Assembly (NCBI RefSeq): GCF_016924755.1
Contig: NZ_JAFFJX010000001.1
Location: 620,001-684,000 of the forward strand
Direction: 5' to 3'
Length of the DNA: 64,000 nucleotides
Source of the DNA: Longitalea arenae
Lineage (GTDB): Bacteria > Bacteroidota > Bacteroidia > Chitinophagales > Chitinophagaceae
The position numbers and the translations under genes were made by a program. Shown here in pieces: positions 1 through 64,000 of this stretch; positions within the stretch are counted from its first letter, which is position 1; each line of letters begins with the position of its first letter. The notes beneath the pieces are model-generated. The model saw nothing but the letters and a program-made list of their open reading frames with translations, was not told where the DNA came from and did not search any database.

Positions 1-793
1 GGCAACGGTCGGTACGGAAATTAAAGCAGATCACTGCATCACCTTCCTGGATAGTAGCCAGTGGTTTTTGATCGGCGCCGACAATGACCGTTGGTTTTAT
101 GAATTCATCGGTCACGTTCGCAGCATATGATTGTTCAATGGCTTTCAGGGCATCGCTTGCTTTTTCGCCTATGCCATTGACCAGGGTGTCGTAGGCAAGT
201 TTAACGCGTTCCCACCGTTTATCGCGGTCCATGGCATAATACCGGCCGCTTACAGAGGCAATTTTACCGGTAGTTTCGTTCAGGTGGCGTTGTAAGTCGG
301 TCACATAACCCAGGCCGCTTTTAGGATCGGTATCGCGGCCGTCGGTAAAAGCATGGATAAACAGATCCTGCACGCCTTCTTTGGCGCATAAAGTTACCAG
401 TGCTTTCAGGTGATTGGTATGTGAGTGCACACCGCCATCGCTCACCAAACCGATCAGGTGCAGCGGTTTTTTATTGTCTTTGCTGTAGCGGATGGCTTTT
501 AACAATACTTCATTTTTGAAGAAGGAACCATCGCGCACAGCTACATTGATGCGTTGCAATTCCTGGTAAACGATGCGGCCGGCGCCCAGGTTCAGGTGAC
601 CTACCTCGCTGTTTCCCATTTGTCCATCGGGTAAACCAACCAGTTCGCCGCAGGTAGTTAAGGTAGTATTAGGATATTTCGCGTACAAAGAGCTTACAAA
701 GGGCGTATTCGCATTCTGAATTGCATCTGAAGATTTAACCTTTCCAAGGCCCCAACCGTCCATGATGACTAATATGGTCTTATTAGCTTGCAT
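1..793 (-). CDS. gpmI: 2,3-bisphosphoglycerate-independent phosphoglycerate mutase (N-terminal part)
   Basis: Cofactor-independent phosphoglycerate mutase interconverts 3- and 2-phosphoglycerate in glycolysis, using two metal ions and a phosphoserine intermediate. The gene runs off the left edge of the window, so only the first 264 codons are seen. The start is the ATG read from 793, which gives MQANKTILVIMDGWG with the metal-binding Asp at residue 12. The nucleophilic serine lies in GQMGNSEVGH and is residue 62, the position known for the family. Further family motifs follow (VSDGGVHSH, FTDGRDTDP, GRYYAMDRD). A -7 box TACCTTTG on the minus strand (840 to 833) lies about 40 nt upstream of the start. 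It is divergent from the DUF4783 gene. Nothing is odd apart from the window truncation. Confidence 0.96.
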   Translation of the reverse strand, partial: MQANKTILVIMDGWGLGKVKSSDAIQNANTPFVSSLYAKYPNTTLTTCGELVGLPDGQMGNSEVGHLNLGAGRIVYQELQRINVAVRDGSFFKNEVLLKAIRYSKDNKKPLHLIGLVSDGGVHSHTNHLKALVTLCAKEGVQDLFIHAFTDGRDTDPKSGLGYVTDLQRHLNETTGKIASVSGRYYAMDRDKRWERVKLAYDTLVNGIGEKASDALKAIEQSYAANVTDEFIKPTVIVGADQKPLATIQEGDAVICFNFRTDRC

Positions 794-832
794 ATAAAGT
801 AGTGATTATGTTTGGTTTGTTACAGAAAGCTG

Positions 833-840
833 CAAAGGTA
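833..840 (-). promoter_or_regulatory. -7 box of gpmI
   Basis: Minus-strand TACCTTTG matches the Bacteroidota sigma-A -7 consensus TAnnTTTG and lies 39 nt upstream of the gpmI start codon. No clear -33 element was assigned. Confidence 0.6.
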
Positions 841-933
841 ATGCAATGCTGCGGTAGTACTAATTTTTGGCAGCATTCTTACTTTGGCATATTTTTAGCG
901 AATTTAGCGGTGAAAAGTAAAAATTGCACATTT

Positions 934-1323
934 ATGAAAAAGTATCTGGGATTTGCGATGGTAGCCATTTCGCTGGTCCTGGTGTCATTTTCACCCCTTT
1001 ATTCTATCGACGACGTAGTAGCTGCTATGAAGACTGGTAATGCCACCCAATTATCGAAGTATTTCGATTCGCGAGTGGACCTGTCATTACCGGGAAAAAG
1101 CGACAATTACAGCAAAAGCCAGGCTGAAATGATCTTAAAAGACTTTTTTGCCAACAACACTGTAAAGAACTTCGTAGTGAAACATAAAGGGGAGCAAAAT
1201 GGCTCCCAGTTCTGCATTGGTTTACTGCAAACCAAAAATGGCAACTTCCGCACAAAATTCTTTATGAAGCAAAAGGGCGACCAGCAGGTTGTTCAGGAGC
1301 TTGGTTTTGAGATCATGGAATAA
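934..1323 (+). CDS. DUF4783-like secreted protein
   Basis: A 129-residue exported protein. The start at 934 (MKKYLGFAMVAISLV) gives a clean signal peptide of about 24 residues; the longer open frame back to 802 overlaps the promoter region and lacks a plausible N-terminus. The mature part (DDVVAAMKTGNATQLSKYFD near its start, ending QELGFEIME) resembles the DUF4783 family of Bacteroidota, small NTF2-like periplasmic proteins of unknown role. It is divergent from gpmI and stands 144 nt before nadC. No function should be inferred beyond periplasmic or envelope location. Confidence 0.75.
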   Translation: MKKYLGFAMVAISLVLVSFSPLYSIDDVVAAMKTGNATQLSKYFDSRVDLSLPGKSDNYSKSQAEMILKDFFANNTVKNFVVKHKGEQNGSQFCIGLLQTKNGNFRTKFFMKQKGDQQVVQELGFEIME

Positions 1324-1455
1324 CCGCCGGGAACAGGCAACAGACAATCAATAACCATCAGGCAAGGGAAAAACGGCTTTTATAGTTCAGGTGCCAGGTA
1401 AACCTGGTGCCTAAGTGATTTTTTGCCGGTTGCTTATTGCCGCTTGGCAATTGAT

Positions 1456-1463
1456 TACCTTTG
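1456..1463 (+). promoter_or_regulatory. -7 box of nadC, four nt from the start codon
   Basis: TACCTTTG is a full match to TAnnTTTG and ends only 4 nt before the nadC ATG at 1468. Transcription would start at or within a few bases of the AUG, so the mRNA may be leaderless. Confidence 0.55.
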
Positions 1464-1467
1464 TAGC

Positions 1468-2322
1468 ATGTTTACATTCAATGAACAGCTTCATCATCTG
1501 ATTGCGTCTGCCCTGCAGGAAGATACCGGCGATGGCGATCATTCCACGCTGTCAGTGATCCCGGCAGATGCAAAAGGTAAAGCTGTGTTAAAGATCAAGC
1601 AGTCTGGCACCATGGCCGGCATGCAGGTGGCCGAAGCTGTTTTCAGGTATAAAGAACCGTCGGCCCGGTTTATCGCTTTTAAAAAAGACGGCGATCATAT
1701 GGAAGCCGGTGAAAATGCTTTTGAGGTCATTGCTTCCATTCATACCATTCTCCAATGCGAACGGCTGGTGCTGAACTGTATGCAGCGGATGAGCGGCATT
1801 GCGACACTTACCCGTGCGTATACCGACCGGCTGAAAGGGTATGCGACCCGTTTACTGGACACCCGTAAAACAACACCCGGTTTTCGCCTGCTGGAAAAAG
1901 AGGCGGTGCGCATCGGGGGCGGTCATAATCACCGCATGGGTTTGTATGATATGATCATGCTGAAGGATAATCATATTGATTACTGTGGCGGCCTGGAAAA
2001 AGCGATTGAAAGAGCACATACGTATGTGAAGCAGGTTAAACCGGGCTTAAAGATCGAAGTAGAGACCCGCAGCCTCGAGGATGTAAAAAAGGTGGTGGCG
2101 TTTGGAAAGGTCGACCGCATTATGCTGGATAATTTCACCCCGGAAATGCTGTCGCAGGCCTTGAAAATAATAAACAATCACTTTGAGACTGAAGCCAGTG
2201 GTGGAATTACCCTCGATAATATTACCGATTACGCCGCCACTGGTGTTGATTACGTAAGTGTAGGCGCACTCATTCACCAGGCGGTAAGCCTTGATCTGAG
2301 CCTGAAAGCAGTGATCGTTTGA
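1468..2322 (+). CDS. nadC: Nicotinate-nucleotide pyrophosphorylase (carboxylating)
   Basis: Quinolinate phosphoribosyltransferase makes nicotinate mononucleotide from quinolinate and PRPP in de novo NAD synthesis. The 284-residue protein has the usual length. Family motifs are LQEDTGDGDHST near residue 14, the Arg-rich LDTRKTTPGFR near 135, the IGGGHNHRMGLYD block, KDNHI, and the C-terminal EASGGI and VDYVSVGAL phosphate-binding segments. The start at 1468 (MFTFNEQLHHL) is preferred over the upstream in-frame codon at 1423, because the -7 promoter box sits at 1456-1463. It is followed at 24 nt by the SUI1-type gene, probably in one operon. Confidence 0.95.
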   Translation: MFTFNEQLHHLIASALQEDTGDGDHSTLSVIPADAKGKAVLKIKQSGTMAGMQVAEAVFRYKEPSARFIAFKKDGDHMEAGENAFEVIASIHTILQCERLVLNCMQRMSGIATLTRAYTDRLKGYATRLLDTRKTTPGFRLLEKEAVRIGGGHNHRMGLYDMIMLKDNHIDYCGGLEKAIERAHTYVKQVKPGLKIEVETRSLEDVKKVVAFGKVDRIMLDNFTPEMLSQALKIINNHFETEASGGITLDNITDYAATGVDYVSVGALIHQAVSLDLSLKAVIV

Positions 2323-2346
2323 TGAACACAAAAGCTGGAACTACCA

Positions 2347-2691
2347 ATGAGTAAGAAAAACAAACCAGATAGTAAAGGTTTTGTCTATAGTACAGATCCC
2401 GATTTCAAGTTTGAAGAAGAGCAGGAAGCCGTGCATACCCTAACGCCCGAACAACAGAAATTGCGGGTATGGTTAGATACCAAACAACGCGCCGGGAAAG
2501 CGGTAACCCTGATCACCGGTTTTATTGGTACCACAGAAGATTTGGAAGACCTGGGTAAAAAGCTGAAGAATTATTGCGGCACCGGCGGTTCGGCCAAAGA
2601 TGGTGAAATAATCATCCAGGGCGATCAGCGCGAGAAGGTAATGCAGTGGTTGCTGAAGAATGGGTATAAGAATAGTAAGAAAGCGGGCTGA
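2347..2691 (+). CDS. SUI1/eIF1-type translation factor (YciH-like)
   Basis: A 114-residue protein of the bacterial YciH/SUI1 family, related to eukaryotic initiation factor eIF1. The N-terminal 40 residues are polar and acidic. The SUI1 fold starts near residue 50 (AGKAVTLITGF), with the family signature CGTGGSAKDGEIIIQGDQ and the final helix VMQWLLKNGYK. Bacterial members are thought to affect start-codon choice, but the role in Bacteroidota is not established. It lies 24 nt after nadC and is probably co-transcribed. Confidence 0.88.
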   Translation: MSKKNKPDSKGFVYSTDPDFKFEEEQEAVHTLTPEQQKLRVWLDTKQRAGKAVTLITGFIGTTEDLEDLGKKLKNYCGTGGSAKDGEIIIQGDQREKVMQWLLKNGYKNSKKAG

Positions 2692-2735
2692 GTCAACAGG
2701 CAATAAGCAATGGACAATTGACAATATCGTAAACC
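2692..2735 (+). repeat. Heptamer-type CAAT repeat, plus orientation
   Basis: A short run of degenerate GGCAATN/GACAATN units directly after the SUI1 gene. AATTGACAATA at 2716-2726 is the exact reverse complement of TATTGTCAATT at 3039-3049, so this array and the one at 3036-3080 form inverted flanks around the 73-residue gene. Confidence 0.6.
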
Positions 2736-2748
2736 CTAATCCCTACAC

Positions 2749-2970
2749 ATGTTCGAGATTTTTCTTTTTTATTTAGGTGTGATCTTCACGCTGATCATGC
2801 TTATGTTATTCGGCTTTTTGGTAATGTATATGGTGATCTCCTTAAAATTGCTAAGGGTCAATAATAAAGAAGATAATATAAATAAAAAGCAAAGTGCACA
2901 AAGATCATTATTGCTGTCTGTCTCAGGTATGGTACTCCTGTTTTTTCTATGGATGATGATTATATTTTAA
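2749..2970 (+). CDS. Small membrane protein, unknown function
   Basis: A 73-residue ORF starting MFEIFLFYLGVIF. It has two hydrophobic helices (about residues 4-31 and 53-72) separated by a short charged loop (LRVNNKEDNINKKQSAQRS), so it is predicted to be a two-span inner-membrane protein. I do not recognise a family. It is followed by a hairpin terminator and is convergent with the isocitrate dehydrogenase gene. Inverted heptamer arrays flank it on both sides. The coding call rests on the coherent two-helix pattern and the terminator. Confidence 0.55.
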   Translation: MFEIFLFYLGVIFTLIMLMLFGFLVMYMVISLKLLRVNNKEDNINKKQSAQRSLLLSVSGMVLLFFLWMMIIF

Positions 2971-2998
2971 GTTAAGTTTTTAGGCTTTATATCATGCA

Positions 2999-3035
2999 AA
3001 AAGGATCGCCACATTTCTATTGTCGCGATCCTTTT
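2999..3035 (+). terminator. Rho-independent terminator after the small membrane protein
   Basis: An 11-bp perfect stem, AAAAGGATCGC (2999-3009) with GCGATCCTTTT (3025-3035), and a 15-nt loop. The flanking A and T tracts make it usable in both directions, which suits the convergent isocitrate dehydrogenase gene. Confidence 0.75.
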
Positions 3036-3080
3036 GCCTATTGTCAATTCCCTTTTGTCTATTGTCTATTGCCTATTGAT
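3036..3080 (-). repeat. Heptamer-type CAAT repeat, minus orientation
   Basis: Consecutive units of the type TATTGCC/TATTGTC on the plus strand, that is GGCAATA/GACAATA on the minus strand. It runs up to the stop codon of the isocitrate dehydrogenase gene and is the inverted partner of the array at 2692-2735. Confidence 0.6.
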
Positions 3081-4531
3081 TACTGTCCGGCCGCTGAACT
3101 ATACGATTTCTTATCGCCCCACATGTTCAGCAATTCAATGCTCGCGATCTTGAAATCTCCACTTAAACTAACATAGAGGCCAATGATATCCTGCTGGTTC
3201 AGCGGGTAATTATCAATGCTTTCAAAGCGCACATTGTATTGGTTTACCAGATTCGTGTAAACAGACCCGGTAGGCCATACCTGGGTGCCCCGGTTGCTGA
3301 TATTGATGAGGTTGAACTTCACGCCACCATGACGCTGGCATTTTTTAGCAATAACATCCGGTTGTTCATTGCTTTCGATGAACATATCAACCCCGATGAT
3401 CTTTTCATTTTCGATCTCTTTCGACTCCAGCATGGTGTTTCGTTCGAGCTTCAAAGGAGTGGGCGTTCCCGGTTTATTCGCTAATAACTCCTTGGCATTT
3501 AACTCGGGCTTTTTACCAAAATTGCTGATAATGGCTTCCGCAAACTGGGTGGTATTCAGGCTCGGTTTGCTTTTATCGCCGAAATCACCGGTGTGAATAC
3601 CCTGCTCGAGCGTATACAGCAACGCGTTTTCAATTACAGCCGCATTTTCAGTAAGTCCCAGGTGACGAAGCATGGCAAAGCCGCTCAATAATAAGGCAGT
3701 GGGGTTCGCAATGTTCTTACCCGCAATATCAGGCGCTGTACCATGCACCGCTTCGAATATACAAATATGGTCGCCGATATTGGCGCTGGGCGCAAACCCC
3801 AATCCACCTACCAGGCCGGCGCAGAGGTCAGACACGATATCACCCTGCAGATTGGTCAATACCACTACATCAAATGTATCCGGGCGGGTAACCAGTTTCA
3901 TACAAAGGTCGTCAACGATGATATCGTCTGCTTTCAGATCAGGATATTCCTTAGCTACTTCATAAAAGCATTCCAGGAACAGGCCATCGGTAATTTTCAT
4001 GATGTTGGCCTTGTGACCACAAGTAATACGGCGGGCTTTCTTCTGGCGTGCCATTTCGAATGCATAACGGATCACCTGCATGCTTCCGGGGCGGGTAATA
4101 AAGCGCCGGCTCAATGCCACGTCATGCGTAAGCATGTGCTCTATACCACCGTAAGTATCTTCAATATTCTCACGTACCACTGTAATGTCGATGGGAATGC
4201 CGGCCTTGGAGAAAACGGTATCAACGCCGTGGAGGGTTTGAAATACGCGTTTATTGGCATAGGTATTCCAGGTTTTGCGGGCAGTAACGTTCACACTTTT
4301 AACCCCTTTGCCTTTAGGCGTTTCCATGGGTCCTTTGAACAATATGCCAAGCCGCTCGATGGTTTGCTGGGCTTCGGGCGTCATGCCGTTTGAAAAACCT
4401 TTATCGAATACCCATTTGCCCATATCTACCATTTCGTATTCAAGGGGCACCTTGTTGGCATCAAAAATTTTTAAAACGGCACTCATGATCTCGGGTCCTA
4501 TGCCGTCGCCTTTAGCCACTGCAATTTTCAT
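3080..4531 (-). CDS. icd: NADP-dependent isocitrate dehydrogenase (Thermus-type, long form)
   Basis: Oxidative decarboxylation of isocitrate to 2-oxoglutarate in the TCA cycle. The 483-residue protein has the isopropylmalate/isocitrate dehydrogenase fold: VAKGDGIGPEIM at the start, VRENIEDTYGGIEH near 120, DDLCMKLVTRPDTFDVVV with the metal-binding Asp residues, GDIVSDLCAGLVGGLG, and the nucleotide loop AVHGTAPDIAGKNIANPTA. A C-terminal extension of about 140 residues (from about 345) distinguishes this type from the E. coli enzyme of about 416 residues and resembles the Thermus form. It is a single gene convergent with the 73-residue membrane protein. Cofactor preference is taken from family resemblance only. 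Confidence 0.9.
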   Translation of the reverse strand: MKIAVAKGDGIGPEIMSAVLKIFDANKVPLEYEMVDMGKWVFDKGFSNGMTPEAQQTIERLGILFKGPMETPKGKGVKSVNVTARKTWNTYANKRVFQTLHGVDTVFSKAGIPIDITVVRENIEDTYGGIEHMLTHDVALSRRFITRPGSMQVIRYAFEMARQKKARRITCGHKANIMKITDGLFLECFYEVAKEYPDLKADDIIVDDLCMKLVTRPDTFDVVVLTNLQGDIVSDLCAGLVGGLGFAPSANIGDHICIFEAVHGTAPDIAGKNIANPTALLLSGFAMLRHLGLTENAAVIENALLYTLEQGIHTGDFGDKSKPSLNTTQFAEAIISNFGKKPELNAKELLANKPGTPTPLKLERNTMLESKEIENEKIIGVDMFIESNEQPDVIAKKCQRHGGVKFNLINISNRGTQVWPTGSVYTNLVNQYNVRFESIDNYPLNQQDIIGLYVSLSGDFKIASIELLNMWGDKKSYSSAAGQ

Positions 4532-4778
4532 GTGTATTTAGTTTTTGTTTTTTATAAATAAAGCCACATGTAACTGGTCGCAATAACTAATAAATTATTA
4601 CAGGTTAAGAATGAATTGGTTATCGCTAAAATTCCATGTTAGATCGATAAATTTTCGTCGATGTGAATAAATCCGGGGCAAAATTAGCTATAAACCCCAC
4701 AATTCATATTAAAACGTGAATAATTGCTATGGCTGGCTTTTATTTTTGATTATCTTTAAATTCCAAACTGTTAGCGTA

Positions 4779-5165
4779 ATGGTCTCAAAGATTTCCGAAG
4801 GCATAGAAATAAGTGTCGAAACGTTTTACCAGCCCGATTATTCCAACCCTGTATCGGGTGAGTATATGTTTGCCTATCGGATAACCATCGAAAACCACAA
4901 TAATTTTCCGGTTAAGCTGCATCGCCGCCACTGGTATATTATCGATAGCAATGGCACCAACCGCGAGGTGGAAGGAGAAGGTGTGGTAGGTGTGCAACCC
5001 ACGCTGCAGCCCGGTGAACGCTATCAATATGTAAGTGGTTGCAACCTGCGCAGCGAAATGGGTAAAATGCATGGCACCTACCTGATGGAGAACCTGCTGA
5101 ACAAAACCTCCTTCGATGTGAACATTCCCGTTTTCGAAATGATCGTTCCGTTTAAAATGAATTAG
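4779..5165 (+). CDS. apaG: ApaG/DUF525 domain protein
   Basis: A 128-residue Co2+/Mg2+ efflux-associated protein of the ApaG family, a fibronectin-III-like beta-sandwich of unresolved function. Family features are FAYRITIENH, RRHWYIIDSNG, EGEGVVGVQP, LQPGERYQYVSGC and GTYLMENL. The ATG at 4779 (MVSKISEGIEI) is the usual ApaG N-terminus. The frame extends upstream to 4716, but that part overlaps the AT-rich promoter region. It ends before a strong bidirectional terminator and is convergent with the peptide transporter gene. Confidence 0.92.
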   Translation: MVSKISEGIEISVETFYQPDYSNPVSGEYMFAYRITIENHNNFPVKLHRRHWYIIDSNGTNREVEGEGVVGVQPTLQPGERYQYVSGCNLRSEMGKMHGTYLMENLLNKTSFDVNIPVFEMIVPFKMN

Positions 5166-5231
5166 CTAAAAAGGCATAGAGGCATAAAGGAACAGCCGCT
5201 CCGCATAGAATGATCAGATTTAAATAATAAA

Positions 5232-5262
5232 AAAAGGCATCCGGATCGTCCGGATGCCTTTT
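5232..5262. terminator. Bidirectional terminator between apaG and the POT transporter
   Basis: A perfect stem GGCATCCGGA (5236-5245) / TCCGGATGCC (5249-5258) with a TCG loop, flanked by A4 and T4, so it works on both strands of this convergent junction. Confidence 0.85.
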
Positions 5263-5357
5263 GCTTTTTATAAACTATTTGTATTTTTTGAAGCAAATTG
5301 AATAGTGAGCCGTAAAGTTCAATCTGCCTTTATGCCTTGTTGCCTCGTTGCCCTCTC

Positions 5358-7172
5358 CTAACGAACTCCATGCATCATTCTCTTCAACAGGGGCGTTAAT
5401 GCATACAATAATGCCGCAGCGGCGCCGCAGAGAATTACAAACACCATGAAGAATTCGTACAGGTTGTGGATCGTAAATCCGGCGAAAGTGGGATAGGTAA
5501 CAGGGATCTTTTTCTCAGCTAAAAATGCCAGTTGCTCGCCGGTCGGCTGAACGGTCTTGTCTAAGATGCCCTGTAAATTGATGCCTTTCTCGGCAGCCGT
5601 TTGATATTTATCGCCGGTAGGCGGCAACAAAGCGCCGAGGGTACCGGTCAATGCATACCCCGCCGCGTTGCCCAGGAACCAAACGCCCATTAATAAAGAA
5701 CCAAAACGTTTGGGAGCCAGTTTGGCCACGAGTGACAAGCCAATGGGCGATAAACACAATTCACCCCAGGTATGCAGCAGGTATAAAATGATCAGCCAGA
5801 TGATGCCGATCTTGTCTGAGGTTTCCAGTCCCTTTACCTGCGTCGCAATAATGAAATAACCCAGGCCGATCAGCAACAGACCAATGGACTGCTTTACCGT
5901 TGAAATAGGTTCCAGGCCGCGGCGCTGCAATTTCAGCCACATGATGCTGAAAGGAATGGCGAACACCACCACAAACACCCCATTGAATATTTGCACCATA
6001 CTTGGAGGCATCGCCCAGCCAAGAATGCGGGTATCGGTTTGTTTATCGGCAATAAAGGTGAGCGAGGAGCCGCTTTGTTCAAAAGCCGACCAGAAGAAGA
6101 TCACAAAAAAGGCCACTACATATAATACCAGGATGCGCTGGGTTTCAACCCGGGTAAGCGATTTATCGGTTAAGATAAATATGGCCAGGCTTAAACCGGC
6201 TGCATAAATGAAGGGATACACATATGTTTTGATCGGCGAAAGGCCCAGGGCTTTGAAATAAGCGCCAATGGTTGATCCGCCATCGGTGCTTGCCAAAGGA
6301 TATTTTATGCTATCCCATGATAAATATTGAATAGAAAAATAAAAGATCACCAGCAGGCCGAAAAGCAGGATCACCGACTGCCTGCTGAATTTAGCGTGCG
6401 TGGCTTCGCCTTCATGAACGACGTTTTTGTCGGGTCTGGCGCCAATAGGTTCACCGGTTGGCGTAACCACATATTTATTTTTCAGGAAGAAAAAGATAAT
6501 GGTGCCGAGCATCATGGCAATACTGGCTGCCAGGAATCCCCATTTAAAGGCAGTGAGGTCACGGATCACTTTCTCCGTGCCATCGGCTTGTTTAACGGTA
6601 TGCACCACGTCGCCCACGAGCGGACAAATAAACTGGCCGAGGATAGCGCCGAGGTTAATACCCATATAAAATATAGTGAAGGCCGAATCGAGCTTGCTCT
6701 TTTCATTTTTAGGGTAGAGCTGGCCTACCATAGAAGAGATATTCGGTTTAAAAAAGCCGTTCCCGAATATTTGTAAACCGAGCGATGTCCACATCAGGGT
6801 TTTGGCCATCTCGAGATTCGAATCAAAAACACTGGCGCTGGTAAAAAGAACCAACTGCCCAATGGCCAGAACAGCGCCGCCTAATAGTATACAGTTCCGG
6901 TTGCCCAGGTATTTGTCGGAAATATAACCGCCCAGCATGGGGGTCAGGTAACAGAGGCCCAGATAGCCGCCATAAATAATGGAGGCGCTTTCTTCACCCA
7001 TCAACAGGGCCTGCGATAAAAATAAGGCAAGCACGGTGCGCATGCCGTAAAAGTTGAACCGTTCCCACATTTCAGTGGCAAACAGTACTCCCAGGCCTTT
7101 GGGATGCCCTTTCGACGGAGGGGTTGCTTCGGTAGTGATTACTTCGGGGGTTATTGTACCGGTTTGAGCCAT
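5358..7172 (-). CDS. POT-family proton-coupled di/tripeptide transporter
   Basis: A 604-residue inner-membrane transporter of the POT/PTR2 family (major facilitator fold) that takes up di- and tripeptides with protons. The proton-site motif of the family appears as EMWERFNFYGMR near residue 34, followed by LGGYISDKYLGNRN (the loop 2-3 motif) and GNGFFKPNISSMVGQLY. About 12-14 hydrophobic helices can be counted. There is an insert of about 50 residues (ALLPPTGDKYQTAAEKG region) before the last helices. It is a single gene, divergent from the purD side. Substrate assignment follows the family. Confidence 0.92.
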   Translation of the reverse strand: MAQTGTITPEVITTEATPPSKGHPKGLGVLFATEMWERFNFYGMRTVLALFLSQALLMGEESASIIYGGYLGLCYLTPMLGGYISDKYLGNRNCILLGGAVLAIGQLVLFTSASVFDSNLEMAKTLMWTSLGLQIFGNGFFKPNISSMVGQLYPKNEKSKLDSAFTIFYMGINLGAILGQFICPLVGDVVHTVKQADGTEKVIRDLTAFKWGFLAASIAMMLGTIIFFFLKNKYVVTPTGEPIGARPDKNVVHEGEATHAKFSRQSVILLFGLLVIFYFSIQYLSWDSIKYPLASTDGGSTIGAYFKALGLSPIKTYVYPFIYAAGLSLAIFILTDKSLTRVETQRILVLYVVAFFVIFFWSAFEQSGSSLTFIADKQTDTRILGWAMPPSMVQIFNGVFVVVFAIPFSIMWLKLQRRGLEPISTVKQSIGLLLIGLGYFIIATQVKGLETSDKIGIIWLIILYLLHTWGELCLSPIGLSLVAKLAPKRFGSLLMGVWFLGNAAGYALTGTLGALLPPTGDKYQTAAEKGINLQGILDKTVQPTGEQLAFLAEKKIPVTYPTFAGFTIHNLYEFFMVFVILCGAAAALLYALTPLLKRMMHGVR

Positions 7173-7843
7173 ACAGTCATGTAATTTTTGTTTTTGAAAT
7201 CAAGCAATTCGTTAGTGCAGTATTTAACGGCCCAAAATAGTGATAAATTCCATACTGCTAAAATGAGAATATCTTATAGCTATGCCAATTTTAATGTTTT
7301 GATCCGCTTTTCAGACCTGAAGATCCGTATTAACACCGCGGGTATACTTCCGTTATGTTGGGGTGTGGTTGTCGTTTGGTTGCGGTTTGGTTAGCTTTAG
7401 GTCTTCTTTACCCTTTACGTAATAAAAGAGAAATAAAAAGGTAAAGGCAATATCAAGCTAACATAACGGTCACCAGGAGAAAAGGCAAGCGGGGGGTAAC
7501 CAGGGGTAAAGAAAAGGAGGTGTTGAGGTAACCGGGAGGTAAAGAAAAGGTAACTAGAGGTAACCAAAAGGTAAAGCCGAGGTAAAGAAAAGGTAAACAA
7601 TAGGTAACCAAAGAGCAAAACGCTTGTGGCAGCGCATTGTTTTTCAAACATTTATATTGGTTGCCGCCTGTCTCTGGCGCTTTAATTCATAACGTTTTGA
7701 AAACCAGTGTACCAATACGGCTAAAAACGCCCGGCAAGCCTCAAAAGCCCTGGCCGCCCCTATTGTAGGTGAAAGAATTAAAATTCATTAATCCCCCCCG
7801 AATACCGAAATTCGCCGCGGCAAAACTACTTCACTTTTTAATC
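7173..7843. other. Intergenic region with a degenerate GGTAA array
   Basis: No gene is supported here. The left end holds the promoter region of the peptide transporter (minus strand). From about 7480 to 7620 lies a purine-rich array. The right end is the purD leader. The open frames across the array have the repetitive composition expected of a simple repeat and are rejected. Confidence 0.6.
7480..7620 (+). repeat. Degenerate 10-11 bp repeat AGGTAANNNNN
   Basis: From about 7530, units starting AGGTAA follow one another at 10-11 bp spacing (variants AGGTAAAGAAA, AGGTAACTAG, AGGTAACCAAA, AGGTAAAGCCG, AGGTAAACAAT). Looser copies precede them. The core GGTAAC is shared with the heptamer array at 41827-41931. 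Confidence 0.65.
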
Positions 7844-9124
7844 ATGAATATTTTACTCTTAGGCTCTGGTGGCCGGGAACATGCCCTGGCCTGGAAACTT
7901 GCACAAAGTAAACAATGTGATCAGCTGTTTATTGCGCCGGGAAATGCCGGCACATCGCAGTACGGCACGAATGTAAATGTATCGATCACCGATTTTGGCG
8001 CTATCAAACAATTGGTGCTCGACAAAGGAATTTCCTTACTGGTGGTGGGTCCTGAAGAACCACTGGTGAAAGGCGTAACCGACTTTTTTAAGAAAGACGA
8101 ACAGCTGCAGCAGGTTACGGTGATCGGTCCATCCCAATATGGCGCCCAGCTCGAAGGCAGCAAGGCCTTTGCGAAAAAATTCATGATCCGGCATGGCATT
8201 CCAACCGCTGCTTACCGCGAGTTTGATGAAACTAACTATGAAGAAGGAATACCCTATTTACAGCAACATGCCCTACCCATTGTATTGAAAGCCGATGGCC
8301 TGGCCGCCGGTAAGGGCGTGCTTATTTGCCAGTCGCATATTGAAGCGGTTGCCGAATATGAACTGATGCTGCAGCACAGCAAGTTTGGCGATGCCAGCAA
8401 GAAAGTGGTGATAGAAGAGTTCCTGAATGGTATCGAGCTCAGCGTATTTGTTCTTACCAATGGTAAAGAGTATGTGATCCTGCCCGAAGCCAAGGATTAC
8501 AAACGGATCGGGATGGGCGATACCGGGCTGAACACCGGTGGAATGGGCGCTGTAAGCCCGGTCCCATTTGCTGATGCTACTTTCATGAAAAAGGTAGAGG
8601 AAAGAGTGATACAACCAACAGTTCGCGGTTTGGAAAAGGAGAACATCGATTATACGGGCTTCATCTTTTTTGGCCTGATCAAAGTAGGGGATGAGCCTTA
8701 TGTTATTGAATACAATTGCCGCATGGGTGATCCTGAAACCGAAGTGGTGATGCCCAGGTTGAAAACCGACCTGGTGGAACTCTTTATGGCCGCCGGTAAT
8801 GGTACGCTTGGCAACATAAAAATAGAACAGGACAAACGGTACGCCTGTACCGTAATGGCTGTAAGCGGTGGTTATCCCGGCAATTATGAAAAAGGATTTG
8901 TTATTGAAGGATTAAATAAACCGCTGCCTGCCGACAGCCTGGTCTTTCATGCAGGTACTGCAGAGAAAGATGGTAATGTGGTAACCAGTGGCGGCCGGGT
9001 ACTGGCGGTAACTTCTTATGGTAATACAGTGAGCTCAGCCGTCGTAAAATCCAAAGAAGTGCTGAACCAGCTGTCCTTCGACGGGATGTATTACCGCCAG
9101 GATATCGGCTTCGAATTTGAATAG
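7844..9124 (+). CDS. purD: Phosphoribosylamine-glycine ligase (GAR synthetase)
   Basis: The second step of purine synthesis, an ATP-dependent ligation of glycine to phosphoribosylamine. The 426-residue protein has the usual length, and the ATP-grasp architecture is clear: MNILLLGSGGREHALAWKL at the start, VVGPEEPLVKGV near 67, VLKADGLAAGKGV near 145 (ATP lid), GDTGLNTGGMGAVSP near 225, and YNCRMGDPETEVVMPRL near 287 (metal-binding Glu/Asn). The start at 7844 is chosen because it gives the canonical N-terminus; the extra 25 in-frame codons upstream do not. It is followed at 72 nt by tryptophan dioxygenase on the same strand. Confidence 0.97.
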   Translation: MNILLLGSGGREHALAWKLAQSKQCDQLFIAPGNAGTSQYGTNVNVSITDFGAIKQLVLDKGISLLVVGPEEPLVKGVTDFFKKDEQLQQVTVIGPSQYGAQLEGSKAFAKKFMIRHGIPTAAYREFDETNYEEGIPYLQQHALPIVLKADGLAAGKGVLICQSHIEAVAEYELMLQHSKFGDASKKVVIEEFLNGIELSVFVLTNGKEYVILPEAKDYKRIGMGDTGLNTGGMGAVSPVPFADATFMKKVEERVIQPTVRGLEKENIDYTGFIFFGLIKVGDEPYVIEYNCRMGDPETEVVMPRLKTDLVELFMAAGNGTLGNIKIEQDKRYACTVMAVSGGYPGNYEKGFVIEGLNKPLPADSLVFHAGTAEKDGNVVTSGGRVLAVTSYGNTVSSAVVKSKEVLNQLSFDGMYYRQDIGFEFE

Positions 9125-9196
9125 ATATGCGAAACGCTCCTTTAAGCTTTAGGCATTTACCGTTCGGCATTTCCAGGAATGCATAAAATCGTTTAG

Positions 9197-10258
9197 ATGC
9201 AAAAACAAGTACACTACAGTGATTATCTGCAATTAGAGAAAATACTCAATGCACAAACATTAGAAAGCGATCTGCTGCAACAGCATGCCCATGATGAAAT
9301 GTTGTTCATCATCATTCACCAGGCATACGAGCTGTGGTTTAAGCAATTGCTGTACGAAATTGAATCGGTGGCGGGTATCATGCAAAACCCGGTTAATGAC
9401 AATTCACCCGAATTGCAAACCGTGGTGCATCGGTTAAACCGCATGGTCACTATCTTAAAAGTAGCGGTGCACCAGATCGATATTATGGAAACCATGACCC
9501 CCATGGATTTTCTCGATTTCAGGGATATGTTGCGCCCCGCTTCAGGTTTTCAAAGCTGGCAGTTCAAGCTGGTAGAAGCTAAGCTGGGCCTCAAATACCA
9601 GCATCGCCATGGCCAGGAATACTATATTTCGCAGTTAAGACAGGAACAGATCGATCTTATCAGGAAAGTAGAAAGCGAAAAGTCGTTTATTGAACTGCTG
9701 AACGCCTGGCTCGAACGCATGCCCTTTTTTGAAGAAACAGATAACTGGAGGAATTTCAAGGCTGTGACAACCGTGCCGGCGATGGAAGAATGGGAGGGTG
9801 GCCGGTCACCTTTCTGGACCGATTACCGCAATATTTATTCCGGCGGGCTGGCCGAAGCGGAACAAGGCAACCTGCAGTATTTTGATTCGGTATTTTCCGA
9901 TGCCGCGGGTAAAAGCGAAGAGCGGCAGTTATCGCCGCGGGCCAGCCGGGCGGCCCTCTTCATCATGTTGTACAGGGGCTACCCTATACTGCAGCTTCCT
10001 TTTCAGCTGCTGAATGCCTTGCTTGAAATTGACGAACAGCTGAGCACCTGGCGGTATCGCCACATGAACATGGTGCACCGCATGATCGGTACACGCATCG
10101 GTACCGGCGGCAGCACCGGCCGCGATTACCTGAAAGGCGCCCTGGACAAACACTATATTTTCGTTGAAATAGCCCGCCTTACCAGTTTCCTGATCGAAAG
10201 AAAGAAATTGCCGGTGTTGAGTGCCGAGATGGAAAAGCGACTGGGATTTGTGGGTTAA
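9197..10258 (+). CDS. kynA: Tryptophan 2,3-dioxygenase
   Basis: A haem enzyme that opens the indole ring of tryptophan to N-formylkynurenine, the first step of the kynurenine route. The 353-residue protein carries family motifs YSDYLQLEKIL, HDEMLFIIIHQAYELWFKQ (near residue 32), a middle segment LDFRDMLRPASGFQSWQ, and HRMIGTRIGTGGSTGRDYL near the C-terminus, which holds the GTGG loop over the haem. It is longer than the common proteobacterial form of about 280 residues. No kynurenine-pathway neighbour is present in the window. A weak hairpin (10324-10331 with 10356-10363) follows. Confidence 0.95.
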   Translation: MQKQVHYSDYLQLEKILNAQTLESDLLQQHAHDEMLFIIIHQAYELWFKQLLYEIESVAGIMQNPVNDNSPELQTVVHRLNRMVTILKVAVHQIDIMETMTPMDFLDFRDMLRPASGFQSWQFKLVEAKLGLKYQHRHGQEYYISQLRQEQIDLIRKVESEKSFIELLNAWLERMPFFEETDNWRNFKAVTTVPAMEEWEGGRSPFWTDYRNIYSGGLAEAEQGNLQYFDSVFSDAAGKSEERQLSPRASRAALFIMLYRGYPILQLPFQLLNALLEIDEQLSTWRYRHMNMVHRMIGTRIGTGGSTGRDYLKGALDKHYIFVEIARLTSFLIERKKLPVLSAEMEKRLGFVG

Positions 10259-10761
10259 GCGATTATGAATCGTTTATTGCCCGGCGTGGTCATGGCAGGA
10301 AGGCGGAAGCAGGCAACGACAAAATGCAGCCGATCCGGGTATTAGTACGCAAAATGGCTGCATGTGATTTATACGGCGACAGTAAGTAAGTTGGTGAAAA
10401 AAGTGGTCGGTAACCCAGGGTGGTTTTTCAGAAAAATGAGATCGTCAACCGGCATCAAAAACAGCTTTCAAACTATTTAAACCAGAGCCAACAATTAACG
10501 TTTCTGTATAACGTTAGTTCAATAACTTTTCCCGCGTTTTTGTGCGGTACAACCAAGGTAGAAAATGCAGGATAAGATATAACACAGAATAGCAATACAC
10601 AGCCTTCCGCGCCGGAACTGTAGCGGAAAGCAGTAACAACGATAAGCGAATTTTGTACCAGAAAAAAAATACTTGATCCTGTAAAGGTTGTGCTTTGTTA
10701 ATTCGAATTATTTGCTTCAATTTTGCATGCATTACATTCAATCCAAAATCTGACCTTCTAA
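10259..10761. other. Intergenic region between kynA and mreB
   Basis: No gene is supported. It contains an 8-bp stem (ATGCAGCC at 10324-10331, GGCTGCAT at 10356-10363) with a 24-nt loop and no U-tract, and the AT-rich promoter region of mreB. I see no conserved -7 box that I can assign with confidence. Confidence 0.5.
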
Positions 10762-11787
10762 ATGGGCTTATTCAACTTTTTCACCCAGGAGATTGCCATC
10801 GATCTGGGCACTGCCAATACCCTAATCATACATAATGACGAAGTAGTGGTGAATGAACCGAGTATTGTTGCGCTTGACCGAAATAACCCCAAAACGGTAC
10901 TTGCAGTAGGGAAACGGGCTTTGATGATGCATGAAAAGACCCATGAGAGCATCCGCACGGTGCGCCCCCTGAAGGACGGAGTAATCGCCGACTTTAACGC
11001 TGCTGAATTAATGATCCGGGAAATGATCAAAATGATCTATCCCAAAAAACCTTTGTTCCCCCCAAGCTGGCGGATGATGATCTGTATCCCCTCAAGCATT
11101 ACCGAGGTAGAAAAAAGAGCGGTACGTGACAGTGCCGAGCAAGCCGGCGCCAAGGAAGTTTACCTGTTGCACGAGCCCATGGCAGCAGCCCTTGGAATTG
11201 GAATTGATGTAGAGGAGCCGGTTGGTAACATGATCATTGACATTGGCGGTGGTACAACGGGAATTACCGTGATCGCCCTGGCCGGTATTGTTTGTGATCA
11301 GAGTATCCGTATTGCCGGTGATGAATTCACTGCCGATATTATGGAGGCCCTTCGCCGCTACCATAGCCTGTTGATCGGTGAACGTACTGCCGAGCAGATA
11401 AAAATAAACATCGGTGCGGCAATGAAAGACCTGGATAACCCACCGGATGATATTCCTGTAAACGGTCGTGACCTGGTAACCGGTATTCCCAAACAGATCA
11501 TGGTCAGCTACCAGGAAATAGCCGAAGCGCTCGATAAAAGCATTTTTAAGATCGAAGAAGCGATCCTGAAAGCGCTCGAAATGACCCCGCCCGAGCTGGC
11601 TGCTGATATTTACAGACGCGGTTTATACCTTACCGGCGGCGGAGCCTTGCTGCGCGGACTGGATAAACGCTTAAGCCAAAAAATTAAATTGCCTGTGCAT
11701 GTGGCTGATGATCCGTTAAAAAGCGTTGTGCGCGGAACCGGCCTGGCGCTGAAAAATTATGATCGCTATCCGTTTGTGATGCGGTAG
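10762..11787 (+). CDS. mreB: Rod shape-determining protein MreB
   Basis: A bacterial actin homologue that forms membrane-attached filaments and positions the cell-wall elongation machinery. The 341-residue protein has the usual length. Actin-fold motifs are IAIDLGTANTLI (phosphate 1), VRPLKDGVIADF, IPSSITEVEKRAV, EPMAAALGIGI, IDIGGGTTGI (phosphate 2) and LTGGGALLRGLD (adenosine). The start MGLFNFFTQE contains the amphipathic N-terminus typical of MreB. It is the first gene of the mreB-mreC-mreD-mrdA-rodA elongasome cluster. Confidence 0.97.
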   Translation: MGLFNFFTQEIAIDLGTANTLIIHNDEVVVNEPSIVALDRNNPKTVLAVGKRALMMHEKTHESIRTVRPLKDGVIADFNAAELMIREMIKMIYPKKPLFPPSWRMMICIPSSITEVEKRAVRDSAEQAGAKEVYLLHEPMAAALGIGIDVEEPVGNMIIDIGGGTTGITVIALAGIVCDQSIRIAGDEFTADIMEALRRYHSLLIGERTAEQIKINIGAAMKDLDNPPDDIPVNGRDLVTGIPKQIMVSYQEIAEALDKSIFKIEEAILKALEMTPPELAADIYRRGLYLTGGGALLRGLDKRLSQKIKLPVHVADDPLKSVVRGTGLALKNYDRYPFVMR

Positions 11788-11867
11788 TTGGTCCTGATAC
11801 TTTCAACATTGCAAAAATCCTGTTTGAAGAAGCCAACAGGATTTTGAATTTTCTAAATTTTCTGCAG

Positions 11868-12725
11868 GTGCGTAATATTTTTCTCTTCATCAGGAGGTAC
11901 TTCAATTTTGTATTCTTCGTGGTGCTGCAGATTGCGGCCCTGTACATCCTTTTTCACTATAATAAATTCCATGAGGCTGTTTTTTCAGGGGTTGCCAATG
12001 AATTAACCGGCAGCATCGGTGGCAAATACAACAACGTTACCTATTACTTTCACCTGAAAAAGACGAACGACGCACTCGCCAAAGAGAACGAGGAACTGCG
12101 TAACAAGCTGCTTACCAACTTCGAAAGTCCCGATACAACCCAGAAATTAGTACAGGATACGGTTCCCTTCGACACGCTGGGGCATTTTCGCAAATACCTG
12201 TACCGCAGCGCCCGGGTTGTTAACAATACCGTTAGCCTGCCCAATAACACCCTTACCATCAACAGGGGCGAAAAACAGGGCATTCATAAAAATATGGGCG
12301 TTATCAGTCCCTCCGGCGTGGTAGGGGTGGTGATCAATACCAGCAGCAATTATGCAGTGGTAATGAGCCTCTTACACCGCCAATCAAAAGTATATGCCAG
12401 TCTTAAGAAAACCGGCGAGACCGGCCAGGTATTCTGGGATGGTAATAGTCCGTTATATATTACCCTGAAGAACATACCTAAAAGCGCCCAGGTGGCTAAA
12501 GGCGATTCGGTGGTTACCAGCCAATATGCTTCTTACCGTTTTCCACAGGGTATATTAGTTGGCACTGTAATGGATGTAGTTGACGACAAAACCAGCAGCT
12601 TTTATACATTACGGTTAAAACCGGCTACCAATTTCTTTAATGTGCAGTATGTTACGGTGATTGAAAATCTGTTGAAGGACGAGCAGGCCAAGCTGGAAGA
12701 AGAAACCAATAAAATTAACCAATGA
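11868..12725 (+). CDS. mreC: Rod shape-determining protein MreC
   Basis: A bitopic inner-membrane protein whose periplasmic beta-barrel domains connect MreB with PBP2. I choose the GTG at 11868 (MRNIFLFIRRYFNFVFF), which gives the usual Bacteroidota N-terminus; a TTG eight codons upstream (11844) is the alternative. One transmembrane helix lies near residues 13-33, a coiled coil near 60-85 (AKENEELRNKLL), and the double beta domain from about 120 onwards (NNTLTINRGEKQGI, MGVISPSGVVGVV, GDSVVTSQYA, FPQGILVGTV). It ends in a 4-nt overlap (ATGA) with mreD. Confidence 0.9.
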   Translation: MRNIFLFIRRYFNFVFFVVLQIAALYILFHYNKFHEAVFSGVANELTGSIGGKYNNVTYYFHLKKTNDALAKENEELRNKLLTNFESPDTTQKLVQDTVPFDTLGHFRKYLYRSARVVNNTVSLPNNTLTINRGEKQGIHKNMGVISPSGVVGVVINTSSNYAVVMSLLHRQSKVYASLKKTGETGQVFWDGNSPLYITLKNIPKSAQVAKGDSVVTSQYASYRFPQGILVGTVMDVVDDKTSSFYTLRLKPATNFFNVQYVTVIENLLKDEQAKLEEETNKINQ

Positions 12726-13255
12726 GCGACCTGGTACGTAATACGATTCGGTTTGTTTTGTTTATTCTGGTGCAGTATTATGTATTGTTCCAGATACGCC
12801 CCCTGCACGAGTTTGTAGTACCGTACATATATTACCTGTATGTGCTCTGGCTGCCCTTTAGCCTGGGCAGAATGAGCCTGATGCTCGTGAGCTTTTTGTT
12901 TGGCCTTACCCTGGACTATTTCACCCAAACCCCCGGTTTGCATGCTGCCGCCTGCACCCTGATCGCCTATCTGCGCGGTTTTGTGGTAAATATTCTGATA
13001 CCCCAGGAAGGCGCTGAACAGAACTACAGATCGCCATCCCCGGTAAGTATGGGATGGGCCCCGTATGCGATCTATGTGGTTGTTTTAACGCTGCTGCATC
13101 ATGCCTATCTCGTATTACTTGAATGGCTGCAATTTGGATCATTCCTGTTCTTCCTGGGAAAAGTGTTGGCAACATCTGGCGTCAGTTTGATGTTAATACT
13201 TATTACCGAGCTGCTTTTCTTCCGGAAAGAGAAATTCCGGACGAACACGGCCTAG
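12722..13255 (+). CDS. mreD: Rod shape-determining protein MreD
   Basis: A 177-residue integral membrane protein of the elongasome. It has about five hydrophobic helices, and the conserved feature GLTLDYFTQTPGLHAAACTLIAYLRG lies in the middle. The start overlaps the mreC stop codon (ATGA at 12722), which implies translational coupling. Sequence conservation in MreD is low, so the call rests on topology, length and the cluster position. Confidence 0.9.
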   Translation: MSDLVRNTIRFVLFILVQYYVLFQIRPLHEFVVPYIYYLYVLWLPFSLGRMSLMLVSFLFGLTLDYFTQTPGLHAAACTLIAYLRGFVVNILIPQEGAEQNYRSPSPVSMGWAPYAIYVVVLTLLHHAYLVLLEWLQFGSFLFFLGKVLATSGVSLMLILITELLFFRKEKFRTNTA

Positions 13256-13352
13256 GCCTGGCGCCCCGCGGCCCAAAAAAGATTTAACTTCGTTTACAAT
13301 AAATTATTCATTTTTTCTTTGGTAATTAGTGCTGTAATGTACTTTAAGTCCT

Positions 13353-15440
13353 ATGTCTGTATTTAATCAGTCAAGAAGTAATATAATTCGCCTGATATTC
13401 CTTGGACTCTTCCTCATTATCGTAGTTCAGTTATTTAATCTTCAGATCATTCAGGGCAAATACAAGCAACTGGCTATGGATAATGCGGTGTTTGCCAAGG
13501 TAAAATATCCTGACCGGGGTATCATTTATGACCGGAAGAACCGGCCTATATTAAATAACACCATCATGTATGACCTGGTGGTAGTACCTAATGAGGCGCG
13601 AAAAACTGATACATTCGGTTTGTGTGAGATCCTCGGTATCGATACCGCAGAATTTAAAAAACGGATCCTGGAGGCACGTATAAAGAACGGGCCTTACCGT
13701 CCTTCCATTTTTGAAGACCTGTTGGAACCGCAATTACAGGCCCGTCTGGATGAGAATATCTGGAAATTCCCGGGTTTTGCCCTGGTAGAACGTCCGGTTC
13801 GGGTATACCCCTTCAATGCAGCTGCCCATATTATGGGATACATCGGGGAGGCAGACTCCAATATCATCAAACGCTCGGGCGGTTTTTACCATATGGGCGA
13901 CTATGTGGGCCGTAACGGTATGGAAGCCTATTATGAAAGAGTGCTGATGGGCCAGCGCGGCGTTGAGTTCCTGCTGAAAGACAACAAGAACCGCCTGGTG
14001 GGAAATTATGAAAAAGGCCGCTTTGATACGCCCGCGATCCGGGGCCGTAACCTGCATACCTATATCGACATTGAGCTGCAGCAGCTCGCTGAGAAACTGA
14101 TCAGCGGCAAAGTAGGCTCCGTGGTAGCGCTTGATCCTAAAACCGGGGGCATCCTGGCCATGGCTTCAGGTCCTAATTTCGATCCGAATGCGTTAACGGG
14201 GCCAGACAAACAAACGAACTACACGAAAATGGTGCTCGATGTTTCGGCGCCTTTGTTGAACCGGGCCATCAAAGGACAGTATCCGCCAGGCTCAACCTAT
14301 AAACCCCTGGGTGCATTGATCGCATTGGATGAAGGCGTCATCAGCCCATCAAGTGGTATAGGATGTACCGGCGCTTATTATGGTTGTAACCGGGTCGTTC
14401 GTTGTACAGAACACTGGCAGGGGCACTCTGCTAATTTGCGGCTGTCCATTGCCTGGTCCTGCAACTCCTTCTTTTCAGACGTTTTCAGAAGAACCCTCGA
14501 TAACCCGGCCTATCACAGTTCGCGTGCGGGGCTTGTAAAGTGGACGGAATACATGCGGGCTTTCGGTATGGGGCATCGCATCGGGGTCGACCTGCCCAGT
14601 GAAGACGGCGGCAATGTGCCCGACACCACCCAATATGATAAAGAATACCGGCGCTCCTGGAACTCCTGTACCATGGTTACCATCGGTATCGGGCAGGATA
14701 AATTGACCGTTACGCCTTTACAGATGGCCAACACCATGGCTATCATCGCGAACAAAGGATTTTATTACATACCGCATTTTGTAAAGAATATTGAAAACGA
14801 AACAGAGAAAGACACCGTATTGAACAAATTCCGGCAAAAACATGAGGTACTGACCCATATTCCCGATGATGTATATGAGATCGTGCAGGATGGCATGCAG
14901 GATGTGGTGGAGAACGGTACGGCGAAGGTCGCCCGCATTCCGGGAATTAATATCTGCGCCAAAACAGGTACTGCCGAAAACAAACGCGGCCTTGATGGAA
15001 AAGTGATCCAGTTAAAAGATAACTCCATGTTCGTATGTTTCGCCCCGCGCGAAGATCCCAAGATCTGTGTGGCGGTGGTAGTGGAGAATGCGGGCTACGG
15101 CGCCACCTGGGCAGCACCTATCGGATCATTGATCGTGGAAAAATACCTTACCGATTCTCTCAGAACGGAACGTATGGCCGAAGTGAAACGCATTTCGGAG
15201 GCCAACATTATGCCCGACTTTTTGCCCCGGGTACAATTCATAACGGATTCCACAAGAGCCTGGAAATGGTTTAACCTGACCAAAGACAGCGCTTATATAA
15301 GAAAGTATATGCCAACGCATAACGGGATAAGAAGAACGGCTCCTTTGCCGGCTTCCAATGTGGTGACATCTGTAAGGGATCAGATGATCAATAAGAATTT
15401 ATATGCAAAACGATCAACGACCGATAAAAATAATCCATGA
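13353..15440 (+). CDS. mrdA: Penicillin-binding protein 2 (transpeptidase)
   Basis: A class B PBP that cross-links peptidoglycan during elongation. The 695-residue protein has one N-terminal membrane anchor (about residues 11-31), a PBP dimerisation domain to about 225, and the transpeptidase domain. Active-site motifs are present: S314-T-Y-K (PPGSTYK), S369-C-N, and K537-T-G-T (CAKTGTAEN). The C-terminal tail of about 90 residues is poorly conserved. The stop overlaps the rodA start by 4 nt, so PBP2 and its glycosyltransferase partner are translationally coupled. A 97-nt gap separates it from mreD. Confidence 0.96.
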   Translation: MSVFNQSRSNIIRLIFLGLFLIIVVQLFNLQIIQGKYKQLAMDNAVFAKVKYPDRGIIYDRKNRPILNNTIMYDLVVVPNEARKTDTFGLCEILGIDTAEFKKRILEARIKNGPYRPSIFEDLLEPQLQARLDENIWKFPGFALVERPVRVYPFNAAAHIMGYIGEADSNIIKRSGGFYHMGDYVGRNGMEAYYERVLMGQRGVEFLLKDNKNRLVGNYEKGRFDTPAIRGRNLHTYIDIELQQLAEKLISGKVGSVVALDPKTGGILAMASGPNFDPNALTGPDKQTNYTKMVLDVSAPLLNRAIKGQYPPGSTYKPLGALIALDEGVISPSSGIGCTGAYYGCNRVVRCTEHWQGHSANLRLSIAWSCNSFFSDVFRRTLDNPAYHSSRAGLVKWTEYMRAFGMGHRIGVDLPSEDGGNVPDTTQYDKEYRRSWNSCTMVTIGIGQDKLTVTPLQMANTMAIIANKGFYYIPHFVKNIENETEKDTVLNKFRQKHEVLTHIPDDVYEIVQDGMQDVVENGTAKVARIPGINICAKTGTAENKRGLDGKVIQLKDNSMFVCFAPREDPKICVAVVVENAGYGATWAAPIGSLIVEKYLTDSLRTERMAEVKRISEANIMPDFLPRVQFITDSTRAWKWFNLTKDSAYIRKYMPTHNGIRRTAPLPASNVVTSVRDQMINKNLYAKRSTTDKNNP

Positions 15441-16777
15441 ACAACCAGCGTAATCCTACCATCTCAAAAGGGGTTGATACAACCCTGATCTGGCTGTATT
15501 TGCTCCTGGTTGCGATCGGGTTGCTGAGTATCTTCTCCGTGACCTATCACGAAGGAGATGATGTGCTGCGCAGCTTTTTGAACTTTAAAACAGATTACAG
15601 CAAGCAGCTGATCTTTTTTGCAGTATCCCTGCTTATTGGCTTATTCATCCTGCTCACCGACAGTAAATTCTTTACTGCTACAGCCAATATCTGGTATGCA
15701 TTCGGCATCCTGCTACTGCTATTGGTGTTTCCTTTTCATACGAATGTACACGGTACGGAATCTATTATCCGTTTGGGCGGCTTCAATTTACAGCCTGCGG
15801 AGCTGGCGAAATTATTTGTGTGCCTGGCGCTGGCAAAATACCTGTCGCGCGTAGAAACGGATTTTAATAAAACAAGCTCGCACCTGATGGCAGCGGGCAT
15901 TATCTTTTTACCGGCACTGATCACGATCGCACAAAAGGAGACCGGGCTTGCCCTGGTATTCCTAGCTTTCTTCCTGGTGATGTTCCGGGAAGGATTACCC
16001 GCCGGTTACCTGATCGTTGGTTTTTCGCTGGCTGTGCTGGTAGTAGCTACCTTGTTATTGGATAAGAACGTACTGGCGATCATCTTAACGGCCATTGCCA
16101 TTCTTACCATCTATTTTGGCTGGCGTTTTACCAGGCAACGCCGCGAACTGGTGATCATTGTGGCCGTGGTATGGGCCTGCTGCGTGGGCGTACAACGCTT
16201 TGCCGTTCCTTTCATATTTACCAAGGTGTTACAGAAGCACCAGGTTGAACGCATCTTCTCGCTTATCGGCCGGGAGAACCCCTATGCGAAGTTGAATACG
16301 GTAGAAGGCGACGAAGCGCCGGTGGCTGTGAAAAAGGACACGGACTATAACGTGCGGCAAAGCAAGATCGCCATTGGTAGTGGTGGCTTTGCAGGCCGCG
16401 GGTTCTTGAAAGGAACGCAGACCCGGTTTGATTTTGTACCCGAACAACGTACCGACTTTATCTTCTGTACCATCGGCGAAGGCTTCGGCTTTATAGGCTG
16501 TGTGGCCGTGCTGGGCATTTATATCTTTTTATTATTGCGGATCGTAAATATGGCCGAACGGCAACGAAGTGTGTTCAGCCGCTGTTATGCATATGGCGTG
16601 GCTTCCGTTTTCTTCTTCCATATTGCGATCAACATTTGTATGACCATTGGTCTGGCCCCGGTGATCGGTATTCCGTTACCATTCATAAGTTATGGCGGTA
16701 CTTCGCTGATCTCATTTTCTACGATGTTGTTCATTCTGGTGCGGCTGGATGCAGACCGGCAGATGGTGTTGAGATAA
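15437..16777 (+). CDS. rodA: Peptidoglycan glycosyltransferase RodA
   Basis: A SEDS-family polymerase that makes glycan strands from lipid II with PBP2. The 446-residue protein has about ten hydrophobic helices. SEDS motifs are GGFNLQPAELAKL (near residue 113), a long periplasmic loop near 275-325, KIAIGSGGFAGRGFLKGTQT, FVPEQRTDFIF and PFISYGGTSLI at the C-terminus. The start at 15437 overlaps the mrdA stop (ATGA). It is longer than the E. coli protein (about 370 residues), with the extra length mainly in the central loop region. Confidence 0.95.
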   Translation: MNNQRNPTISKGVDTTLIWLYLLLVAIGLLSIFSVTYHEGDDVLRSFLNFKTDYSKQLIFFAVSLLIGLFILLTDSKFFTATANIWYAFGILLLLLVFPFHTNVHGTESIIRLGGFNLQPAELAKLFVCLALAKYLSRVETDFNKTSSHLMAAGIIFLPALITIAQKETGLALVFLAFFLVMFREGLPAGYLIVGFSLAVLVVATLLLDKNVLAIILTAIAILTIYFGWRFTRQRRELVIIVAVVWACCVGVQRFAVPFIFTKVLQKHQVERIFSLIGRENPYAKLNTVEGDEAPVAVKKDTDYNVRQSKIAIGSGGFAGRGFLKGTQTRFDFVPEQRTDFIFCTIGEGFGFIGCVAVLGIYIFLLLRIVNMAERQRSVFSRCYAYGVASVFFFHIAINICMTIGLAPVIGIPLPFISYGGTSLISFSTMLFILVRLDADRQMVLR

Positions 16778-16822
16778 TTAGCTAATGGAACGCAAGCCAT
16801 ATGTTTTCAAACAAACAAGAAC

Positions 16823-17560
16823 ATGAAAGTTATTCCCCTGAGCGAAGGCACCTTTACGATAGATAAAACAAAACAATTTGTTCCTTTCGATACTGGTAAA
16901 GATGATCTGCAGGAAAGGCCGGTAGGCAGCCTGCTGGTAGAAATTCAGCCATTTGTGGTTGTTACTTCAGAAGATGTGTTGCTGCTGGATACGGGCCTGG
17001 GTTTCACCAATGCGCAGGGCCGCTTACAATTGCATCAGAATTTAATGGATAATGGCATCAATCCCGGTGAGGTGACGAAAGTGCTGATGACGCATTTGCA
17101 TAAAGATCATGCCGGCGGCGTGGCCATGGGATCGGGGTCTGAGCGAACGCTCAGCTTTCCGCAGGCCCGTTATTATATTCAGAAAAAGGAAATGGAGTAT
17201 GTATATGAGAAAGGGTTCCCTTCTTATATACCTGAAGAGCTGGATATTCTGAAAAATGCATCGCAGGTAGAATGGCTCGATGGCAACGGGGTTATTGATG
17301 GGTACATAAAATATGAAATAACCGGAGCACATAGCAAGTTCCACCAGGTATACTGGATCGTTGATGGCGGTGAAACGGTATTCTTTGGCGGCGATGATGC
17401 ACCTCAGCTACAACAAATGCGCAGCCGCTTCATTGCCAAATATGATTATGATGGAAAAAAATGTATGGAGCTGCGCCAGCAGTGGTGGGAGCAAGGGGAA
17501 CAGGAGAAATGGATGTTCCTTTTCTATCATGATGTGCAAAATCCTGTGTGGGAGTTTTAA
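16823..17560 (+). CDS. Metallo-beta-lactamase-fold hydrolase
   Basis: A 245-residue MBL-fold protein. The zinc ligand motif HLHKDHAGG lies near residues 91-99, preceded by LLLDTGLGF (the conserved DTG strand). Later ligands are likely the His of GAHSKFHQ near 166 and the Asp of FFGGDDAP. No signal peptide is visible, so it is probably cytoplasmic. Family members include lactonases, glyoxalase II-like thioesterases and other hydrolases; the substrate cannot be read from the sequence. It lies 45 nt after rodA on the same strand and ahead of the large heptamer array. Confidence 0.82.
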   Translation: MKVIPLSEGTFTIDKTKQFVPFDTGKDDLQERPVGSLLVEIQPFVVVTSEDVLLLDTGLGFTNAQGRLQLHQNLMDNGINPGEVTKVLMTHLHKDHAGGVAMGSGSERTLSFPQARYYIQKKEMEYVYEKGFPSYIPEELDILKNASQVEWLDGNGVIDGYIKYEITGAHSKFHQVYWIVDGGETVFFGGDDAPQLQQMRSRFIAKYDYDGKKCMELRQQWWEQGEQEKWMFLFYHDVQNPVWEF

Positions 17561-17561
17561 G

Positions 17562-17797
17562 TCAATTGGCAATGGGCAATAGGCAATAGACAATACCGCA
17601 ATGGGCAATAGGCAATTGGCAATGGGCAATGGGCAATAGGCAATTGGCAATGGGCAATACAGCAATAGGCAACATGCAATAGGCAATGGGCAACTCGGCA
17701 ATGGGCAATAGGCGATTGGCAAACGGCAATACAGCAATGGGCAACATGCAATAGGCAACATGCAATGGGCAATAGGCAATTGGCAAACGGCAATAGA
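17562..17797 (+). repeat. Large heptamer array GGCAATN
   Basis: About 235 nt made almost entirely of 7-bp units GGCAATA, GGCAATT and GGCAATG, with variants GACAATA, GGCAACA and ATGCAAT and a few 8-bp units. The units are direct repeats. Because 7 is not a multiple of 3, every frame reads a repeating heptapeptide (LPIAYCP-like on the minus strand), which produces overlapping false open frames on that strand. Confidence 0.92.
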
Positions 17798-17863
17798 CAA
17801 AAAAGGCCTGCCCTGGAAAGAGCCGGCCATTGCTAACCTATGAAAAACACCTAGTTTGATTTC

Positions 17864-18289
17864 TTACTGCCGCAAAGATTTCCGGTTCTCCATGCGTTGC
17901 ATCCTGCGTTCCATCAGTTCTTTTTGCAGCACGGTGCCGAATTCTTTTTCAGCTTTAAAGAATGTATTTACTTTTTCAGAGGACAGGGCCTTGCTAAATT
18001 CCCCATTGTACCTCTTACGGATATTCAATAGTTTTTCTTCTGTAGGAATTTCTCCTTCCTTATTCTGACGCGCATCTATCCTTGTTTTCCGGATCTCGTT
18101 CATATACTGGTTGTATATGGGCCAAAACCGCTGCGCTTCATCGGTGCTGAGGTTTAGTTTTTTAGTGAGATACGCGATCTTCAATGCCTCAATACGGCCA
18201 CCGGCGCCTCTTTCCTTGTCATCATCCTGTGCAGAGGATGAAACCGACACGCCCAACGCAATCAGTATTATGAGTATAAATTTTTTCAT
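17864..18289 (-). CDS. Periplasmic Spy/LTxxQ-like protein
   Basis: A 141-residue exported protein with a signal peptide of about 20 residues (MKKFILIILIALGVSVSSSAQ). The mature part is helical and highly charged (IEALKIAYLTKKLNLSTDEA, RFWPIYNQYMNEIRK, RMQRMENRKSL). The LNLSTDEAQRFWP segment resembles the LTxxQ-like repeat of Spy/CpxP/ZraP-type periplasmic proteins that respond to envelope stress. It lies 3 nt downstream of the YFE-repeat anti-sigma-like gene and is the third gene of the sigma operon. Its role as chaperone or stress sensor is inferred. Confidence 0.7.
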   Translation of the reverse strand: MKKFILIILIALGVSVSSSAQDDDKERGAGGRIEALKIAYLTKKLNLSTDEAQRFWPIYNQYMNEIRKTRIDARQNKEGEIPTEEKLLNIRKRYNGEFSKALSSEKVNTFFKAEKEFGTVLQKELMERRMQRMENRKSLRQ

Positions 18290-18292
18290 GGT

Positions 18293-19522
18293 TTAGTTAG
18301 TTTGAATGTCTTTTACCGTGCTGTATTTCTCAAGATATTGCTGCAGATCTTCATCCGTTACATCGGCCAGCATATCTTTCATATCACTGGCATCCATTTC
18401 GTCGGCAGCTATAGTAGCCGCTATCACTGTTTCTGAGGGGGCAGGGGGCTGGTTCTCGAGATAATTTTCCAGCATTTCCTCGCTGATATTATCGAGCTGG
18501 GCAGCCACAGCACGCCCGGCTTTATCTGATGTTTTATTACTGTTGTTCAGATACAATAAACCTGCAGTAAGGATCAGGCCGCCTACTATTGCGGCTGCAG
18601 CATACCGTAATACCCGGCGCGGAAAGCTCATAGCTACAACCTTGCTTGTTTGCTGCGCTTTAACCGCTTTTAATACCTGCCCGGGCAGTTGTTCAAAATA
18701 ACCTGCAGGAACTTCATATACCTGTATCCTGTTTAAACCTTTCATCAGGGGCGACAGGTTCTCCAATTCTCCATTCACAAATTCAATGGCCTGTGCGCCG
18801 GCTGCTGCATTCTCACCCAGCTCGTCGAAATAACCGGCCGGTGTGCTGAAAGGCATTTGTTTACCAATTTGGCTCAGTAAAGGCGATAATAGTTCCAGCT
18901 CATCATTTGCATTATCGGTAGCGCTTGCTTTAAAGCGGATTTCTTCTTCCTTTACGCGTTGCAGCATCGTATTGGCGAAGCCTTCAAAATATCCGTCGGG
19001 CGTCTGGTAAGGATTGTTGTTAGCGGCTTGCAAAGCAGGTGAAAGGCTTATTTCTTCTTCCTTTACGCGTTGCAGCATCGTATTGGCGAAGCCTTCAAAA
19101 TATCCTTCGGGCGCCTGGTAAGGATTGTTGTTAGCGGCTTGCAAAGCAGGTGAAAGGCTTATTTCTTCTTCCTTTACGCGTTGCAGCATCGTATTGGCGA
19201 AGCCTTCAAAATATCCTTCGGGCGCCTGGTAAGGATTGTTGTTAGCGGTTTGCAAAGCAGGTGAAAGAGTTATTTCTTCTTCCTTTACGCGTTGCAGCAT
19301 CACATTGGCGAAGCCTTCAAAATATCCTTCGGGCACCTGGTAAGGATTGATCGATTGTGGTAAAACAGGGCTATTGGCTGCTGCCCTGGCCAGTTGTAAG
19401 AGCTGGTCAGCCAGCCCTTCAAAGTACCCGGCAGGTACTGCATAAGGAGGCTGGTGGCTGATCTCAGCAACGACCGGGCTGATCTCCCTCAATTCTTTCA
19501 ATATGATATTCCTGCTTTCCAT
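18293..19522 (-). CDS. Membrane protein with PxGYFE repeats, probable anti-sigma partner
   Basis: A 409-residue protein co-encoded with an ECF sigma factor. It holds seven copies of a motif of the type YxxPxGYFE. Four of them are nearly identical 37-residue repeats (residues 59 to about 196, starting NPYQVPEGYFEGF), encoded by 111-bp DNA repeats at about 18935-19348. Diverged single copies lie near residues 27, 228 and 277. A transmembrane helix follows near 306-328 (YAAAAIVGGLILTAGLLYL), then an acidic C-terminal domain of about 75 residues (MLADVTDEDLQQYLEKY). The long N-terminal part is presumably cytoplasmic. The anti-sigma role is inferred from position and topology; no zinc-binding anti-sigma motif is seen. 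Confidence 0.75.
   Translation of the reverse strand: MESRNIILKELREISPVVAEISHQPPYAVPAGYFEGLADQLLQLARAAANSPVLPQSINPYQVPEGYFEGFANVMLQRVKEEEITLSPALQTANNNPYQAPEGYFEGFANTMLQRVKEEEISLSPALQAANNNPYQAPEGYFEGFANTMLQRVKEEEISLSPALQAANNNPYQTPDGYFEGFANTMLQRVKEEEIRFKASATDNANDELELLSPLLSQIGKQMPFSTPAGYFDELGENAAAGAQAIEFVNGELENLSPLMKGLNRIQVYEVPAGYFEQLPGQVLKAVKAQQTSKVVAMSFPRRVLRYAAAAIVGGLILTAGLLYLNNSNKTSDKAGRAVAAQLDNISEEMLENYLENQPPAPSETVIAATIAADEMDASDMKDMLADVTDEDLQQYLEKYSTVKDIQTN
18935..19348 (-). repeat. Four 111-bp in-frame tandem repeats
   Basis: Near-identical direct repeats inside the anti-sigma-like gene, each coding 37 residues. The two central copies are almost identical in DNA; the outer copies differ at a few positions (VPEG versus APEG versus TPDG). 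The high DNA identity points to recent duplication or ongoing copy-number change. Confidence 0.9.
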
Positions 19523-19558
19523 TTTGCACCAACTGAGACGTATTTTGTTAATTAAAGT

Positions 19559-20110
19559 TTAATGATTCAGGATGTAATCCTCAATTTTTTTAACGGCATG
19601 GTGATACGAGGCTTTCAGCGCGCCCTCCGAGGTTTCCAGCACCTGGCTCATTTCCTCGTAAGGCATTTCGTCGTAGTACCGCAGGCTAAATACAACTCTT
19701 TGCTTTTCAGGTAATTGTTGAATGGCCAATTGCAGTTTCCACTCCAGTTTATTAGGATCGAAATGCCTGTCGGCCTTGATCTTGTTTTCCAGTCCGCTTT
19801 CCACATCGCTGAGCGAAACAGCACTCTTTTTTTTCTGTTGCTCCAGGTACGTAAGGCACTCATTGGTAGCAATGCGGTACAGCCATGTATATAACTGGGA
19901 ATCTTCGCGGAAGTTCTCCAGTCCATTCCATACTCTTATAAATACATTTTGTAATACATCGTTCGCATCTTCATGTTCCACTACCATGCGCCGGATATGC
20001 CAGTATAGTCTTTCCTGGTATTTTCGGATAATGGCCGTATAGGCCTTTTCTTTAGTGGCCGGATCGCGGAATTGCATCAGCAATTCGCTGTCTTGCGTGG
20101 TCACCGCCAT
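19559..20110 (-). CDS. ECF RNA polymerase sigma factor
   Basis: A 183-residue sigma-70 family factor of the ECF class. Region 2 spans about residues 20-95 (YQERLYWHIRRMV, DANDVLQNVFIRVWNGL, TWLYRIATNECLTYL). Region 4 spans about 125-178 (LPEKQRVVFSLRYYDEMPYEEMS and a helix-turn-helix ending SYHHAVKKIE). It heads a three-gene operon with the PxGYFE membrane protein (36 nt gap) and the Spy-like periplasmic protein. A minus-strand TATATTTG box lies at 20183 to 20176. Confidence 0.93.
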   Translation of the reverse strand: MAVTTQDSELLMQFRDPATKEKAYTAIIRKYQERLYWHIRRMVVEHEDANDVLQNVFIRVWNGLENFREDSQLYTWLYRIATNECLTYLEQQKKKSAVSLSDVESGLENKIKADRHFDPNKLEWKLQLAIQQLPEKQRVVFSLRYYDEMPYEEMSQVLETSEGALKASYHHAVKKIEDYILNH

Positions 20111-20175
20111 AGGTTAGCTGTTTTCTGTGAATAAATATTGGAACCCCTTGAAAGGTCTTAGTTTAAACGTTCTAA

Positions 20176-20183
20176 CAAATATA
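20176..20183 (-). promoter_or_regulatory. -7 box of the ECF sigma operon
   Basis: Minus-strand TATATTTG fits TAnnTTTG and lies about 65 nt upstream of the sigma factor start. This suggests transcription by the housekeeping sigma factor; I cannot tell whether the ECF factor also acts on its own operon. Confidence 0.5.
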
Positions 20184-20314
20184 TTATGATACGGTATAAA
20201 TCAGTGTTTTAGCCAACATATTACAATGGATTTATGTGTGTAGCCTTAAAAGGGTAAAACCCATGAAGCGGCGACCGCCTATTTGAAATACGAACCTTAA
20301 TTATTAGCATTGTA

Positions 20315-20593
20315 ATGAAGGACCAGCGGGTCTTTCCTTTAAAACAGCCAACCATTCTTATGCGTGCGCAAAAAAACGGGACCTTTTCTTTTTTTAGAGG
20401 CCTTATCGGGGTGCTTGCAGGCGCCTCCTTAATTATTTTCCTGATCACTGCTACTGTATGTTCGCTCTTTGGCTATTCATTATGGAGCTGGATAAATGTA
20501 CTGCGTTTTATCATTGGCGGTGGTATTGCGTTTGTAGGAGCCTGCTACTTTTTCCTGATCAAAAGCTTAGTGAGATCAGGCTTCAAGAAATAG
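20315..20593 (+). CDS. Small membrane protein, unknown function
   Basis: A 92-residue protein with two transmembrane helices (about residues 28-53 and 59-83; FRGLIGVLAGASLIIFLI and VLRFIIGGGIAFVGACYFFLI). An internal ATG at 20360 (MRAQKNGTF) is a possible alternative start. It has no recognised family. It is divergent from the sigma operon and is followed 56 nt later by another membrane protein gene on the same strand, so the two may be co-transcribed. Confidence 0.6.
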   Translation: MKDQRVFPLKQPTILMRAQKNGTFSFFRGLIGVLAGASLIIFLITATVCSLFGYSLWSWINVLRFIIGGGIAFVGACYFFLIKSLVRSGFKK

Positions 20594-20649
20594 AACCTAT
20601 TCGCATGCATTCAGTCAAACCCGAATTTCCTGACCCGACAACTTATTAA

Positions 20650-21213
20650 ATGGACAAGCCCCAATCTATTCAGCCAGATGCTGTACACAAAGATGCTGAA
20701 ACGGCCTATCGGCAATTTATAAAACAGATCCTGCGCCATTCAGGTGGTTTACAAAGCGAAAGCGAGCATGGAAAGATCTTTTCCTTCGAAACTTATTTGC
20801 GAGAGAAAGGGATAAGTGCAGAACTGGTTTCGGCATATTGTACCCATCTTAAAACATCAGACTTTGCGGAGAAATTTGCTGCAGAAACTAATAAGCCCGG
20901 CAGGATCTATCTGAATAATATCCGGGTTTTACTCACTTTCTTTTTGATCTCCTGGGTGCCTGGCATCCTGCTGTATTTGCTGGTAGCCGCTTTTCTTTTC
21001 ACCTTTGCAATCTCGATCTGGAGTTATAAACCCTTCTTATATTTTGCATTGTCGGGTCCTGTACTGGCCGCCGTGGTGTTGATACCTCAATACATGCGCG
21101 CAAAGAAACAAAAGAGGTCAGGCACCAAATCGCCTCCTTATGTGATCAGGTACTTTGACAATGATGAGCTTAGTTTTGCCAAATCGAAAAGCAGGTTGTT
21201 TGTGGAGAAATAG
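20650..21213 (+). CDS. Membrane protein, unknown function
   Basis: A 187-residue protein. The N-terminal 90 residues are soluble and charged (YRQFIKQILRHSGG, KIFSFETYLREKGIS). They are followed by two transmembrane segments (about residues 95-121 and 126-150) and a basic C-terminal tail with YVIRYFDNDELSFAKSKSR. I do not recognise the family. It lies downstream of the 92-residue membrane protein and is convergent with the transketolase half-gene. An inverted repeat at 21259-21288 separates the two. Confidence 0.65.
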   Translation: MDKPQSIQPDAVHKDAETAYRQFIKQILRHSGGLQSESEHGKIFSFETYLREKGISAELVSAYCTHLKTSDFAEKFAAETNKPGRIYLNNIRVLLTFFLISWVPGILLYLLVAAFLFTFAISIWSYKPFLYFALSGPVLAAVVLIPQYMRAKKQKRSGTKSPPYVIRYFDNDELSFAKSKSRLFVEK

Positions 21214-21258
21214 GCAACGAGGCAATATAAATTGGGAATACACGATATTCTAATAGAA

Positions 21259-21288
21259 AATGGTGAATGATGAAGTCTATTCACCATT
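21259..21288. repeat. Inverted repeat at a convergent junction
   Basis: AATGGTGAAT (21259-21268) pairs with ATTCACCATT (21279-21288), with further CACCATTCACCATTG copies after it. It has no long U-tract, so it is a weak terminator at best. It belongs to a GGTGAATGGTGAAT-type simple repeat that also occurs at about 49370-49390. Confidence 0.6.
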
Positions 21289-21312
21289 CACCATTGACCA
21301 TTTACGTTGCAA

Positions 21313-22272
21313 TTAGCCTTTGCGGGCAATTACTTTATGTGCTGCTTCAACGATGTTCTGTGTATCGAGACCGTATTTTTTCAGCAATTGGGTAGGTGTG
21401 CCGCTTTCACCAAAAGTATCATTGGTACCAATGTACTCAATGGGAATGGGGAAGCTTTTGGCTGCTGTTTGTGCAATGGCGTCACCCAAGCCGCCAATGA
21501 TATTATGTTCTTCCACAGTTACCGCGCAGCGGGTTTTGCGGATCGACTTCAATATAGCTTCGGTATCGAGCGGTTTAATGGTGTGAATGTTCACCACTTC
21601 AACGCTGAGGCCTTTGTCTTCCAGAATGCGGCCGGCTTCAATGGCTTTCCATACCATGTGGCCGCAGGCGAAAATGGAAACGTCTTTTCCTTCGCTGAAG
21701 AACTGGGCTTTACCTATTTCAAATTTTTGATCGGCTGCGGTAAAAATGGGCCAGGAAGGACGGCCAAAACGCAGGTACACGGGACCAACATATTCAGCAA
21801 TGGCCATGGTAGCTGCTTTGGTCTGGTTGTAATCGCATGGTACGATCACGGTCATGCCGGGCAGCATTTTCATTAAACCAATATCTTCCAGTATCTGGTG
21901 GGTAGCACCATCTTCACCTAAAGTTAATCCAGCGTGTGAAGCGCAGATCTTTACATTTTTGCCGGAATAGGCAATTGACTGACGGATCTGGTCGTATACA
22001 CGGCCGGTTGAGAAGTTGGCAAAAGTGGTAGTATAAGGAATTTTTCCTCCAATCGTTAAGCCGGCTGCAATACCCATCATGTTCGCTTCGGCAATACCTA
22101 CCTGAACGTAGCGCTCGGGAAATTCCTTCATGAACTGGTTCAGTTTCATAGAACCAGCCAGGTCGGCTGTTAAGGCTACTACATTCGGGTTCTTACGGGC
22201 TGCTTCCACAATACCATCGCCAAAACCACTGCGGGTATCTTTTTGTCCGGTTACCTGTATTTCTTTCAGCAT
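21313..22272 (-). CDS. Transketolase, C-terminal subunit
   Basis: A 319-residue protein equal to the pyrimidine-binding and C-terminal domains of transketolase. It has the catalytic-face motif VGIAEANMMGIAAG (with the Glu that activates thiamine diphosphate), SHAGLTLGEDGATHQ near residue 120, LRFGRPSWP and the C-terminal VEVVNIHTIKPLD. The start at 22272 (MLKEIQVTGQKDTRSGFGDG) fits split transketolases; the frame upstream of it is AT-rich leader. The N-terminal, diphosphate-binding half is not adjacent and not in this window, although split transketolase halves are commonly neighbours. The subunit must pair with a partner encoded elsewhere. Confidence 0.9.
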   Translation of the reverse strand: MLKEIQVTGQKDTRSGFGDGIVEAARKNPNVVALTADLAGSMKLNQFMKEFPERYVQVGIAEANMMGIAAGLTIGGKIPYTTTFANFSTGRVYDQIRQSIAYSGKNVKICASHAGLTLGEDGATHQILEDIGLMKMLPGMTVIVPCDYNQTKAATMAIAEYVGPVYLRFGRPSWPIFTAADQKFEIGKAQFFSEGKDVSIFACGHMVWKAIEAGRILEDKGLSVEVVNIHTIKPLDTEAILKSIRKTRCAVTVEEHNIIGGLGDAIAQTAAKSFPIPIEYIGTNDTFGESGTPTQLLKKYGLDTQNIVEAAHKVIARKG

Positions 22273-22364
22273 GTTAAAAATTTGGTGGTGCAAAGTAAGG
22301 TAAAAAAACGCAAATGGCGCTCCATCAATCATAGCTCAAATGGAGGTTGCTGTTCGGTTGCGTA

Positions 22365-23420
22365 TTAATTCAGATCAGCAGGTTTGCTTTGGTAAAAGCT
22401 GGCATCTGCCTTTAGTCGCTGCTCCCATTTCCAGGCGGTCGTCATCATATCTTCCAGCGAATATTTGGTATCCCAGCCCAGCGTTTGACGGGCATGGTCG
22501 TTATTGGCGTAAATGGCCACTACATCACCGGGGCGGCGGGGCCCAATGACATAATTCAGTTTAACATTGCTTACTTTTTCAAAAGCCTTGATGGCTTCGA
22601 GCACCGATACGCCATTGCCGCTTCCCAGGTTAAATACTTCACAACGCTGGGTGCCTCTTCCTTCCTGTAAATATTTTATAGAAAGCGTATGGGCATGGGC
22701 AATATCACTTACATGTATATAATCGCGAATGCAGGAGCCGTCGCGGGTGGGGTAATCATCGCCATGCACCTGCATTACCGGAATTTTGCCAATAGCCGTT
22801 TGGGTAATTACCGGCACCAGGTTAGCTGGTTTGCCTATGGGCAGCTCACCAATGAGGATAGAAGGGTGGGCGCCTACGGGGTTAAAATAGCGCAGCAGAA
22901 TGCATTTGGTCGGATTGGCTTTTGAGAATTCATTGATGATCTGTTCGCCCATTTGTTTTGTGTATCCATACGGTGATTCAGCCGGTTTGGGCGGCGTGGA
23001 TTCTGTGACAGGGATCTTATCAGGATTACCGTATACTGTACAGGAGGAAGAAAAAACAAAATGGGGAATATTGAATTCGGCCACACATTTCAGCAGGTTG
23101 ATCAGCGAAAACATGTTGTTCTCGAAATACATCAGGGGTTGCTCTACCGATTCGCCCACAGCTTTATAGGCTGCGAAATGAATGATGCCGGTTATATCGG
23201 TATTCTCCTGGAAAATAGCATAGGTATCATCAAAATCGCATAAGTCTACCTTATAGTTCTTTACTTTCTTGCCGGTAATTTTTTCAATACCTTCTAAAAT
23301 GCGGGGTGTTGACCGGGAATTATCATCGACGGAAACTACTTCAAAGCCATTTTCTATCAGGTCGACTATGGTATGGGATCCAATATAACCACATCCGCCT
23401 GTAACCAGAATTTTGCTCAT
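22365..23420 (-). CDS. galE: UDP-glucose 4-epimerase
   Basis: An extended short-chain dehydrogenase that interconverts UDP-glucose and UDP-galactose. The 351-residue protein has the NAD motif TGGCGYIGSH at residues 7-16, the catalytic SSSCTVYG (Ser) near 126 and YGYTKQMGE (Tyr-x-x-x-Lys) near 151. Also present are RYFNPVGAHPS and RPGDVVAIYAN in the substrate domain. It is followed by the transketolase half-gene on the same strand and preceded by rmlA, and the three minus-strand genes supply sugar nucleotides and pentose phosphates. Simple CAAT repeats fill the gap to rmlA. Confidence 0.96.
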   Translation of the reverse strand: MSKILVTGGCGYIGSHTIVDLIENGFEVVSVDDNSRSTPRILEGIEKITGKKVKNYKVDLCDFDDTYAIFQENTDITGIIHFAAYKAVGESVEQPLMYFENNMFSLINLLKCVAEFNIPHFVFSSSCTVYGNPDKIPVTESTPPKPAESPYGYTKQMGEQIINEFSKANPTKCILLRYFNPVGAHPSILIGELPIGKPANLVPVITQTAIGKIPVMQVHGDDYPTRDGSCIRDYIHVSDIAHAHTLSIKYLQEGRGTQRCEVFNLGSGNGVSVLEAIKAFEKVSNVKLNYVIGPRRPGDVVAIYANNDHARQTLGWDTKYSLEDMMTTAWKWEQRLKADASFYQSKPADLN

Positions 23421-23454
23421 TGTATCGTTTTATTTTAGATCGTGAATGTGTAAA

Positions 23455-23580
23455 TCAATTGGCAATCAGCAATGGGCAACTAACAATGGCGTCTTGCTTT
23501 CCGTGTCTCAACAATATATTACCTCGCTGGTTAATAACTTTCGTCTATTGCCTTTTGTCTATTGCTTATTGGTTGTCTTT
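23455..23580. repeat. Inverted CAAT-heptamer arrays between galE and rmlA
   Basis: GGCAAT-type units in plus orientation at about 23458-23490 face TATTGCC/TATTGCT-type units at about 23547-23575. This arrangement matches the one around the gene at 2749-2970, except that no gene lies between the arms here. The right arm overlaps the 3' end of rmlA. Confidence 0.55.
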
Positions 23581-24435
23581 CAGCACATTCATAAGATATT
23601 GTCCGTATCCGCTTTTCAGCAGGGGTTGGGCTACGGTGATCAGTTGTTCTTTTGTAACAAATCCTTTCCGGTAAGCGATCTCTTCGATACAAGCGATTTT
23701 TATGCCTTGCCGCTGTTCAATTACCTGTACAAACTGGGATGCCTGCATCAGGGAATCAAAAGTGCCCGTATCTAACCAGGCGGTACCCCGGTCGAGAATG
23801 GAAACTTTTAATTTTCCCCTGCGAAGATATTCTTTATTTACATCTGTAATTTCATATTCGCCGCGCGCACTGGGTTTCAGGTCCCGCGCAATGGCTACCA
23901 CGTCATTATCATAAAAATATAATCCGGGTACGGCATAGCTGCTCTTGGGATTGGCAGGTTTTTCTTCTATGGAAATGACCTTATTGTTCTTATCAAATTC
24001 AACAACGCCGTATCGTTCAGGATCGCTGACATGGTAAGCATATACTATACCGCCATCCGGGTTATTATTTTTGGACAGTTGTTCGCCCAGGCCTACGCCG
24101 TAGAAGATATTATCACCAAGTACAAGCGCCACACTGTCATTTCCAATGAAATCGGCGCCAATGACGAATGCCTGTGCCAGTCCATTGGGAACTGCCTGTT
24201 CGGCATAGGTAAAGCGCAGTCCCAGCTGTGAGCCGTCATTCAATAGTCTTTTGAACTGAGGAAGATCATGCGGCGTGGAAATAATGAGAATGTCGCGGAT
24301 GCCTGCCAGCATTAAGGTAGACAGTGGATAATAGATCATGGGTTTGTCATAGATAGGCATGATCTGTTTACTGATAGCATAAGTTATTGGGTGCAATCGT
24401 GTGCCCGAGCCTCCGGCTAAGATGATTCCTTTCAT
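23566..24435 (-). CDS. rmlA: Glucose-1-phosphate thymidylyltransferase
   Basis: Forms dTDP-glucose from dTTP and glucose-1-phosphate, the first step of dTDP-rhamnose synthesis for surface polysaccharides. The 289-residue protein has the nucleotidyltransferase signature [11 protein letters not shown] at residues 6-16, followed by [30 protein letters not shown] near 105, [16 protein letters not shown] near 160 and [11 protein letters not shown] near 190. No rmlB, rmlC or rmlD is in the window. It is in the same orientation as galE. Confidence 0.96.
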
Positions 24436-24635
24436 GTCACCAATTATTTAAAGGTCGTATGGGTGCGATAAATCATGCCAAAGTAATAAGAAACGGTTGG
24501 AATATCAAAACCAATGTAGAAAGTAGGGGCTTGAACCGGATGTTTCATATGCAAATCCTGTTCAGTTAAGAACATGGCGAAACAAGGCTGAGAAGTAAGA
24601 GGTACGACGACAGCGGAAGAGGAATTAATATATAT

Positions 24636-24686
24636 GAAGCAGGAAGTATGAAGTTCGGTTTGTTCCTATTTCATACTTCCTGCTTC
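24636..24686. repeat. Perfect 16-bp inverted repeat after the pit gene
   Basis: GAAGCAGGAAGTATGA (24636-24651) pairs perfectly with TCATACTTCCTGCTTC (24671-24686); the loop is 19 nt. It lies 14 nt downstream of the Pit transporter stop codon and may protect or end that transcript, although no strong U-tract follows. The GAAGTATGAAG-type sequence resembles the inverted repeat at 62746-62833. Confidence 0.75.
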
Positions 24687-24699
24687 GAACTTCGGTATA

Positions 24700-25773
24700 T
24701 TAATGCGCAGCCGGATTAATGAATTTCAGGATAAAATATACAAGGGCAGCAAATAAACCACTGACCGGAATGGTAAGGATCCATGCCCACAGCAGGTTGA
24801 TAGAAATGCCCCAACGCACTGCAGACAAGCGTTTTGTCATTCCGACACCCATAATGGAACCTGCGATGGTGTGGGTGGTGCTTACGGGAATCCCCAGGCC
24901 CTGGGAAACACCATATAAGGTTACTGCGCCGGCTGTTTCAGCGGCCACACCTTCGAGCGGTGTTACTTTCGTGATCTTGGTACCCATTGTTTTAACGATT
25001 CGCCAGCCACCCATCATGGTGCCCAGGGCTATACATAAATAGCAGGTAATGGGTATCCATTGCGGTACGTGGCCATAAGTGCTTTTTCCATTTGCATCTA
25101 CTTTTTCCACGATGAGGGCCCAATCGGGTATGGGCACTCCGTTTTTAACGCACCAGGCGCCAAATACCACCATGGAAGCGGTAATAATACCGATCACTTT
25201 TTGTGAATCGCTGCCACCATGCCCAAGGCTGAATGCCGCAGATGAAACCAGCTGAAAACGCCGGAACCATTTATCTGCATGGTAGGGATTGGCCTTGCGG
25301 CAAAGGTTTACAATGAGCACAGTTATCAGGAAGGCGATGAACATGCCGATAAAGGGCGCCAGTACAATAAATTTGATGGTATCAAAAATCACCTTCTGGT
25401 TAATCACATCGAAGCTGCCGGCATGGGCCACTGCAGCACCTGCAAAACCGCCGATGAGCGTATGCGATGAGCTCGATGGGATACCAAACCACCAGGTGAG
25501 CAGGTTCCAGCCAATAGCGGCAATAAGGCCCGCAAAGATCACATATAAATTAATGGAATCGCTGTGTACGGTTTTGGCAACTGTGTTGGCCACTTTCAGA
25601 TCGAAGATCCAGAAGGCTACAAAGTTGAAAACGGCTGCCCAAACAACCGCCTGAAAGGGGGTCAGCACTTTAGTTGAAACAACGGTAGCTATGGAGTTGG
25701 CAGCGTCATGAAAACCATTGATCAAATCGAAAGTCAGTCCGAGTACAATAATAATAACTAATAATGTAAACAT
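24700..25773 (-). CDS. Low-affinity inorganic phosphate transporter (Pit family)
   Basis: A 357-residue inner-membrane transporter of the PiT family, which imports metal-phosphate with protons or sodium. The two family repeats are visible: GFHDAANSIATVVSTKVL at residues 21-38 and its C-terminal counterpart LGIPVSTTHTIAGSIMGVG, with WGIPSSSSHTLIGGFAGAAV in the middle. About eight to ten hydrophobic helices can be counted. It lies 36 nt downstream of the DUF47 gene, the usual pit partner, and ends before a perfect 16-bp inverted repeat. It is at the left edge of the phosphate island. Confidence 0.94.
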   Translation of the reverse strand: MFTLLVIIIVLGLTFDLINGFHDAANSIATVVSTKVLTPFQAVVWAAVFNFVAFWIFDLKVANTVAKTVHSDSINLYVIFAGLIAAIGWNLLTWWFGIPSSSSHTLIGGFAGAAVAHAGSFDVINQKVIFDTIKFIVLAPFIGMFIAFLITVLIVNLCRKANPYHADKWFRRFQLVSSAAFSLGHGGSDSQKVIGIITASMVVFGAWCVKNGVPIPDWALIVEKVDANGKSTYGHVPQWIPITCYLCIALGTMMGGWRIVKTMGTKITKVTPLEGVAAETAGAVTLYGVSQGLGIPVSTTHTIAGSIMGVGMTKRLSAVRWGISINLLWAWILTIPVSGLFAALVYFILKFINPAAH

Positions 25774-25809
25774 TGCGGCAGCGGTTAGGTAAAAAACAGG
25801 TCCTGTCTG

Positions 25810-26457
25810 TTACGCGTATTTAATAATGATAGATTCGATCACGTTACCGGCATCTTCGCATTTATCGGTTACAATTTCCATAACCTGGTAAATTTCCCGC
25901 TTTTTGATAACCTCTTTTGCATCGGGTTCGGTCTCAAATAACCGGTCGATGCTTAGATCAAAAATATCGTCGGCCTGGTTTTCAATGCTGTTTACTTTCA
26001 CGAGGGCATCGGTGATCTGGCGCATATCGCGCATATCACGCAGCTGCAGTACCGCATTTTTAATTTGCTCGCAACCCTGGTCAATGAGATCGGCCATTTT
26101 TTGAATACCCTGGTCGTTGGGATTTACTTTATAGAAGTTGATCTTTTTGGCAGAAGCGAAAATGTAGTCGGCTATATCATCCAGGGCGCTTGCCAGGTAG
26201 TGGATGTCTTCGCGGTCGAAGGGTGTAATGAAATTTCTGCCGAGCTCGGTAAAGATCTTGTGTGTGTAGTCGTCGTTTACATGCTCCAGGTCCTCAATTT
26301 GGGCAATCAGTGCAGCCCTTTTATCGAAGTCCGGTTCTGTAACTACTTCCTTCATCACCTTACCCATTTTAGCCACAGTTTGGGCAACCTGTTCAAATAA
26401 GGAGTAGAATATCCTATCCTTCGGCATGAAAATCTTCATTATAGAGTTTAAGCCCAT
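25810..26457 (-). CDS. DUF47/PhoU-like phosphate transport regulator
   Basis: A 215-residue, fully helical protein of the DUF47 (TIGR00153) family, which resembles PhoU and is almost always encoded with a Pit transporter. Features are KDRIFYSLFEQVAQTV near the N-terminus, IEDLEHVNDDYTHKIFTEL near 50, FITPFDREDIHYLASALDDIAD near 74 and KCEDAGNVIESIIIKYA at the end. The first ATG is used; a second lies six codons in (MKIFMPKDRIF). A minus-strand TATTTTTG promoter box at 26481 to 26474 is very close upstream. It is the first gene of the two-gene pit operon. Confidence 0.93.
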   Translation of the reverse strand: MGLNSIMKIFMPKDRIFYSLFEQVAQTVAKMGKVMKEVVTEPDFDKRAALIAQIEDLEHVNDDYTHKIFTELGRNFITPFDREDIHYLASALDDIADYIFASAKKINFYKVNPNDQGIQKMADLIDQGCEQIKNAVLQLRDMRDMRQITDALVKVNSIENQADDIFDLSIDRLFETEPDAKEVIKKREIYQVMEIVTDKCEDAGNVIESIIIKYA

Positions 26458-26473
26458 TACCTAAAATTTGTCG

Positions 26474-26481
26474 CAAAAATA
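26474..26481 (-). promoter_or_regulatory. -7 box of the DUF47-pit operon
   Basis: Minus-strand TATTTTTG fits TAnnTTTG and ends 16 nt before the DUF47 start codon. The 11-bp TAACA ladder seen at other promoters in the island is not found at the matching distance from this box. Confidence 0.55.
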
Positions 26482-26778
26482 GAACTAATACCATAGGATA
26501 AAAAAAAGGGCAGCTCGGTAATAATTACTTAACACAAAGATAATATTGGCCGCCAGAACTGATCCTGATTGTTTAAGGAATTGATTACCAAATGCTAACT
26601 AATCAATTGATTCCCTAATGGCTACAGTTAGTGACGTAAGGGTGCTTTATTTCTGATTTTCTTAATAAAAATATTATACCAATATTATCCTGTTTACCTT
26701 ATGCCGGTGGCCCTGGTTTTGAAGAAATATTCATAAAATAATAATTGCTTAATATTGCTCCCCCAAAAAACCGGTATA
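26482..26778. other. Divergent control region between DUF47-pit and the porin
   Basis: It contains three pentamers at an exact 11-bp period on the plus strand (TAATA 26519, TAACA 26530, TAATA 26541) that resemble the Pho-box ladder found further right. No -7 box lies 9 nt after the last unit, so I do not call a promoter here. The porin promoter was not identified. Confidence 0.4.
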
Positions 26779-28104
26779 ATGTCTTTTGCTTGTTTACAGT
26801 TATCTTCTGTTTCCCGTAGGCTTTTCATTCTGCTGTTTTTCCTTGCTGGTTCGGGTGTGTTGCAAGCCCAGTTCCTGACACAAATGATAGATACCAGTAC
26901 CAATGTTGGCAAGGGCATTTTACAGATGTACAAGAAATTCGATCGCATTTACTTTACCGGTTATATGCAGCCCCAGTTCCAGGTTGCCCAGGAAAAAGGC
27001 GTTGACAGCTGGAATGGAGGCGACTTTGCGCCAAAATCCAACAGCAGGTTCATGCTCAGGCGGGGCCGGGTGCGCCTGGATTATGTGCGAATGAATAGTA
27101 ATGATGAGATATCGCTCTACTTTGCGTTCCAGTTCGATGGCACTGAACGTGGCGTGGTTATCCGTGATTTTTGGGGGCGGGTATTTGAAAACAAGTGGCA
27201 TGTACTTAATCTCACGACTGGTATGTTTGCCCGGCCTTTTGGGTATGAAGTAAATTTGAGCTCCGGCGACCGCGAAACACCTGAGCGTGGCCGCATGTCG
27301 CAGATCCTGATGAGGAATGAACGTGACCTGGGCGCCATGATTTCATTTGAACCACGCCGCAAAGACCATCCTTTGCGCAACCTGAAAATAGATGCCGGCG
27401 TTTTCAATGGCCAGGGCCTTACTGCCAGCAGCGAATACGATTCGTATAAAGATTTTATAGCCCGCGCTGCCTGGCGGCCTTACCCGCTTACCAAAGAATT
27501 TTTTATTTCCGGCGGACTTTCTTATTTAAACGGCGGGCTCTTCCAAAACACAAAATATACCTACGAAATAGCCAATGGTAACAATGGTAAACACTTCCTG
27601 GTGGATTCGGCTGATGACAATATTGGCCGTAAATCGCCCCGGCAGTATTATGGGGCCGATATACAATTGAAGTGGAAGCAGAATAACGGCGGCTCTACCG
27701 AACTGCGGGCTGAGTATTGGCGGGGTACACAAACAGGTTCAGCCGGAACCAGCGAAACGCCAACGGCTTTATTGAACGAGCCTTATTATGTGCGGCAGTT
27801 TGATGGGGCATTTATTTATTTACTGCAGAATTTCACCAAACATCACCAGGTGGGTGTTAAATACGATTGGTATGATCCGAATACCGAAGTGGAGGGTAAA
27901 GAAATTGGTGAGGGAGGTAATAACTTAAATGCTACAGATATAAAATTTTCTACGGTCACTGTCGGCTATAATTATATCATCAATGAAAATGTGCGCCTGA
28001 TGTTATGGTACGATATCATCAAAAATGAATCGACTTCTGTCACTGATTACACAGGCGATAAAAAGGACAATATCTTCACGGCAAGGCTTCAATTCAAGTT
28101 TTAA
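26779..28104 (+). CDS. Phosphate-selective porin (OprO/OprP type)
   Basis: A 441-residue outer-membrane beta-barrel of the porin O/P family. The start at 26779 (MSFACLQLSS) gives a signal peptide ending near residue 31 (GSGVLQAQ). The frame opens earlier with a TTG at 26755, which is less likely. Family signs are FTGYMQPQFQVAQEKG, the SRFMLRRGRVRLDY segment near 90, many alternating aromatic strands, and the C-terminal FTARLQFKF ending in Phe. It is divergent from DUF47-pit and ahead of a TonB receptor with a Pho-box-like promoter, which supports a phosphate role. Ion selectivity cannot be read from the sequence. Confidence 0.85.
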   Translation: MSFACLQLSSVSRRLFILLFFLAGSGVLQAQFLTQMIDTSTNVGKGILQMYKKFDRIYFTGYMQPQFQVAQEKGVDSWNGGDFAPKSNSRFMLRRGRVRLDYVRMNSNDEISLYFAFQFDGTERGVVIRDFWGRVFENKWHVLNLTTGMFARPFGYEVNLSSGDRETPERGRMSQILMRNERDLGAMISFEPRRKDHPLRNLKIDAGVFNGQGLTASSEYDSYKDFIARAAWRPYPLTKEFFISGGLSYLNGGLFQNTKYTYEIANGNNGKHFLVDSADDNIGRKSPRQYYGADIQLKWKQNNGGSTELRAEYWRGTQTGSAGTSETPTALLNEPYYVRQFDGAFIYLLQNFTKHHQVGVKYDWYDPNTEVEGKEIGEGGNNLNATDIKFSTVTVGYNYIINENVRLMLWYDIIKNESTSVTDYTGDKKDNIFTARLQFKF

Positions 28105-28186
28105 AGAGCGCCTAACCAGCTACTTAGCGGGTATTTCCCATCATTATTGTGCCAGTTTTTAAGCAATAAGGTGAATCTCAACGATT

Positions 28187-28235
28187 TAATATTCGGTTAA
28201 CATTCGCGAAACCTTAGCGTAATGTTCCCTTAACA
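28187..28235 (+). promoter_or_regulatory. Upstream TAACA-ladder cluster
   Basis: Pentamers at an exact 11-bp period: TAATA 28187, TAACA 28198, AAACC 28209 (poor), TAATG 28220, TAACA 28231. No -7 box follows at the 9-nt distance. It may be an extra regulator-binding array upstream of the main ladder at 28271. Confidence 0.4.
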
Positions 28236-28270
28236 TTAGGGCGTTCAGGAGGGGCTAAATAAGGGTCAGT

Positions 28271-28325
28271 TAATAATTCCTTAACACAGGAGTAACATAG
28301 CGATAACACCCCCGGGATACTTTTG
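28271..28325 (+). promoter_or_regulatory. Pho-box-like promoter of the TonB receptor
   Basis: Four pentamers at an exact 11-bp period (TAATA 28271, TAACA 28282, TAACA 28293, TAACA 28304). They are followed by 9 nt and a -7 box TACTTTTG (28318-28325). The direct-repeat layout with 11-bp period is what PhoB/PhoP-type regulators bind in other phyla. Confidence 0.7.
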
Positions 28326-28346
28326 CGGCAAATAAAACTGTTTTTC

Positions 28347-31160
28347 GTGAGCAAAAAGTTCTTGTATACCCTGATAGCCCTGTTTGTAACAATCTCAACT
28401 TTTGCCCAAACCGCTACAACAACGGGAAAGATCTCCGGTAAAGTTGTTGACGCAGAAAATGGTACACCATTAGTAGGCGCTTCGGTTGTTCTGGCAGGTG
28501 ATAATAAAAAAGGTATATACACCGATGTGGAAGGCCGTTTCTTTGTAACGGTTCCAAGAAATAAAAAATATACACTTATTATAAGTAGCGTAGGATATGC
28601 CGATAAAGAGGTAAGTGATATTGAAGTAACCGGTGCCGACAATGCAACGGTAAACGTTTCTCTGGAAAGAAAGGGAAAACAGTTACAGAATGTAGAGGTA
28701 AAGGCCAGCATACGTAAAGAGAATCTTTCCTCCTTATATCTAACGCAAAAGAACAGCTCCTCCATTTCAGATGGGATCTCAGCGGAAGTGATAAAGAAAT
28801 CTCCAGACAGGAATACCGGTGAAGTGTTAAAACGCGTAAGCGGCGCTTCTGTACAGGATAACAAATTTGTGGTGATCCGTGGTTTGAACGAACGCTACAA
28901 CGTATCGATGCTTAATAATTCTGTACTTCCCAGTACAGAGGCCGATAAAAAAGCATTCTCTTTTGACATTATCCCTTCTTCAGTCGTAGATAACCTGGTA
29001 GTATATAAATCGCCTACGCCCGATTTACCTGGTGATTTTGCCGGTGGCGCCATTAAGGTGATCACCAAAGATTACCCCTCGCGTAAACTGAGTGAACTGT
29101 CATTGAATATCAGCTATAACTCATTAACTACCGGTAAGAATTTTTACAGGAGCTATCCTAAAGGCAAATATGATCAGCTGGGCTTTTTTGATGACAGCCG
29201 CCTGATGCCTGGTCCCTATTACCGTAACCGTTTTGGTTTTATCTCAAATCCCAGTGATTTCAAAAATGAGGTAACCAAGATGTTCCCGAATACTTATGGA
29301 TATGAAGCTGCTTACAGAAGCGCGCCTGCCATTAGCGCTTCTTACACCGGTGGTAACACGGCTGTATTAAAAAATAACAATAAACTCGGCTATATATATT
29401 CTATTGGTTACAGTAATGGCCGGGCAGTTTCTGAAAGAGAGCGCACTGACTATATTTTTGACGCAGATAAAAAATTACGGTACGATTACAACACCAATAA
29501 TTACGACGAGAAGAACAGCCTGACGGCGCTGCTGAACCTTACTTATTCTTATGGTAAAAGTAAAATATCATTAAAGAACCTGTTTAACAACAGCTTCGTA
29601 AAGAGCACCGGTCTTCGCAACGGACCCAGCTATGAAATTGATCCGGACGGTTTACCGTTCTATACAAGGGCTGCCAATAGTGAAGCTTCGGGAGCTGGTT
29701 TGGCAAATTCTGTTGCGGAAGGTTTACACAGGCTGGGCAAAGATTGGACGATCGACTGGAATGCTTCTTTTGCCTATACTTATAAGAACCAGCCCGATCA
29801 GCGTATTCTTTCCTTCCGTACCGATCAGGGAAATGAAAATGATTACTATTTAGTATTAAGTACTGAGAATTCACCTGAGATCAGGAATGCGGGGCGGGTG
29901 TATTCTTTCCTGGGAGAATATATTTATGGTGCTTCTGCCAATGCCACTAAACAATTTAACTGGTTAGGGCAAACGCAGAAACTGAAGTTTGGAACCATGA
30001 ATTATTATCGCGACAGAAGTGTAGATGTGTATGCCATGGGATATGCTGTACTGGATGCTAACCGGTTAGTGATCAACCAGGACAAAGAGACCAGCTTTAA
30101 TACCATTTTCAGCCCTGAAAATGTAGAGAACCTGAACCTCACCGTGGCCAATATTGAAAGTAACTCAACGGAGTATGAAGGAAATGCCACATTGAACGCT
30201 GGTTATGTAATGCTGGACAATAAATTCTCTGATAAGTTTAAATTGACCTGGGGCGCCAGAATTGAAAAATACCGCCAGGAGCTGTCTGCAAGGAACAAGC
30301 TAACGCAGGTATATGATAATACCGATGTATTACCTTCTTTGTTGTTCACCTATGCTTTAAATAATAAAACAAATATCCGTTTGGCAGGTTCCCAGTCTGT
30401 GAACAGACCAGAATTCAGAGAGCTGGCAGATTACGGTACCTACGATTATGATAACTACGTTGTGGTGCGTGGTAATCCCAACCTGGAAAGAAGCCTGAAT
30501 ACCAATGCCGATCTTCGGTACGAGTGGTTTCCTGCTGCAGGTGAGATCATGAGCGCCAGCGTATTTTATAAACACTTTGATAAACCTATCGAACAAACGA
30601 ACCAGGGGAATGATGTTCTATCATATGTAAATGCCGACCATGCTGTTACCTATGGTGCCGAAATTGAGATCCGTAAAAAGCTCGATTTCATTGGCAGCGG
30701 AATTTTTGAACAGCTTACTTTTTATACCAATGCAGCCTATATCAAAGGTTCGGTTCAATTCAACGGTCTTGATATCAGCAGCCCGATGCAGGGACAATCG
30801 CCTTACCTGGTGAACGGCGGTATAAATTATACAGCACCCAATGACGGTTTTTCTGTGAACTTCCTGTATAACAGGATCGGGCCCCGTTTGCGTTACCGCT
30901 CTCAGAATGGTGCAGCGCTCGACATTTATGAAAGGCCGAGAGATGTGCTTGACTTCCAGGTTAGCAAAAAATTAATGAACAATAAGCTGGAAGCAAAGCT
31001 TTCTGTAAGCGATATCCTGGCCCAGCCATTTGCCTGGTATTATAAATATGAAGTAAATCCTTCCAGCACTGGCTATAAGGCTTCTACCGATAAGATCATG
31101 AACAGTATTAAATATGGTACCACAGCTGTGTTATCGTTGCGCTACAACTTTGGCAAATAA
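28347..31160 (+). CDS. TonB-dependent outer-membrane receptor of the phosphate island
   Basis: A 937-residue TonB-dependent transporter. I choose the GTG at 28347 (SKKFLYTLIALFVT signal peptide), because the earlier in-frame TTG at 28323 lies inside the -7 box. Domains: signal peptide to about 26, carboxypeptidase-regulatory-like beta domain about 30-115 (GKISGKVVDAENGTPLVGAS), plug about 130-260 (GEVLKRVSGASVQDNKFVVI), and a beta-barrel ending in LSLRYNFGK. It lacks the SusC SusD-partner arrangement; instead a beta-helix lipoprotein follows. The Pho-box-like ladder implies induction by phosphate limitation. The substrate is inferred to be a phosphorus compound and is unproven. Confidence 0.88.
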   Translation: MSKKFLYTLIALFVTISTFAQTATTTGKISGKVVDAENGTPLVGASVVLAGDNKKGIYTDVEGRFFVTVPRNKKYTLIISSVGYADKEVSDIEVTGADNATVNVSLERKGKQLQNVEVKASIRKENLSSLYLTQKNSSSISDGISAEVIKKSPDRNTGEVLKRVSGASVQDNKFVVIRGLNERYNVSMLNNSVLPSTEADKKAFSFDIIPSSVVDNLVVYKSPTPDLPGDFAGGAIKVITKDYPSRKLSELSLNISYNSLTTGKNFYRSYPKGKYDQLGFFDDSRLMPGPYYRNRFGFISNPSDFKNEVTKMFPNTYGYEAAYRSAPAISASYTGGNTAVLKNNNKLGYIYSIGYSNGRAVSERERTDYIFDADKKLRYDYNTNNYDEKNSLTALLNLTYSYGKSKISLKNLFNNSFVKSTGLRNGPSYEIDPDGLPFYTRAANSEASGAGLANSVAEGLHRLGKDWTIDWNASFAYTYKNQPDQRILSFRTDQGNENDYYLVLSTENSPEIRNAGRVYSFLGEYIYGASANATKQFNWLGQTQKLKFGTMNYYRDRSVDVYAMGYAVLDANRLVINQDKETSFNTIFSPENVENLNLTVANIESNSTEYEGNATLNAGYVMLDNKFSDKFKLTWGARIEKYRQELSARNKLTQVYDNTDVLPSLLFTYALNNKTNIRLAGSQSVNRPEFRELADYGTYDYDNYVVVRGNPNLERSLNTNADLRYEWFPAAGEIMSASVFYKHFDKPIEQTNQGNDVLSYVNADHAVTYGAEIEIRKKLDFIGSGIFEQLTFYTNAAYIKGSVQFNGLDISSPMQGQSPYLVNGGINYTAPNDGFSVNFLYNRIGPRLRYRSQNGAALDIYERPRDVLDFQVSKKLMNNKLEAKLSVSDILAQPFAWYYKYEVNPSSTGYKASTDKIMNSIKYGTTAVLSLRYNFGK

Positions 31161-31168
31161 TGATTTGG

Positions 31169-31212
31169 TAAACTGCGGTTAACTATTCGGTAACACAGCG
31201 CGAATACTTTCG
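31169..31212 (+). promoter_or_regulatory. Pho-box-like promoter of the beta-helix lipoprotein
   Basis: TAAAC 31169, TAACT 31180 and TAACA 31191 at an exact 11-bp period, then 9 nt, then the -7-like box TACTTTCG (31205-31212). The geometry is the same as at 28271-28325. It gives a leader of about 110 nt to the ATG at 31329. Confidence 0.65.
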
Positions 31213-31328
31213 TCAAACATTTCAAAATAACTAATGAATCAATCATTACCAGTTCTATAAAAATCAGTAGCTGGTGATTGGTGGGATTCCTTCGACCCTA
31301 GTCAAAAATTTTAAAAAAAAGTCTTCAG

Positions 31329-32708
31329 ATGAAAAAACTAGCAACAATTTACTTGTTGGGGATTGTTATGCTCGGCGCCTGCAGCAAGAGCGATGACAAG
31401 GATGACCCAGGTGGTGGCGGTGGTGGAAACAACACTGGTACAGAAATACGCGGTACCATTACTTCTGACCTGCATTGGACAAAAGATAAAACATACCGTT
31501 TACGTGGTTATGTATACGTAGCAAGCGGTGTTACTCTCACTATTGATCCTGGAACTAAAATAGTTTCAAATAAAGACTCTGCAGCCGTTCTGGTAGTTTA
31601 CCGCGGCGCAAAGATCATGGCCCAGGGTACTGCTGCTGAACCGATCGTATTTACTTCAAATGAAGCTAATCCGCAGCCGGGTGACTTCGGTGGTATCGTA
31701 TTGGTAGGCCAGGCCACCGGTAACGGTAACCACTCTGTCATTGAAGGTGGTGTTGATGCTGCTTTCAGCGCATTCGGTGGTTCTAATGACGCTGATAACT
31801 CTGGCGTATTGAAATACGTTCGTATTGAATATGCTGGTAAAGCGGTTAACCCCGGTGACGAAGTGAATGGTTTGTCTTTATACGGCGTAGGTTCTGGTAC
31901 TACGATCGATTATGTACAGATCGTACGCGGTTTGGATGACGCCTTTGAGTTCTTTGGCGGAACCGTAAACTGCAAACACCTCATCGCTTACAACTGCGCA
32001 GACGATGATTTTGATATGGACGACGGATACCGCGGTAAAATTCAATTCGCGATCTCTGTTAAAGATCCCAAATTCACTGATGCCAAAGGTACCAGCGGCG
32101 ACGTATCTAACAACTTCGAGGTTGATAACGTAAACCCAAGCAATGGTTTCTTACTGTCAAGAGCGCCCATTACCTTCCCGGTGATGTCGAATTTCACTTT
32201 GATTGGCCCCAATGGCGCAACCGGTACTTCTGCTGATTTTGGCTGGAGCATGCGCTGGAGAAGAGGCAGCAAGTTCATCCTTGCCAACTCAATCGCCCTG
32301 GGTGGTCAAAAAGGCCTCCGTTTACAGGAAGATTCAACAATTGCATACTTTGCAAGAGGTGCAAGTGCTTTTTATAACAGCTTTATCAGTTCTGTTGCCA
32401 GCAACCCTGTTGATGTAGAGCTTGGTAAAACCATACCTGGTGTTACATACGATAACGCTTCTATAACCGACCGGATCAAAACAAACTACAAATCAACCGT
32501 GTTGGCAACAGCAGGTGATATGAAGCTCACTGATCCTTTCAACAATACAGCACCCAATCTGAAACCTGCTACCGGTTCTGCCGCTTTATCAGGTGCACTG
32601 TTTGACTTTGGTACTTTAGGCGATGCCTGGTTTGAAAAAGTTAGTTACAGAGGTGCTTTAGATGGCACTATTGACTGGACTGCCAACTGGGCTGTTTGGA
32701 ATAAGTAA
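31329..32708 (+). CDS. Surface lipoprotein with right-handed beta-helix
   Basis: A 459-residue lipoprotein. The lipobox LGAC places the lipidated Cys at residue 18; the following SKSDDKDD acidic stretch resembles the Bacteroidota lipoprotein export signal for the cell surface. A Gly-rich linker follows, then repeated beta-helix rungs (VASGVTLTIDPGTKIVSNKD, GTAAEPIVFTSN, FGGIVLVGQA, GVLKYVRIEYAG, GLDDAFEFFGG). It is downstream of the TonB receptor, has its own Pho-box-like promoter, and ends at a terminator. By position it may be the receptor's surface partner. Whether it binds or cleaves a phosphorus-containing ligand cannot be told; no catalytic motif is recognised. Confidence 0.82.
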   Translation: MKKLATIYLLGIVMLGACSKSDDKDDPGGGGGGNNTGTEIRGTITSDLHWTKDKTYRLRGYVYVASGVTLTIDPGTKIVSNKDSAAVLVVYRGAKIMAQGTAAEPIVFTSNEANPQPGDFGGIVLVGQATGNGNHSVIEGGVDAAFSAFGGSNDADNSGVLKYVRIEYAGKAVNPGDEVNGLSLYGVGSGTTIDYVQIVRGLDDAFEFFGGTVNCKHLIAYNCADDDFDMDDGYRGKIQFAISVKDPKFTDAKGTSGDVSNNFEVDNVNPSNGFLLSRAPITFPVMSNFTLIGPNGATGTSADFGWSMRWRRGSKFILANSIALGGQKGLRLQEDSTIAYFARGASAFYNSFISSVASNPVDVELGKTIPGVTYDNASITDRIKTNYKSTVLATAGDMKLTDPFNNTAPNLKPATGSAALSGALFDFGTLGDAWFEKVSYRGALDGTIDWTANWAVWNK

Positions 32709-32734
32709 TTTAATTATTTTGATAGATTTTGAAG

Positions 32735-32764
32735 AACTGCCTTGTTTACTCAGGGCAGTTTTTC
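32735..32764 (+). terminator. Terminator after the beta-helix lipoprotein
   Basis: AACTGCC (32735-32741) pairs with GGCAGTT (32754-32760), extended by TTG/CAG pairs inside, followed by TTTTCTTTTT. A second, perfectly palindromic GC-rich element AGGCCGGGCCCGGCCT lies at 32771-32786, against the stop codon of the convergent gene. Confidence 0.8.
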
Positions 32765-32786
32765 TTTTTGAGGCCGGGCCCGGCCT

Positions 32787-33989
32787 TTATTTATTCTTTT
32801 GAGGCGTGTATACGTACGTTACTTCATAGGGGGCCTGCTTTAGCTCAGGCAGTAATTGTCCAACCATCAGATCTTCTTTTTGCGGACTCGGCTCGCAAAT
32901 GGTATATTTCTGTCCATTGTAGATGATCGGTTTGCCATAAGGCTTATTGAACTGTACCGCTATTGTTACGTGTTTTGGGTAAGAGAGCACGATCATCGGC
33001 AGATCGTAGATCTCCTTTACGAGACAATAAAACAAGGCTACACGGTCCTCACAATCGCTTTGATCGTAGAGCAGCGTTTGTTCAGGCGATAATCTTTTTT
33101 CGCCCCCATAGATCTCCGTATCAGGTTCAAACAGGAATGCATACCGGGTAAACCGCAAGAGGTAATCAACGCCATTTTTAACATTCATCCGCTTTACTTT
33201 TTTCTTCAGCAAAGGGATCAGACTGTAATAGGTTTCTTTGCTCAGGGGAATATTCAGATACAGCGCATAATCTACCACCGGGTAATTGGTGAACAGCGTT
33301 TGGATCTGCGTATTGAGTTTGATCTTGAAAGAGTATTCCAGATCATTATAGCTGTAGCGGAGGTCCTTTTCTTTGTAGTCAGATGGTCTGAATTCGGGCA
33401 GGCGGGTGATCTTATACGAAAAGTTGCTCCCCTTTTCGGGAACGGGCAGATCGATCACTGCAAACCGGTTCTTTTGAAAGTCAATATTATTGCCATAATC
33501 ATGATAGTTCAAACAAACATATTGTTTGCCATCGACTGTACGGGTAGGAATATTGTAGATATTCTCATCACAACGGATATAGAACAACAGATAATTGCCA
33601 GAAGTAGCCAGCATGGCATCATAGCCACACCGGGTTAAGAAATACCATTTATACAAGGTATAGCGGTGGTAATCGTTTGCTTTAGGACTTATTAGTTGGG
33701 CCGTTTTCCTGATGAGCTGGTAAAATAACCAGTCATCGGGCCTGAGTTTGTTTTTGTAGGCCAGCAGCGCGTTAATTACAGGATCGTAATCAACACTTTC
33801 AAGGCTTTGGTAAAAGCTTGTAATGGCTGCCGCTGTTGACAGATCGGATGATTGAGGAATGGTGCTTTTATCAAAATCAAAGCCGATAGGTTCGCCGCAA
33901 AAATCAAATTGAACGGCCTGCCCCAGGCCGGCGATGGGGCCGGTGGTGAAGGATACCAGGAAGATCAGTATGGTCGCAAATCTTTTCAC
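32787..33989 (-). CDS. Transglutaminase-like superfamily protein, exported
   Basis: A 400-residue protein read from the GTG at 33989, which gives a signal peptide (KRFATILIFLVSFTTGPIAG). A TTG 13 codons upstream is the alternative start. The C-terminal part contains DQSDCEDRVALFYCLVKE near residue 315 and YPKHVTIAVQF about 30 residues later. This is the Cys...His arrangement of transglutaminase-like cysteine enzymes, so a peptidase or amidase role in the envelope is possible. The N-terminal 250 residues are not recognised. It lies inside the phosphate island between the lipoprotein and the orphan Pho-type promoter. No ladder was found in its own orientation. Confidence 0.65.
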   Translation of the reverse strand: MKRFATILIFLVSFTTGPIAGLGQAVQFDFCGEPIGFDFDKSTIPQSSDLSTAAAITSFYQSLESVDYDPVINALLAYKNKLRPDDWLFYQLIRKTAQLISPKANDYHRYTLYKWYFLTRCGYDAMLATSGNYLLFYIRCDENIYNIPTRTVDGKQYVCLNYHDYGNNIDFQKNRFAVIDLPVPEKGSNFSYKITRLPEFRPSDYKEKDLRYSYNDLEYSFKIKLNTQIQTLFTNYPVVDYALYLNIPLSKETYYSLIPLLKKKVKRMNVKNGVDYLLRFTRYAFLFEPDTEIYGGEKRLSPEQTLLYDQSDCEDRVALFYCLVKEIYDLPMIVLSYPKHVTIAVQFNKPYGKPIIYNGQKYTICEPSPQKEDLMVGQLLPELKQAPYEVTYVYTPQKNK

Positions 33990-34087
33990 GGGATCAATTT
34001 CCACTATTAATATACGAAAACTTAACAATCAGGTAATATTAAATCTCAAATGCGAATTGTATGCCTGGGTTTTGTTTTACCATTTGG

Positions 34088-34131
34088 TAACACTGCTGTA
34101 ACAGCTGGCTAATAGTGTTGGGGTAACTTGC
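34088..34131 (+). promoter_or_regulatory. Orphan Pho-box-like promoter
   Basis: TAACA 34088, TAACA 34099 and TAATA 34110 at an exact 11-bp period, then 9 nt, then TAACTTGC (34124-34131) as a weak -7 box. The spacing is identical to the ladders of the TonB receptor and lipoprotein genes. It points away from the transglutaminase-like gene and into a stretch with no recognised gene. Confidence 0.6.
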
Positions 34132-34158
34132 CGGGGATTCCATTTTTCAATATCGTTC

Positions 34159-34260
34159 ATGCCATTAACAGATGCTGTTATGGCAAGCCACGCCGTGCCA
34201 GCGGAACGGACCGCTTTTGTCAGGGCTTATGTTAGTAAAATATTGAATGAATATTTATAA
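34159..34260 (+). CDS. Possible 33-residue small protein under Pho-type control
   Basis: The ATG at 34159, about 25 nt after the expected transcription start, opens a 33-codon frame ending TAA at 34258-34260. The peptide starts MPLTDAVMASHAVPAE and ends SKILNEYL. I do not recognise it and it has no membrane segment. It could be a real small protein, the remnant of a lost gene, or a chance ORF in a small RNA. Support is positional only. Confidence 0.35.
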   Translation: MPLTDAVMASHAVPAERTAFVRAYVSKILNEYL

Positions 34261-34493
34261 AAGAATTAATAGGTATGATAGAAATAATTAAATGTAATTG
34301 GGTATTTTTTGGATAAATGTAAGAAGAAAGTAAAATTCTCTAAAAAATTATGAATTTTTACGTGGCCGGAAGTATCTTTAAGCATCTTATCCTCGCCAGA
34401 AAGCGATTTCAGATCATCCTGCCTGAAATAATTATCAATAAAATACTAAGATTCTCTATAAAGTGAGAGTTTTATTTCTCTCATGTGACTGAC

Positions 34494-34527
34494 GCCGTTC
34501 GATTTCTATCGTGACGGCTTTTTTTTT
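34494..34527 (+). terminator. Terminator of the orphan Pho-type transcript
   Basis: GCCGT (34494-34498) pairs with ACGGC (34514-34518), extended inside by CGAT/ATCG, and is followed by nine T residues (34519-34527). Its orientation matches a plus-strand transcript, and the only plus-strand promoter candidate upstream is at 34088-34131. Confidence 0.75.
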
Positions 34528-34545
34528 AACCCACCTGTTCGCATG

Positions 34546-34579
34546 CAAAAAGTGCCACCCTTAATGAAAGAAGTGGCAC
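34546..34579 (-). terminator. Terminator of the glycosyltransferase operon
   Basis: On the minus strand GTGCCAC and GTGGCAC (34573-34579 and 34552-34558) form a stem followed by TTTTTGC. It ends the PlcP-like/glycosyltransferase operon 24 nt after the stop codon. Confidence 0.8.
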
Positions 34580-34602
34580 AAGAAACGGAAGAAAGATTTT
34601 GA

Positions 34603-35637
34603 CTAATTGAAGATCAGATCGGGATAAGGTATATCCAACTGAGATCTCAGATCAGTGCAGCGGTACATCAGTATATTGATTATGGCTTCCGTTGAATACC
34701 GGTATTGTACCGAGGGCGTTGCGGGATCGTTCACCCAGTTATTGAAGGTGCCGGTAAAATCATCATCCAGTTTGTCGAGGGTAGTAATGCCTATTTTTTT
34801 AAGCGCAGCGGCATTACATTGTTGTTCGTACTGCCCCTGAATTGGAATGGCGATCATTTTTTTCTTCAGGTACAAAGCCTCGGCGGGGGTCTCAAAACCG
34901 GCGCCGCACACGATACCAAAACAGCTGATCAGGCTGCGGTTGAAATCTTTTGCATCCACAGGGCGGAAATTCATGTGCTCAACGGTATAAGGCTTTACTG
35001 CCTGGCGGGAGAATACTTCGAACCGGTGATCTTTGAAAGGCTTTAACAGATCGATCAATTGTTTATCGCAGTAGGAAGGGAGGTACACGGTTATATGTCC
35101 TTTATTGCTCACTTCGGCTTTTAGTATCTCTTCTTTAATGACCGGAGAGAAGATAAAGTCGTCGTAGCTTTCAAAATGCAGCCCGATATAATTGGTGGCC
35201 CGGGCATAATTCTGCAGGATCCATTCACCGGCTTTGCTGGGCTTTTCAGGCCTTGGTGTTTTATTAGAAACAAAGCTGGCCTGGTGACCAAAATTTACTG
35301 AGGGCACTTTCTTACGGGCACAGGCCAGGGAGGTAATGCATTCAAAATCGTTGATCACCAGGTCGTATTTTTCAACCGGCAGGTCCCGCACTTCTTTCAT
35401 GACCCGTAAAGGGGCTATCCGGCGAACGATCTTCCAGTAATCGAGGCTGCCGTCGCAGGTATAAAAAAGGCTTAGGCCTTTACTTCTGTATTTAATCGGG
35501 GCGTTCAGCGGTAAGGTGCTGTTGGCGCCACTTAAGAAAATATCAACGGTGCCGAACTTCTGTAAATAAGGTAAGAGTTCCATGGCACGACTAATATGTC
35601 CATTGCCGGTAGCCTGTATGGCGTAAAATATCTTCAT
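34603..35637 (-). CDS. MurG/GT28-like glycosyltransferase, candidate glycolipid synthase
   Basis: A 344-residue GT-B fold glycosyltransferase. The N-terminal motif ATGNGHISRAMEL resembles the GxGGH loop of MurG and MGDG synthases. The C-terminal donor site appears as CGAGFETPAEALYLKKK with IPIQGQYEQQCNA. No signal peptide is seen. It lies 47 nt downstream of the PlcP-like phosphoesterase in one operon with a Pho-box-like promoter. In phosphate-starved bacteria, PlcP-type phospholipases and glycosyltransferases together swap phospholipids for glycolipids. I infer that this enzyme glycosylates the released diacylglycerol. Sugar donor and product are unknown. Confidence 0.75.
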   Translation of the reverse strand: MKIFYAIQATGNGHISRAMELLPYLQKFGTVDIFLSGANSTLPLNAPIKYRSKGLSLFYTCDGSLDYWKIVRRIAPLRVMKEVRDLPVEKYDLVINDFECITSLACARKKVPSVNFGHQASFVSNKTPRPEKPSKAGEWILQNYARATNYIGLHFESYDDFIFSPVIKEEILKAEVSNKGHITVYLPSYCDKQLIDLLKPFKDHRFEVFSRQAVKPYTVEHMNFRPVDAKDFNRSLISCFGIVCGAGFETPAEALYLKKKMIAIPIQGQYEQQCNAAALKKIGITTLDKLDDDFTGTFNNWVNDPATPSVQYRYSTEAIINILMYRCTDLRSQLDIPYPDLIFN

Positions 35638-35684
35638 GTTTTATTGCTCTTTTCCACCGTGTATGCGCTTCGATGGTTATAGAT

Positions 35685-36515
35685 TTATATTGCTAATGAA
35701 TTAATATAAAAACTGATCTCGTCTGTTAGCACATTTACTTTTGCCGGGATATCGATCGCCGTTTGAGGGAAATCCTTTTCGTTATATTCGAAGATCTTCC
35801 ATTCATTGTGCTGGTATTCGAGGGCGGTCAAATGCTCGACCCAGTCGCCTGAGTTAAGATAGGTAACCTTGCCTTTTTCGGTTTCGATCACTCTTTTCTG
35901 GGGCTGGTGGATATGACCGCAGATCACATAATCGTATTTCTTTTCAATGGCCAGCTCGGCTGCAATATTTTCAAAGTCATCGATCTTAGCCATTTTGTTT
36001 ACGCCGGCCATTACCTTTTTTGAGATCGACAGTTTTTCACGGCCAAATGCTTTCAGTACAAAGTTCACAAGGCGGTTGAACAGGATCAGGGCGCCATAAC
36101 CGTTGCTGCCCAGCTTGGCCAGCACTTTGGCGCCGCCTTTGGTGGTGTTGTCAAATACATCACCATGAAATATCCAGTGCATTTTATTGTCTATCTCGAG
36201 CACCAGTTTATCGGTAAGGGTTAAATGGCTTAACTGGAAATCGCTGTAGCGCCGCAGTAATTCATCATGATTTCCGGTAATATAAAAAACGCGGGTGCCC
36301 CTCATGATCAGGTTTAGCACCTCTTTGATCACTGCCATATGTGAAGCCGGGAAATAACGTTTGGAGAACTGCCACCCATCAATGATGTCGCCGTTGAGGA
36401 TAAGAATATTCGGCAGGATACTTTTCAGGTATGCAACCAGCTCTTTTGCACGACATCCGTATGTACCGAGGTGTACATCAGATATAACTACTACGTCTAC
36501 TGCGCGTTTTTCCAT
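35685..36515 (-). CDS. PlcP-like metallophosphoesterase (LpxH-related)
   Basis: A 276-residue calcineurin-like phosphoesterase. All five metal motifs are present: DVHLG near residue 14, GDIIDGW near 41, GNHDE near 83, HGDVFD near 117 and GHIH near 210. It shares SDVHLGTYGCRAKEL and YLNSGDWVEHLTALE with the enzymes usually annotated UDP-2,3-diacylglucosamine diphosphatase, a group that includes the phospholipase-C-like PlcP of rhizobia. The start is the ATG at 36515 (MEKRAVDVV); an upstream TTG six codons earlier is less likely. It is preceded by the longest Pho-box ladder in the window and followed by a glycosyltransferase. A role in phospholipid turnover under phosphate limitation is inferred; lipid A synthesis is the alternative. 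Confidence 0.8.
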   Translation of the reverse strand: MEKRAVDVVVISDVHLGTYGCRAKELVAYLKSILPNILILNGDIIDGWQFSKRYFPASHMAVIKEVLNLIMRGTRVFYITGNHDELLRRYSDFQLSHLTLTDKLVLEIDNKMHWIFHGDVFDNTTKGGAKVLAKLGSNGYGALILFNRLVNFVLKAFGREKLSISKKVMAGVNKMAKIDDFENIAAELAIEKKYDYVICGHIHQPQKRVIETEKGKVTYLNSGDWVEHLTALEYQHNEWKIFEYNEKDFPQTAIDIPAKVNVLTDEISFYINSLAI

Positions 36516-36541
36516 TGAGTTTGGGTTTATCAAAATTCACA

Positions 36542-36607
36542 CATCTATATGACCTCAGTGTTATAGCATTATTAAGCCGCCGTTAGGCTTGTGTAAAGGA
36601 ATTGTTA
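36542..36607 (-). promoter_or_regulatory. Pho-box-like promoter of the PlcP-like operon
   Basis: Read on the minus strand there are five pentamers at an exact 11-bp period: TAACA (36607-36603), TTACA (36596-36592), TAACG (36585-36581), TAATA (36574-36570) and TAACA (36563-36559). Then come 9 nt and TATAGATG (36549-36542) in the -7 position. It is the longest ladder in the window. Confidence 0.7.
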
Positions 36608-36660
36608 CCGGTTGCAACCCCGCAGGAAATTCCGGGCTAAGGATAGACGTAATCATTTGT

Positions 36661-36704
36661 TCACACTGTCGTAAGAATGCGGTAATATCATCGCTGTATC
36701 TTAG
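36661..36704 (+). promoter_or_regulatory. Pho-box-like promoter of the DUF5690 gene
   Basis: TCACA 36661, TAAGA 36672 and TAATA 36683 at an exact 11-bp period (plus TAATC at 36650), then 9 nt, then TATCTTAG (36697-36704). It is divergent from the PlcP-like promoter. The leader to the likely start codon is about 165 nt. Confidence 0.6.
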
Positions 36705-36875
36705 TGTCCGTTTTATTGCTGTGTGTTATACATAAATAACAATCGTAGCAGTTTCTTAATGTTGACCGGCGGAGCTTTTTTAAGTTTCGCCCTTTTTTTG
36801 CCCGAAATGCATTCAGGGTAAACGGAGACGGGCATTCAGCGTTAGGCGTTACCCCTTTATTTCCTTACTTTACGA

Positions 36876-38210
36876 TTGAATCGTTTTCATCGCCATTATT
36901 CAAAACTGCTCCGTTTGCCAACAAAAACGACCGTTGCCGCCCGTTTTACAACAAAACAGCTCACTGTTGCATTATATACAGCAGCAGTAGCATTCTTAAC
37001 GTACGCATGCATTTTTGCCTACCGCAAAGCCTTTACGGTAGCCACTTTTGACGGATTGGCCTTCTGGGGAATAAAATATCAAACCTTACTTATCATTAGC
37101 CAGGGGCTGGGTTATATGGCCAGCAAATTTTACGGTATTAAATTCATTGCTGAGCTTAAACGGCTGGGCCGTTGGAAAACGAGTGCTGCGCTCATTGGCA
37201 TAGCCTGGCTTTGTTTGCTGCTTTTTGCATTGTCGCCGGCACCCTGGGGAATGCTGTTCCTGTTTGGGAACGGCTTCATGTTGGGCTTTATGTGGGGAAT
37301 TATTTTCAGTTATGCCGAAGGGCGGCGTGCAACCGATTTTATAGGCGCTGCCATGGCCATCAGTTTTGTATTTGCCGGGGGCTTCAGCCGGTCGGTAGCC
37401 GTGTGGTTGCGCGATAGCTGGCAGCTGCCGGAGCAATGGCTGGGTTTTGCCACGGGCCTGGTGTTTGCCCTGCCGCTGGTCGTTTTTATGTACCTGTTAG
37501 AACGCGTACCGCCGCCAGATGCCCAGGATATCCAGGAAAGAAGCATCCGCCTGCCCATGACAAGGCATGACCGCAAAAACTTTTTACGGCTGTTTGGCGG
37601 CGGTGTGGTGGCGGTAGTGATCACCTATCTGTTCCTGAGCATCATGCGCGATATACGCGACAATTTTATGGCGAATATGTGGAATGAACTGGGTTATGGT
37701 CAAAAGCCGGCCATTTTCACCAAAACCGAAACCATTACCTCTGTAATAGTGCTGGTGGTAATGAGCCTGCTGGTGATTGTGAGAAAAAATATAAAGGCGT
37801 TCCGTTTAATTCACTGGGTGATCGTTGCCGGATTCTTAATTGCCGGTATTGCCTCTGCGCTTTTTTTAGCTGGTACCGTTTCCGGCGCTTTATGGATGCA
37901 ACTGGCAGGGCTTGGCTTGTATATGGGATATATTCCGTTCAACTGCATTTATTTTGAACGATTGATCGCCACGTTTAAGATAGCAGGTAATGTTGGGTTT
38001 CTTATTTATATAGCCGATGCCTGGGGATACCTGGGAAGCATGTCGGTAATGTTGACCAAAGAGCTGGCTGGTTTACAGCTGACCTGGACGGAGTTCTACC
38101 CAACTACTGTTGTTATATTTTCTGGTGTAGGTGTGCTGGCTACCCTGTTTTCCCTGGTATATTTTAACCGGAAATACAGCGAAAAGGAAAAATTGAATGG
38201 TGGATCCTAA
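36876..38210 (+). CDS. DUF5690 family MFS-like membrane protein
   Basis: A 444-residue protein with about 12 hydrophobic helices and the overall layout of a major facilitator transporter. It matches the Bacteroidota DUF5690 family as I remember it (YACIFAYRKAFTVATFDG near the N-terminus, GWKYQ-like GIKYQTLLIISQGLGYMASK, RDIRDNFMANMWNELGY in the central loop). The start is uncertain: no ATG is near; TTG at 36876 is used, and a TTG 13 codons later is possible. The Pho-box-like promoter upstream suggests phosphate-limited expression, so uptake of an organic phosphorus compound is a reasonable guess, not a result. Confidence 0.72.
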   Translation: MNRFHRHYSKLLRLPTKTTVAARFTTKQLTVALYTAAVAFLTYACIFAYRKAFTVATFDGLAFWGIKYQTLLIISQGLGYMASKFYGIKFIAELKRLGRWKTSAALIGIAWLCLLLFALSPAPWGMLFLFGNGFMLGFMWGIIFSYAEGRRATDFIGAAMAISFVFAGGFSRSVAVWLRDSWQLPEQWLGFATGLVFALPLVVFMYLLERVPPPDAQDIQERSIRLPMTRHDRKNFLRLFGGGVVAVVITYLFLSIMRDIRDNFMANMWNELGYGQKPAIFTKTETITSVIVLVVMSLLVIVRKNIKAFRLIHWVIVAGFLIAGIASALFLAGTVSGALWMQLAGLGLYMGYIPFNCIYFERLIATFKIAGNVGFLIYIADAWGYLGSMSVMLTKELAGLQLTWTEFYPTTVVIFSGVGVLATLFSLVYFNRKYSEKEKLNGGS

Positions 38211-38215
38211 AAGAA

Positions 38216-38262
38216 AATGTTGAAGCAGGCAGTTTTGAACTGACCACTTCAACATTCTTTGA
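38216..38262. terminator. Terminator between DUF5690 and the T9SS-sorted protein
   Basis: AATGTTGAAG (38216-38225) pairs with CTTCAACATT (38247-38256), followed by CTTTG. It lies at the convergent end of both genes. Confidence 0.7.
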
Positions 38263-38276
38263 GCATTTAGTATTCG

Positions 38277-39446
38277 TTATTGAATGATGAGCTGTTGAAC
38301 AGACTCTTCTGCTGTGCTTTTATTAAGTGCGCGGATCATATAGACACCTTTTTCGAACTCATTACCGGCATTGATCTTACCGGTAAGGGCATTGTTGAAA
38401 AGGTAGCGTTTTAATAATTGTCCACTTACCGAATAAACACTCACTTCCCAGTTGCCACGTTTGGTATTGTTAAAAAGAACACTGGTTAGGCCCTTGGCCG
38501 GATTAGGAAATATTTTGATCTGTCCATTGGTTTTAGCTGTGAGCCGAACTGCCTGAACAGGTGAGTATTTCGCCGTGCCGTTGGCTTCTATTTGTTTGAT
38601 CCTGAATAAAAGGGTCTTGCCGTTATCTGTTGGTTGAACCGGGTACGAATAACTATAGGAGCCGGTTTGCGAACCGGACGCTGGAGTAAACCGAGCAACG
38701 CTTCCAAAAAATTTCCCATCACTACTTTTCTGTAATTCATAATTGAGGTTGTTTTTTTCTTTTTTTGTGATCCATTTAATGTCAATAGCAGATTCATTTA
38801 GCCTGTTTGCTGAAAAAGAGATGATATCTGCTGCCAGCGTAACCTGGGGGCAATAAGTATATACGATCTGAAAATTCACTGCATCCTGTGCAGAACCGTC
38901 CAGAATATTGTTTATACTGCCTTGGGCTGCGGAATAGGTTGATGTTGTGTAATCGAACATAACATTCCCTGCTCCCATGAAATCAGCCGTATTATAAACA
39001 GTATACGCTATGTTTTGTTGGTTCATAACGTACAAAGGGCCCTGTGAAGTATAATCAGGTCCGGCACCCGGAATACCATCTGAGCCAGCGAGGGAGTAAT
39101 ATCCGTATTGTTTCTGGTAAGAATTTGTTAAAGGTGATAATAAAGACGTACTGCTGACCTCATCATCCCGAAAAACCCGCACTCTGTAGTTACTTACCGC
39201 ATTGGATTCACCGTTCTCCAGGCTGAAATTATATACCAGGGTAACCTTGGTTAAGATCTTCACTTCAGTCAATGTTCCCAGCGCAGGGTTGAATTTTGGA
39301 AATGTGAACGAATACATGGAATTTCCCAGTGCATTCACTGTAGTATCATAGGTTAGCGTATTAGTGGGGTTGGTGCATTGCGCCTGGCCCCAATAGGCCA
39401 TCAGTAAAAGAACGGATAGGGCAGCCGTTTGTTTCAGATTTTTCAT
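38277..39446 (-). CDS. T9SS-sorted secreted protein, unknown function
   Basis: A 389-residue exported protein. The ATG at 39446 gives MKNLKQTAALSVLLLMAYWGQAQ, a signal peptide. The C-terminal domain of about 75 residues (KIFPNPAKGLTSVLFNN, WEVSVYSVSGQLLKRY, FEKGVYMIRALN) is a type A T9SS sorting signal, so the protein is secreted or surface-attached. The central part, about residues 30-240, is not recognised. A fibronectin-III-like segment (IDIKWITKKEKNNLNYELQK) precedes the sorting domain. It sits between the DUF5690 and PhoR-like genes but has no TAACA ladder. Confidence 0.8.
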   Translation of the reverse strand: MKNLKQTAALSVLLLMAYWGQAQCTNPTNTLTYDTTVNALGNSMYSFTFPKFNPALGTLTEVKILTKVTLVYNFSLENGESNAVSNYRVRVFRDDEVSSTSLLSPLTNSYQKQYGYYSLAGSDGIPGAGPDYTSQGPLYVMNQQNIAYTVYNTADFMGAGNVMFDYTTSTYSAAQGSINNILDGSAQDAVNFQIVYTYCPQVTLAADIISFSANRLNESAIDIKWITKKEKNNLNYELQKSSDGKFFGSVARFTPASGSQTGSYSYSYPVQPTDNGKTLLFRIKQIEANGTAKYSPVQAVRLTAKTNGQIKIFPNPAKGLTSVLFNNTKRGNWEVSVYSVSGQLLKRYLFNNALTGKINAGNEFEKGVYMIRALNKSTAEESVQQLIIQ

Positions 39447-39645
39447 GGTCTCGGATATTGGATATTGGATAGTGTGCTGCAAAGTAACGGCGCCTTGGGT
39501 AGTCTAAGCGCTCCAAAGAAGGAAAAATCGCGGCAATTAAAGAATTCTATTTATTAAAGGGTAGGGTTACAATTAACGCTGATAGAGTTAATAAAGCGGG
39601 CGGCGTCTTAGCGTTCCGTATACCGGCATTGCAGCACCCTGACTG

Positions 39646-40695
39646 TCAGTCGCGCTTTGACTCAACCGTAAAGCCGATGGTAGTGCCCACATCGGGGGTG
39701 CTGCGCACGTGAATACTTTGTCCATGCGCCTCAATAATATGTTTACAGATGGCCAGGCCGAGGCCGGTTCCGCCCTTATCGCGGCTGCGGGCGGTGTCGG
39801 TACGGTAAAAGCGTTCAAAAATGCGGGGCAGGTGTTCTTCCTCTATGCCGATACCATCGTCGCTGATCTCCACCAGCACATGCTGATCGTCGGTATCGTA
39901 AATGCTGGCTGTTATATGGCCATGGTGTTTACCGTATTTGGTGGCATTTTCAACAAGGTTGATCAATACCTGTTTGATCTTTTCTTTATCGGCAAATACG
40001 GTGATCGGCGCTTCACAGCCTTTTTTGATGAGCGTGCGAATATTCTTTGCCTGGGTCTTGATAGAAAGGGAGTCGTATATTTCGCGAATAAGGTCCTGGA
40101 TCACAAAGTTTTGTTTGGCCAGTAATTGTTCGCCTCTTTCGAGCCGGGATATTTCATCCAGGTCATTCATGAGGTTCACCAGGCGGTCGACGTTTTTAGC
40201 CGTGTTTTCCAGAAATCTTTTACGAATGGCTTCTTCTTCCATGGCGCCACCGAGCAGGGTATCTACATAACCCTGGATGGCAAATATGGGTGTTTTGAAC
40301 TCGTGGGCCAGGTTCTGCAAAAATTCTTTGCGGTAGGCTTCGTTCTGACGTAATAATTCTATTTCCCGCATGCGGCGTTCACCCCATTCTTCCACATCGG
40401 CCCGCACTTCATCGATGCTTTTTTGCGGCAGGATGTATTTGAAATACATCTCTTCTTTTTTGGTCGCTTTGGTTTGATAAATAAGCTTATAGATGAGTTT
40501 GATCTTGCGATAGATGAACCTTTCCATGGTGACCAGTATCAACCAGTAACCGCCGGCAAAGATTACAATGAGCGACGCAAGCCCGATCTGCCAGTTAAGG
40601 GTGAGAATAAGTATGCCAATGGCTATAGGAATAGCTAATATACCTGCTGTGAATGCAGCTAACTGCCGGGGTGTAAGGTTTTTTGCTGAAGACAT
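39646..40695 (-). CDS. phoR: PhoR-like sensor histidine kinase
   Basis: A 349-residue membrane histidine kinase. Two transmembrane helices lie near residues 11-34 and 37-56 with almost no periplasmic loop, as in PhoR kinases that sense through the Pst/PhoU complex. The dimerisation domain has the H-box LAHEFKTPIFAIQG with His131. ATP-binding motifs are NLVENATKYG (N box), EISDDGIGIEEE (G1), FERFYR (F box) and GGTGLGLAICKHI (G2). It is 121 nt downstream of the PhoB-like regulator in the same orientation. Naming as PhoR rests on topology, partner and the adjacent phosphate island. Confidence 0.85.
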   Translation of the reverse strand: MSSAKNLTPRQLAAFTAGILAIPIAIGILILTLNWQIGLASLIVIFAGGYWLILVTMERFIYRKIKLIYKLIYQTKATKKEEMYFKYILPQKSIDEVRADVEEWGERRMREIELLRQNEAYRKEFLQNLAHEFKTPIFAIQGYVDTLLGGAMEEEAIRKRFLENTAKNVDRLVNLMNDLDEISRLERGEQLLAKQNFVIQDLIREIYDSLSIKTQAKNIRTLIKKGCEAPITVFADKEKIKQVLINLVENATKYGKHHGHITASIYDTDDQHVLVEISDDGIGIEEEHLPRIFERFYRTDTARSRDKGGTGLGLAICKHIIEAHGQSIHVRSTPDVGTTIGFTVESKRD

Positions 40696-40816
40696 AGGAA
40701 AACCAATCTGCTGATTTGCTAAGGTACTGATTAGCTAATACTCTTCTGGCCCCGTGCTTTTGGCACTGGCGGTGCAATCATGTTTGTAATAAGCAAATTA
40801 GCTAATTATCTCATTA

Positions 40817-41494
40817 TCACATGGTGAATTTATACCCAACCCCTTTAACGGTAGTGATACAATCAATGCCGAGTTTTTGGCGGATCTTTCTGATATGAAC
40901 GTCGATGGTACGGTCGCCCACGATTACATCATTGCCCCAGATCTGGTTCAGGATCTCATTGCGCAGGAAAACCCGGCCGGGTTTTGATGCCAGCAAGTAT
41001 AACAATTCAAATTCCTTTTTGGCTAATACTACGGCCTTGCTGTCGACCTTGGCTTCAAATTTCACCGGATCAATTTCCAGGTTGTCGATCTTGATAACTT
41101 TCTCTTCCGGCTCTTTGTTGATGCGGCGGAAGATGGCGTGAATGCGGCTGACCAGGATCTTTGGACTGACGGGTTTGCTGATATAGTCATCGGCGCCGGT
41201 TTCCAGGCCTTTTACGTGTGAGCTTTCATCGCTGAGGGCGGTGAGGAAAACAATGACCGTATCTTTAAAGGCTGGCTGCGCGCGTAGGATTTCGCACACT
41301 TCAACCCCGTTTTTGCGGGGCATCATTATATCGAGGATAATGAGGTCGGGCTGACTTGATTTCGCTTTTTGAATGGCATCATCCCCATTATTAGCTGTTA
41401 CTATCTCGTATCCTTCTTTGGTAAGATTGTACCGGATAATTTCCACTATATCAGGCTCGTCGTCTGCAATCAGGATCTTGCCTTTAGCATTCAT
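40817..41494 (-). CDS. phoB: PhoB-like response regulator
   Basis: A 225-residue OmpR/PhoB-family response regulator. The receiver domain has the acidic pair DDE at residues 11-13, the phospho-acceptor Asp55 in LIILDIMMP, Thr in FLTAL and Lys in YISKPVSP. The winged-helix domain ends with GNDVIVGDRTIDVHIRKIRQKL and TTVKGVGYKF. The ATG at 41494 (MNAKGKILIADDE) is the correct start; the open frame upstream lacks a family N-terminus. It is the first gene of the phoB-phoR operon and the best candidate for the protein that binds the TAACA ladders. Its own promoter box (41517 to 41510) has no ladder at the matching distance. Confidence 0.88.
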   Translation of the reverse strand: MNAKGKILIADDEPDIVEIIRYNLTKEGYEIVTANNGDDAIQKAKSSQPDLIILDIMMPRKNGVEVCEILRAQPAFKDTVIVFLTALSDESSHVKGLETGADDYISKPVSPKILVSRIHAIFRRINKEPEEKVIKIDNLEIDPVKFEAKVDSKAVVLAKKEFELLYLLASKPGRVFLRNEILNQIWGNDVIVGDRTIDVHIRKIRQKLGIDCITTVKGVGYKFTM

Positions 41495-41509
41495 TAACAA
41501 AAATTTTGG

Positions 41510-41517
41510 CAAACCTA
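41510..41517 (-). promoter_or_regulatory. -7 box of the phoB-phoR operon
   Basis: Minus-strand TAGGTTTG fits TAnnTTTG and lies 15 nt upstream of the phoB start. Nine nt upstream of it there is no TAACA-like pentamer, so this operon does not show the ladder architecture. Confidence 0.55.
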
Positions 41518-42091
41518 CTTGAAATGGGGCTTTCCTGTAAATGATAATATTGAGTTCACAATTTCTTAATATATGAGCGTGGGTAACATGATGATTAACA
41601 AGTTGCCGGGGAAATAAGTTCACAGTTTGGTAATGTAGAAAGGCTGTTGCAGACAGCTTAGGGCGCGGCGGGCACTAAGCTAAAAGCTGACAGTATGGTT
41701 TATGGCGGTCCCCATAATCGTGGTGAATAGCGCCGCCACAAGCTTTAAGCTACGAAATTTGGAAGCTGCAGGCCAGGGGGCCAAAGGTGTGAGGTAAATG
41801 AAATTGGAAGTTAGAATTTGCAGAAAGGTAACTGGTAACCGGCAACTGGCAACTGGTAACCGGCAACTGGCGACCGGTAACCGGCAACTGGTAACCGGCA
41901 ACTGGTAACCGGTAACAGGTACCCGGCAACCTGCTTTTGACTTTCTTTTACTACCTTACGCCTGTAATTTAAGTTTTATAAATTAGGGCAAAATGCCGGG
42001 GGAAAGAATACGGGGCAGAGACAAGATGGCGGGCAGCGAATGCCGGCCGTTTAGGTGATAAATTCAAACTGTCAATACAACCCTTTGGTCA
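41518..42091. other. Intergenic region with a GGYAACY heptamer array
   Basis: No gene is supported. It holds the promoter region of phoB (minus strand), AGCTTTAAGCT-type simple repeats near 41680-41760, the heptamer array at 41827-41931, and the upstream region of the caspase-like gene. Confidence 0.6.
41827..41931 (+). repeat. Perfect-phase heptamer array GGYAACY
   Basis: Exactly 105 nt that divide into fifteen 7-bp units: mostly GGTAACC and GGCAACT, with single variants GGTAACT, GGCGACC, GGTAACA, GGTACCC and GGCAACC. It has the same period as the GGCAATN arrays (17562-17797) with a related core. Confidence 0.93.
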
Positions 42092-42099
42092 TATTTTTG
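42092..42099 (+). promoter_or_regulatory. -7 box of the caspase-like protein gene
   Basis: TATTTTTG matches TAnnTTTG and lies 26 nt upstream of the ATG at 42126, which supports that start over the GTG at 42117. Confidence 0.55.
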
Positions 42100-42125
42100 C
42101 TCTACTCCATACAGATGTGCAGCAT

Positions 42126-44336
42126 ATGAGGATACATATACATTTTATTGTTATCTGTTTGTTGATCTGGCAATCGGGCCTGACGCAGAATTCTTTTCCT
42201 ATAAAAGTGCCTATGGAACGTGAGTTATGGCACGGAAATATCGATAAGCAACAAAAAAAGATCAATCAGTTAAATAACCAGGGCAAAATTGCGGCTGATA
42301 CTACCATCAGCCTGCATGTGATGGATGCGCTTACCCGTGGCGTGGATGAATTGCAGAACCAGATCGAACTCGATTCTACCATAAATAATAATAGCAAGAT
42401 CAAATACCTGCGCAGCATCGACTTTCTCTTGCAGGGTTATCTTGCGAATTTGAACCGACGTGATTTTCCCGCTTCTCTGGCGCCGGCCCTCATCAAAGCT
42501 TTTGACCAGTGTATGACGCTGGATAAACAACGAAAAAGTTTCGCACACGTCATAGACGCCAGTCATTATGGTGTAGCAAAGATCCTCGTTGATGCGCTGA
42601 GCAAGTATTTGAATGATAACCCCGGTATGGGTGGTTCGCGCCTTACATTGAAGCGGAAATATCTGACCATGCATCCGGACCAGATCATGCCTGAACTGGC
42701 CAAAAACCCGAATGCTTATTTTGCCGACAGCTTAATCAAAGTGGCCCTTAGTTATGATGTAGCACGCGTGTACGATTACGCGCAGGCCAATAATGCCCTG
42801 GGTGACCGCATCAGGCATCACAGCGATTCTGCAGTACAATTAGTAGCGCGCATCGCAACCAGCAAAAGCGGTCAGCTGTATTTTCCTTTTCTCGACAACC
42901 TCATGCGCGGTAAAATTTCCCTGCAGTCCATCGACAGCGTTAAAGGGAACGACCTCAGTTATTTCAAGCTGCTGGTGAAAACCAGGATAGAATATGTACA
43001 ACGCTCTTTACCGCCATACAACGATACCGCCAATCAGATGCAGGCCCTTACGGAAATGATGGCCCGCAAAGCAAGAGAATATTTCATTCGCGAAATAAAT
43101 GCCCTGCACAGCGTATCGAACCCCAATGTGCGTTTCCGCCGCCTCGATGGTTTGACGGCGCAGGAGTTATATTACCTGGCTGTATTGGGCGAAGATGAAA
43201 TTTATACTTCCAGCTATGTGAATGGTGTGTATCCCCGCATTTTTCAACGTATGGCCAACCCGCGGAGCGACAGCCTGATCATGAGCGTGCATGGCGACTA
43301 TTTCAGAAAGTTCATTAAAATGGCTGCTGGTTACAATGAGCTGGATGATTTTCTGAACAGAATGGATAAGCAGAATGCAGAGACCATGATGAAAGCATTT
43401 GTGATCGGATTGGAAAAACCGCGTAAGACGAATGATCTCGAAGATGCGGTTGATGTGGCTGATTCCTACAGCAGCATCATGGATAAGAACAAAGAGCTGG
43501 CTGCTTTTATCCTGAATGAAGTGAATGTGAGCTATACAAAGAATGTGCAGGAGAATAACAAAAGAGGACAGGTGATCTATAACCTGTTGCGCATTTTGTT
43601 TGAATCGGCTGATACCACCAAGAAAGTTGATCTAAGCGCTTTACTGGGCATTCCTTCTATTTATGGTAAGGACTACAGTAATTTAACCGACGATAGCGGC
43701 CGCGTTGTTCAACAGGTATTCTTTTATGGCGATGAAGATAAGGACGGTCAGAATTCCTATATAAACTTCATGGCTATGTTTCGTGGCCGGCCGGGATGGC
43801 GCATTGATGAAAGGAGACCAGAATGGGTAACCATCACGTCAACCAAAGGCAAACCCGTTTACATCTTTGCCAACAAGCCATTGTATGGTGAAGACGATCC
43901 GGATGATAAAGCGCAGAATAAACTGATCGAATATCTGCAGCAACGCAATTTGACGCCAACTGTTGTGGTGCACCGTGGGCATAGCTATCACCTGCAAACC
44001 ACCTTGCATAAACTGCCGGCCAGTGCCCGCATAGTAGTGCTGGGTTCCTGCGGTGGTTACAATAACCTGAATGAAGTGCTTACGGCATGTCCTGATGCGC
44101 ATATCATTTCGTCTAAGCAGGTAGGCACAAAAACCGTTAATGAACCCATCATCCAGGCGATCAACGACCGATTGCTGATGGGAAAGGATATCGACTGGAT
44201 AAGTATGTGGCGTGAATTAAAGACCAGGAAATTTGCTACCGGCGATGCCAAGGAGAAGTTTGACGATTATATTCCTCCATATAAAAACCTGGGCGCCATT
44301 TTCATTAAAGCATACCGTAAAGCAATGGGAGAATAA
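42126..44336 (+). CDS. Exported protein with a caspase-like His/Cys pattern
   Basis: A 736-residue protein with a signal peptide (RIHIHFIVICLLIWQSGLTQ). The first 480 residues are helical and not recognised. The C-terminal part after about residue 545 (VQQVFFYGDEDKDGQ) contains VVVHRGHSYHLQT near 618 and, about 18 residues later, ARIVVLGSCGGYNN. A His-Gly loop followed by a hydrophobic strand ending in a Cys-Gly-Gly is the arrangement of clan CD cysteine peptidases (caspase, gingipain, CHAT types). The call of a peptidase is inference from this pattern. It has its own promoter box and stands between phoB and an ABC exporter. Confidence 0.6.
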   Translation: MRIHIHFIVICLLIWQSGLTQNSFPIKVPMERELWHGNIDKQQKKINQLNNQGKIAADTTISLHVMDALTRGVDELQNQIELDSTINNNSKIKYLRSIDFLLQGYLANLNRRDFPASLAPALIKAFDQCMTLDKQRKSFAHVIDASHYGVAKILVDALSKYLNDNPGMGGSRLTLKRKYLTMHPDQIMPELAKNPNAYFADSLIKVALSYDVARVYDYAQANNALGDRIRHHSDSAVQLVARIATSKSGQLYFPFLDNLMRGKISLQSIDSVKGNDLSYFKLLVKTRIEYVQRSLPPYNDTANQMQALTEMMARKAREYFIREINALHSVSNPNVRFRRLDGLTAQELYYLAVLGEDEIYTSSYVNGVYPRIFQRMANPRSDSLIMSVHGDYFRKFIKMAAGYNELDDFLNRMDKQNAETMMKAFVIGLEKPRKTNDLEDAVDVADSYSSIMDKNKELAAFILNEVNVSYTKNVQENNKRGQVIYNLLRILFESADTTKKVDLSALLGIPSIYGKDYSNLTDDSGRVVQQVFFYGDEDKDGQNSYINFMAMFRGRPGWRIDERRPEWVTITSTKGKPVYIFANKPLYGEDDPDDKAQNKLIEYLQQRNLTPTVVVHRGHSYHLQTTLHKLPASARIVVLGSCGGYNNLNEVLTACPDAHIISSKQVGTKTVNEPIIQAINDRLLMGKDIDWISMWRELKTRKFATGDAKEKFDDYIPPYKNLGAIFIKAYRKAMGE

Positions 44337-44447
44337 TTAGTTAGTGGTTCCACAGACCTACATTAATGAGCTGTTAAATCTATTATGGAAGGTTGTCATA
44401 AAGGATAACAACAAGCCACAAACTGCAAACCACAAACTAATATTGCC

Positions 44448-44455
44448 TATTTTTG
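44448..44455 (+). promoter_or_regulatory. -7 box of the ABC exporter
   Basis: TATTTTTG fits TAnnTTTG and lies 10 nt before the ATG at 44466, giving a very short leader. Confidence 0.55.
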
Positions 44456-44465
44456 CAAACTTGAT

Positions 44466-46289
44466 ATGGCAGGAAAAAGCACGGGGAAGATCATATTTGA
44501 TTTTAGTTTACTGAAGCGGGTATTTCAGTATGCCAGGCCCTATAAAGCGAAATTCATTCTTTCGGTTATAATGGCTATCCTGCTGGCCGTTGTTTCTCCC
44601 GTACGTCCCTGGCTGATCCAGGTCACCATTAATGATTACGTTCACCAGGGTGTTACCGGTGATGCTGCCGTAAAGATCTCCATGGAACAAGTGATCATCT
44701 GGATCACCATCATTCAGATAGGCCTTTTGCTGCTGGAAACTGCTTTCCGTTTCTATTTCTCTTATTTAACGGCCTGGCTGGGTCAAACAGTAGTGAAAGA
44801 CCTGCGCGTGAATGTATATCGCAAAATACTGCGGTTGAACCTGTCGCAGTTCGATACAACACCAATAGGTACCTTAACTACCCGAACTATTAATGATATT
44901 GAAGCAATCAACGATATTTTTTCCGACGGACTGATCCCCATCATTGCCGATCTGTTGTCGATCATTGCGGTACTGGTATTCATGTTTGCGGTTGACTGGC
45001 GGCTTACCCTGATCAGTTTGGCTTCTTTCCCCATTTTACTGGTGGCGACCTGGTTATTCAAGGAGAGTGTAAACAAATCGTTCATAAGAGTGCGTAACGC
45101 CGTGGCGCATCTCAATGCGTTTGTACAGGAGCATATTACCGGTATGGCCATTGTGCAGGCTTTTGCTGCAGAAGATAAAGAGTTCAATAAGTTCAAGACC
45201 ATAAATAAGGAGCACCGGAATGCCAACATCAATGCGATTTTCGCGTATTCGGTATTCTTTCCGGTAGTGGAAATTGTATTGGCGGTAGGTACCGGTTTAA
45301 TGGTCTGGTGGGCTGCTACACATGCGCTGGATATTTATAAGGTAGACGAAGAGGCGGGCCGGCTGTTGATCGGTAAAATGTTTTCTTTCTTCCTTTGTTT
45401 GAACCTGCTTTTCCGCCCGTTGCGGGTGATTGCCGATAAGTTCAATGTATTACAAATGGGTATGGTGGCCAGCGACCGGGTGTTCAAAGTGCTTGATAAC
45501 GAGGATGTGATAAAAACGGAAGGCAGTTATGAGCCGGCCCTGGTGAAAGGCAAGATCAGTTTTGAAAATGTGTCTTTTGCTTATGTGGGCGACCGGTATG
45601 TTTTGAAGGATATTTCATTTAATGTGAATCCGGGCGATACCATTGCCATCGTAGGACATACCGGAAGTGGTAAAACATCTATTATCAGTCTGTTGAACCG
45701 GTTATATCATATTCAGCATGGCGCTATTAAAATAGACGACGTAAAAATTGAAGAATACAAACTGGAGGCCCTGCGCAAAAGTGTAGGGGTGGTTTTGCAG
45801 GATGTGTTCCTGTTTTCGGGGTCGGTGATGGATAATATCACCCTGCGGAATCCGGCGATCTCAAAAGAACAGGTGATAGCGGCTGCCAAAATGATCGATA
45901 TGCACGATTTTATTATGCAGCTGCCGGGCGGATATGATTATAATGTAATGGAAAGGGGGGGCAGCCTGTCGTTGGGTCAGCGCCAGCTTTTATCATTTAT
46001 CAGGGCATTGCTCTACAATCCTTCCATATTAATACTTGACGAGGCCACCTCATCGGTGGATACTGAAAGCGAACTACTTATACAAAGGGCCATTGATAAG
46101 CTCATCGCCGGCCGAACCTCTATTGTTATTGCACACCGCTTGTCTACCATCCGTAAAGCCAGCAAGATCATTGTCTTGGATAAAGGGGAGATCAAAGAAA
46201 TGGGTACCCATGACGAACTTATCGCCCGCCAGGGTTTCTATTATAAATTGCACCAGATGCAATTTGACAAGCACATTCCTGTGCCTTAG
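44466..46289 (+). CDS. ABC transporter, fused permease and ATPase (MsbA-like exporter)
   Basis: A 607-residue half-transporter of the type that dimerises into a lipid or drug exporter. The N-terminal transmembrane domain spans about residues 20-330 with six helices, including TRTINDIEAINDIFSDGLIP in the coupling region. The ATPase domain has Walker A GHTGSGKTS near 399, the Q-loop VVLQDVFLFSG, the signature LSLGQRQL, Walker B SILILDEATSS and the H-loop IVIAHRLS. It resembles MsbA and multidrug exporters; the substrate is unknown. It is a single gene with its own promoter box. Confidence 0.93.
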   Translation: MAGKSTGKIIFDFSLLKRVFQYARPYKAKFILSVIMAILLAVVSPVRPWLIQVTINDYVHQGVTGDAAVKISMEQVIIWITIIQIGLLLLETAFRFYFSYLTAWLGQTVVKDLRVNVYRKILRLNLSQFDTTPIGTLTTRTINDIEAINDIFSDGLIPIIADLLSIIAVLVFMFAVDWRLTLISLASFPILLVATWLFKESVNKSFIRVRNAVAHLNAFVQEHITGMAIVQAFAAEDKEFNKFKTINKEHRNANINAIFAYSVFFPVVEIVLAVGTGLMVWWAATHALDIYKVDEEAGRLLIGKMFSFFLCLNLLFRPLRVIADKFNVLQMGMVASDRVFKVLDNEDVIKTEGSYEPALVKGKISFENVSFAYVGDRYVLKDISFNVNPGDTIAIVGHTGSGKTSIISLLNRLYHIQHGAIKIDDVKIEEYKLEALRKSVGVVLQDVFLFSGSVMDNITLRNPAISKEQVIAAAKMIDMHDFIMQLPGGYDYNVMERGGSLSLGQRQLLSFIRALLYNPSILILDEATSSVDTESELLIQRAIDKLIAGRTSIVIAHRLSTIRKASKIIVLDKGEIKEMGTHDELIARQGFYYKLHQMQFDKHIPVP

Positions 46290-46441
46290 GCTAAATTCCG
46301 CAACATTGAAATTCAGCCTGCCAGCCGGTACATTTATGCATATTATTTAATTTCATATGACCGGGTATTCAAAAAACATTTGTTTTTTAGTACTTCAGTG
46401 GGCGCTTCAAAAGCCAATTAACCATTATACGGCTCCCAAAC

Positions 46442-46461
46442 TATACATATAATTATGTATA
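46442..46461. repeat. Perfect palindrome upstream of the atp operon
   Basis: TATACATA - TAAT - TATGTATA is an 8-bp perfect inverted repeat with a 4-nt spacer, centred about 90 nt upstream of the atpB -7 box. It could be an operator for a dimeric regulator or an AT-rich chance palindrome. Confidence 0.4.
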
Positions 46462-46538
46462 ATATAATACGCAAAGCCGGGCTTAATACTATAGAATAAA
46501 TACTTTGATTATCCGTGCGTTTTTGACTTGCGCCTGCT

Positions 46539-46546
46539 TATCTTTG
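46539..46546 (+). promoter_or_regulatory. -7 box of the atp operon
   Basis: TATCTTTG matches TAnnTTTG and lies 20 nt before the atpB ATG at 46567. The upstream in-frame codons would lie inside the promoter, which decides the start. Confidence 0.65.
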
Positions 46547-46566
46547 CGCAAAATTTAAAAACAGGT

Positions 46567-48040
<1,474 letters not shown>

Positions 48041-48140
48041 TAGGTTTGCACGTAAAAACAGTACTGCATTCAATGCAAAGGGCGGCGAATGCAGTATTTT
48101 TCTCTGAAAAGCAATACAATACCATAAATATTAATTTAAA

Positions 48141-48635
48141 ATGGAATTACTTACCCCGGATTTAGGCTTATTGGTGTGGAACTTCATCGCATTTTTGATC
48201 CTTTTGATCATTCTGAGAAAATTTGCCTGGAAGCCTATTTTGAAATCACTGAAAGAGCGTGAAACCGGCATTGCCGATTCACTGGCTACAGCTGAACGGG
48301 TAAAAGCTGAAATGGCGCAACTGAAAAGTGAGAACGAAGCATTGCTGGCCAAAGCCCGTGAAGAAAGAGCCCAATTGCTGAAAGAGGCACGTGACACGAA
48401 GGACAGGATCATTGCTGAAGCGAAAGAGCAGGCTAAGGTAGAAGCCAACAAGATCATTGCTGATGCCAACGCGGCTATTCAACAGCAGAAAATGGCTGCT
48501 TTAACCGATGTTAAGAACCAGGTCGGTTCGCTGGTGATCGAAGTTGCAGAGAAAGTATTGCGTCGCGAGCTGACAGACAAATCACAGCAGGAGAAGTACA
48601 TCAGGCAACTGGCTGAAGAAGTGAAGCTCAATTAA
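48141..48635 (+). CDS. atpF: ATP synthase F0 subunit b
   Basis: The peripheral stalk subunit. The 164-residue protein has one N-terminal transmembrane helix (about residues 8-27, GLLVWNFIAFLILLIIL) and then a long charged right-handed coiled coil rich in Ala, Glu and Lys (KAEMAQLKSENEALLAKARE). The C-terminus (VLRRELTDKSQQEKYIRQLAEEVKLN) binds subunit delta. It is 100 nt after atpE in the same operon. Confidence 0.95.
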   Translation: MELLTPDLGLLVWNFIAFLILLIILRKFAWKPILKSLKERETGIADSLATAERVKAEMAQLKSENEALLAKAREERAQLLKEARDTKDRIIAEAKEQAKVEANKIIADANAAIQQQKMAALTDVKNQVGSLVIEVAEKVLRRELTDKSQQEKYIRQLAEEVKLN

Positions 48636-48642
48636 TTAGCTA

Positions 48643-48783
48643 ATGTGATAATTCGATAATGTGATAATGAAAACAAATCACATTACGATTTTCACTGTTG
48701 ATTGTAAAAAGATATAATTATAGCGTAATGTGCTGATTGTTGATAGGCCGGCTGATAGGCAATTATCACATTATCACATTATC
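48643..48783. repeat. Inverted GTGATAAT repeats in the atpF-atpH gap
   Basis: The left arm AATGTGATAAT (48643-48653) and GATAATGTGATAAT (48655-48668) are the reverse complements of ATTATCACATT (48770-48780) and ATTATCACATTATC (48762-48775). The spacer is about 90 nt. A long hairpin is therefore possible inside the operon mRNA between two subunit genes. Confidence 0.7.
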
Positions 48784-48802
48784 AAATTATCAAATTGACA
48801 AA

Positions 48803-49366
48803 ATGCCCAATCCACGTTTAGCGGCGCGTTATGCAAAAAGTTTGATCGACCTGGCTAATGAAAAGAACCAGTTAGAATCAGTATATAATGATATGCTGTT
48901 TTTGCAAACGCTTTGCAAGGAAAGTCGCGACTTTTTAGTGCTGCTGCGTAGCCCGGTTGTAAAAGCCGATAAAAAAGGCGCTATCGTTGAAGCGGTGACC
49001 AAAGGCAAGGTAAGTGAACTTACTGCCAGTTTTAACCGCTTACTGATCAACAAAGGCCGTGAGTCGAACCTCCCTGAGGTTATTGTATCCTTTATTGATC
49101 AGTATAAAGAGCAAAAAGGTATTCATACGATAAAGCTTACAACAGCTGTTCCTGTTACCGAGGATGTGAAAAAACAGATCATCGGTCAGATACAAAAGCA
49201 AACCAGCCTGAATAACATTGATCTGAAAGCAACGGTTGATGAAGATATCATTGGCGGTTTTGTGCTGGAAATAGGCGATACGCTGGTAGACGCCAGCATT
49301 GCGTATGATCTGAATAAGATCAAATCGCAGTTCATGAATAATGATTTTATTTATAAGATAAGATAA
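48803..49366 (+). CDS. atpH: ATP synthase F1 subunit delta
   Basis: A 187-residue subunit that links F1 to the peripheral stalk. The ATG at 48803 gives the canonical MPNPRLAARYAKSLIDLA; the upstream 22 codons read from intergenic repeat and are rejected. Family motifs are ARYAKSLIDLA, LLINKGRESNLPEV near 90, and the C-terminal GGFVLEIGDTLVDASIAYDLNKIK. It is separated from atpF by an unusual 167-nt gap filled by inverted GTGATAAT repeats, while atpA follows after 86 nt. Confidence 0.95.
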   Translation: MPNPRLAARYAKSLIDLANEKNQLESVYNDMLFLQTLCKESRDFLVLLRSPVVKADKKGAIVEAVTKGKVSELTASFNRLLINKGRESNLPEVIVSFIDQYKEQKGIHTIKLTTAVPVTEDVKKQIIGQIQKQTSLNNIDLKATVDEDIIGGFVLEIGDTLVDASIAYDLNKIKSQFMNNDFIYKIR

Positions 49367-49452
49367 AGTGAATGGTTGATGGTGAATGGGCAATTTGACC
49401 CCGCCATACGGTTCACAATAAACACACACAAAAAAACTATAAAAGGTTATAT

Positions 49453-51033
49453 ATGGTAGAGATAAAACCCGATGAGATATCTGCGATATTGCGTCAGCAA
49501 TTGAGCAACTTTAACGCAGCTGCCGATCTGGAGGAAGTGGGTACTGTATTGCAGGTAGGTGACGGTATCGCCCGCGTATACGGTTTGAATAACGTACGTT
49601 CTGGTGAGCTGGTTGAGTTTGAGAATGGGGTACGTGCAATTGCCCTGAACCTCGAAGAAGATAACGTGGGTGTGGTATTGATGGGTGAAAGCGGTGACAT
49701 TAAAGAAGGTGCAAAAGTACGCCGTACCGGCAAGATCGCTTCTATTAACGTAGGCGAAGGCATGCTGGGCCGCGTGGTAAATACATTGGGTGAACCCATC
49801 GATGGTAAAGGTCCCATCGCCGGCGACAGATATGAAATGCCCCTGGAGCGTAAAGCCCCTGGTGTAATTTATCGCGAGCCGGTAAAAGAACCGCTGCAAA
49901 CAGGTTTGAAGGCGATCGACGCCATGATCCCCATTGGCCGCGGACAACGTGAGCTGATCATCGGCGACCGCCAGACTGGTAAAACAGCCATCGCTGTTGA
50001 TACCATCATTAACCAGAAAGAGTTTTACGCTGCCGGCAAACCGGTGTACTGTATATATGTTGCCATTGGTCAGAAAGCATCAACCATTGCCGGTGTGATG
50101 AAGACCCTGGAAGACAATGGTGCTATGGCTTATACAACGATCGTAGCTGCCTCAGCATCTGATCCGGCTCCTTTACAGTTCTATGCGCCATTTGCCGGAG
50201 CTGCCATTGGTGAGTTCTTCCGCGATACCGGACGGCCAGCCCTGATCATTTATGATGATCTGTCGAAACAAGCCGTAGCTTACCGCGAGGTATCACTGTT
50301 GCTTCGTCGTCCGCCCGGCCGTGAGGCTTATCCTGGTGACGTATTCTACCTGCACAGCCGTTTGCTCGAGCGCGCGGCGAAGGTGATCAATGATGATTCC
50401 GTGGCAAAGAACATGAACGACCTGCCCGATTCAATAAAACACCTGGTAAAAGGTGGTGGTTCACTCACTGCCTTACCGATCATCGAAACACAAGCCGGTG
50501 ACGTATCTGCTTACATCCCGACAAACGTGATCTCTATTACCGATGGCCAGATATTCCTGGAGTCGAACCTGTTCAACGCAGGTATTCGTCCGGCCATTAA
50601 CGTAGGTATCTCAGTAAGCCGCGTGGGTGGTAATGCGCAGATCAAATCGATGAAAAAAGTAGCGGGTACCTTGAAGCTCGACCAGGCCCTGTACCGTGAA
50701 ATGGAGGCCTTCTCTAAATTCGGTGGTGACCTGGATGCTGCTACCAAGCTGGTACTTGACAAAGGCGCCCGTAACGTGGAGATCCTGAAGCAAACGCAAT
50801 ACACACCATTCCCTGTAGAAAAACAGGTAGCGATCATTTACCTGGGTACACAAGGTTTGCTGCGTGAAGTGCCTGTTAAGAAGATGAAAGAGTTTGAAGA
50901 GCACTTCCTGATGGAAATGGAGAACAAACATCCTGAAGTACTCGCGGAATTTAAAAAAGGTAATTTACCTGATGATGGTATTAAGAAAATGGTGAATCTG
51001 ACCAATACCCTCATCCCTCAGTACAAATCATAA
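49453..51033 (+). CDS. atpA: ATP synthase F1 subunit alpha
   Basis: The non-catalytic nucleotide-binding subunit of F1. The 526-residue protein has the Walker A GDRQTGKT at residues 171-178, the Walker B region [18 protein letters not shown], the arginine-finger segment in [13 protein letters not shown] near 380, and the N-terminal beta-barrel [11 protein letters not shown]. It is the last gene of the operon; a strong terminator follows 27 nt after the stop codon. The gamma subunit gene, which normally comes next, is not present. Confidence 0.97.
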
Positions 51034-51059
51034 CATAATAGTTAAATGATATGTTATAG

Positions 51060-51088
51060 GCCATCCGCCCAGGCGGATGGCTTTTTTT
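51060..51088 (+). terminator. Terminator of the atpBEFHA operon
   Basis: GCCATCCGCC (51060-51069) and GGCGGATGGC (51072-51081) form a stem directly followed by seven T residues. It closes the operon after atpA. Confidence 0.92.
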
Positions 51089-51401
51089 ATGGATATAAGC
51101 CAAACGTAGAGCATCAGACGTATGATGCCGAATGCTGCAAGTATAAGGCAGAACGTTGAAAGCATGGCGGCCTAACTGCTTTGGGGGGTAATAAACTGCT
51201 GTGAGGTTGGATAAGTGGTTGGTTGCCGATGGCCAATTGTTAATTGTCAATTCATTGCCGCATTTTCCCGGTGTAAAAAAAATCCCAAAAAAGTAATATT
51301 ACTATTGCACAATCAAAATTCAGTTTAGATATTTGTACCCGATCAGTGTAGCTGATCAAATCTCCCCAATCTCCTTTAGGAACCGTACCTGTTACTTCTA
51401 A

Positions 51402-51596
51402 TTATTTATTTCCCCAATGTTCCGTGAAAACTATTGATCCTTTTTTACCAATGCTCCTGTGAATTACGTTATTCCGGTCCCTTAAAAATGTAGCTGTGCA
51501 AGCATGTACCTTTTGAAACACTTTCTCAACATCTGCATGTTTGTCTTCTTTTACTAATACAAGGGACTCGCAATAGCGCCGATAACGGCCATGCAA
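51402..51596 (-). CDS. Possible small hypothetical protein
   Basis: A 64-residue ORF (MHGRYRRYCESLVLVKED to SIVFTEHWGNK) of ordinary amino-acid composition, unlike the repeat-derived false frames. A TTAGTGTTTGC sequence, similar to a -7 box with one extra base, lies directly before the ATG. No family is recognised. It could be the end of a decayed gene. Confidence 0.3.
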   Translation of the reverse strand: MHGRYRRYCESLVLVKEDKHADVEKVFQKVHACTATFLRDRNNVIHRSIGKKGSIVFTEHWGNK

Positions 51597-51699
51597 ACAC
51601 TAATTTATTTTATTCTTTATAGTTGCATATAACAAAGGAGTTGCCGGTAGTCAACCATTGCGTTTATTAAATGTAGTCTAATGAATGGTGCTTATGGCA

Positions 51700-51950
51700 A
51701 CGGGTGGTGTAAATGCCAGGCTGGGTTCACCCAACCAAAGGCTAAGTGAGTTACGTATCAAAATAGGAGGTAGGTGCTATAAGATGCACAAAAGTTAACG
51801 AGTAGGTTGTAAATCAATAGGATAGAAGGGCGGTATGAGCCGCGTGTGTTGCTTAAGTGCCGATTGATAGAACGATCTATATTGAAATTGTGTAATAAGT
51901 GTTATGTAGGTATAAAAGTACCCTGATGGACGTGTCCCTTAGGAAAGAGA
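51700..51950 (+). ncRNA. Candidate structured RNA (possibly group II intron-like remnant)
   Basis: Five short stems follow each other on the plus strand: TGGGT/ACCCA with a 2-nt loop near 51722, GTGC/GCAC near 51776, ATAGA/TCTAT with an ACGA loop near 51870, GGTA/TACC near 51909, and GGAC/GTCC near 51929. The stretch has no coding frame and runs into the first terminator-like element. Such density of local stems suggests a folded RNA. A degenerate group II intron domain I is one possibility that I cannot confirm. Confidence 0.3.
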
Positions 51951-51953
51951 TTT

Positions 51954-52014
51954 AAGAGTTTATTTTAAAGGGTACGATCAACAACACCGTCCCGTTTCTA
52001 CGGGATGGTTTTTT
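51954..52014 (+). repeat. Terminator-like element, copy 1
   Basis: An AT-rich head ending TTTTAAAGGGTACGATCAA, then a hairpin with arms ACCGTCCCGT (51986-51995) and ACGGGATGGT (52000-52009), loop TTCT, and a T run. It is almost identical to copy 2. Confidence 0.85.
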
Positions 52015-52203
52015 AAGCAAGCAGTAACGATCCTTCCTATCTGAATACCGCAACCGAATTTCAATCATCTTACGACAAGTCCACCAACTAAAAGACAAAC
52101 CCGAAAAGGGCAATGAACATATTATAAGCAAGAAGCGTCATAGTGCAGAAGAGGAGAAGCTGGATTAGAATGAAACCATAGCCTTGGTGTTTCGCGCTAA
52201 TAC

Positions 52204-52262
52204 AAAGATTTTTTTAAAGGGTACGATCAACAACACCGTCCCGTTTCTACGGGATGGTTTTT
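52204..52262 (+). repeat. Terminator-like element, copy 2
   Basis: The same head and the same hairpin as copy 1 (ACCGTCCCGT/ACGGGATGGT), followed by five T residues. It lies about 245 nt after copy 1. Confidence 0.85.
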
Positions 52263-52320
52263 AAAAACACCCGGCTTATAATTCGGATCAGCAAAGAACA
52301 GAAGCAAATAAACTGTATAT

Positions 52321-52383
52321 AAAGATTTTATTTTAAAGGGTACGATCAAGAACGCCCTCCTGTCTCTACAGGAGGGTTTTTTA
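52321..52383 (+). repeat. Terminator-like element, copy 3, with compensatory changes
   Basis: The same head, but the stem reads CCCTCCTGT and ACAGGAGGG with loop CTCT. Relative to copies 1 and 2 both arms changed together (G-T to C-G, C-G to T-A), so pairing is kept. A T run follows. Confidence 0.85.
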
Positions 52384-52414
52384 TTGGCAGAAATTTTCGG
52401 GAGTTGTAAAAGAA

Positions 52415-52460
52415 GGAGTCCGAAAGCGGCTTTCACTGAAAGCCACTTTCGGACTCCTTT
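52415..52460. terminator. Long hairpin after the DUF11/T9SS gene
   Basis: A 12-bp stem GGAGTCCGAAAG (52415-52426) / CTTTCGGACTCC (52446-52457), with a second stem GGCTTTC/GAAAGCC inside. It is followed by T residues on the plus strand and by TTCTTTT on the minus strand. It ends the minus-strand gene at 52485 and perhaps transcripts from the left. Confidence 0.85.
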
Positions 52461-52484
52461 GCATTATGCTATTCCGGAACTAGC

Positions 52485-54875
52485 TTATTTCTTTATCATT
52501 TTTTGCTGGTAGATCTGTTCACTGCCAGATCTTACATCCAGTACGTAAATGCCTTTGGCAAGTCCGGCGGGGATGCGGATCGCAATAGAGTGACTGCCGA
52601 TGCTTAATTGTTCTACGGTTGAATATACTTCGCGGCCATAGAAATCAAGCAGGCGGATACGAACGGTTTCAGCGGTCTTTAATTTCACCTGAACGTTGAT
52701 ATCACGGTCAAATGGATTGGGAACCGCTTCAATATCCAGGTCTTTCACATTCAGGCGAACGATGCCCGAGTAAGACGAGTTACCATCTTTTTGGATCACC
52801 TTCAGACGATAATAACGGGTCGTAGAGAAGGTGTGTTCGTTATCAGTGTAAGTATACGAGTTGGCACTGTTGGCGTTTGTTTTAGCAATCACTTTGCCGG
52901 TTGTAGTAAATGCAGATCCGTTCTCAGAATACTCTACTTCATAGTAGTTCACAGCTGCATCCCCGTTCATGGTCCAGTTCAATACAGATTTTTCACCGGC
53001 CAGGCTGCCTTTGAATTTCAGGTTCACTAAGGGCAATACTCCATCTGAATAGAAGCAGGTAGGAGTTTGTCCGATATTGGTAGGATCGCTTGAGTTTACA
53101 AACATCACGTTACCATCGGCATCAAGTAACGAGATCCTCGACTGGTTACAAACCTGTTTGTTAGGTTCTGTTTCTACCCGGAAGGTAACCACGGCAGAGT
53201 TTACGCCAAGTGGTAAAACAATGCCGGGATCTTGGCCTGGAGAGTTTACCAGGCGGCCACCGGAAACGGCGAAAGGCATTACGCCACCTACATCAGGCAC
53301 GGGAATACCATTCATTCTGGTGGTACCTGGCAGGTAGATAGTGGATGGGGGAATATAATCGTACATATATACACCGGCTGCATTGATATTACCCAGGTTG
53401 GTTACAGTGATAACATATTCAACGGTATCACCGCCATTCACCACCGGGCTGCCATTGATATTGCGGTAGGTCTTATCGGCAATAATAGAGCTGGCCAGTA
53501 CTGGGAAACCGCAGGTTGTGTAATCACCGCTTACATATACGTTGTTCGTGCCTGAATTGATCCTGGTGGCTTGCATGGTTTCCAGGTCTAACCTCCACAC
53601 ACTTCTATATTGACCACCGATATACACTGTTCCCTCAGTAGTGATCGCTATTGACTGAGATGTCATTTCAGTGGCTGAAGGGCCACCCATGAATGTGACC
53701 CTGCCCATATATGTAGCCACCCTAGTATTGGGATTGATCTTATACATGTTACTGGAGTTACAGATGAGGTATAATTTACCCGACCCATCTGCAAACAAGT
53801 CTCCACCCTCTTCATCGAGGATACGTTTGTTTCCGTTGGTGGCATGATTGGTCAACGCCCCGAGATTCGTTATAGTTGGTACATCAGAGGCGTTAAAAGA
53901 AATTCTGTATAACCTTTCACCATTGGCAGTAAGTGCATACAAAAAGCCATCTGAACCCATACCCATACGGTTCACCCTGTACGAATTGTCGCTGTTATAA
54001 GGTACAAACGTAACGCTGCTATATCTTCTGGCCACAATATTGCTGGGGTTACTCATATCAATATAACTCAGGCGCTGGTCAACGTCGTTATTAACAAAGT
54101 AAATCCTTTGTTTTGTTCTGTCATAGGCAATGGCGGCGCAATTGTCGAGTAATTGTGCTGCTATCGTCGTGGTGGAACCTACCGGCAGGGCCTCAAATCT
54201 TTGGCCGGTTGGGCCATTGTAGATGGCTGTATTATTGGCGCCGCTGGTACCATTATTAATATCTAATTCCCTTAACCAGCTCCATTCTCTCTGTGATGTA
54301 GTATTACCAGCAGAAGTATAATCTGCATTGTAAGTGGTCGTTTCATACACCTTATTGCAACCGGCATCTTCATCGATATTGGTAAATACCGTGTTGGTCG
54401 CCTGGATGGTGGAAACGCTGTTTTGCGTAGCGTCGATGGTGGCATTGTTGAAAATACTGCCACCGTTGGCACTTACCCGTACACGAAAGGTAATAATACA
54501 CTGAGAATTGGGCGCCAGAATACCTGCACCATACGAGGGTGATCTTACAGGACTGCCATTGCCCGAAAAAGGCATAACAGCACCCGTTTTGTCGGTAACC
54601 AGGGTGCCGTTCATCCTGGTTGAACCAGCGATGTACGATACCCCTGCCGGTACGTTGTCATACAGTCTACACGCGATGTAATTCTGGGTAGACGTATTGG
54701 TGATGTACATAGTATAGATCAGCTCATCACCTTGTTCTGCTGTAGTACCGTCTCCACCTGTAGTGAAGTTCTCTACAGTTTTAAAGAAAGTAAGTTGTGC
54801 CTGAACACCTGACTTAATGCTGAACAGCATTAAGAAAAAGAGCATTGCTCTCAAAGGGTAGAATTTTAAGTTCAT
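52485..54875 (-). CDS. DUF11-domain surface protein with T9SS sorting signal
   Basis: A 796-residue exported protein. The ATG at 54875 (MNLKFYPLRAMLFFLM) gives a signal peptide ending GVQAQ. Two DUF11-like repeats are seen, one near residues 25-140 (ELIYTMYITNTSTQNYIAC) and one near 460-590 (VEYVITVTNLGNINAAGVYM), each with RMNG and a prepeptide-like PGTTRMNG segment. Between them lies a region of about 300 residues with WD/NHL-like strands (GMGSDGFLYALTANGERLY), possibly a beta-propeller. A fibronectin-like segment and the type A T9SS domain (AVPNPFDRDINVQVK, GIYVLDVRSG) end the protein. It is probably surface-exposed; its function is unknown. Confidence 0.82.
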   Translation of the reverse strand: MNLKFYPLRAMLFFLMLFSIKSGVQAQLTFFKTVENFTTGGDGTTAEQGDELIYTMYITNTSTQNYIACRLYDNVPAGVSYIAGSTRMNGTLVTDKTGAVMPFSGNGSPVRSPSYGAGILAPNSQCIITFRVRVSANGGSIFNNATIDATQNSVSTIQATNTVFTNIDEDAGCNKVYETTTYNADYTSAGNTTSQREWSWLRELDINNGTSGANNTAIYNGPTGQRFEALPVGSTTTIAAQLLDNCAAIAYDRTKQRIYFVNNDVDQRLSYIDMSNPSNIVARRYSSVTFVPYNSDNSYRVNRMGMGSDGFLYALTANGERLYRISFNASDVPTITNLGALTNHATNGNKRILDEEGGDLFADGSGKLYLICNSSNMYKINPNTRVATYMGRVTFMGGPSATEMTSQSIAITTEGTVYIGGQYRSVWRLDLETMQATRINSGTNNVYVSGDYTTCGFPVLASSIIADKTYRNINGSPVVNGGDTVEYVITVTNLGNINAAGVYMYDYIPPSTIYLPGTTRMNGIPVPDVGGVMPFAVSGGRLVNSPGQDPGIVLPLGVNSAVVTFRVETEPNKQVCNQSRISLLDADGNVMFVNSSDPTNIGQTPTCFYSDGVLPLVNLKFKGSLAGEKSVLNWTMNGDAAVNYYEVEYSENGSAFTTTGKVIAKTNANSANSYTYTDNEHTFSTTRYYRLKVIQKDGNSSYSGIVRLNVKDLDIEAVPNPFDRDINVQVKLKTAETVRIRLLDFYGREVYSTVEQLSIGSHSIAIRIPAGLAKGIYVLDVRSGSEQIYQQKMIKK

Positions 54876-55071
54876 AGGTTCCGGATTTACACATGAAAGT
54901 TTTCGAATTAAATTCATCATAATTATGAAACAGGCCTCGTTCTGCTTCGATAATTATAACCTTATAAACAAATTGTATTTACGTTTTTAAATAGTTTATT
55001 CTTTTAATTGCATTGGCCAAATGTTTTTAAATTATCTATAGTTAATGTATCCGTTGTCTTAATGTTTAGAT

Positions 55072-55335
55072 TCAGTTATCTGTTCTTTTAAATAGTATAC
55101 GAAAACACGAATGTTTCTCAGCCAATAATTCTATTAAGCTGGCATTATATCCGGTAAAACTTTGTTCAAAAAGGAAAGCGTTAGAAAGTGTAGCGGTTTG
55201 GGCTATACAGGAAATTGTTTCCCGTACCATGGGATATGATGGTACCTGCAGTGCATGATTACGGGTTAGGGTAATCGGGCAGCAAAATGCATCCAAAAGA
55301 ATAGATGCGTGTAAAGGAGTTTCGATCCTTTTCAT
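55072..55335 (-). CDS. Possible small hypothetical protein
   Basis: An 87-residue ORF from the ATG at 55335 (MKRIETPLHASILLDAFCC) ending FRILFKRTDN. The composition is ordinary and Cys is frequent (four). It is not recognised and has no clear promoter box. Short, AutA-like or regulatory small genes occur in such positions, but this may be a chance frame. Confidence 0.3.
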   Translation of the reverse strand: MKRIETPLHASILLDAFCCPITLTRNHALQVPSYPMVRETISCIAQTATLSNAFLFEQSFTGYNASLIELLAEKHSCFRILFKRTDN

Positions 55336-55646
55336 AGTTTTCAAGACGGATATAACATTTAAAGGCGATAGTTAGCGCTTTTTCGCCAATCGTACAACGC
55401 AAAACCCCTATCGATATTTTACAGGGAAATACTTACGCGCATCGATTACATTATAGTATAAATATTTACATTTTAAAAGATTATGATGATCAGCGCCAAA
55501 CAAATTTCAGATTAACGCATGCTTTATTGAAAATCACTTAATGTGTTTAAAATCAAATTGCTATGGCAAAAAAGTTCGTTTTTCCTGTTTCTGGACAAAT
55601 GTGGAAAATTTTCTAAAAATAATTTCGTTTATGATATAAACTGGTT

Positions 55647-55654
55647 TACGTTTG
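55647..55654 (+). promoter_or_regulatory. -7 box of the second TonB receptor
   Basis: TACGTTTG matches TAnnTTTG and lies 16 nt before the ATG at 55671. The TAACA ladder is absent here, which serves as an internal contrast to the phosphate-island promoters. Confidence 0.6.
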
Positions 55655-55670
55655 AGTACAAATCAAACCC

Positions 55671-57941
55671 ATGCCACCGCTTTTACCGCTACTCGTTTTA
55701 CTCTTATCCTTTCTGGCCGCTTCAGCCCAAACTACCATTTCAGGAAAAGTAAAAGACCAAAAAGGCCGCCCTGTTCAGGGAGCCAGTATTACCATAAAAG
55801 ATACCTATGATGGAGCCACTACCGATTCCCTTGGTGTTTACCGTTTTAACACAAGCGAACGGGGCGCACAAACTTTATTGGCTACTTCCATTGGTTTTAA
55901 GCTGCAGGAACAAAAGATTACTATTTCCGGCACTGCCATACAACTGGATATTGTCTTAAAGCAGGAACCGAATGAATTGACCGCTGTTACCATCACTGCC
56001 GGTTCTTTTGAGGCCAGCGATACGAAACGAACTACTGTCTTGAATCCAATAGACATTGTAACCACAGCCAGTGCCAATGCGGATGTTACCGGCGCCATAA
56101 AAACATTACCGGGCGCCCAGCAGGTAGGGGAGAGTGAAGGTCTATTTGTGCGCGGAGGTACTGCCCAGGAAACAAAAGTATTTATAGACGGCACCCTGGT
56201 AAATAATTTCTTTTTCAGCAGTGTGCCTGATATAGCACAACGTGGCCGCTTTTCCCCTTTTTTCTTTAAAGGAACCGTCTTCAGCGCAGGCGGCTACTCA
56301 GCACTATACGGCCAGGCGCTTTCATCTGCGCTTATCCTTGAATCGGTTGACCTGCCCGATCAATCTTCCGCCAGTGCGGGCGTTTCTACGGTTGGGCTGA
56401 ATGCGGGCTTTCAGCAATTGTCAAAAGACAAAAATGCCAGCTGGGGCGTCAATTACAGTTATGTAAACCTGATTGCCTCTTTCGCAGCTATTAAACAAAG
56501 ACCCGATAATTTTAAAATTCCGGAGTTCCATAATGGAGAAGTAAATTTCCGTATCAAGACCTCCAAAACCGGGATGCTGAAATTTTACGGTTATTTTAAT
56601 TTTAACCAGTTGGGTGTGCGCCGGCCCGATATTGATTCCACTGACCTGAAGAATGCGTTTAAGCTTACTAACTTCAATGTATATGGAAATCTGTCCTGGA
56701 GAGAAAAGCTCAGCAAAAAATGGCATTTATACATGGGCGCTTCGTACAGCACCAATACCGACAAGATCCGAAATGAACTGCAGGATCAATTCAATACACC
56801 GATGGATCTTTCCTTTGAACCATACGACACCAAGAACTTTCAATTAAAGGCGAACAGTGATCTTGCTCAGATCAAGACCGTGCTCGAAAGACGCCTGTAT
56901 GGCTTAAGCGCATTTCGCTTTGGTGGGGAATATATGTACTTTACCGATAAAAATACTTTTTCAAACGAGTACACTACCAACGGTATTTCAACTGCCGACG
57001 ACCATTTTAAGGCTGCTTTTGCCGAAGCCGACCTGTACATAACCAATGACCTGGCAGCCAAACTGGGTAGCCGTTTCGAGCACAGTTCGTTGCTCGAAAA
57101 AACAAACCTGGTTCCCCGGGTATCACTGGCATATAAAGTGGGCAATAAAGGCCAGGCATCGCTGGCCTATGGTATATTTTATCAAAAACCTGAAAAAGAT
57201 TATTTTCTGCGCGGTTATGCTTATAACGATCTCGTATACACAAAGGCAACGCATTACATTGCCAACTACCAAAAAGTAAGCAAAGAGTACACCCTGCGTA
57301 TTGAAGGTTTTTACAAAAAATACCAGGATCTCATAAAGACCTACGGCAACAGTAACAATGGTATTATTGACAGCATCGGTAATGGCGGTTTTGGCGACGC
57401 GAAAGGAATCGAGCTGTTCTGGCGGGATCGCAAAACGTTTAAGGAAGTTGATTACTGGATATCCTATTCCTACCTCGATACGAAACGTGATTACCTGAAT
57501 TATCCCTACGCTATTCAACCCAATTTTGCTGCCAACCATACCGCCAGCCTGGTATTGAAGAAATTTGTAACCAAATGGAAGACCCAGTTCAACGGTTCTT
57601 ACACTTTTGCCACAGGCCGGCCTTATTACAATATCAGATATAGCAATAGTACAGGCAAATACCATATTGCCGACCAGGGAAAAACCATTGCCTACAATAA
57701 TCTCAGTTTTAGTGTCAATTACCTGCCAACTCTTGGAAATACCAAATCGAAAAAGTTTATAGTATGGGTTTTTTCTGTGAATAATGTATTAGGCAGCGAC
57801 CAGGTATTTGGTTATAACTACTCATACAATGGCCTGAGAAAAGACCCTGTTCTGCCTACATCCCGGCGGTTCTTTTTCCTGGGTTGTTTCCTCAGTTTCG
57901 GTGTTGACAGAAGCGACGATGTGATCAACAGTAATTTATAA
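55671..57941 (+). CDS. TonB-dependent receptor (second)
   Basis: A 756-residue outer-membrane TonB-dependent transporter. The signal peptide is PPLLPLLVLLLSFLAASAQ, followed by a carboxypeptidase-regulatory-like domain (SGKVKDQKGRPVQGASITIK, about residues 24-105), a plug (IKTLPGAQQVGESEGLFVRG, about 130-240) and a beta-barrel ending near SFGVDRSDDVIN. It is smaller than SusC proteins and has no SusD partner. It is followed at 23 nt by a TPR-like secreted protein and then by a winged-helix regulator, a trio that probably forms one functional unit. Its substrate is unknown. Confidence 0.88.
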   Translation: MPPLLPLLVLLLSFLAASAQTTISGKVKDQKGRPVQGASITIKDTYDGATTDSLGVYRFNTSERGAQTLLATSIGFKLQEQKITISGTAIQLDIVLKQEPNELTAVTITAGSFEASDTKRTTVLNPIDIVTTASANADVTGAIKTLPGAQQVGESEGLFVRGGTAQETKVFIDGTLVNNFFFSSVPDIAQRGRFSPFFFKGTVFSAGGYSALYGQALSSALILESVDLPDQSSASAGVSTVGLNAGFQQLSKDKNASWGVNYSYVNLIASFAAIKQRPDNFKIPEFHNGEVNFRIKTSKTGMLKFYGYFNFNQLGVRRPDIDSTDLKNAFKLTNFNVYGNLSWREKLSKKWHLYMGASYSTNTDKIRNELQDQFNTPMDLSFEPYDTKNFQLKANSDLAQIKTVLERRLYGLSAFRFGGEYMYFTDKNTFSNEYTTNGISTADDHFKAAFAEADLYITNDLAAKLGSRFEHSSLLEKTNLVPRVSLAYKVGNKGQASLAYGIFYQKPEKDYFLRGYAYNDLVYTKATHYIANYQKVSKEYTLRIEGFYKKYQDLIKTYGNSNNGIIDSIGNGGFGDAKGIELFWRDRKTFKEVDYWISYSYLDTKRDYLNYPYAIQPNFAANHTASLVLKKFVTKWKTQFNGSYTFATGRPYYNIRYSNSTGKYHIADQGKTIAYNNLSFSVNYLPTLGNTKSKKFIVWVFSVNNVLGSDQVFGYNYSYNGLRKDPVLPTSRRFFFLGCFLSFGVDRSDDVINSNL

Positions 57942-57964
57942 CGCGAAAAATAAAATCAACCATC

Positions 57965-58603
57965 ATGAAGAAAATCTTTTTTGTACTCCTGTCGCTTGCT
58001 CTAGTAACGCAGGGACTTGCTCAAATCGAAAAGTTTACAAAAGCAATGACCGCTACCATTACAAAAATGGATTCGGCTAAAACGGCAGATGATATGCTGG
58101 CCGCATCGGCAGCGTTTGAACGTATTGCTGATGCAGAAAAAAATCAATGGCTGCCCTATTACTATGCATCTTTGAGCCAGGTGATTTATGCGTTTATGAA
58201 GAACGACATGAGCAATAACGACGCTTATGCAGGTAAAGCAGAACAGTTACTGAACAAAGCCGATGGCCTGCAACCAAATAATTCTGAAATAAGCTGTGTA
58301 AAATCGATGATCGCTACCTTACGCATGCTGGTGAATCCGCAACAACGCTGGCAACAATATGGCGCTATCGTTCAGCAGGAACTGGACAATGCAAAAAAAC
58401 AGGATCCTTCTAACCCAAGGCCTTATTATTTACAGGGGCAGAATTTGCGCAATACACCAGAACAATTTGGCGGAGGCTGCAACAGTGCGAAGCCTGTGCT
58501 GGAAGAAGCCAGGAAAAAGTTTGAAGCATTCAAGCCTGCATCAAACATAGCACCCAATTGGGGTAAAGATCAGGTAGAAAAAACGATGGCTAGCTGCAAA
58601 TAA
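57965..58603 (+). CDS. Secreted TPR-like helical protein
   Basis: A 212-residue protein with a signal peptide (MKKIFFVLLSLALVTQGLAQ). The mature part is helical with TPR-like features (AASAAFERIADAEKNQWLPYYYA near residues 44-66, AYAGKAEQLLNKADGLQP near 87, PRPYYLQGQNL near 155). It is directly downstream of the TonB receptor and ends at a strong terminator, so it is probably a periplasmic partner of that receptor. The precise role is unknown. Confidence 0.7.
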   Translation: MKKIFFVLLSLALVTQGLAQIEKFTKAMTATITKMDSAKTADDMLAASAAFERIADAEKNQWLPYYYASLSQVIYAFMKNDMSNNDAYAGKAEQLLNKADGLQPNNSEISCVKSMIATLRMLVNPQQRWQQYGAIVQQELDNAKKQDPSNPRPYYLQGQNLRNTPEQFGGGCNSAKPVLEEARKKFEAFKPASNIAPNWGKDQVEKTMASCK

Positions 58604-58609
58604 GCGGAA

Positions 58610-58646
58610 GGTCCACGCGTTAATTTATTAAATGCGTGGACCATTT
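58610..58646 (+). terminator. Terminator after the TPR-like gene
   Basis: GGTCCACGC (58610-58618) pairs with GCGTGGACC (58634-58642), followed by ATTTTG. The loop is 15 nt. Confidence 0.8.
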
Positions 58647-58719
58647 TGTAATGTATGATCTCTCAAGGGTACCATTGTTTTTATAAAAGGTACAATCAAT
58701 AAGGTTGAAAGTGATTGCA

Positions 58720-59013
58720 ATGGAGTTTAAAGATCTGGATCCAATATTACATTCCCAGCTGCGGTTGGCAGTTGTTTCGCTTCTCATCAGTGAGAAGGAG
58801 GCTGAGTTTACTTTTATTCGTGAAACCACCAATGCAACGGCCGGCAACCTGAGCGTGCAGATCAATAAACTAAAAGAGGCCGGCTATATTGAGGTTGTAA
58901 AACAGTTCAAAGACAATTACCCGCAGACCATGTGTAAAATTACACCTGCCGGTGTAGCTGCTTTTGAGGAGTACGTCAGGAATTTACAAAGCTACCTGGG
59001 GGTAAAAAAATAA
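58720..59013 (+). CDS. Winged-helix transcriptional regulator
   Basis: A 97-residue DNA-binding protein of the ArsR/MarR-like winged-helix group found in Bacteroidota. The ATG at 58720 (MEFKDLDPILHSQLRLAVV) is chosen; a start five codons earlier is possible. The helix-turn-helix is near residues 33-56 (IRETTNATAGNLSVQINKLKEAG) and the wing near 60-75 (IEVVKQFKDNYPQTMCKIT). No metal-binding Cys motif is seen. It lies after the TPR-like gene and may control the TonB receptor unit. It ends at a bidirectional terminator. Confidence 0.82.
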   Translation: MEFKDLDPILHSQLRLAVVSLLISEKEAEFTFIRETTNATAGNLSVQINKLKEAGYIEVVKQFKDNYPQTMCKITPAGVAAFEEYVRNLQSYLGVKK

Positions 59014-59017
59014 AATA

Positions 59018-59043
59018 GCCCCTGCCCAATCTAAGGCAGGGGC
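59018..59043. terminator. Bidirectional terminator between the regulator and the T9SS protein
   Basis: GCCCCTGCC (59018-59026) pairs with GGCAGGGGC (59035-59043). On the minus strand it is followed by a T-rich run (TATTTTATTTTTTT), making it a good terminator for the minus-strand gene at 59064. Confidence 0.85.
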
Positions 59044-59063
59044 ATATACCTGTGAATGTGTAA

Positions 59064-60479
59064 TTATTCTTTAATCAGCTTTACCATCATCCGCTCTTTG
59101 CTGTTCACCGTAACATCGAGCGTATAGGCGCCGGGTTGCAGATTGCTGCTTCCTTCCATTATAAAACTATGTGCGCCTGCATCGGCTTTTGACGTTTTAT
59201 TCATCACGATAGCGCCATGGGCATTTAAGATCTTAAGGGCAACATAACTGCTTTCATTCAACTGCGTGGTTACCGCAATGTCATTTTTAGCCGGGTTAGG
59301 CGTAACACTTACCATTTTAACGCTGGGAGTGTTCAAAACGCGCACTACCAGTAACCTGCTGGTGGCTACCTTGCCTTCGTTATTTACCTGTTTCAGGCGA
59401 TAGTAAAGATCTTTTTTAAGCGCCGTATTCCTGCCTACTTCATCATTGAAGGAGTAGATCTTCCTTTCGGTTGATTTGCCCTGGGCTTTCACGGTTCCTG
59501 CAGTTTGCCACTTGCGGCCATCAATGCTTCTTTCAATTTCGAACCGGTTGCTGTTAAACTCATAACCGGTTGCCCATTTCAGTAACACCTGACCGCCATC
59601 ATTATAAAGCCCGGCAAAATCATTCAGACTTACCGATTCATCAGGGAAGCTTAGCTTGACGGTAGCATCTTGTGAGCATAAGCGGCCATAACCATTGTCA
59701 CATACTTTGTAGGTGAAGGTGGTTGAATGACCTGTAAAATCCGGGTTGGGTGTAAAGGTAAAGCTGCCATCACCTCGCAATTCAACTTTGCCATCGGGTG
59801 AACTGGCTATAAGATAGGCGTTGATATGGTCACTGTCTGCATCACGGTCATTCATAGTAACCATACCAGTGGCGGTATGATCGGGGAATCCGCTTATATG
59901 ATCATTTACGGCTACCGGCGAGCTATTGCATCCTTCTGCATAGTGCAGGGCAGCCGAAACCGCAAACTGGTCAATGGCAATGCGGGCACTGCCACCCGTG
60001 CCCTGGTAGTTCAGGTACACTTTGTAAATGCCCGGCTGCAAATGCGTAAAAGTTTTGTCGTAGTTGTATAGTGAACCAGTATTAAGCGGTGAGCAGCCAA
60101 GGCTGTCCAGTTGTTTTACAACAATATTGTTAGGATCGGTTAAAAAAATTTTCACCCAACGGCGGGTGCCTTTTTCAAAGGCCTGGTCGAATTTATAGCT
60201 AAAAGAAATTTTGATCTGATCGGTTACATCCAGTACGGGTGTATATATACCGGTACGTTGTTGGGCTGAAATGGATGATCCTGGAACAAGCCAGCCATCT
60301 TTTTGCGTGTCTAACCCGGTAATATCCAGGTCAGGTAATGTCCAGCAGCGGTTTTGCAGGTATCCTTTTAATTGCGAGAGCGCAACCCCGTTCCTGGAAT
60401 CGAAGTTTTCGGTAACCTGGGCCCTGGTGGCGGTACCCAGCAGGCAGGTTACAACCAATAGGCATAATATGCACTTCAT
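59064..60479 (-). CDS. T9SS-sorted adhesin-like protein with Ig-like repeat
   Basis: A 471-residue secreted protein. The ATG at 60479 (MKCILCLLVVTCLLGTATRAQ) gives a signal peptide. A lectin-like or jelly-roll segment lies near residues 70-175 (IKISFSYKFDQAFEKG, ARIAIDQFAVS). A cadherin/VCBS-like domain follows near 185-285 (VNDHISGFPDHTATG, GSFTFTPNPDFTGHST), then a fibronectin-like part and the T9SS type A domain (VSVTPNPAKNDIAVTTQ, GAYTLDVTVN). It is probably secreted or cell-surface attached. It is a single gene. Confidence 0.82.
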   Translation of the reverse strand: MKCILCLLVVTCLLGTATRAQVTENFDSRNGVALSQLKGYLQNRCWTLPDLDITGLDTQKDGWLVPGSSISAQQRTGIYTPVLDVTDQIKISFSYKFDQAFEKGTRRWVKIFLTDPNNIVVKQLDSLGCSPLNTGSLYNYDKTFTHLQPGIYKVYLNYQGTGGSARIAIDQFAVSAALHYAEGCNSSPVAVNDHISGFPDHTATGMVTMNDRDADSDHINAYLIASSPDGKVELRGDGSFTFTPNPDFTGHSTTFTYKVCDNGYGRLCSQDATVKLSFPDESVSLNDFAGLYNDGGQVLLKWATGYEFNSNRFEIERSIDGRKWQTAGTVKAQGKSTERKIYSFNDEVGRNTALKKDLYYRLKQVNNEGKVATSRLLVVRVLNTPSVKMVSVTPNPAKNDIAVTTQLNESSYVALKILNAHGAIVMNKTSKADAGAHSFIMEGSSNLQPGAYTLDVTVNSKERMMVKLIKE

Positions 60480-60951
60480 TTTTAAAGTTTCAGCGATTAA
60501 TAAATAAATACGCCGGTGATGGATCCAAAGATCCCTCAAGGGCATTCAAAGGCAAATGCATTATTAAAGGATACAAACCGATCTGGGGGTGGGTGTTACG
60601 AATTATGTGGAGATTACGTAGGAATTGGAAGTACTTATACGAAAAGGGCAGATGCCTTGAAGATATAAAGCTGTGACTTTTTAAGCTGAACTTTTGCTAT
60701 CATTCATATAGTCAGCGGCTTATGTAGGTTTTTGGAATTTCTTTGCAGGAAGAAAAATTGTGTCCTGCGTAATACGGAATTATCAGAGGATGTAGAGGAA
60801 CCTTACAAATGTAACTAACGGTTTTGTCTTTTGCAAGAAGGGTTTCATAAAAAAAATATTTTGGTTAAATCGATCTTAATAATGGCATTCACTCATAATA
60901 ATTTTCAGGCCCGAACCATTTCGGGTTGTAATTTGTACATTTTAAAAGGAT
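60480..60951. other. Intergenic region between divergent genes
   Basis: It holds the upstream regions of the T9SS protein (minus) and of the ABC-2 exporter (plus). Near 60928-60936 a TGTAATTTG sequence may be the exporter's -7 box, and AAAAGGAT before the ATG is a weak Shine-Dalgarno-like run. I see no repeats or genes. Confidence 0.5.
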
Positions 60952-61887
60952 ATGTCTGCGATCATAAAGGTTAATAGTTTAAGTAAGGAATATCGCGAGG
61001 TGAAAGCCGTGAATGATATTTCATTCACCGTGAACAGGGGCGATATCTACGGTTTCCTGGGACAGAACGGCGCTGGTAAATCAACCACCATCCGCATGCT
61101 GCTCACGCTCATAACACCAACAGCCGGAACCATTGAACTGTTTGGGAAGAATTTATATTCTCATCGCAAAGAAGTGCTGCAGCAAATAGGGGCTGTTATT
61201 GAAAAGCCTGATCTGTATAAATACCTTACGGGGCATGAGAACCTTCGCCTGTTTGCAAAAATGAGCGGTGTAGCGGTCACTGAAAAGAAATTAAAAGACC
61301 AATTGGAGCAGGTAGGGCTTACTGAGCGGGCGCACAGTAAAGTGCGTACCTACTCGCAGGGCATGAAACAGCGTTTGGGAATTGCCATTGCGCTCATCCA
61401 TGATCCGCAACTGATCATACTGGATGAGCCAACGAACGGCCTGGATCCGCAGGGCATAGCCGATATCCGTAACCTCATATTACATCTGAGCCGTCATCAG
61501 GGCAAAACCATACTGGTGTCATCGCACTTGTTGCATGAGATTGAATTGATAGCGAACCGCATGCTCATCATTGACCGGGGCAAAAAAATAATGGAAGGAA
61601 CGGTTGCTGAATTGGTAGACCCCGCCCGCACCATCGTGCAGTTGGAAGTCACTAATCCGCAGCAGGTGGTAAGCTGGTTGCAAAGCAGCCGTTGGAGCGC
61701 CTGCCTGCAGGAACAGCATCATAATATTATTCTGCTGCAAATGAATAAACCGCAGGTGCCTGAACTAACGTCCGAACTGGTAAATGCCGGCGCTAATATT
61801 ATGGCATTACAGCCACAGAATTCCCTGGAAACTTATTTTCTGTCATTAACAACCGAAAACCGGCATGTGGACACTTTTACAAATTGA
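60952..61887 (+). CDS. ABC-2 type exporter, ATP-binding subunit
   Basis: A 311-residue ATPase of the CcmA/DrrA-like group that drives ABC-2 exporters. Walker A GQNGAGKST lies at residues 38-46, the Q-loop region at GAVIEKPDLYKY, the signature YSQGMKQRL near 139, Walker B LIILDEPTNGLDP near 157 and the H-loop LVSSHLLHEIE. A C-terminal domain of about 90 residues follows. The stop lies 23 nt inside the permease gene, so the two are translationally coupled. The substrate is unknown. Confidence 0.93.
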   Translation: MSAIIKVNSLSKEYREVKAVNDISFTVNRGDIYGFLGQNGAGKSTTIRMLLTLITPTAGTIELFGKNLYSHRKEVLQQIGAVIEKPDLYKYLTGHENLRLFAKMSGVAVTEKKLKDQLEQVGLTERAHSKVRTYSQGMKQRLGIAIALIHDPQLIILDEPTNGLDPQGIADIRNLILHLSRHQGKTILVSSHLLHEIELIANRMLIIDRGKKIMEGTVAELVDPARTIVQLEVTNPQQVVSWLQSSRWSACLQEQHHNIILLQMNKPQVPELTSELVNAGANIMALQPQNSLETYFLSLTTENRHVDTFTN

Positions 61888-62737
61888 GTTATTCAAGATA
61901 TTTAAACGGCCCCGTACCTACATTGCTTTCATTGCCATTGCTGCGATTGTCATTTTGATCCAACTGGCATTATACCTCGATGGGTATACGTATATCGGTT
62001 TCCTGTTACAAAGCATTGAGCGGTTCAATGTAGAAGGGAAGATCCTGAACGGGTACTTTGTATGTTATTTCATTTTGCAAACCCTGCTTATTCATGTGCC
62101 TTTGCTGATCGCGCTGGTTGGCGGTGATATGATCGCAGGCGAAGCCAATATGGGCACCTTGCGCTTACTGATCAGCAAACCCATTAGCCGCAGTACTTTG
62201 CTGGTGAGTAAATTTCTGGCTGCAACCATTTACACCTTGCTGCTATTGATTTGGATGGCCTTTTTGTCGCTGCTTCTTTCCCTGCTGGTCTTTGGTTCGG
62301 GCGACCTGATGGTATTTCAAAGCCAGGTGATCATTCATATCCCGCAGTCGGATGTGTTCTGGCGTTATCTGGCAGCCTTTGCTTTTGCCGCCATTGCCAT
62401 GACCACTGTAGCCGCCCTGTCATTTTTCTTGTCGCTGTTCGCCGAGAACTCCATTGGTCCCATCGTTGCAGCAATGAGCATTGTGATCGTGTGTACCATT
62501 CTTACGACAATGGACCTGCCTTTGTTCTTATCTATGAAGCCATACTTGTTCACTTCACATATGCTGGGCTGGAAAGGTTTTTTTGATATTCAGGCAACCA
62601 CTGGCAATAGTGCGGTGCCGGGCAGCATTCAGAACCTGCCTGGTATCCTTCGTTCTGCAATCATACTAATGGTGCATATAGTTGGTTTTGTAAGTGCTGC
62701 AGTAGTGATCTTCAGAAGGAAGGACGTTTTATCATGA
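61865..62737 (+). CDS. ABC-2 type exporter, permease subunit
   Basis: A 290-residue membrane protein with about six transmembrane helices, the permease partner of the preceding ATPase. Visible features are an N-terminal cytoplasmic helix (LQIELFKIFKRPRTYIAF), a large periplasmic segment after the first helix, and GGDMIAGEANMGTLRLLISKPISRS near residue 90, which is typical of ABC2-type permeases. The start ATG at 61865 overlaps the ATPase gene by 23 nt. Confidence 0.9.
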   Translation: MWTLLQIELFKIFKRPRTYIAFIAIAAIVILIQLALYLDGYTYIGFLLQSIERFNVEGKILNGYFVCYFILQTLLIHVPLLIALVGGDMIAGEANMGTLRLLISKPISRSTLLVSKFLAATIYTLLLLIWMAFLSLLLSLLVFGSGDLMVFQSQVIIHIPQSDVFWRYLAAFAFAAIAMTTVAALSFFLSLFAENSIGPIVAAMSIVIVCTILTTMDLPLFLSMKPYLFTSHMLGWKGFFDIQATTGNSAVPGSIQNLPGILRSAIILMVHIVGFVSAAVVIFRRKDVLS

Positions 62738-62745
62738 CGATTTAG

Positions 62746-62833
62746 AAGTAAGAAATAACAGGTGAGAATTATGAGTTAACAGATAGTTTTAATGGCCGAA
62801 ATTCGGGATCTTCCTTCTTCGTATTTCTTACTT
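62746..62833. repeat. Inverted GAAGTAAGAAATA repeat at a convergent junction
   Basis: AAGTAAGAAATA (62746-62757) is the exact reverse complement of TATTTCTTACTT (62822-62833). The arms are 64 nt apart and sit between the permease gene and the histidine kinase gene. Confidence 0.7.
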
Positions 62834-62844
62834 TCGACTTCGTA

Positions 62845-64000
62845 TCAGTCTGCCAGCGTAAAATGAAAGGTGCTGCCTTTGCCGGCTTCCGATTCAACCC
62901 AGATGGTGCCGCCATGCAACTCTACAATTTTTTTGCAATGCGCCAGGCCAATGCCCGATCCTTCATACACCGAACGGTTGTGCAGGCGTTGAAAAATAAT
63001 AAATATGCGTTGCTGGTATTGTTTCTCAATACCGATGCCATTATCGCGGAATGCAAAATGCCAATGGCCGTTTTCTTTAGTAGTTGATATCTCAATACGT
63101 GGCGCAATCCCCGGTTTCTGGAATTTGATGGAATTGCTGATCAGGTTTTGAAAGAGGAGTTTCAATTCAGTCCGGAAAGCATTTACCAGCGGCAGATTGC
63201 CTGTGGTGATCTCCGCTTTGTTCTCTTTGATCACCTTATTCAGATCGGCCAGTACTTCGGCCAGTGCTACATTGCAGTCAACCGGCTCAAACTGCTTTTC
63301 CCGGCCGATGCGTGAATAATCAAGCAGGTCTTTGATCAATGTTTTCATTCGGTCAGATGCCTGGATCACATAATCGATATACCGGTCGGCATTTTGATCG
63401 ATCTTGCCATGGTATTGTTTGCGAAGTAATTCTACAAAGCTCGATGTGGTACGCAAAGGTTCCTGCAGATCGTGGGAGGCCACATAGGCGAATTGTTCCA
63501 GTTCCTTGTTTTTGATTTCTAACTCCGCTGTACGTTGCTGTACTTTTTTCTCCAGGGTAATATTCGCTTCTCTGATCTCCTTCTCCAGGCGTTTCTTTTC
63601 AGAAATATCGCGAATGGCAGTTGTTATAAGTACCCCTTCTTCTGTTTCCAGCGGACTTATACTTAATTCTACCGGAAATTCTTCTCCGTTCTTTCGACGC
63701 CCTAATAGCTCAAGGCCAACACCTGTGGAGCGAACGCCGGGATTATCATAAAAGAGTTTTTGATTTTCGAGCGGGCCGGTTCGAAACCGTTCCGGTAATA
63801 ACAACTCTACATTACAACCGATGAGTTCATTTTTATTATACCCAAAGATATTTTCACATTGATTATTCACCAGGTGAATGATCCCTTTCTCACTCACAAT
63901 TACAATAGCATCGGGCGCTGACTCCAACAGTCCTTTGAACTTCTGCTGTGCCTGTTCAATAACACTGATGCTACGGGCTAGTTCTTCTGCCATGGTGTTG
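62845..64000 (-). CDS. HAMP-PAS sensor histidine kinase (C-terminal part)
   Basis: At least 385 codons are in the window and the gene runs off the right edge. The visible N-terminus NTMAEELARSISV matches the end of a HAMP domain (FNxMAxxL pattern), so the Met at 63993 is internal and the membrane domains lie outside. A PAS domain follows (residues about 20-130 of the visible part, ESAPDAIVIVSEKGIIHLVN), then a coiled coil, the HisKA H-box YVASHDLQEPLRT, and HATPase motifs FQNLISNSIKFQ, FRDNGIGIEKQYQ and GSGIGLAHCKKI. No partner regulator is visible. It is convergent with the exporter permease. Confidence 0.9.
   Translation of the reverse strand, partial: NTMAEELARSISVIEQAQQKFKGLLESAPDAIVIVSEKGIIHLVNNQCENIFGYNKNELIGCNVELLLPERFRTGPLENQKLFYDNPGVRSTGVGLELLGRRKNGEEFPVELSISPLETEEGVLITTAIRDISEKKRLEKEIREANITLEKKVQQRTAELEIKNKELEQFAYVASHDLQEPLRTTSSFVELLRKQYHGKIDQNADRYIDYVIQASDRMKTLIKDLLDYSRIGREKQFEPVDCNVALAEVLADLNKVIKENKAEITTGNLPLVNAFRTELKLLFQNLISNSIKFQKPGIAPRIEISTTKENGHWHFAFRDNGIGIEKQYQQRIFIIFQRLHNRSVYEGSGIGLAHCKKIVELHGGTIWVESEAGKGSTFHFTLAD

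Follow-up and report, generated by a model that had tools for sequence, protein, structure and literature searches.

Introduction

Direct repeats near 11 bp in period that resemble the TT(A/T/C)ACA unit of Bacillus are an already known kind of PhoB/PhoP binding site. The PhoP box of Bacillus subtilis consists of TT(A/T/C)ACA direct repeats with a spacer of 5±2 bp (PMC3036859), and the Pho box of Escherichia coli consists of two 11-nt direct repeats with a CTGTCAT core (PMC4415409); a preliminary description of the locus studied here likewise states that PhoB/PhoP proteins of other phyla bind 11-bp direct repeats near -35. In cyanobacteria, the Pho box is PyTTAAPyPy(T/A), and the promoters of some cyanophages are bound by the host's PhoB (PMC10976474).

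Bacteroidota rank among the major degraders of soils, seas, and guts. How they respond to phosphate has already been measured, and in a limited literature search that covered few subscription papers we found no defined operator: no Pho-box consensus for Bacteroidota, no fixed 9-nt link to the promoter, no use of such a site by small RNAs or phages, and no phosphate-related small RNA from this phylum. PhoB from Bacteroides fragilis, which belongs to the same phylum as our genome, bound a 512-bp fragment of the pst promoter and was required for pstC expression; we found no consensus site in the main text of that report (PMC3547664). In a study of plcP clusters from marine bacteria, whose isolates include Flavobacteria, plcP-cluster genes were marked as having a predicted upstream PhoB site; we found in it no consensus and no statement of which Bacteroidetes genes are marked (PMC4796936). 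In Flavobacterium johnsoniae, phosphate depletion strongly induced a TonB-dependent receptor (TBDT), lipoprotein FII, PlcP, and a PhoX-like protein, and did not induce OprP or PhoR. Unlike our analysis, the main text of that study contains no promoter motif work that we could find (PMC8115612).

Results

Five ladders in a phoBR cluster

We analyzed a window of 64,000 nucleotides from Longitalea arenae (contig NZ_JAFFJX010000001.1, positions 620,001 to 684,000). It contains a phoBR cluster that is similar in make-up to the cluster with the strongly induced genes in F. johnsoniae (PMC8115612). We matched genes of the window to F. johnsoniae proteins through their families and their order along the DNA rather than through direct alignment. 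What we show directly is the pattern in the sequence and its geometry, how it is conserved, which genes and RNAs it accompanies, and how it compares with controls.

The preliminary description claimed five promoters with ladders of TAACA-like pentamers, and all five are present where it placed them (Table 1), as confirmed by an a-priori score and by an out-of-sample matrix. The 11-bp repeats also held up, but four of the five ladders carry one unit more than described (three to five). Similarly, the distance of 9 nt from the last pentamer to the box is correct, but the box of plcP is GAATTTTG instead of TATAGATG and comes after a sixth unit, TCATA. The -7 element is TAnnTTTG-like: TTTG is present in TACTTTTG and GAATTTTG, and TACTTTCG, TAACTTGC, and TATCTTAG are near forms. 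Because the first TTG of the receptor's open reading frame falls within the box, the true start of this protein is further inside the frame.

Table 1. Features of the window. Pentamers are spaced at 11 bp and are followed, after 9 nt, by the box. Matrix scores are out-of-sample.
Feature	Coordinates	Strand	Pentamers	Box	Matrix score	Remarks
Half-ladder near OprP	26519..26547	+	three units	none at 9 nt	-3.5	~200 nt 5' of OprP; R1 13.7 bits
Distal array	28187..28235	+	degenerate 11-bp units		10.0	5' of the TonB receptor promoter; out of phase with the proximal ladder
Ladder of TonB receptor	28271..28325	+	TAATA, TAACA, TAACA, TAACA	TACTTTTG (28318-28325)	34.7	
TonB-dependent receptor	28323..31160	+				Pfam Plug, TonB_dep_Rec_b-barrel, CarbopepD_reg_2
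Ladder of lipoprotein gene	31158..31212	+	TAATG, TAAAC, TAACT, TAACA	TACTTTCG	21.6	
Lipoprotein	31329..32708	+				taken as FII-like (F. johnsoniae); named by gene order and PMC8115612
Ladder of candidate small RNA 1	34077..34131	+	TTACC, TAACA, TAACA, TAATA	TAACTTGC	16.8	no protein gene 3' of it
Candidate small RNA 1	34133..34220	+				invariant GATTCCATTTTTC, TAACAG-AUG-CUGUUA hairpin, then terminator region
Glycosyltransferase	34603..35637	-				Pfam Glyco_trans_1_3; adjoins plcP; Agt-like by context
PlcP-like metallophosphoesterase	35685..36515	-				Pfam Metallophos; named from context and PMC8115612, PMC4796936
Ladder of plcP-agt	36531..36607	-	TAACA, TTACA, TAACG, TAATA, TAACA, TCATA	GAATTTTG (36538-36531)	30.1	
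Ladder of candidate small RNA 2	36650..36704	+	TAATC, TCACA, TAAGA, TAATA	TATCTTAG	19.8	
Candidate small RNA 2	36707..36799	+				93 nt; terminator hairpin and T run; immediately 3' of the box
DUF5690 membrane-type protein	36876..38210	+				Pfam DUF5690; beyond small RNA 2
PhoR-like histidine kinase	39646..40695	-				TIGR02966 221.7 bits (cut-off 334.2)
PhoB-like response regulator	40817..41500	-				TIGR02154 237.1 bits (cut-off 296.2); putative reader of the ladder
Half-ladder near phoB	41545..41574	+	three units	none at 9 nt	2.0	between phoB and orf739; R1 14.8 bits

The ladders are conserved within the genus. TACTTTTG is kept in all 9 loci that have the receptor at that place, and GAATTTTG is found in all 10 copies of the plcP promoter. 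The ladder of the lipoprotein gene was found in 7 of the 9 loci that have the gene (among the 8 best matches listed per locus). The ladder at 34077..34131, with a TAnCTTGC-type box, is present in 7/10 loci, the window counted (matrix scores of 10.4–19.5), and the one at 36650..36704 is present in 10/10. The lipoprotein itself has no match in Pfam or NCBIfam; its alignment with a lipoprotein from F. cellulosilyticum, which is also preceded by a ladder, shows 38% identity in 296 positions.

Four other promoters had been described as lacking the ladder. Those of the T9SS gene, the DUF47 gene, and the second TonB receptor indeed have no matrix match of 8 or above, but phoB has a half-ladder of three units, without a box. 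It is possible that this is an autoregulatory site of phoB; similar sites are found in two relatives' loci (L056 and L062). The half-ladders of OprP and phoB were not accepted as full promoters. The distal array near the TonB receptor is also found in relatives (L056, L058, L059, and L061; matrix scores of 12.1–13.7).

Chance and geometry

The a-priori score (maximum 21) rewards three TAACA units at 11 bp, a 9-nt gap, and TAnnTTTG. Across both strands of the whole window, scores of 15 or more occur only at the five promoters and at their 11-bp register shifts. If as many as 3 mismatches are allowed, the strict pattern matches the window three times, within two of the five promoters (28282 in one, 34077 and 34088 in the other), and never matches in 100 dinucleotide shuffles of the window.

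The matrix (model A2) was built from 11 of 30 plcP promoters, all from other genera. The excluded rows are 10 from the same genus, 7 in which no ladder reached significance, the irregular L021, and L015, which the MAFFT alignment shifted by one unit. A profile from the same rows (R1) recovers four of the five ladders; the one at 31158-31212 is absent from its match list for the window. In a Markov-3 sequence sized as both strands of the genome, one match reached 17 and none reached 20. In the genome itself, 11 of 24 matches to the real model scored at least 17, versus 2 of 10 (20.9 and 23.2) for the reversed model on the reversed matrix. Because the reversed model also gives such matches, the Markov null is too lenient.

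Visual inspection picked the five promoters from an AT-rich cluster, and the reversed model illustrates that meaningless matrix matches above 17 do occur, as would be expected if the ladders were a chance pattern. This is extremely improbable given the out-of-sample recovery, the shuffles, the conservation, and a period and gap that are conserved across genera. AT-rich composition alone, as a cause of the ladders, is ruled out by the reversed model.

We examined the geometry in the regions upstream of 23 of the 30 plcP genes, on a grid of periods from 7 to 15 and gaps from 5 to 14. Among the periods, 11 stands out, and so does a gap of 9 at that period; neither 10 nor 12 rises above background. 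The 9-nt gap is preserved in the loci of the genus, so the array has a fixed place beside the promoter core. Among 59 non-redundant strict matches, 56% have an extra TAAYA-like unit at exactly -11, as compared to 0–14% for other offsets from -4 to -40.

Two ladders precede candidate small RNAs

According to the preliminary description, the genes downstream of the ladders are phosphate or phospholipid genes. This is so for three of the five, but the other two directly precede conserved candidate small RNAs, not protein genes.

Candidate small RNA 1 has a strong match (at least 72 bits) in 7 of 9 near-complete genomes of the genus. The terminator predicted for it is strong in L062 (z = -4.38) and weak in the copy of the window (z = 0.09), with hairpins in other relatives. 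Beyond the genus, weak matches were found in 17 genomes of other genera. Twenty weak loci were listed (17 from other genera and 3 from the same genus), of which L192 and L205 are incomplete, and a ladder was found at none of the 18 that could be scored. We rejected a coding gene directly after the ladder at 34088: there is no open reading frame, and single-base indels among the relatives disrupt any short reading frame.

Candidate small RNA 2 is 99–100% identical across 91–93 nt in 10/10 genomes of the genus, and its predicted fold has a z-score of -4.83. No Rfam family reaches its gathering score. The 3' 67 nt were found in one locus from a sister genus (L064), at 87% identity and without a ladder. 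The ladder at 36661 might be taken to serve DUF5690 directly; we rejected this reading, since the near-invariant 93-nt RNA-like stretch intervenes. Also, the ladder persists in two loci with little or nothing of DUF5690: L063 gave no match to it, and L061 just a short one.

A third candidate small RNA with a ladder lies elsewhere in the genome, outside of the window.

Ladders across the genome and the phylum

In the genome of L. arenae, the model also finds ladders upstream of genes for a PhoX-like phosphatase, for two PAP2 phosphatases, for a SusCD pair, and for a metallophosphoesterase. Most R1 matches in this genome have weak E-values (the best is 1.7e-4, with 0.0102 for PhoX and 1.14 for PAP2). 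Among plcP orthologues, 23 of 30 promoters have a ladder at p ≤ 0.015; no significant ladder was found at the other 7, although PhoB is present in those genomes. A PlcP homologue from Dyadobacter soli is preceded by a ladder, and the PstS-like genes of L078 and L079 have none.

Across 41 genomes from the phylum, we found 46 matches in 22 genomes, versus 3 matches in 3 genomes for the column-reversed model, one of which coincides with the position of a forward match. We inspected 28 of the 46 and compared 25 downstream proteins to Pfam, omitting 3 where an open reading frame covers the site; in six named genomes, we inspected 22 of 50 matches and compared 10 proteins. Some matches precede genes without a known link to phosphate: DnaB, an ECF sigma factor, and a TPP enzyme, as well as a glutamate-type dehydrogenase and a Crp-like protein. 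Besides these, ladders lie upstream of phosphate-scavenging genes genome-wide. The preliminary description had named phosphate-unrelated matches at the rate of chance as evidence against its reading. The scans of the genome and its relatives gave instead matches in excess of the reversed-model and Markov controls, largely before phosphate-type genes.

The strict motif TAACA-N6-TAACA-N6-TAACA-N9-TAnnTTTG was found in 109 stretches of the genome collection, and 76 of the 80 that were listed are from Bacteroidota, Ignavibacteria, or Chlorobi, judging by title. The downstream open reading frame was available for 75 of these 80. The proteins, which form 32 clusters at 50% identity, include 38 of the CarboxypepD_reg type (35 with Plug), 8 PHO4, 7 Porin_O_P, 6 Na/Pi cotransporters, 5 PstS-like binding proteins, 2 DUF47, and 1 glycosyltransferase. 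The 38/75 for TonB-type proteins is a raw count, and TonB receptors are common in the phylum. As a control, we took 70 reading frames from the same loci, at least 2.5 kb away. Among the 25 of their 82 families that were listed, those represented at least twice include PHO4 (2) and Metallophos (2) but none of the TonB, porin, Na/Pi, PstS, or DUF47 type.

With TonB-type receptors at about half of the strict matches that have a downstream reading frame, the repeats could be a matter of DNA shape or A-tracts in strong TonB or transporter promoters, with no specific regulator. We consider this very unlikely: the units have a specific sequence and a specific direction (46 matches against 3), periods 10 and 12 give only background signal, and PiT, Na/Pi, PstS-like, DUF47, plcP, and small-RNA promoters share the ladder.

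The probable regulator

Orthologues of the PhoB-like protein were found in 56 of 59 relatives and in all 52 of the near-complete ones, and PhoR was seen along with PhoB in the window and in the loci of the genus. We call the protein PhoB-like because it falls below the curated cut-offs for both TIGR02154 and NF053854 (222.5 bits for the latter, with a cut-off of 270), though these rank as its best two families.

OmpR-type regulators commonly bind tandem repeats, and a PhoB paralogue (41–42% identity) is present in 5 of 10 genomes of the genus at the E-value cut used. Another OmpR-family regulator might thus read the ladder and share the phosphate genes with PhoB, which would act indirectly. 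This seems improbable: the targets resemble the phosphate regulon in several classes, phoB is in the same cluster as the ladders, and PhoB from B. fragilis binds the pst promoter directly (PMC3547664). We think it very likely that the ladder is the Pho box of Bacteroidota, and that PhoB reads it and switches on phosphate genes and small RNAs when phosphate is scarce. The preliminary description's reading as a Pho box is supported by the target genes, the controls, and the published induction of the counterparts in F. johnsoniae (PMC8115612).

Discussion

We infer that PhoB binds with one protomer per unit, and we likewise infer the activation, the production of the RNAs, and the order of events. 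Phosphorylated PhoB would sit head to tail on the ladder, one protomer on each 11-bp unit. The unit core appears to be TNA(C/T)A, with (G/T)TAACA(T/A)(T/A) as the best form and three to six units in a row. The array stops a fixed 9 nt before the TAnnTTTG-like -7 element, so the last two units lie over the usual place of the -33 contact. From there, PhoB may recruit the primary sigma factor of Bacteroidota, so that scarce phosphate would activate uptake, phosphatases, lipid remodelling, and the small RNAs, two in the window and the third elsewhere.

The E. coli Pho box lies about 10 bp before the -10 element. Like the ladder, it has 11-nt units that are arranged head to tail and adjoin the promoter core, but the unit differs, and the E. 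coli box is defined as two units at a sigma-70 promoter (PMC4415409). The Bacillus PhoP box is closer, with a near-identical unit, a period of 11 bp if the spacer is 5, and a role at phosphate starvation genes (PMC3036859). However, it belongs to another phylum with another sigma factor, and the ladder has three to six units, strictly 11 bp apart, with the TAnnTTTG-like box always 9 nt away. The cyanobacterial Pho box shares a TTAAC-like unit and the presence in phages (PMC10976474), but its unit and promoter are otherwise different, and the phage ladders of Bacteroidota are putative sites.

Perfect ladders were found on twelve phage contigs, and some phages carry ladders at two or three promoters (a raw count). 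In an AT-rich stretch from a Nonlabens phage (L264; 24,861 of 35,652 bases), there are two matrix matches (20.0 and 18.5), and neither is a ladder.

We give an even chance to a broader proposal, that a single Pho box has three jobs across the phylum: phosphate genes, a set of small RNAs, and borrowing by the phages of Bacteroidota. As parts of this proposal, the box would serve phosphate genes from Chitinophagaceae to Alistipes, Dyadobacter, Flavobacterium, and Ignavibacteria; the third RNA would be one copy of a multicopy RNA element that was given a Pho promoter; and in phages with two or three laddered promoters, infection would sense the phosphate state of the host.

The specificity of the motif would make the phosphate regulon predictable from sequence across the phylum. 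The motif also points to small RNAs as members of the regulon, and with it one can test directly if Bacteroidota phages sense the phosphate of their hosts.

Ladders in the phosphate cluster

The window (G000:C11:620001-684000) lies in a 7.28 Mb genome of a Chitinophagaceae-type genus group; the plcP of one group member is 96% identical to the window's. The phosphate cluster spans about 24.7-41.6 kb of the window (Table). PlcP and an adjoining glycosyltransferase are a known lipid-remodelling pair in phosphate shortage (PMC4796936).

Five ladders had been picked out by eye, and at a consensus score of at least 15 of 21 we recovered all five and nothing else in the window. When aligned with relatives, every ladder has at least four units at 11-bp spacing, with the box 9 nt past the last unit. 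We take this -7 element to be of the Bacteroidota type. The preliminary description had read the plcP box as TATAGATG, which straddles the last unit and the spacer; the conserved box lies one 11-bp step further on in all 10 genus copies. Four plcP promoters were shifted by exactly one 11-bp unit in the MAFFT alignment.

Features of the phosphate cluster, and ladders of the same genome with their matrix scores
Feature	Location	Box	Matrix score	R1 match
PiT transporter and DUF47	24700-26457			
Phosphate-type porin	26755-28104			
TonB receptor (TBDT)	28323-31160			
TBDT ladder		TACTTTTG	34.7	yes
Lipoprotein	31329-32708			
Lipoprotein ladder		TACTTTCG	21.6	no
Ladder 34077-34131	34077-34131	TAACTTGC	16.8	
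Small RNA 1 (candidate)	34133-34220 (+)			
Glycosyltransferase and PlcP-like phosphoesterase	34603-36515			
plcP ladder		GAATTTTG	30.1	yes
Ladder 36650-36704	36650-36704	TATCTTAG	19.8	yes
Small RNA 2 (candidate)	36707-36799 (+)			
DUF5690	36876-38210			
phoR and phoB	39646-41500			
SusC gene, then SusD and permease			30.9	yes
PAP2 gene, then LPG-synthase-like and PMT-type genes			23.4	yes
RNA at contig C22 (RNA 3)	G000:C22:919651		22.7	yes
PhoX-like			20.3	yes
Metallopeptidase-like protein			20.3	yes
MetallophosN/C enzyme			18.5	yes
Locus L046			18.2	yes
Second PAP2 with PMT-type gene			17.1	yes

Conservation at plcP and the own-genome scan

Of 59 genomes, 56 contained a plcP match, counting distant paralogues, and loci were obtained for 30. 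Among the upstream regions of these 30, 23 had a ladder and box whose score was equalled in no more than 2 of 200 dinucleotide shuffles; by this test the other seven (L011, L018, L020, L024, L025, L027, L029) had no such ladder. Across 23 plcP promoters (3 from the genus, 20 from outside), the mean best score was 15.65 with a period of 11 and a gap of 9, 13.6-14.6 at period 11 with other gaps, and 11.7-13.3 at other periods.

From 11 plcP promoters, all outside the genus, we built a profile (R1) and a matching weight matrix. In the own genome, where 150 of the 2699 first-look candidates went on to scoring, R1 had 24 matches at E ≤ 10 (best 1.7e-4), and 11 of these had matrix scores of at least 17 (Table). 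The column-reversed profile R3 had 10 matches (best 0.204), two of which reached 17 on the reversed matrix (20.9 and 23.2), and Markov-3 sequence gave one match at that threshold. The R1 matches without a clear phosphate link include DnaB (matrix score 7.4), an ECF sigma factor (5.3) and a TPP enzyme (-3.7). The window also has a run of TTACC repeats with 11-bp spacing at 7598 (-), which scores 13.5 and is probably low complexity.

Candidate small RNAs

Two of the window's five ladders, 34077-34131 and 36650-36704, point at sequences that may be transcribed as small RNAs. Small RNA 1 begins 4 nt past its box. It has a 6-bp hairpin, its terminator region varies rapidly, and 35 of 52 columns are invariant over seven genus members. 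When a model built from the first 52 nt was searched, seven of the nine near-complete genomes of the genus gave strong matches; elsewhere the matches were only weak. Beside it, window 34440-34512 (+) is non-coding and almost invariant over eight genus genomes, with a terminator at its end and its own promoter-like TATCTTTAA; it has no clear ladder and no Rfam match at the gathering score.

Ladder 36650-36704 had been assigned to DUF5690, which starts 76 nt past small RNA 2. We reject DUF5690 as the direct target: small RNA 2 intervenes, and ladder and RNA are both kept in loci where DUF5690 is not found (L063) or is a short piece (L061). The 93-nt candidate begins 2 nt past the box, is 99-100% identical in all 10 genus genomes, and ends in a hairpin and T run (fold z -4.83). 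In a sister genus, L064 10267-10332 (+), next to plcP, matches its 3' 67 nt at 87% identity. Because this copy has no upstream ladder, Pho control of small RNA 2 may be genus-specific.

At G000:C22:919651, a ladder with TACATTTG stands before a stretch of about 60 nt whose terminator is strong (z -4.06). This candidate, RNA 3, is present in all 10 genus genomes, with matrix scores of at least 21.9 in five and 2.4-8.6 in the other five. For none of the three candidates (RNA 3 was scanned as L041) did an Rfam family reach its gathering score, and no weaker match was credible.

The core of RNA 3, CATATGGCAAGCAATCGTT, is multicopy and occurs in 97 of 147 Chitinophagaceae-type family genomes. The element reads CATATGGCAAGCAATCGTT(A)GAG and then a terminator hairpin (own-genome copy L041/L265, G000:C22:919651-919775). 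In the family scan, a single genome had as many as eight exact copies, some copies were clustered in tandem, and the reversed pattern had none among the matches listed. All 30 copies examined in other genera lack the ladder, and one genus-specific copy has its own. For the most part it resembles a 3'-end or small-RNA element.

Three relatives' loci have more ladders, with a TATCTTGC box, in the gap that separates the lipoprotein from the gene after it: L056 9361 (-), L057 6168 (+) and L062 9795 (-). In L056, about 100 nt lead up to a terminator-like hairpin, possibly another small RNA.

Distribution across the phylum

Both profiles were run on 41 genomes from across the phylum. At E ≤ 0.05, R1 matched 46 sites in 22 of them and R3 matched 3 sites in 3, one coinciding with a forward match. 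The 25 proteins scanned downstream of R1 matches include 8 of CarboxypepD_reg type (6 with Plug), 2 Na/Pi cotransporters, and one each of PstS-like, DUF47, metallophosphoesterase and porin; the rest are unrelated or unclear. Among named genomes, F. frigoris has a match that points to a PstS-like protein; in F. cellulosilyticum the model leads to a lipoprotein and to a porin, which lie about 5 kb from each other; in Arcticibacter it leads to DUF47; and in Dyadobacter soli it leads to a PlcP homologue (39% identity). A further F. frigoris match precedes a choice-of-anchor-I protein. This may be the counterpart of a phosphate-induced F. johnsoniae lipoprotein that bears beta-propeller-type InterPro entries (PMC8115612).

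The strict pattern, TAACA-N6-TAACA-N6-TAACA-N9-TAnnTTTG, was found in 109 genome stretches. Among the 80 listed, 76 are Bacteroidota, Ignavibacteria or Chlorobi by title, if Stygiobacter and Melioribacter are Ignavibacteria, as we assume; the other four are Methanophagales, Clostridia, Bacillota and Pyrinomonadaceae. The 75 proteins downstream of the listed stretches form 58 clusters at 90% identity, 32 at 50% and 16 at 25%, the largest with 38 members. Among 59 strict loci that are non-redundant by upstream sequence, 56% have a fourth unit at -11, versus 0-14% at other offsets. In the Bacillota-titled contig (L137, MAG JAAYLA010000107.1), the protein behind the strict ladder falls into a cluster with Na/Pi-cotransporter-like proteins; either the contig is misbinned or the box is shared.

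Phage contigs

The strict pattern also had 12 matches in IMG/VR phage contigs (L252-L263), none inside an ORF of at least 120 aa. They form about five groups by sequence, so they are not 12 independent cases. By a looser count without a shuffle control, L252, L255 and L262 have three ladders each, with TAnnTTTG either 9 nt past the final clear unit or 11 bp further along. Small ORFs lie behind the ladders. Terminase, PAPS reductase and DNA polymerase on some contigs mark them as phages. One of them has Flavobacteriia phage relatives. The terminase of one contig is 53% identical to that of Nonlabens phages, so Bacteroidota hosts are likely. Cyanophages use the host's PhoB (PMC10976474).

Proposed mechanism

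The analysis establishes the repeat sequence, its geometry and its gene association, with controls. We infer that PhoB subunits would bind the ladder head to tail, each on one 11-bp unit, and that this array, held at a constant spacing from the promoter core, would contact the core in place of the -33 contact and activate transcription. Such an array matches known Pho-box logic (PMC4415409), and the ladder unit is Bacillus-like (PMC3036859). The published induction of counterparts (PMC8115612) makes a phosphate response more plausible.
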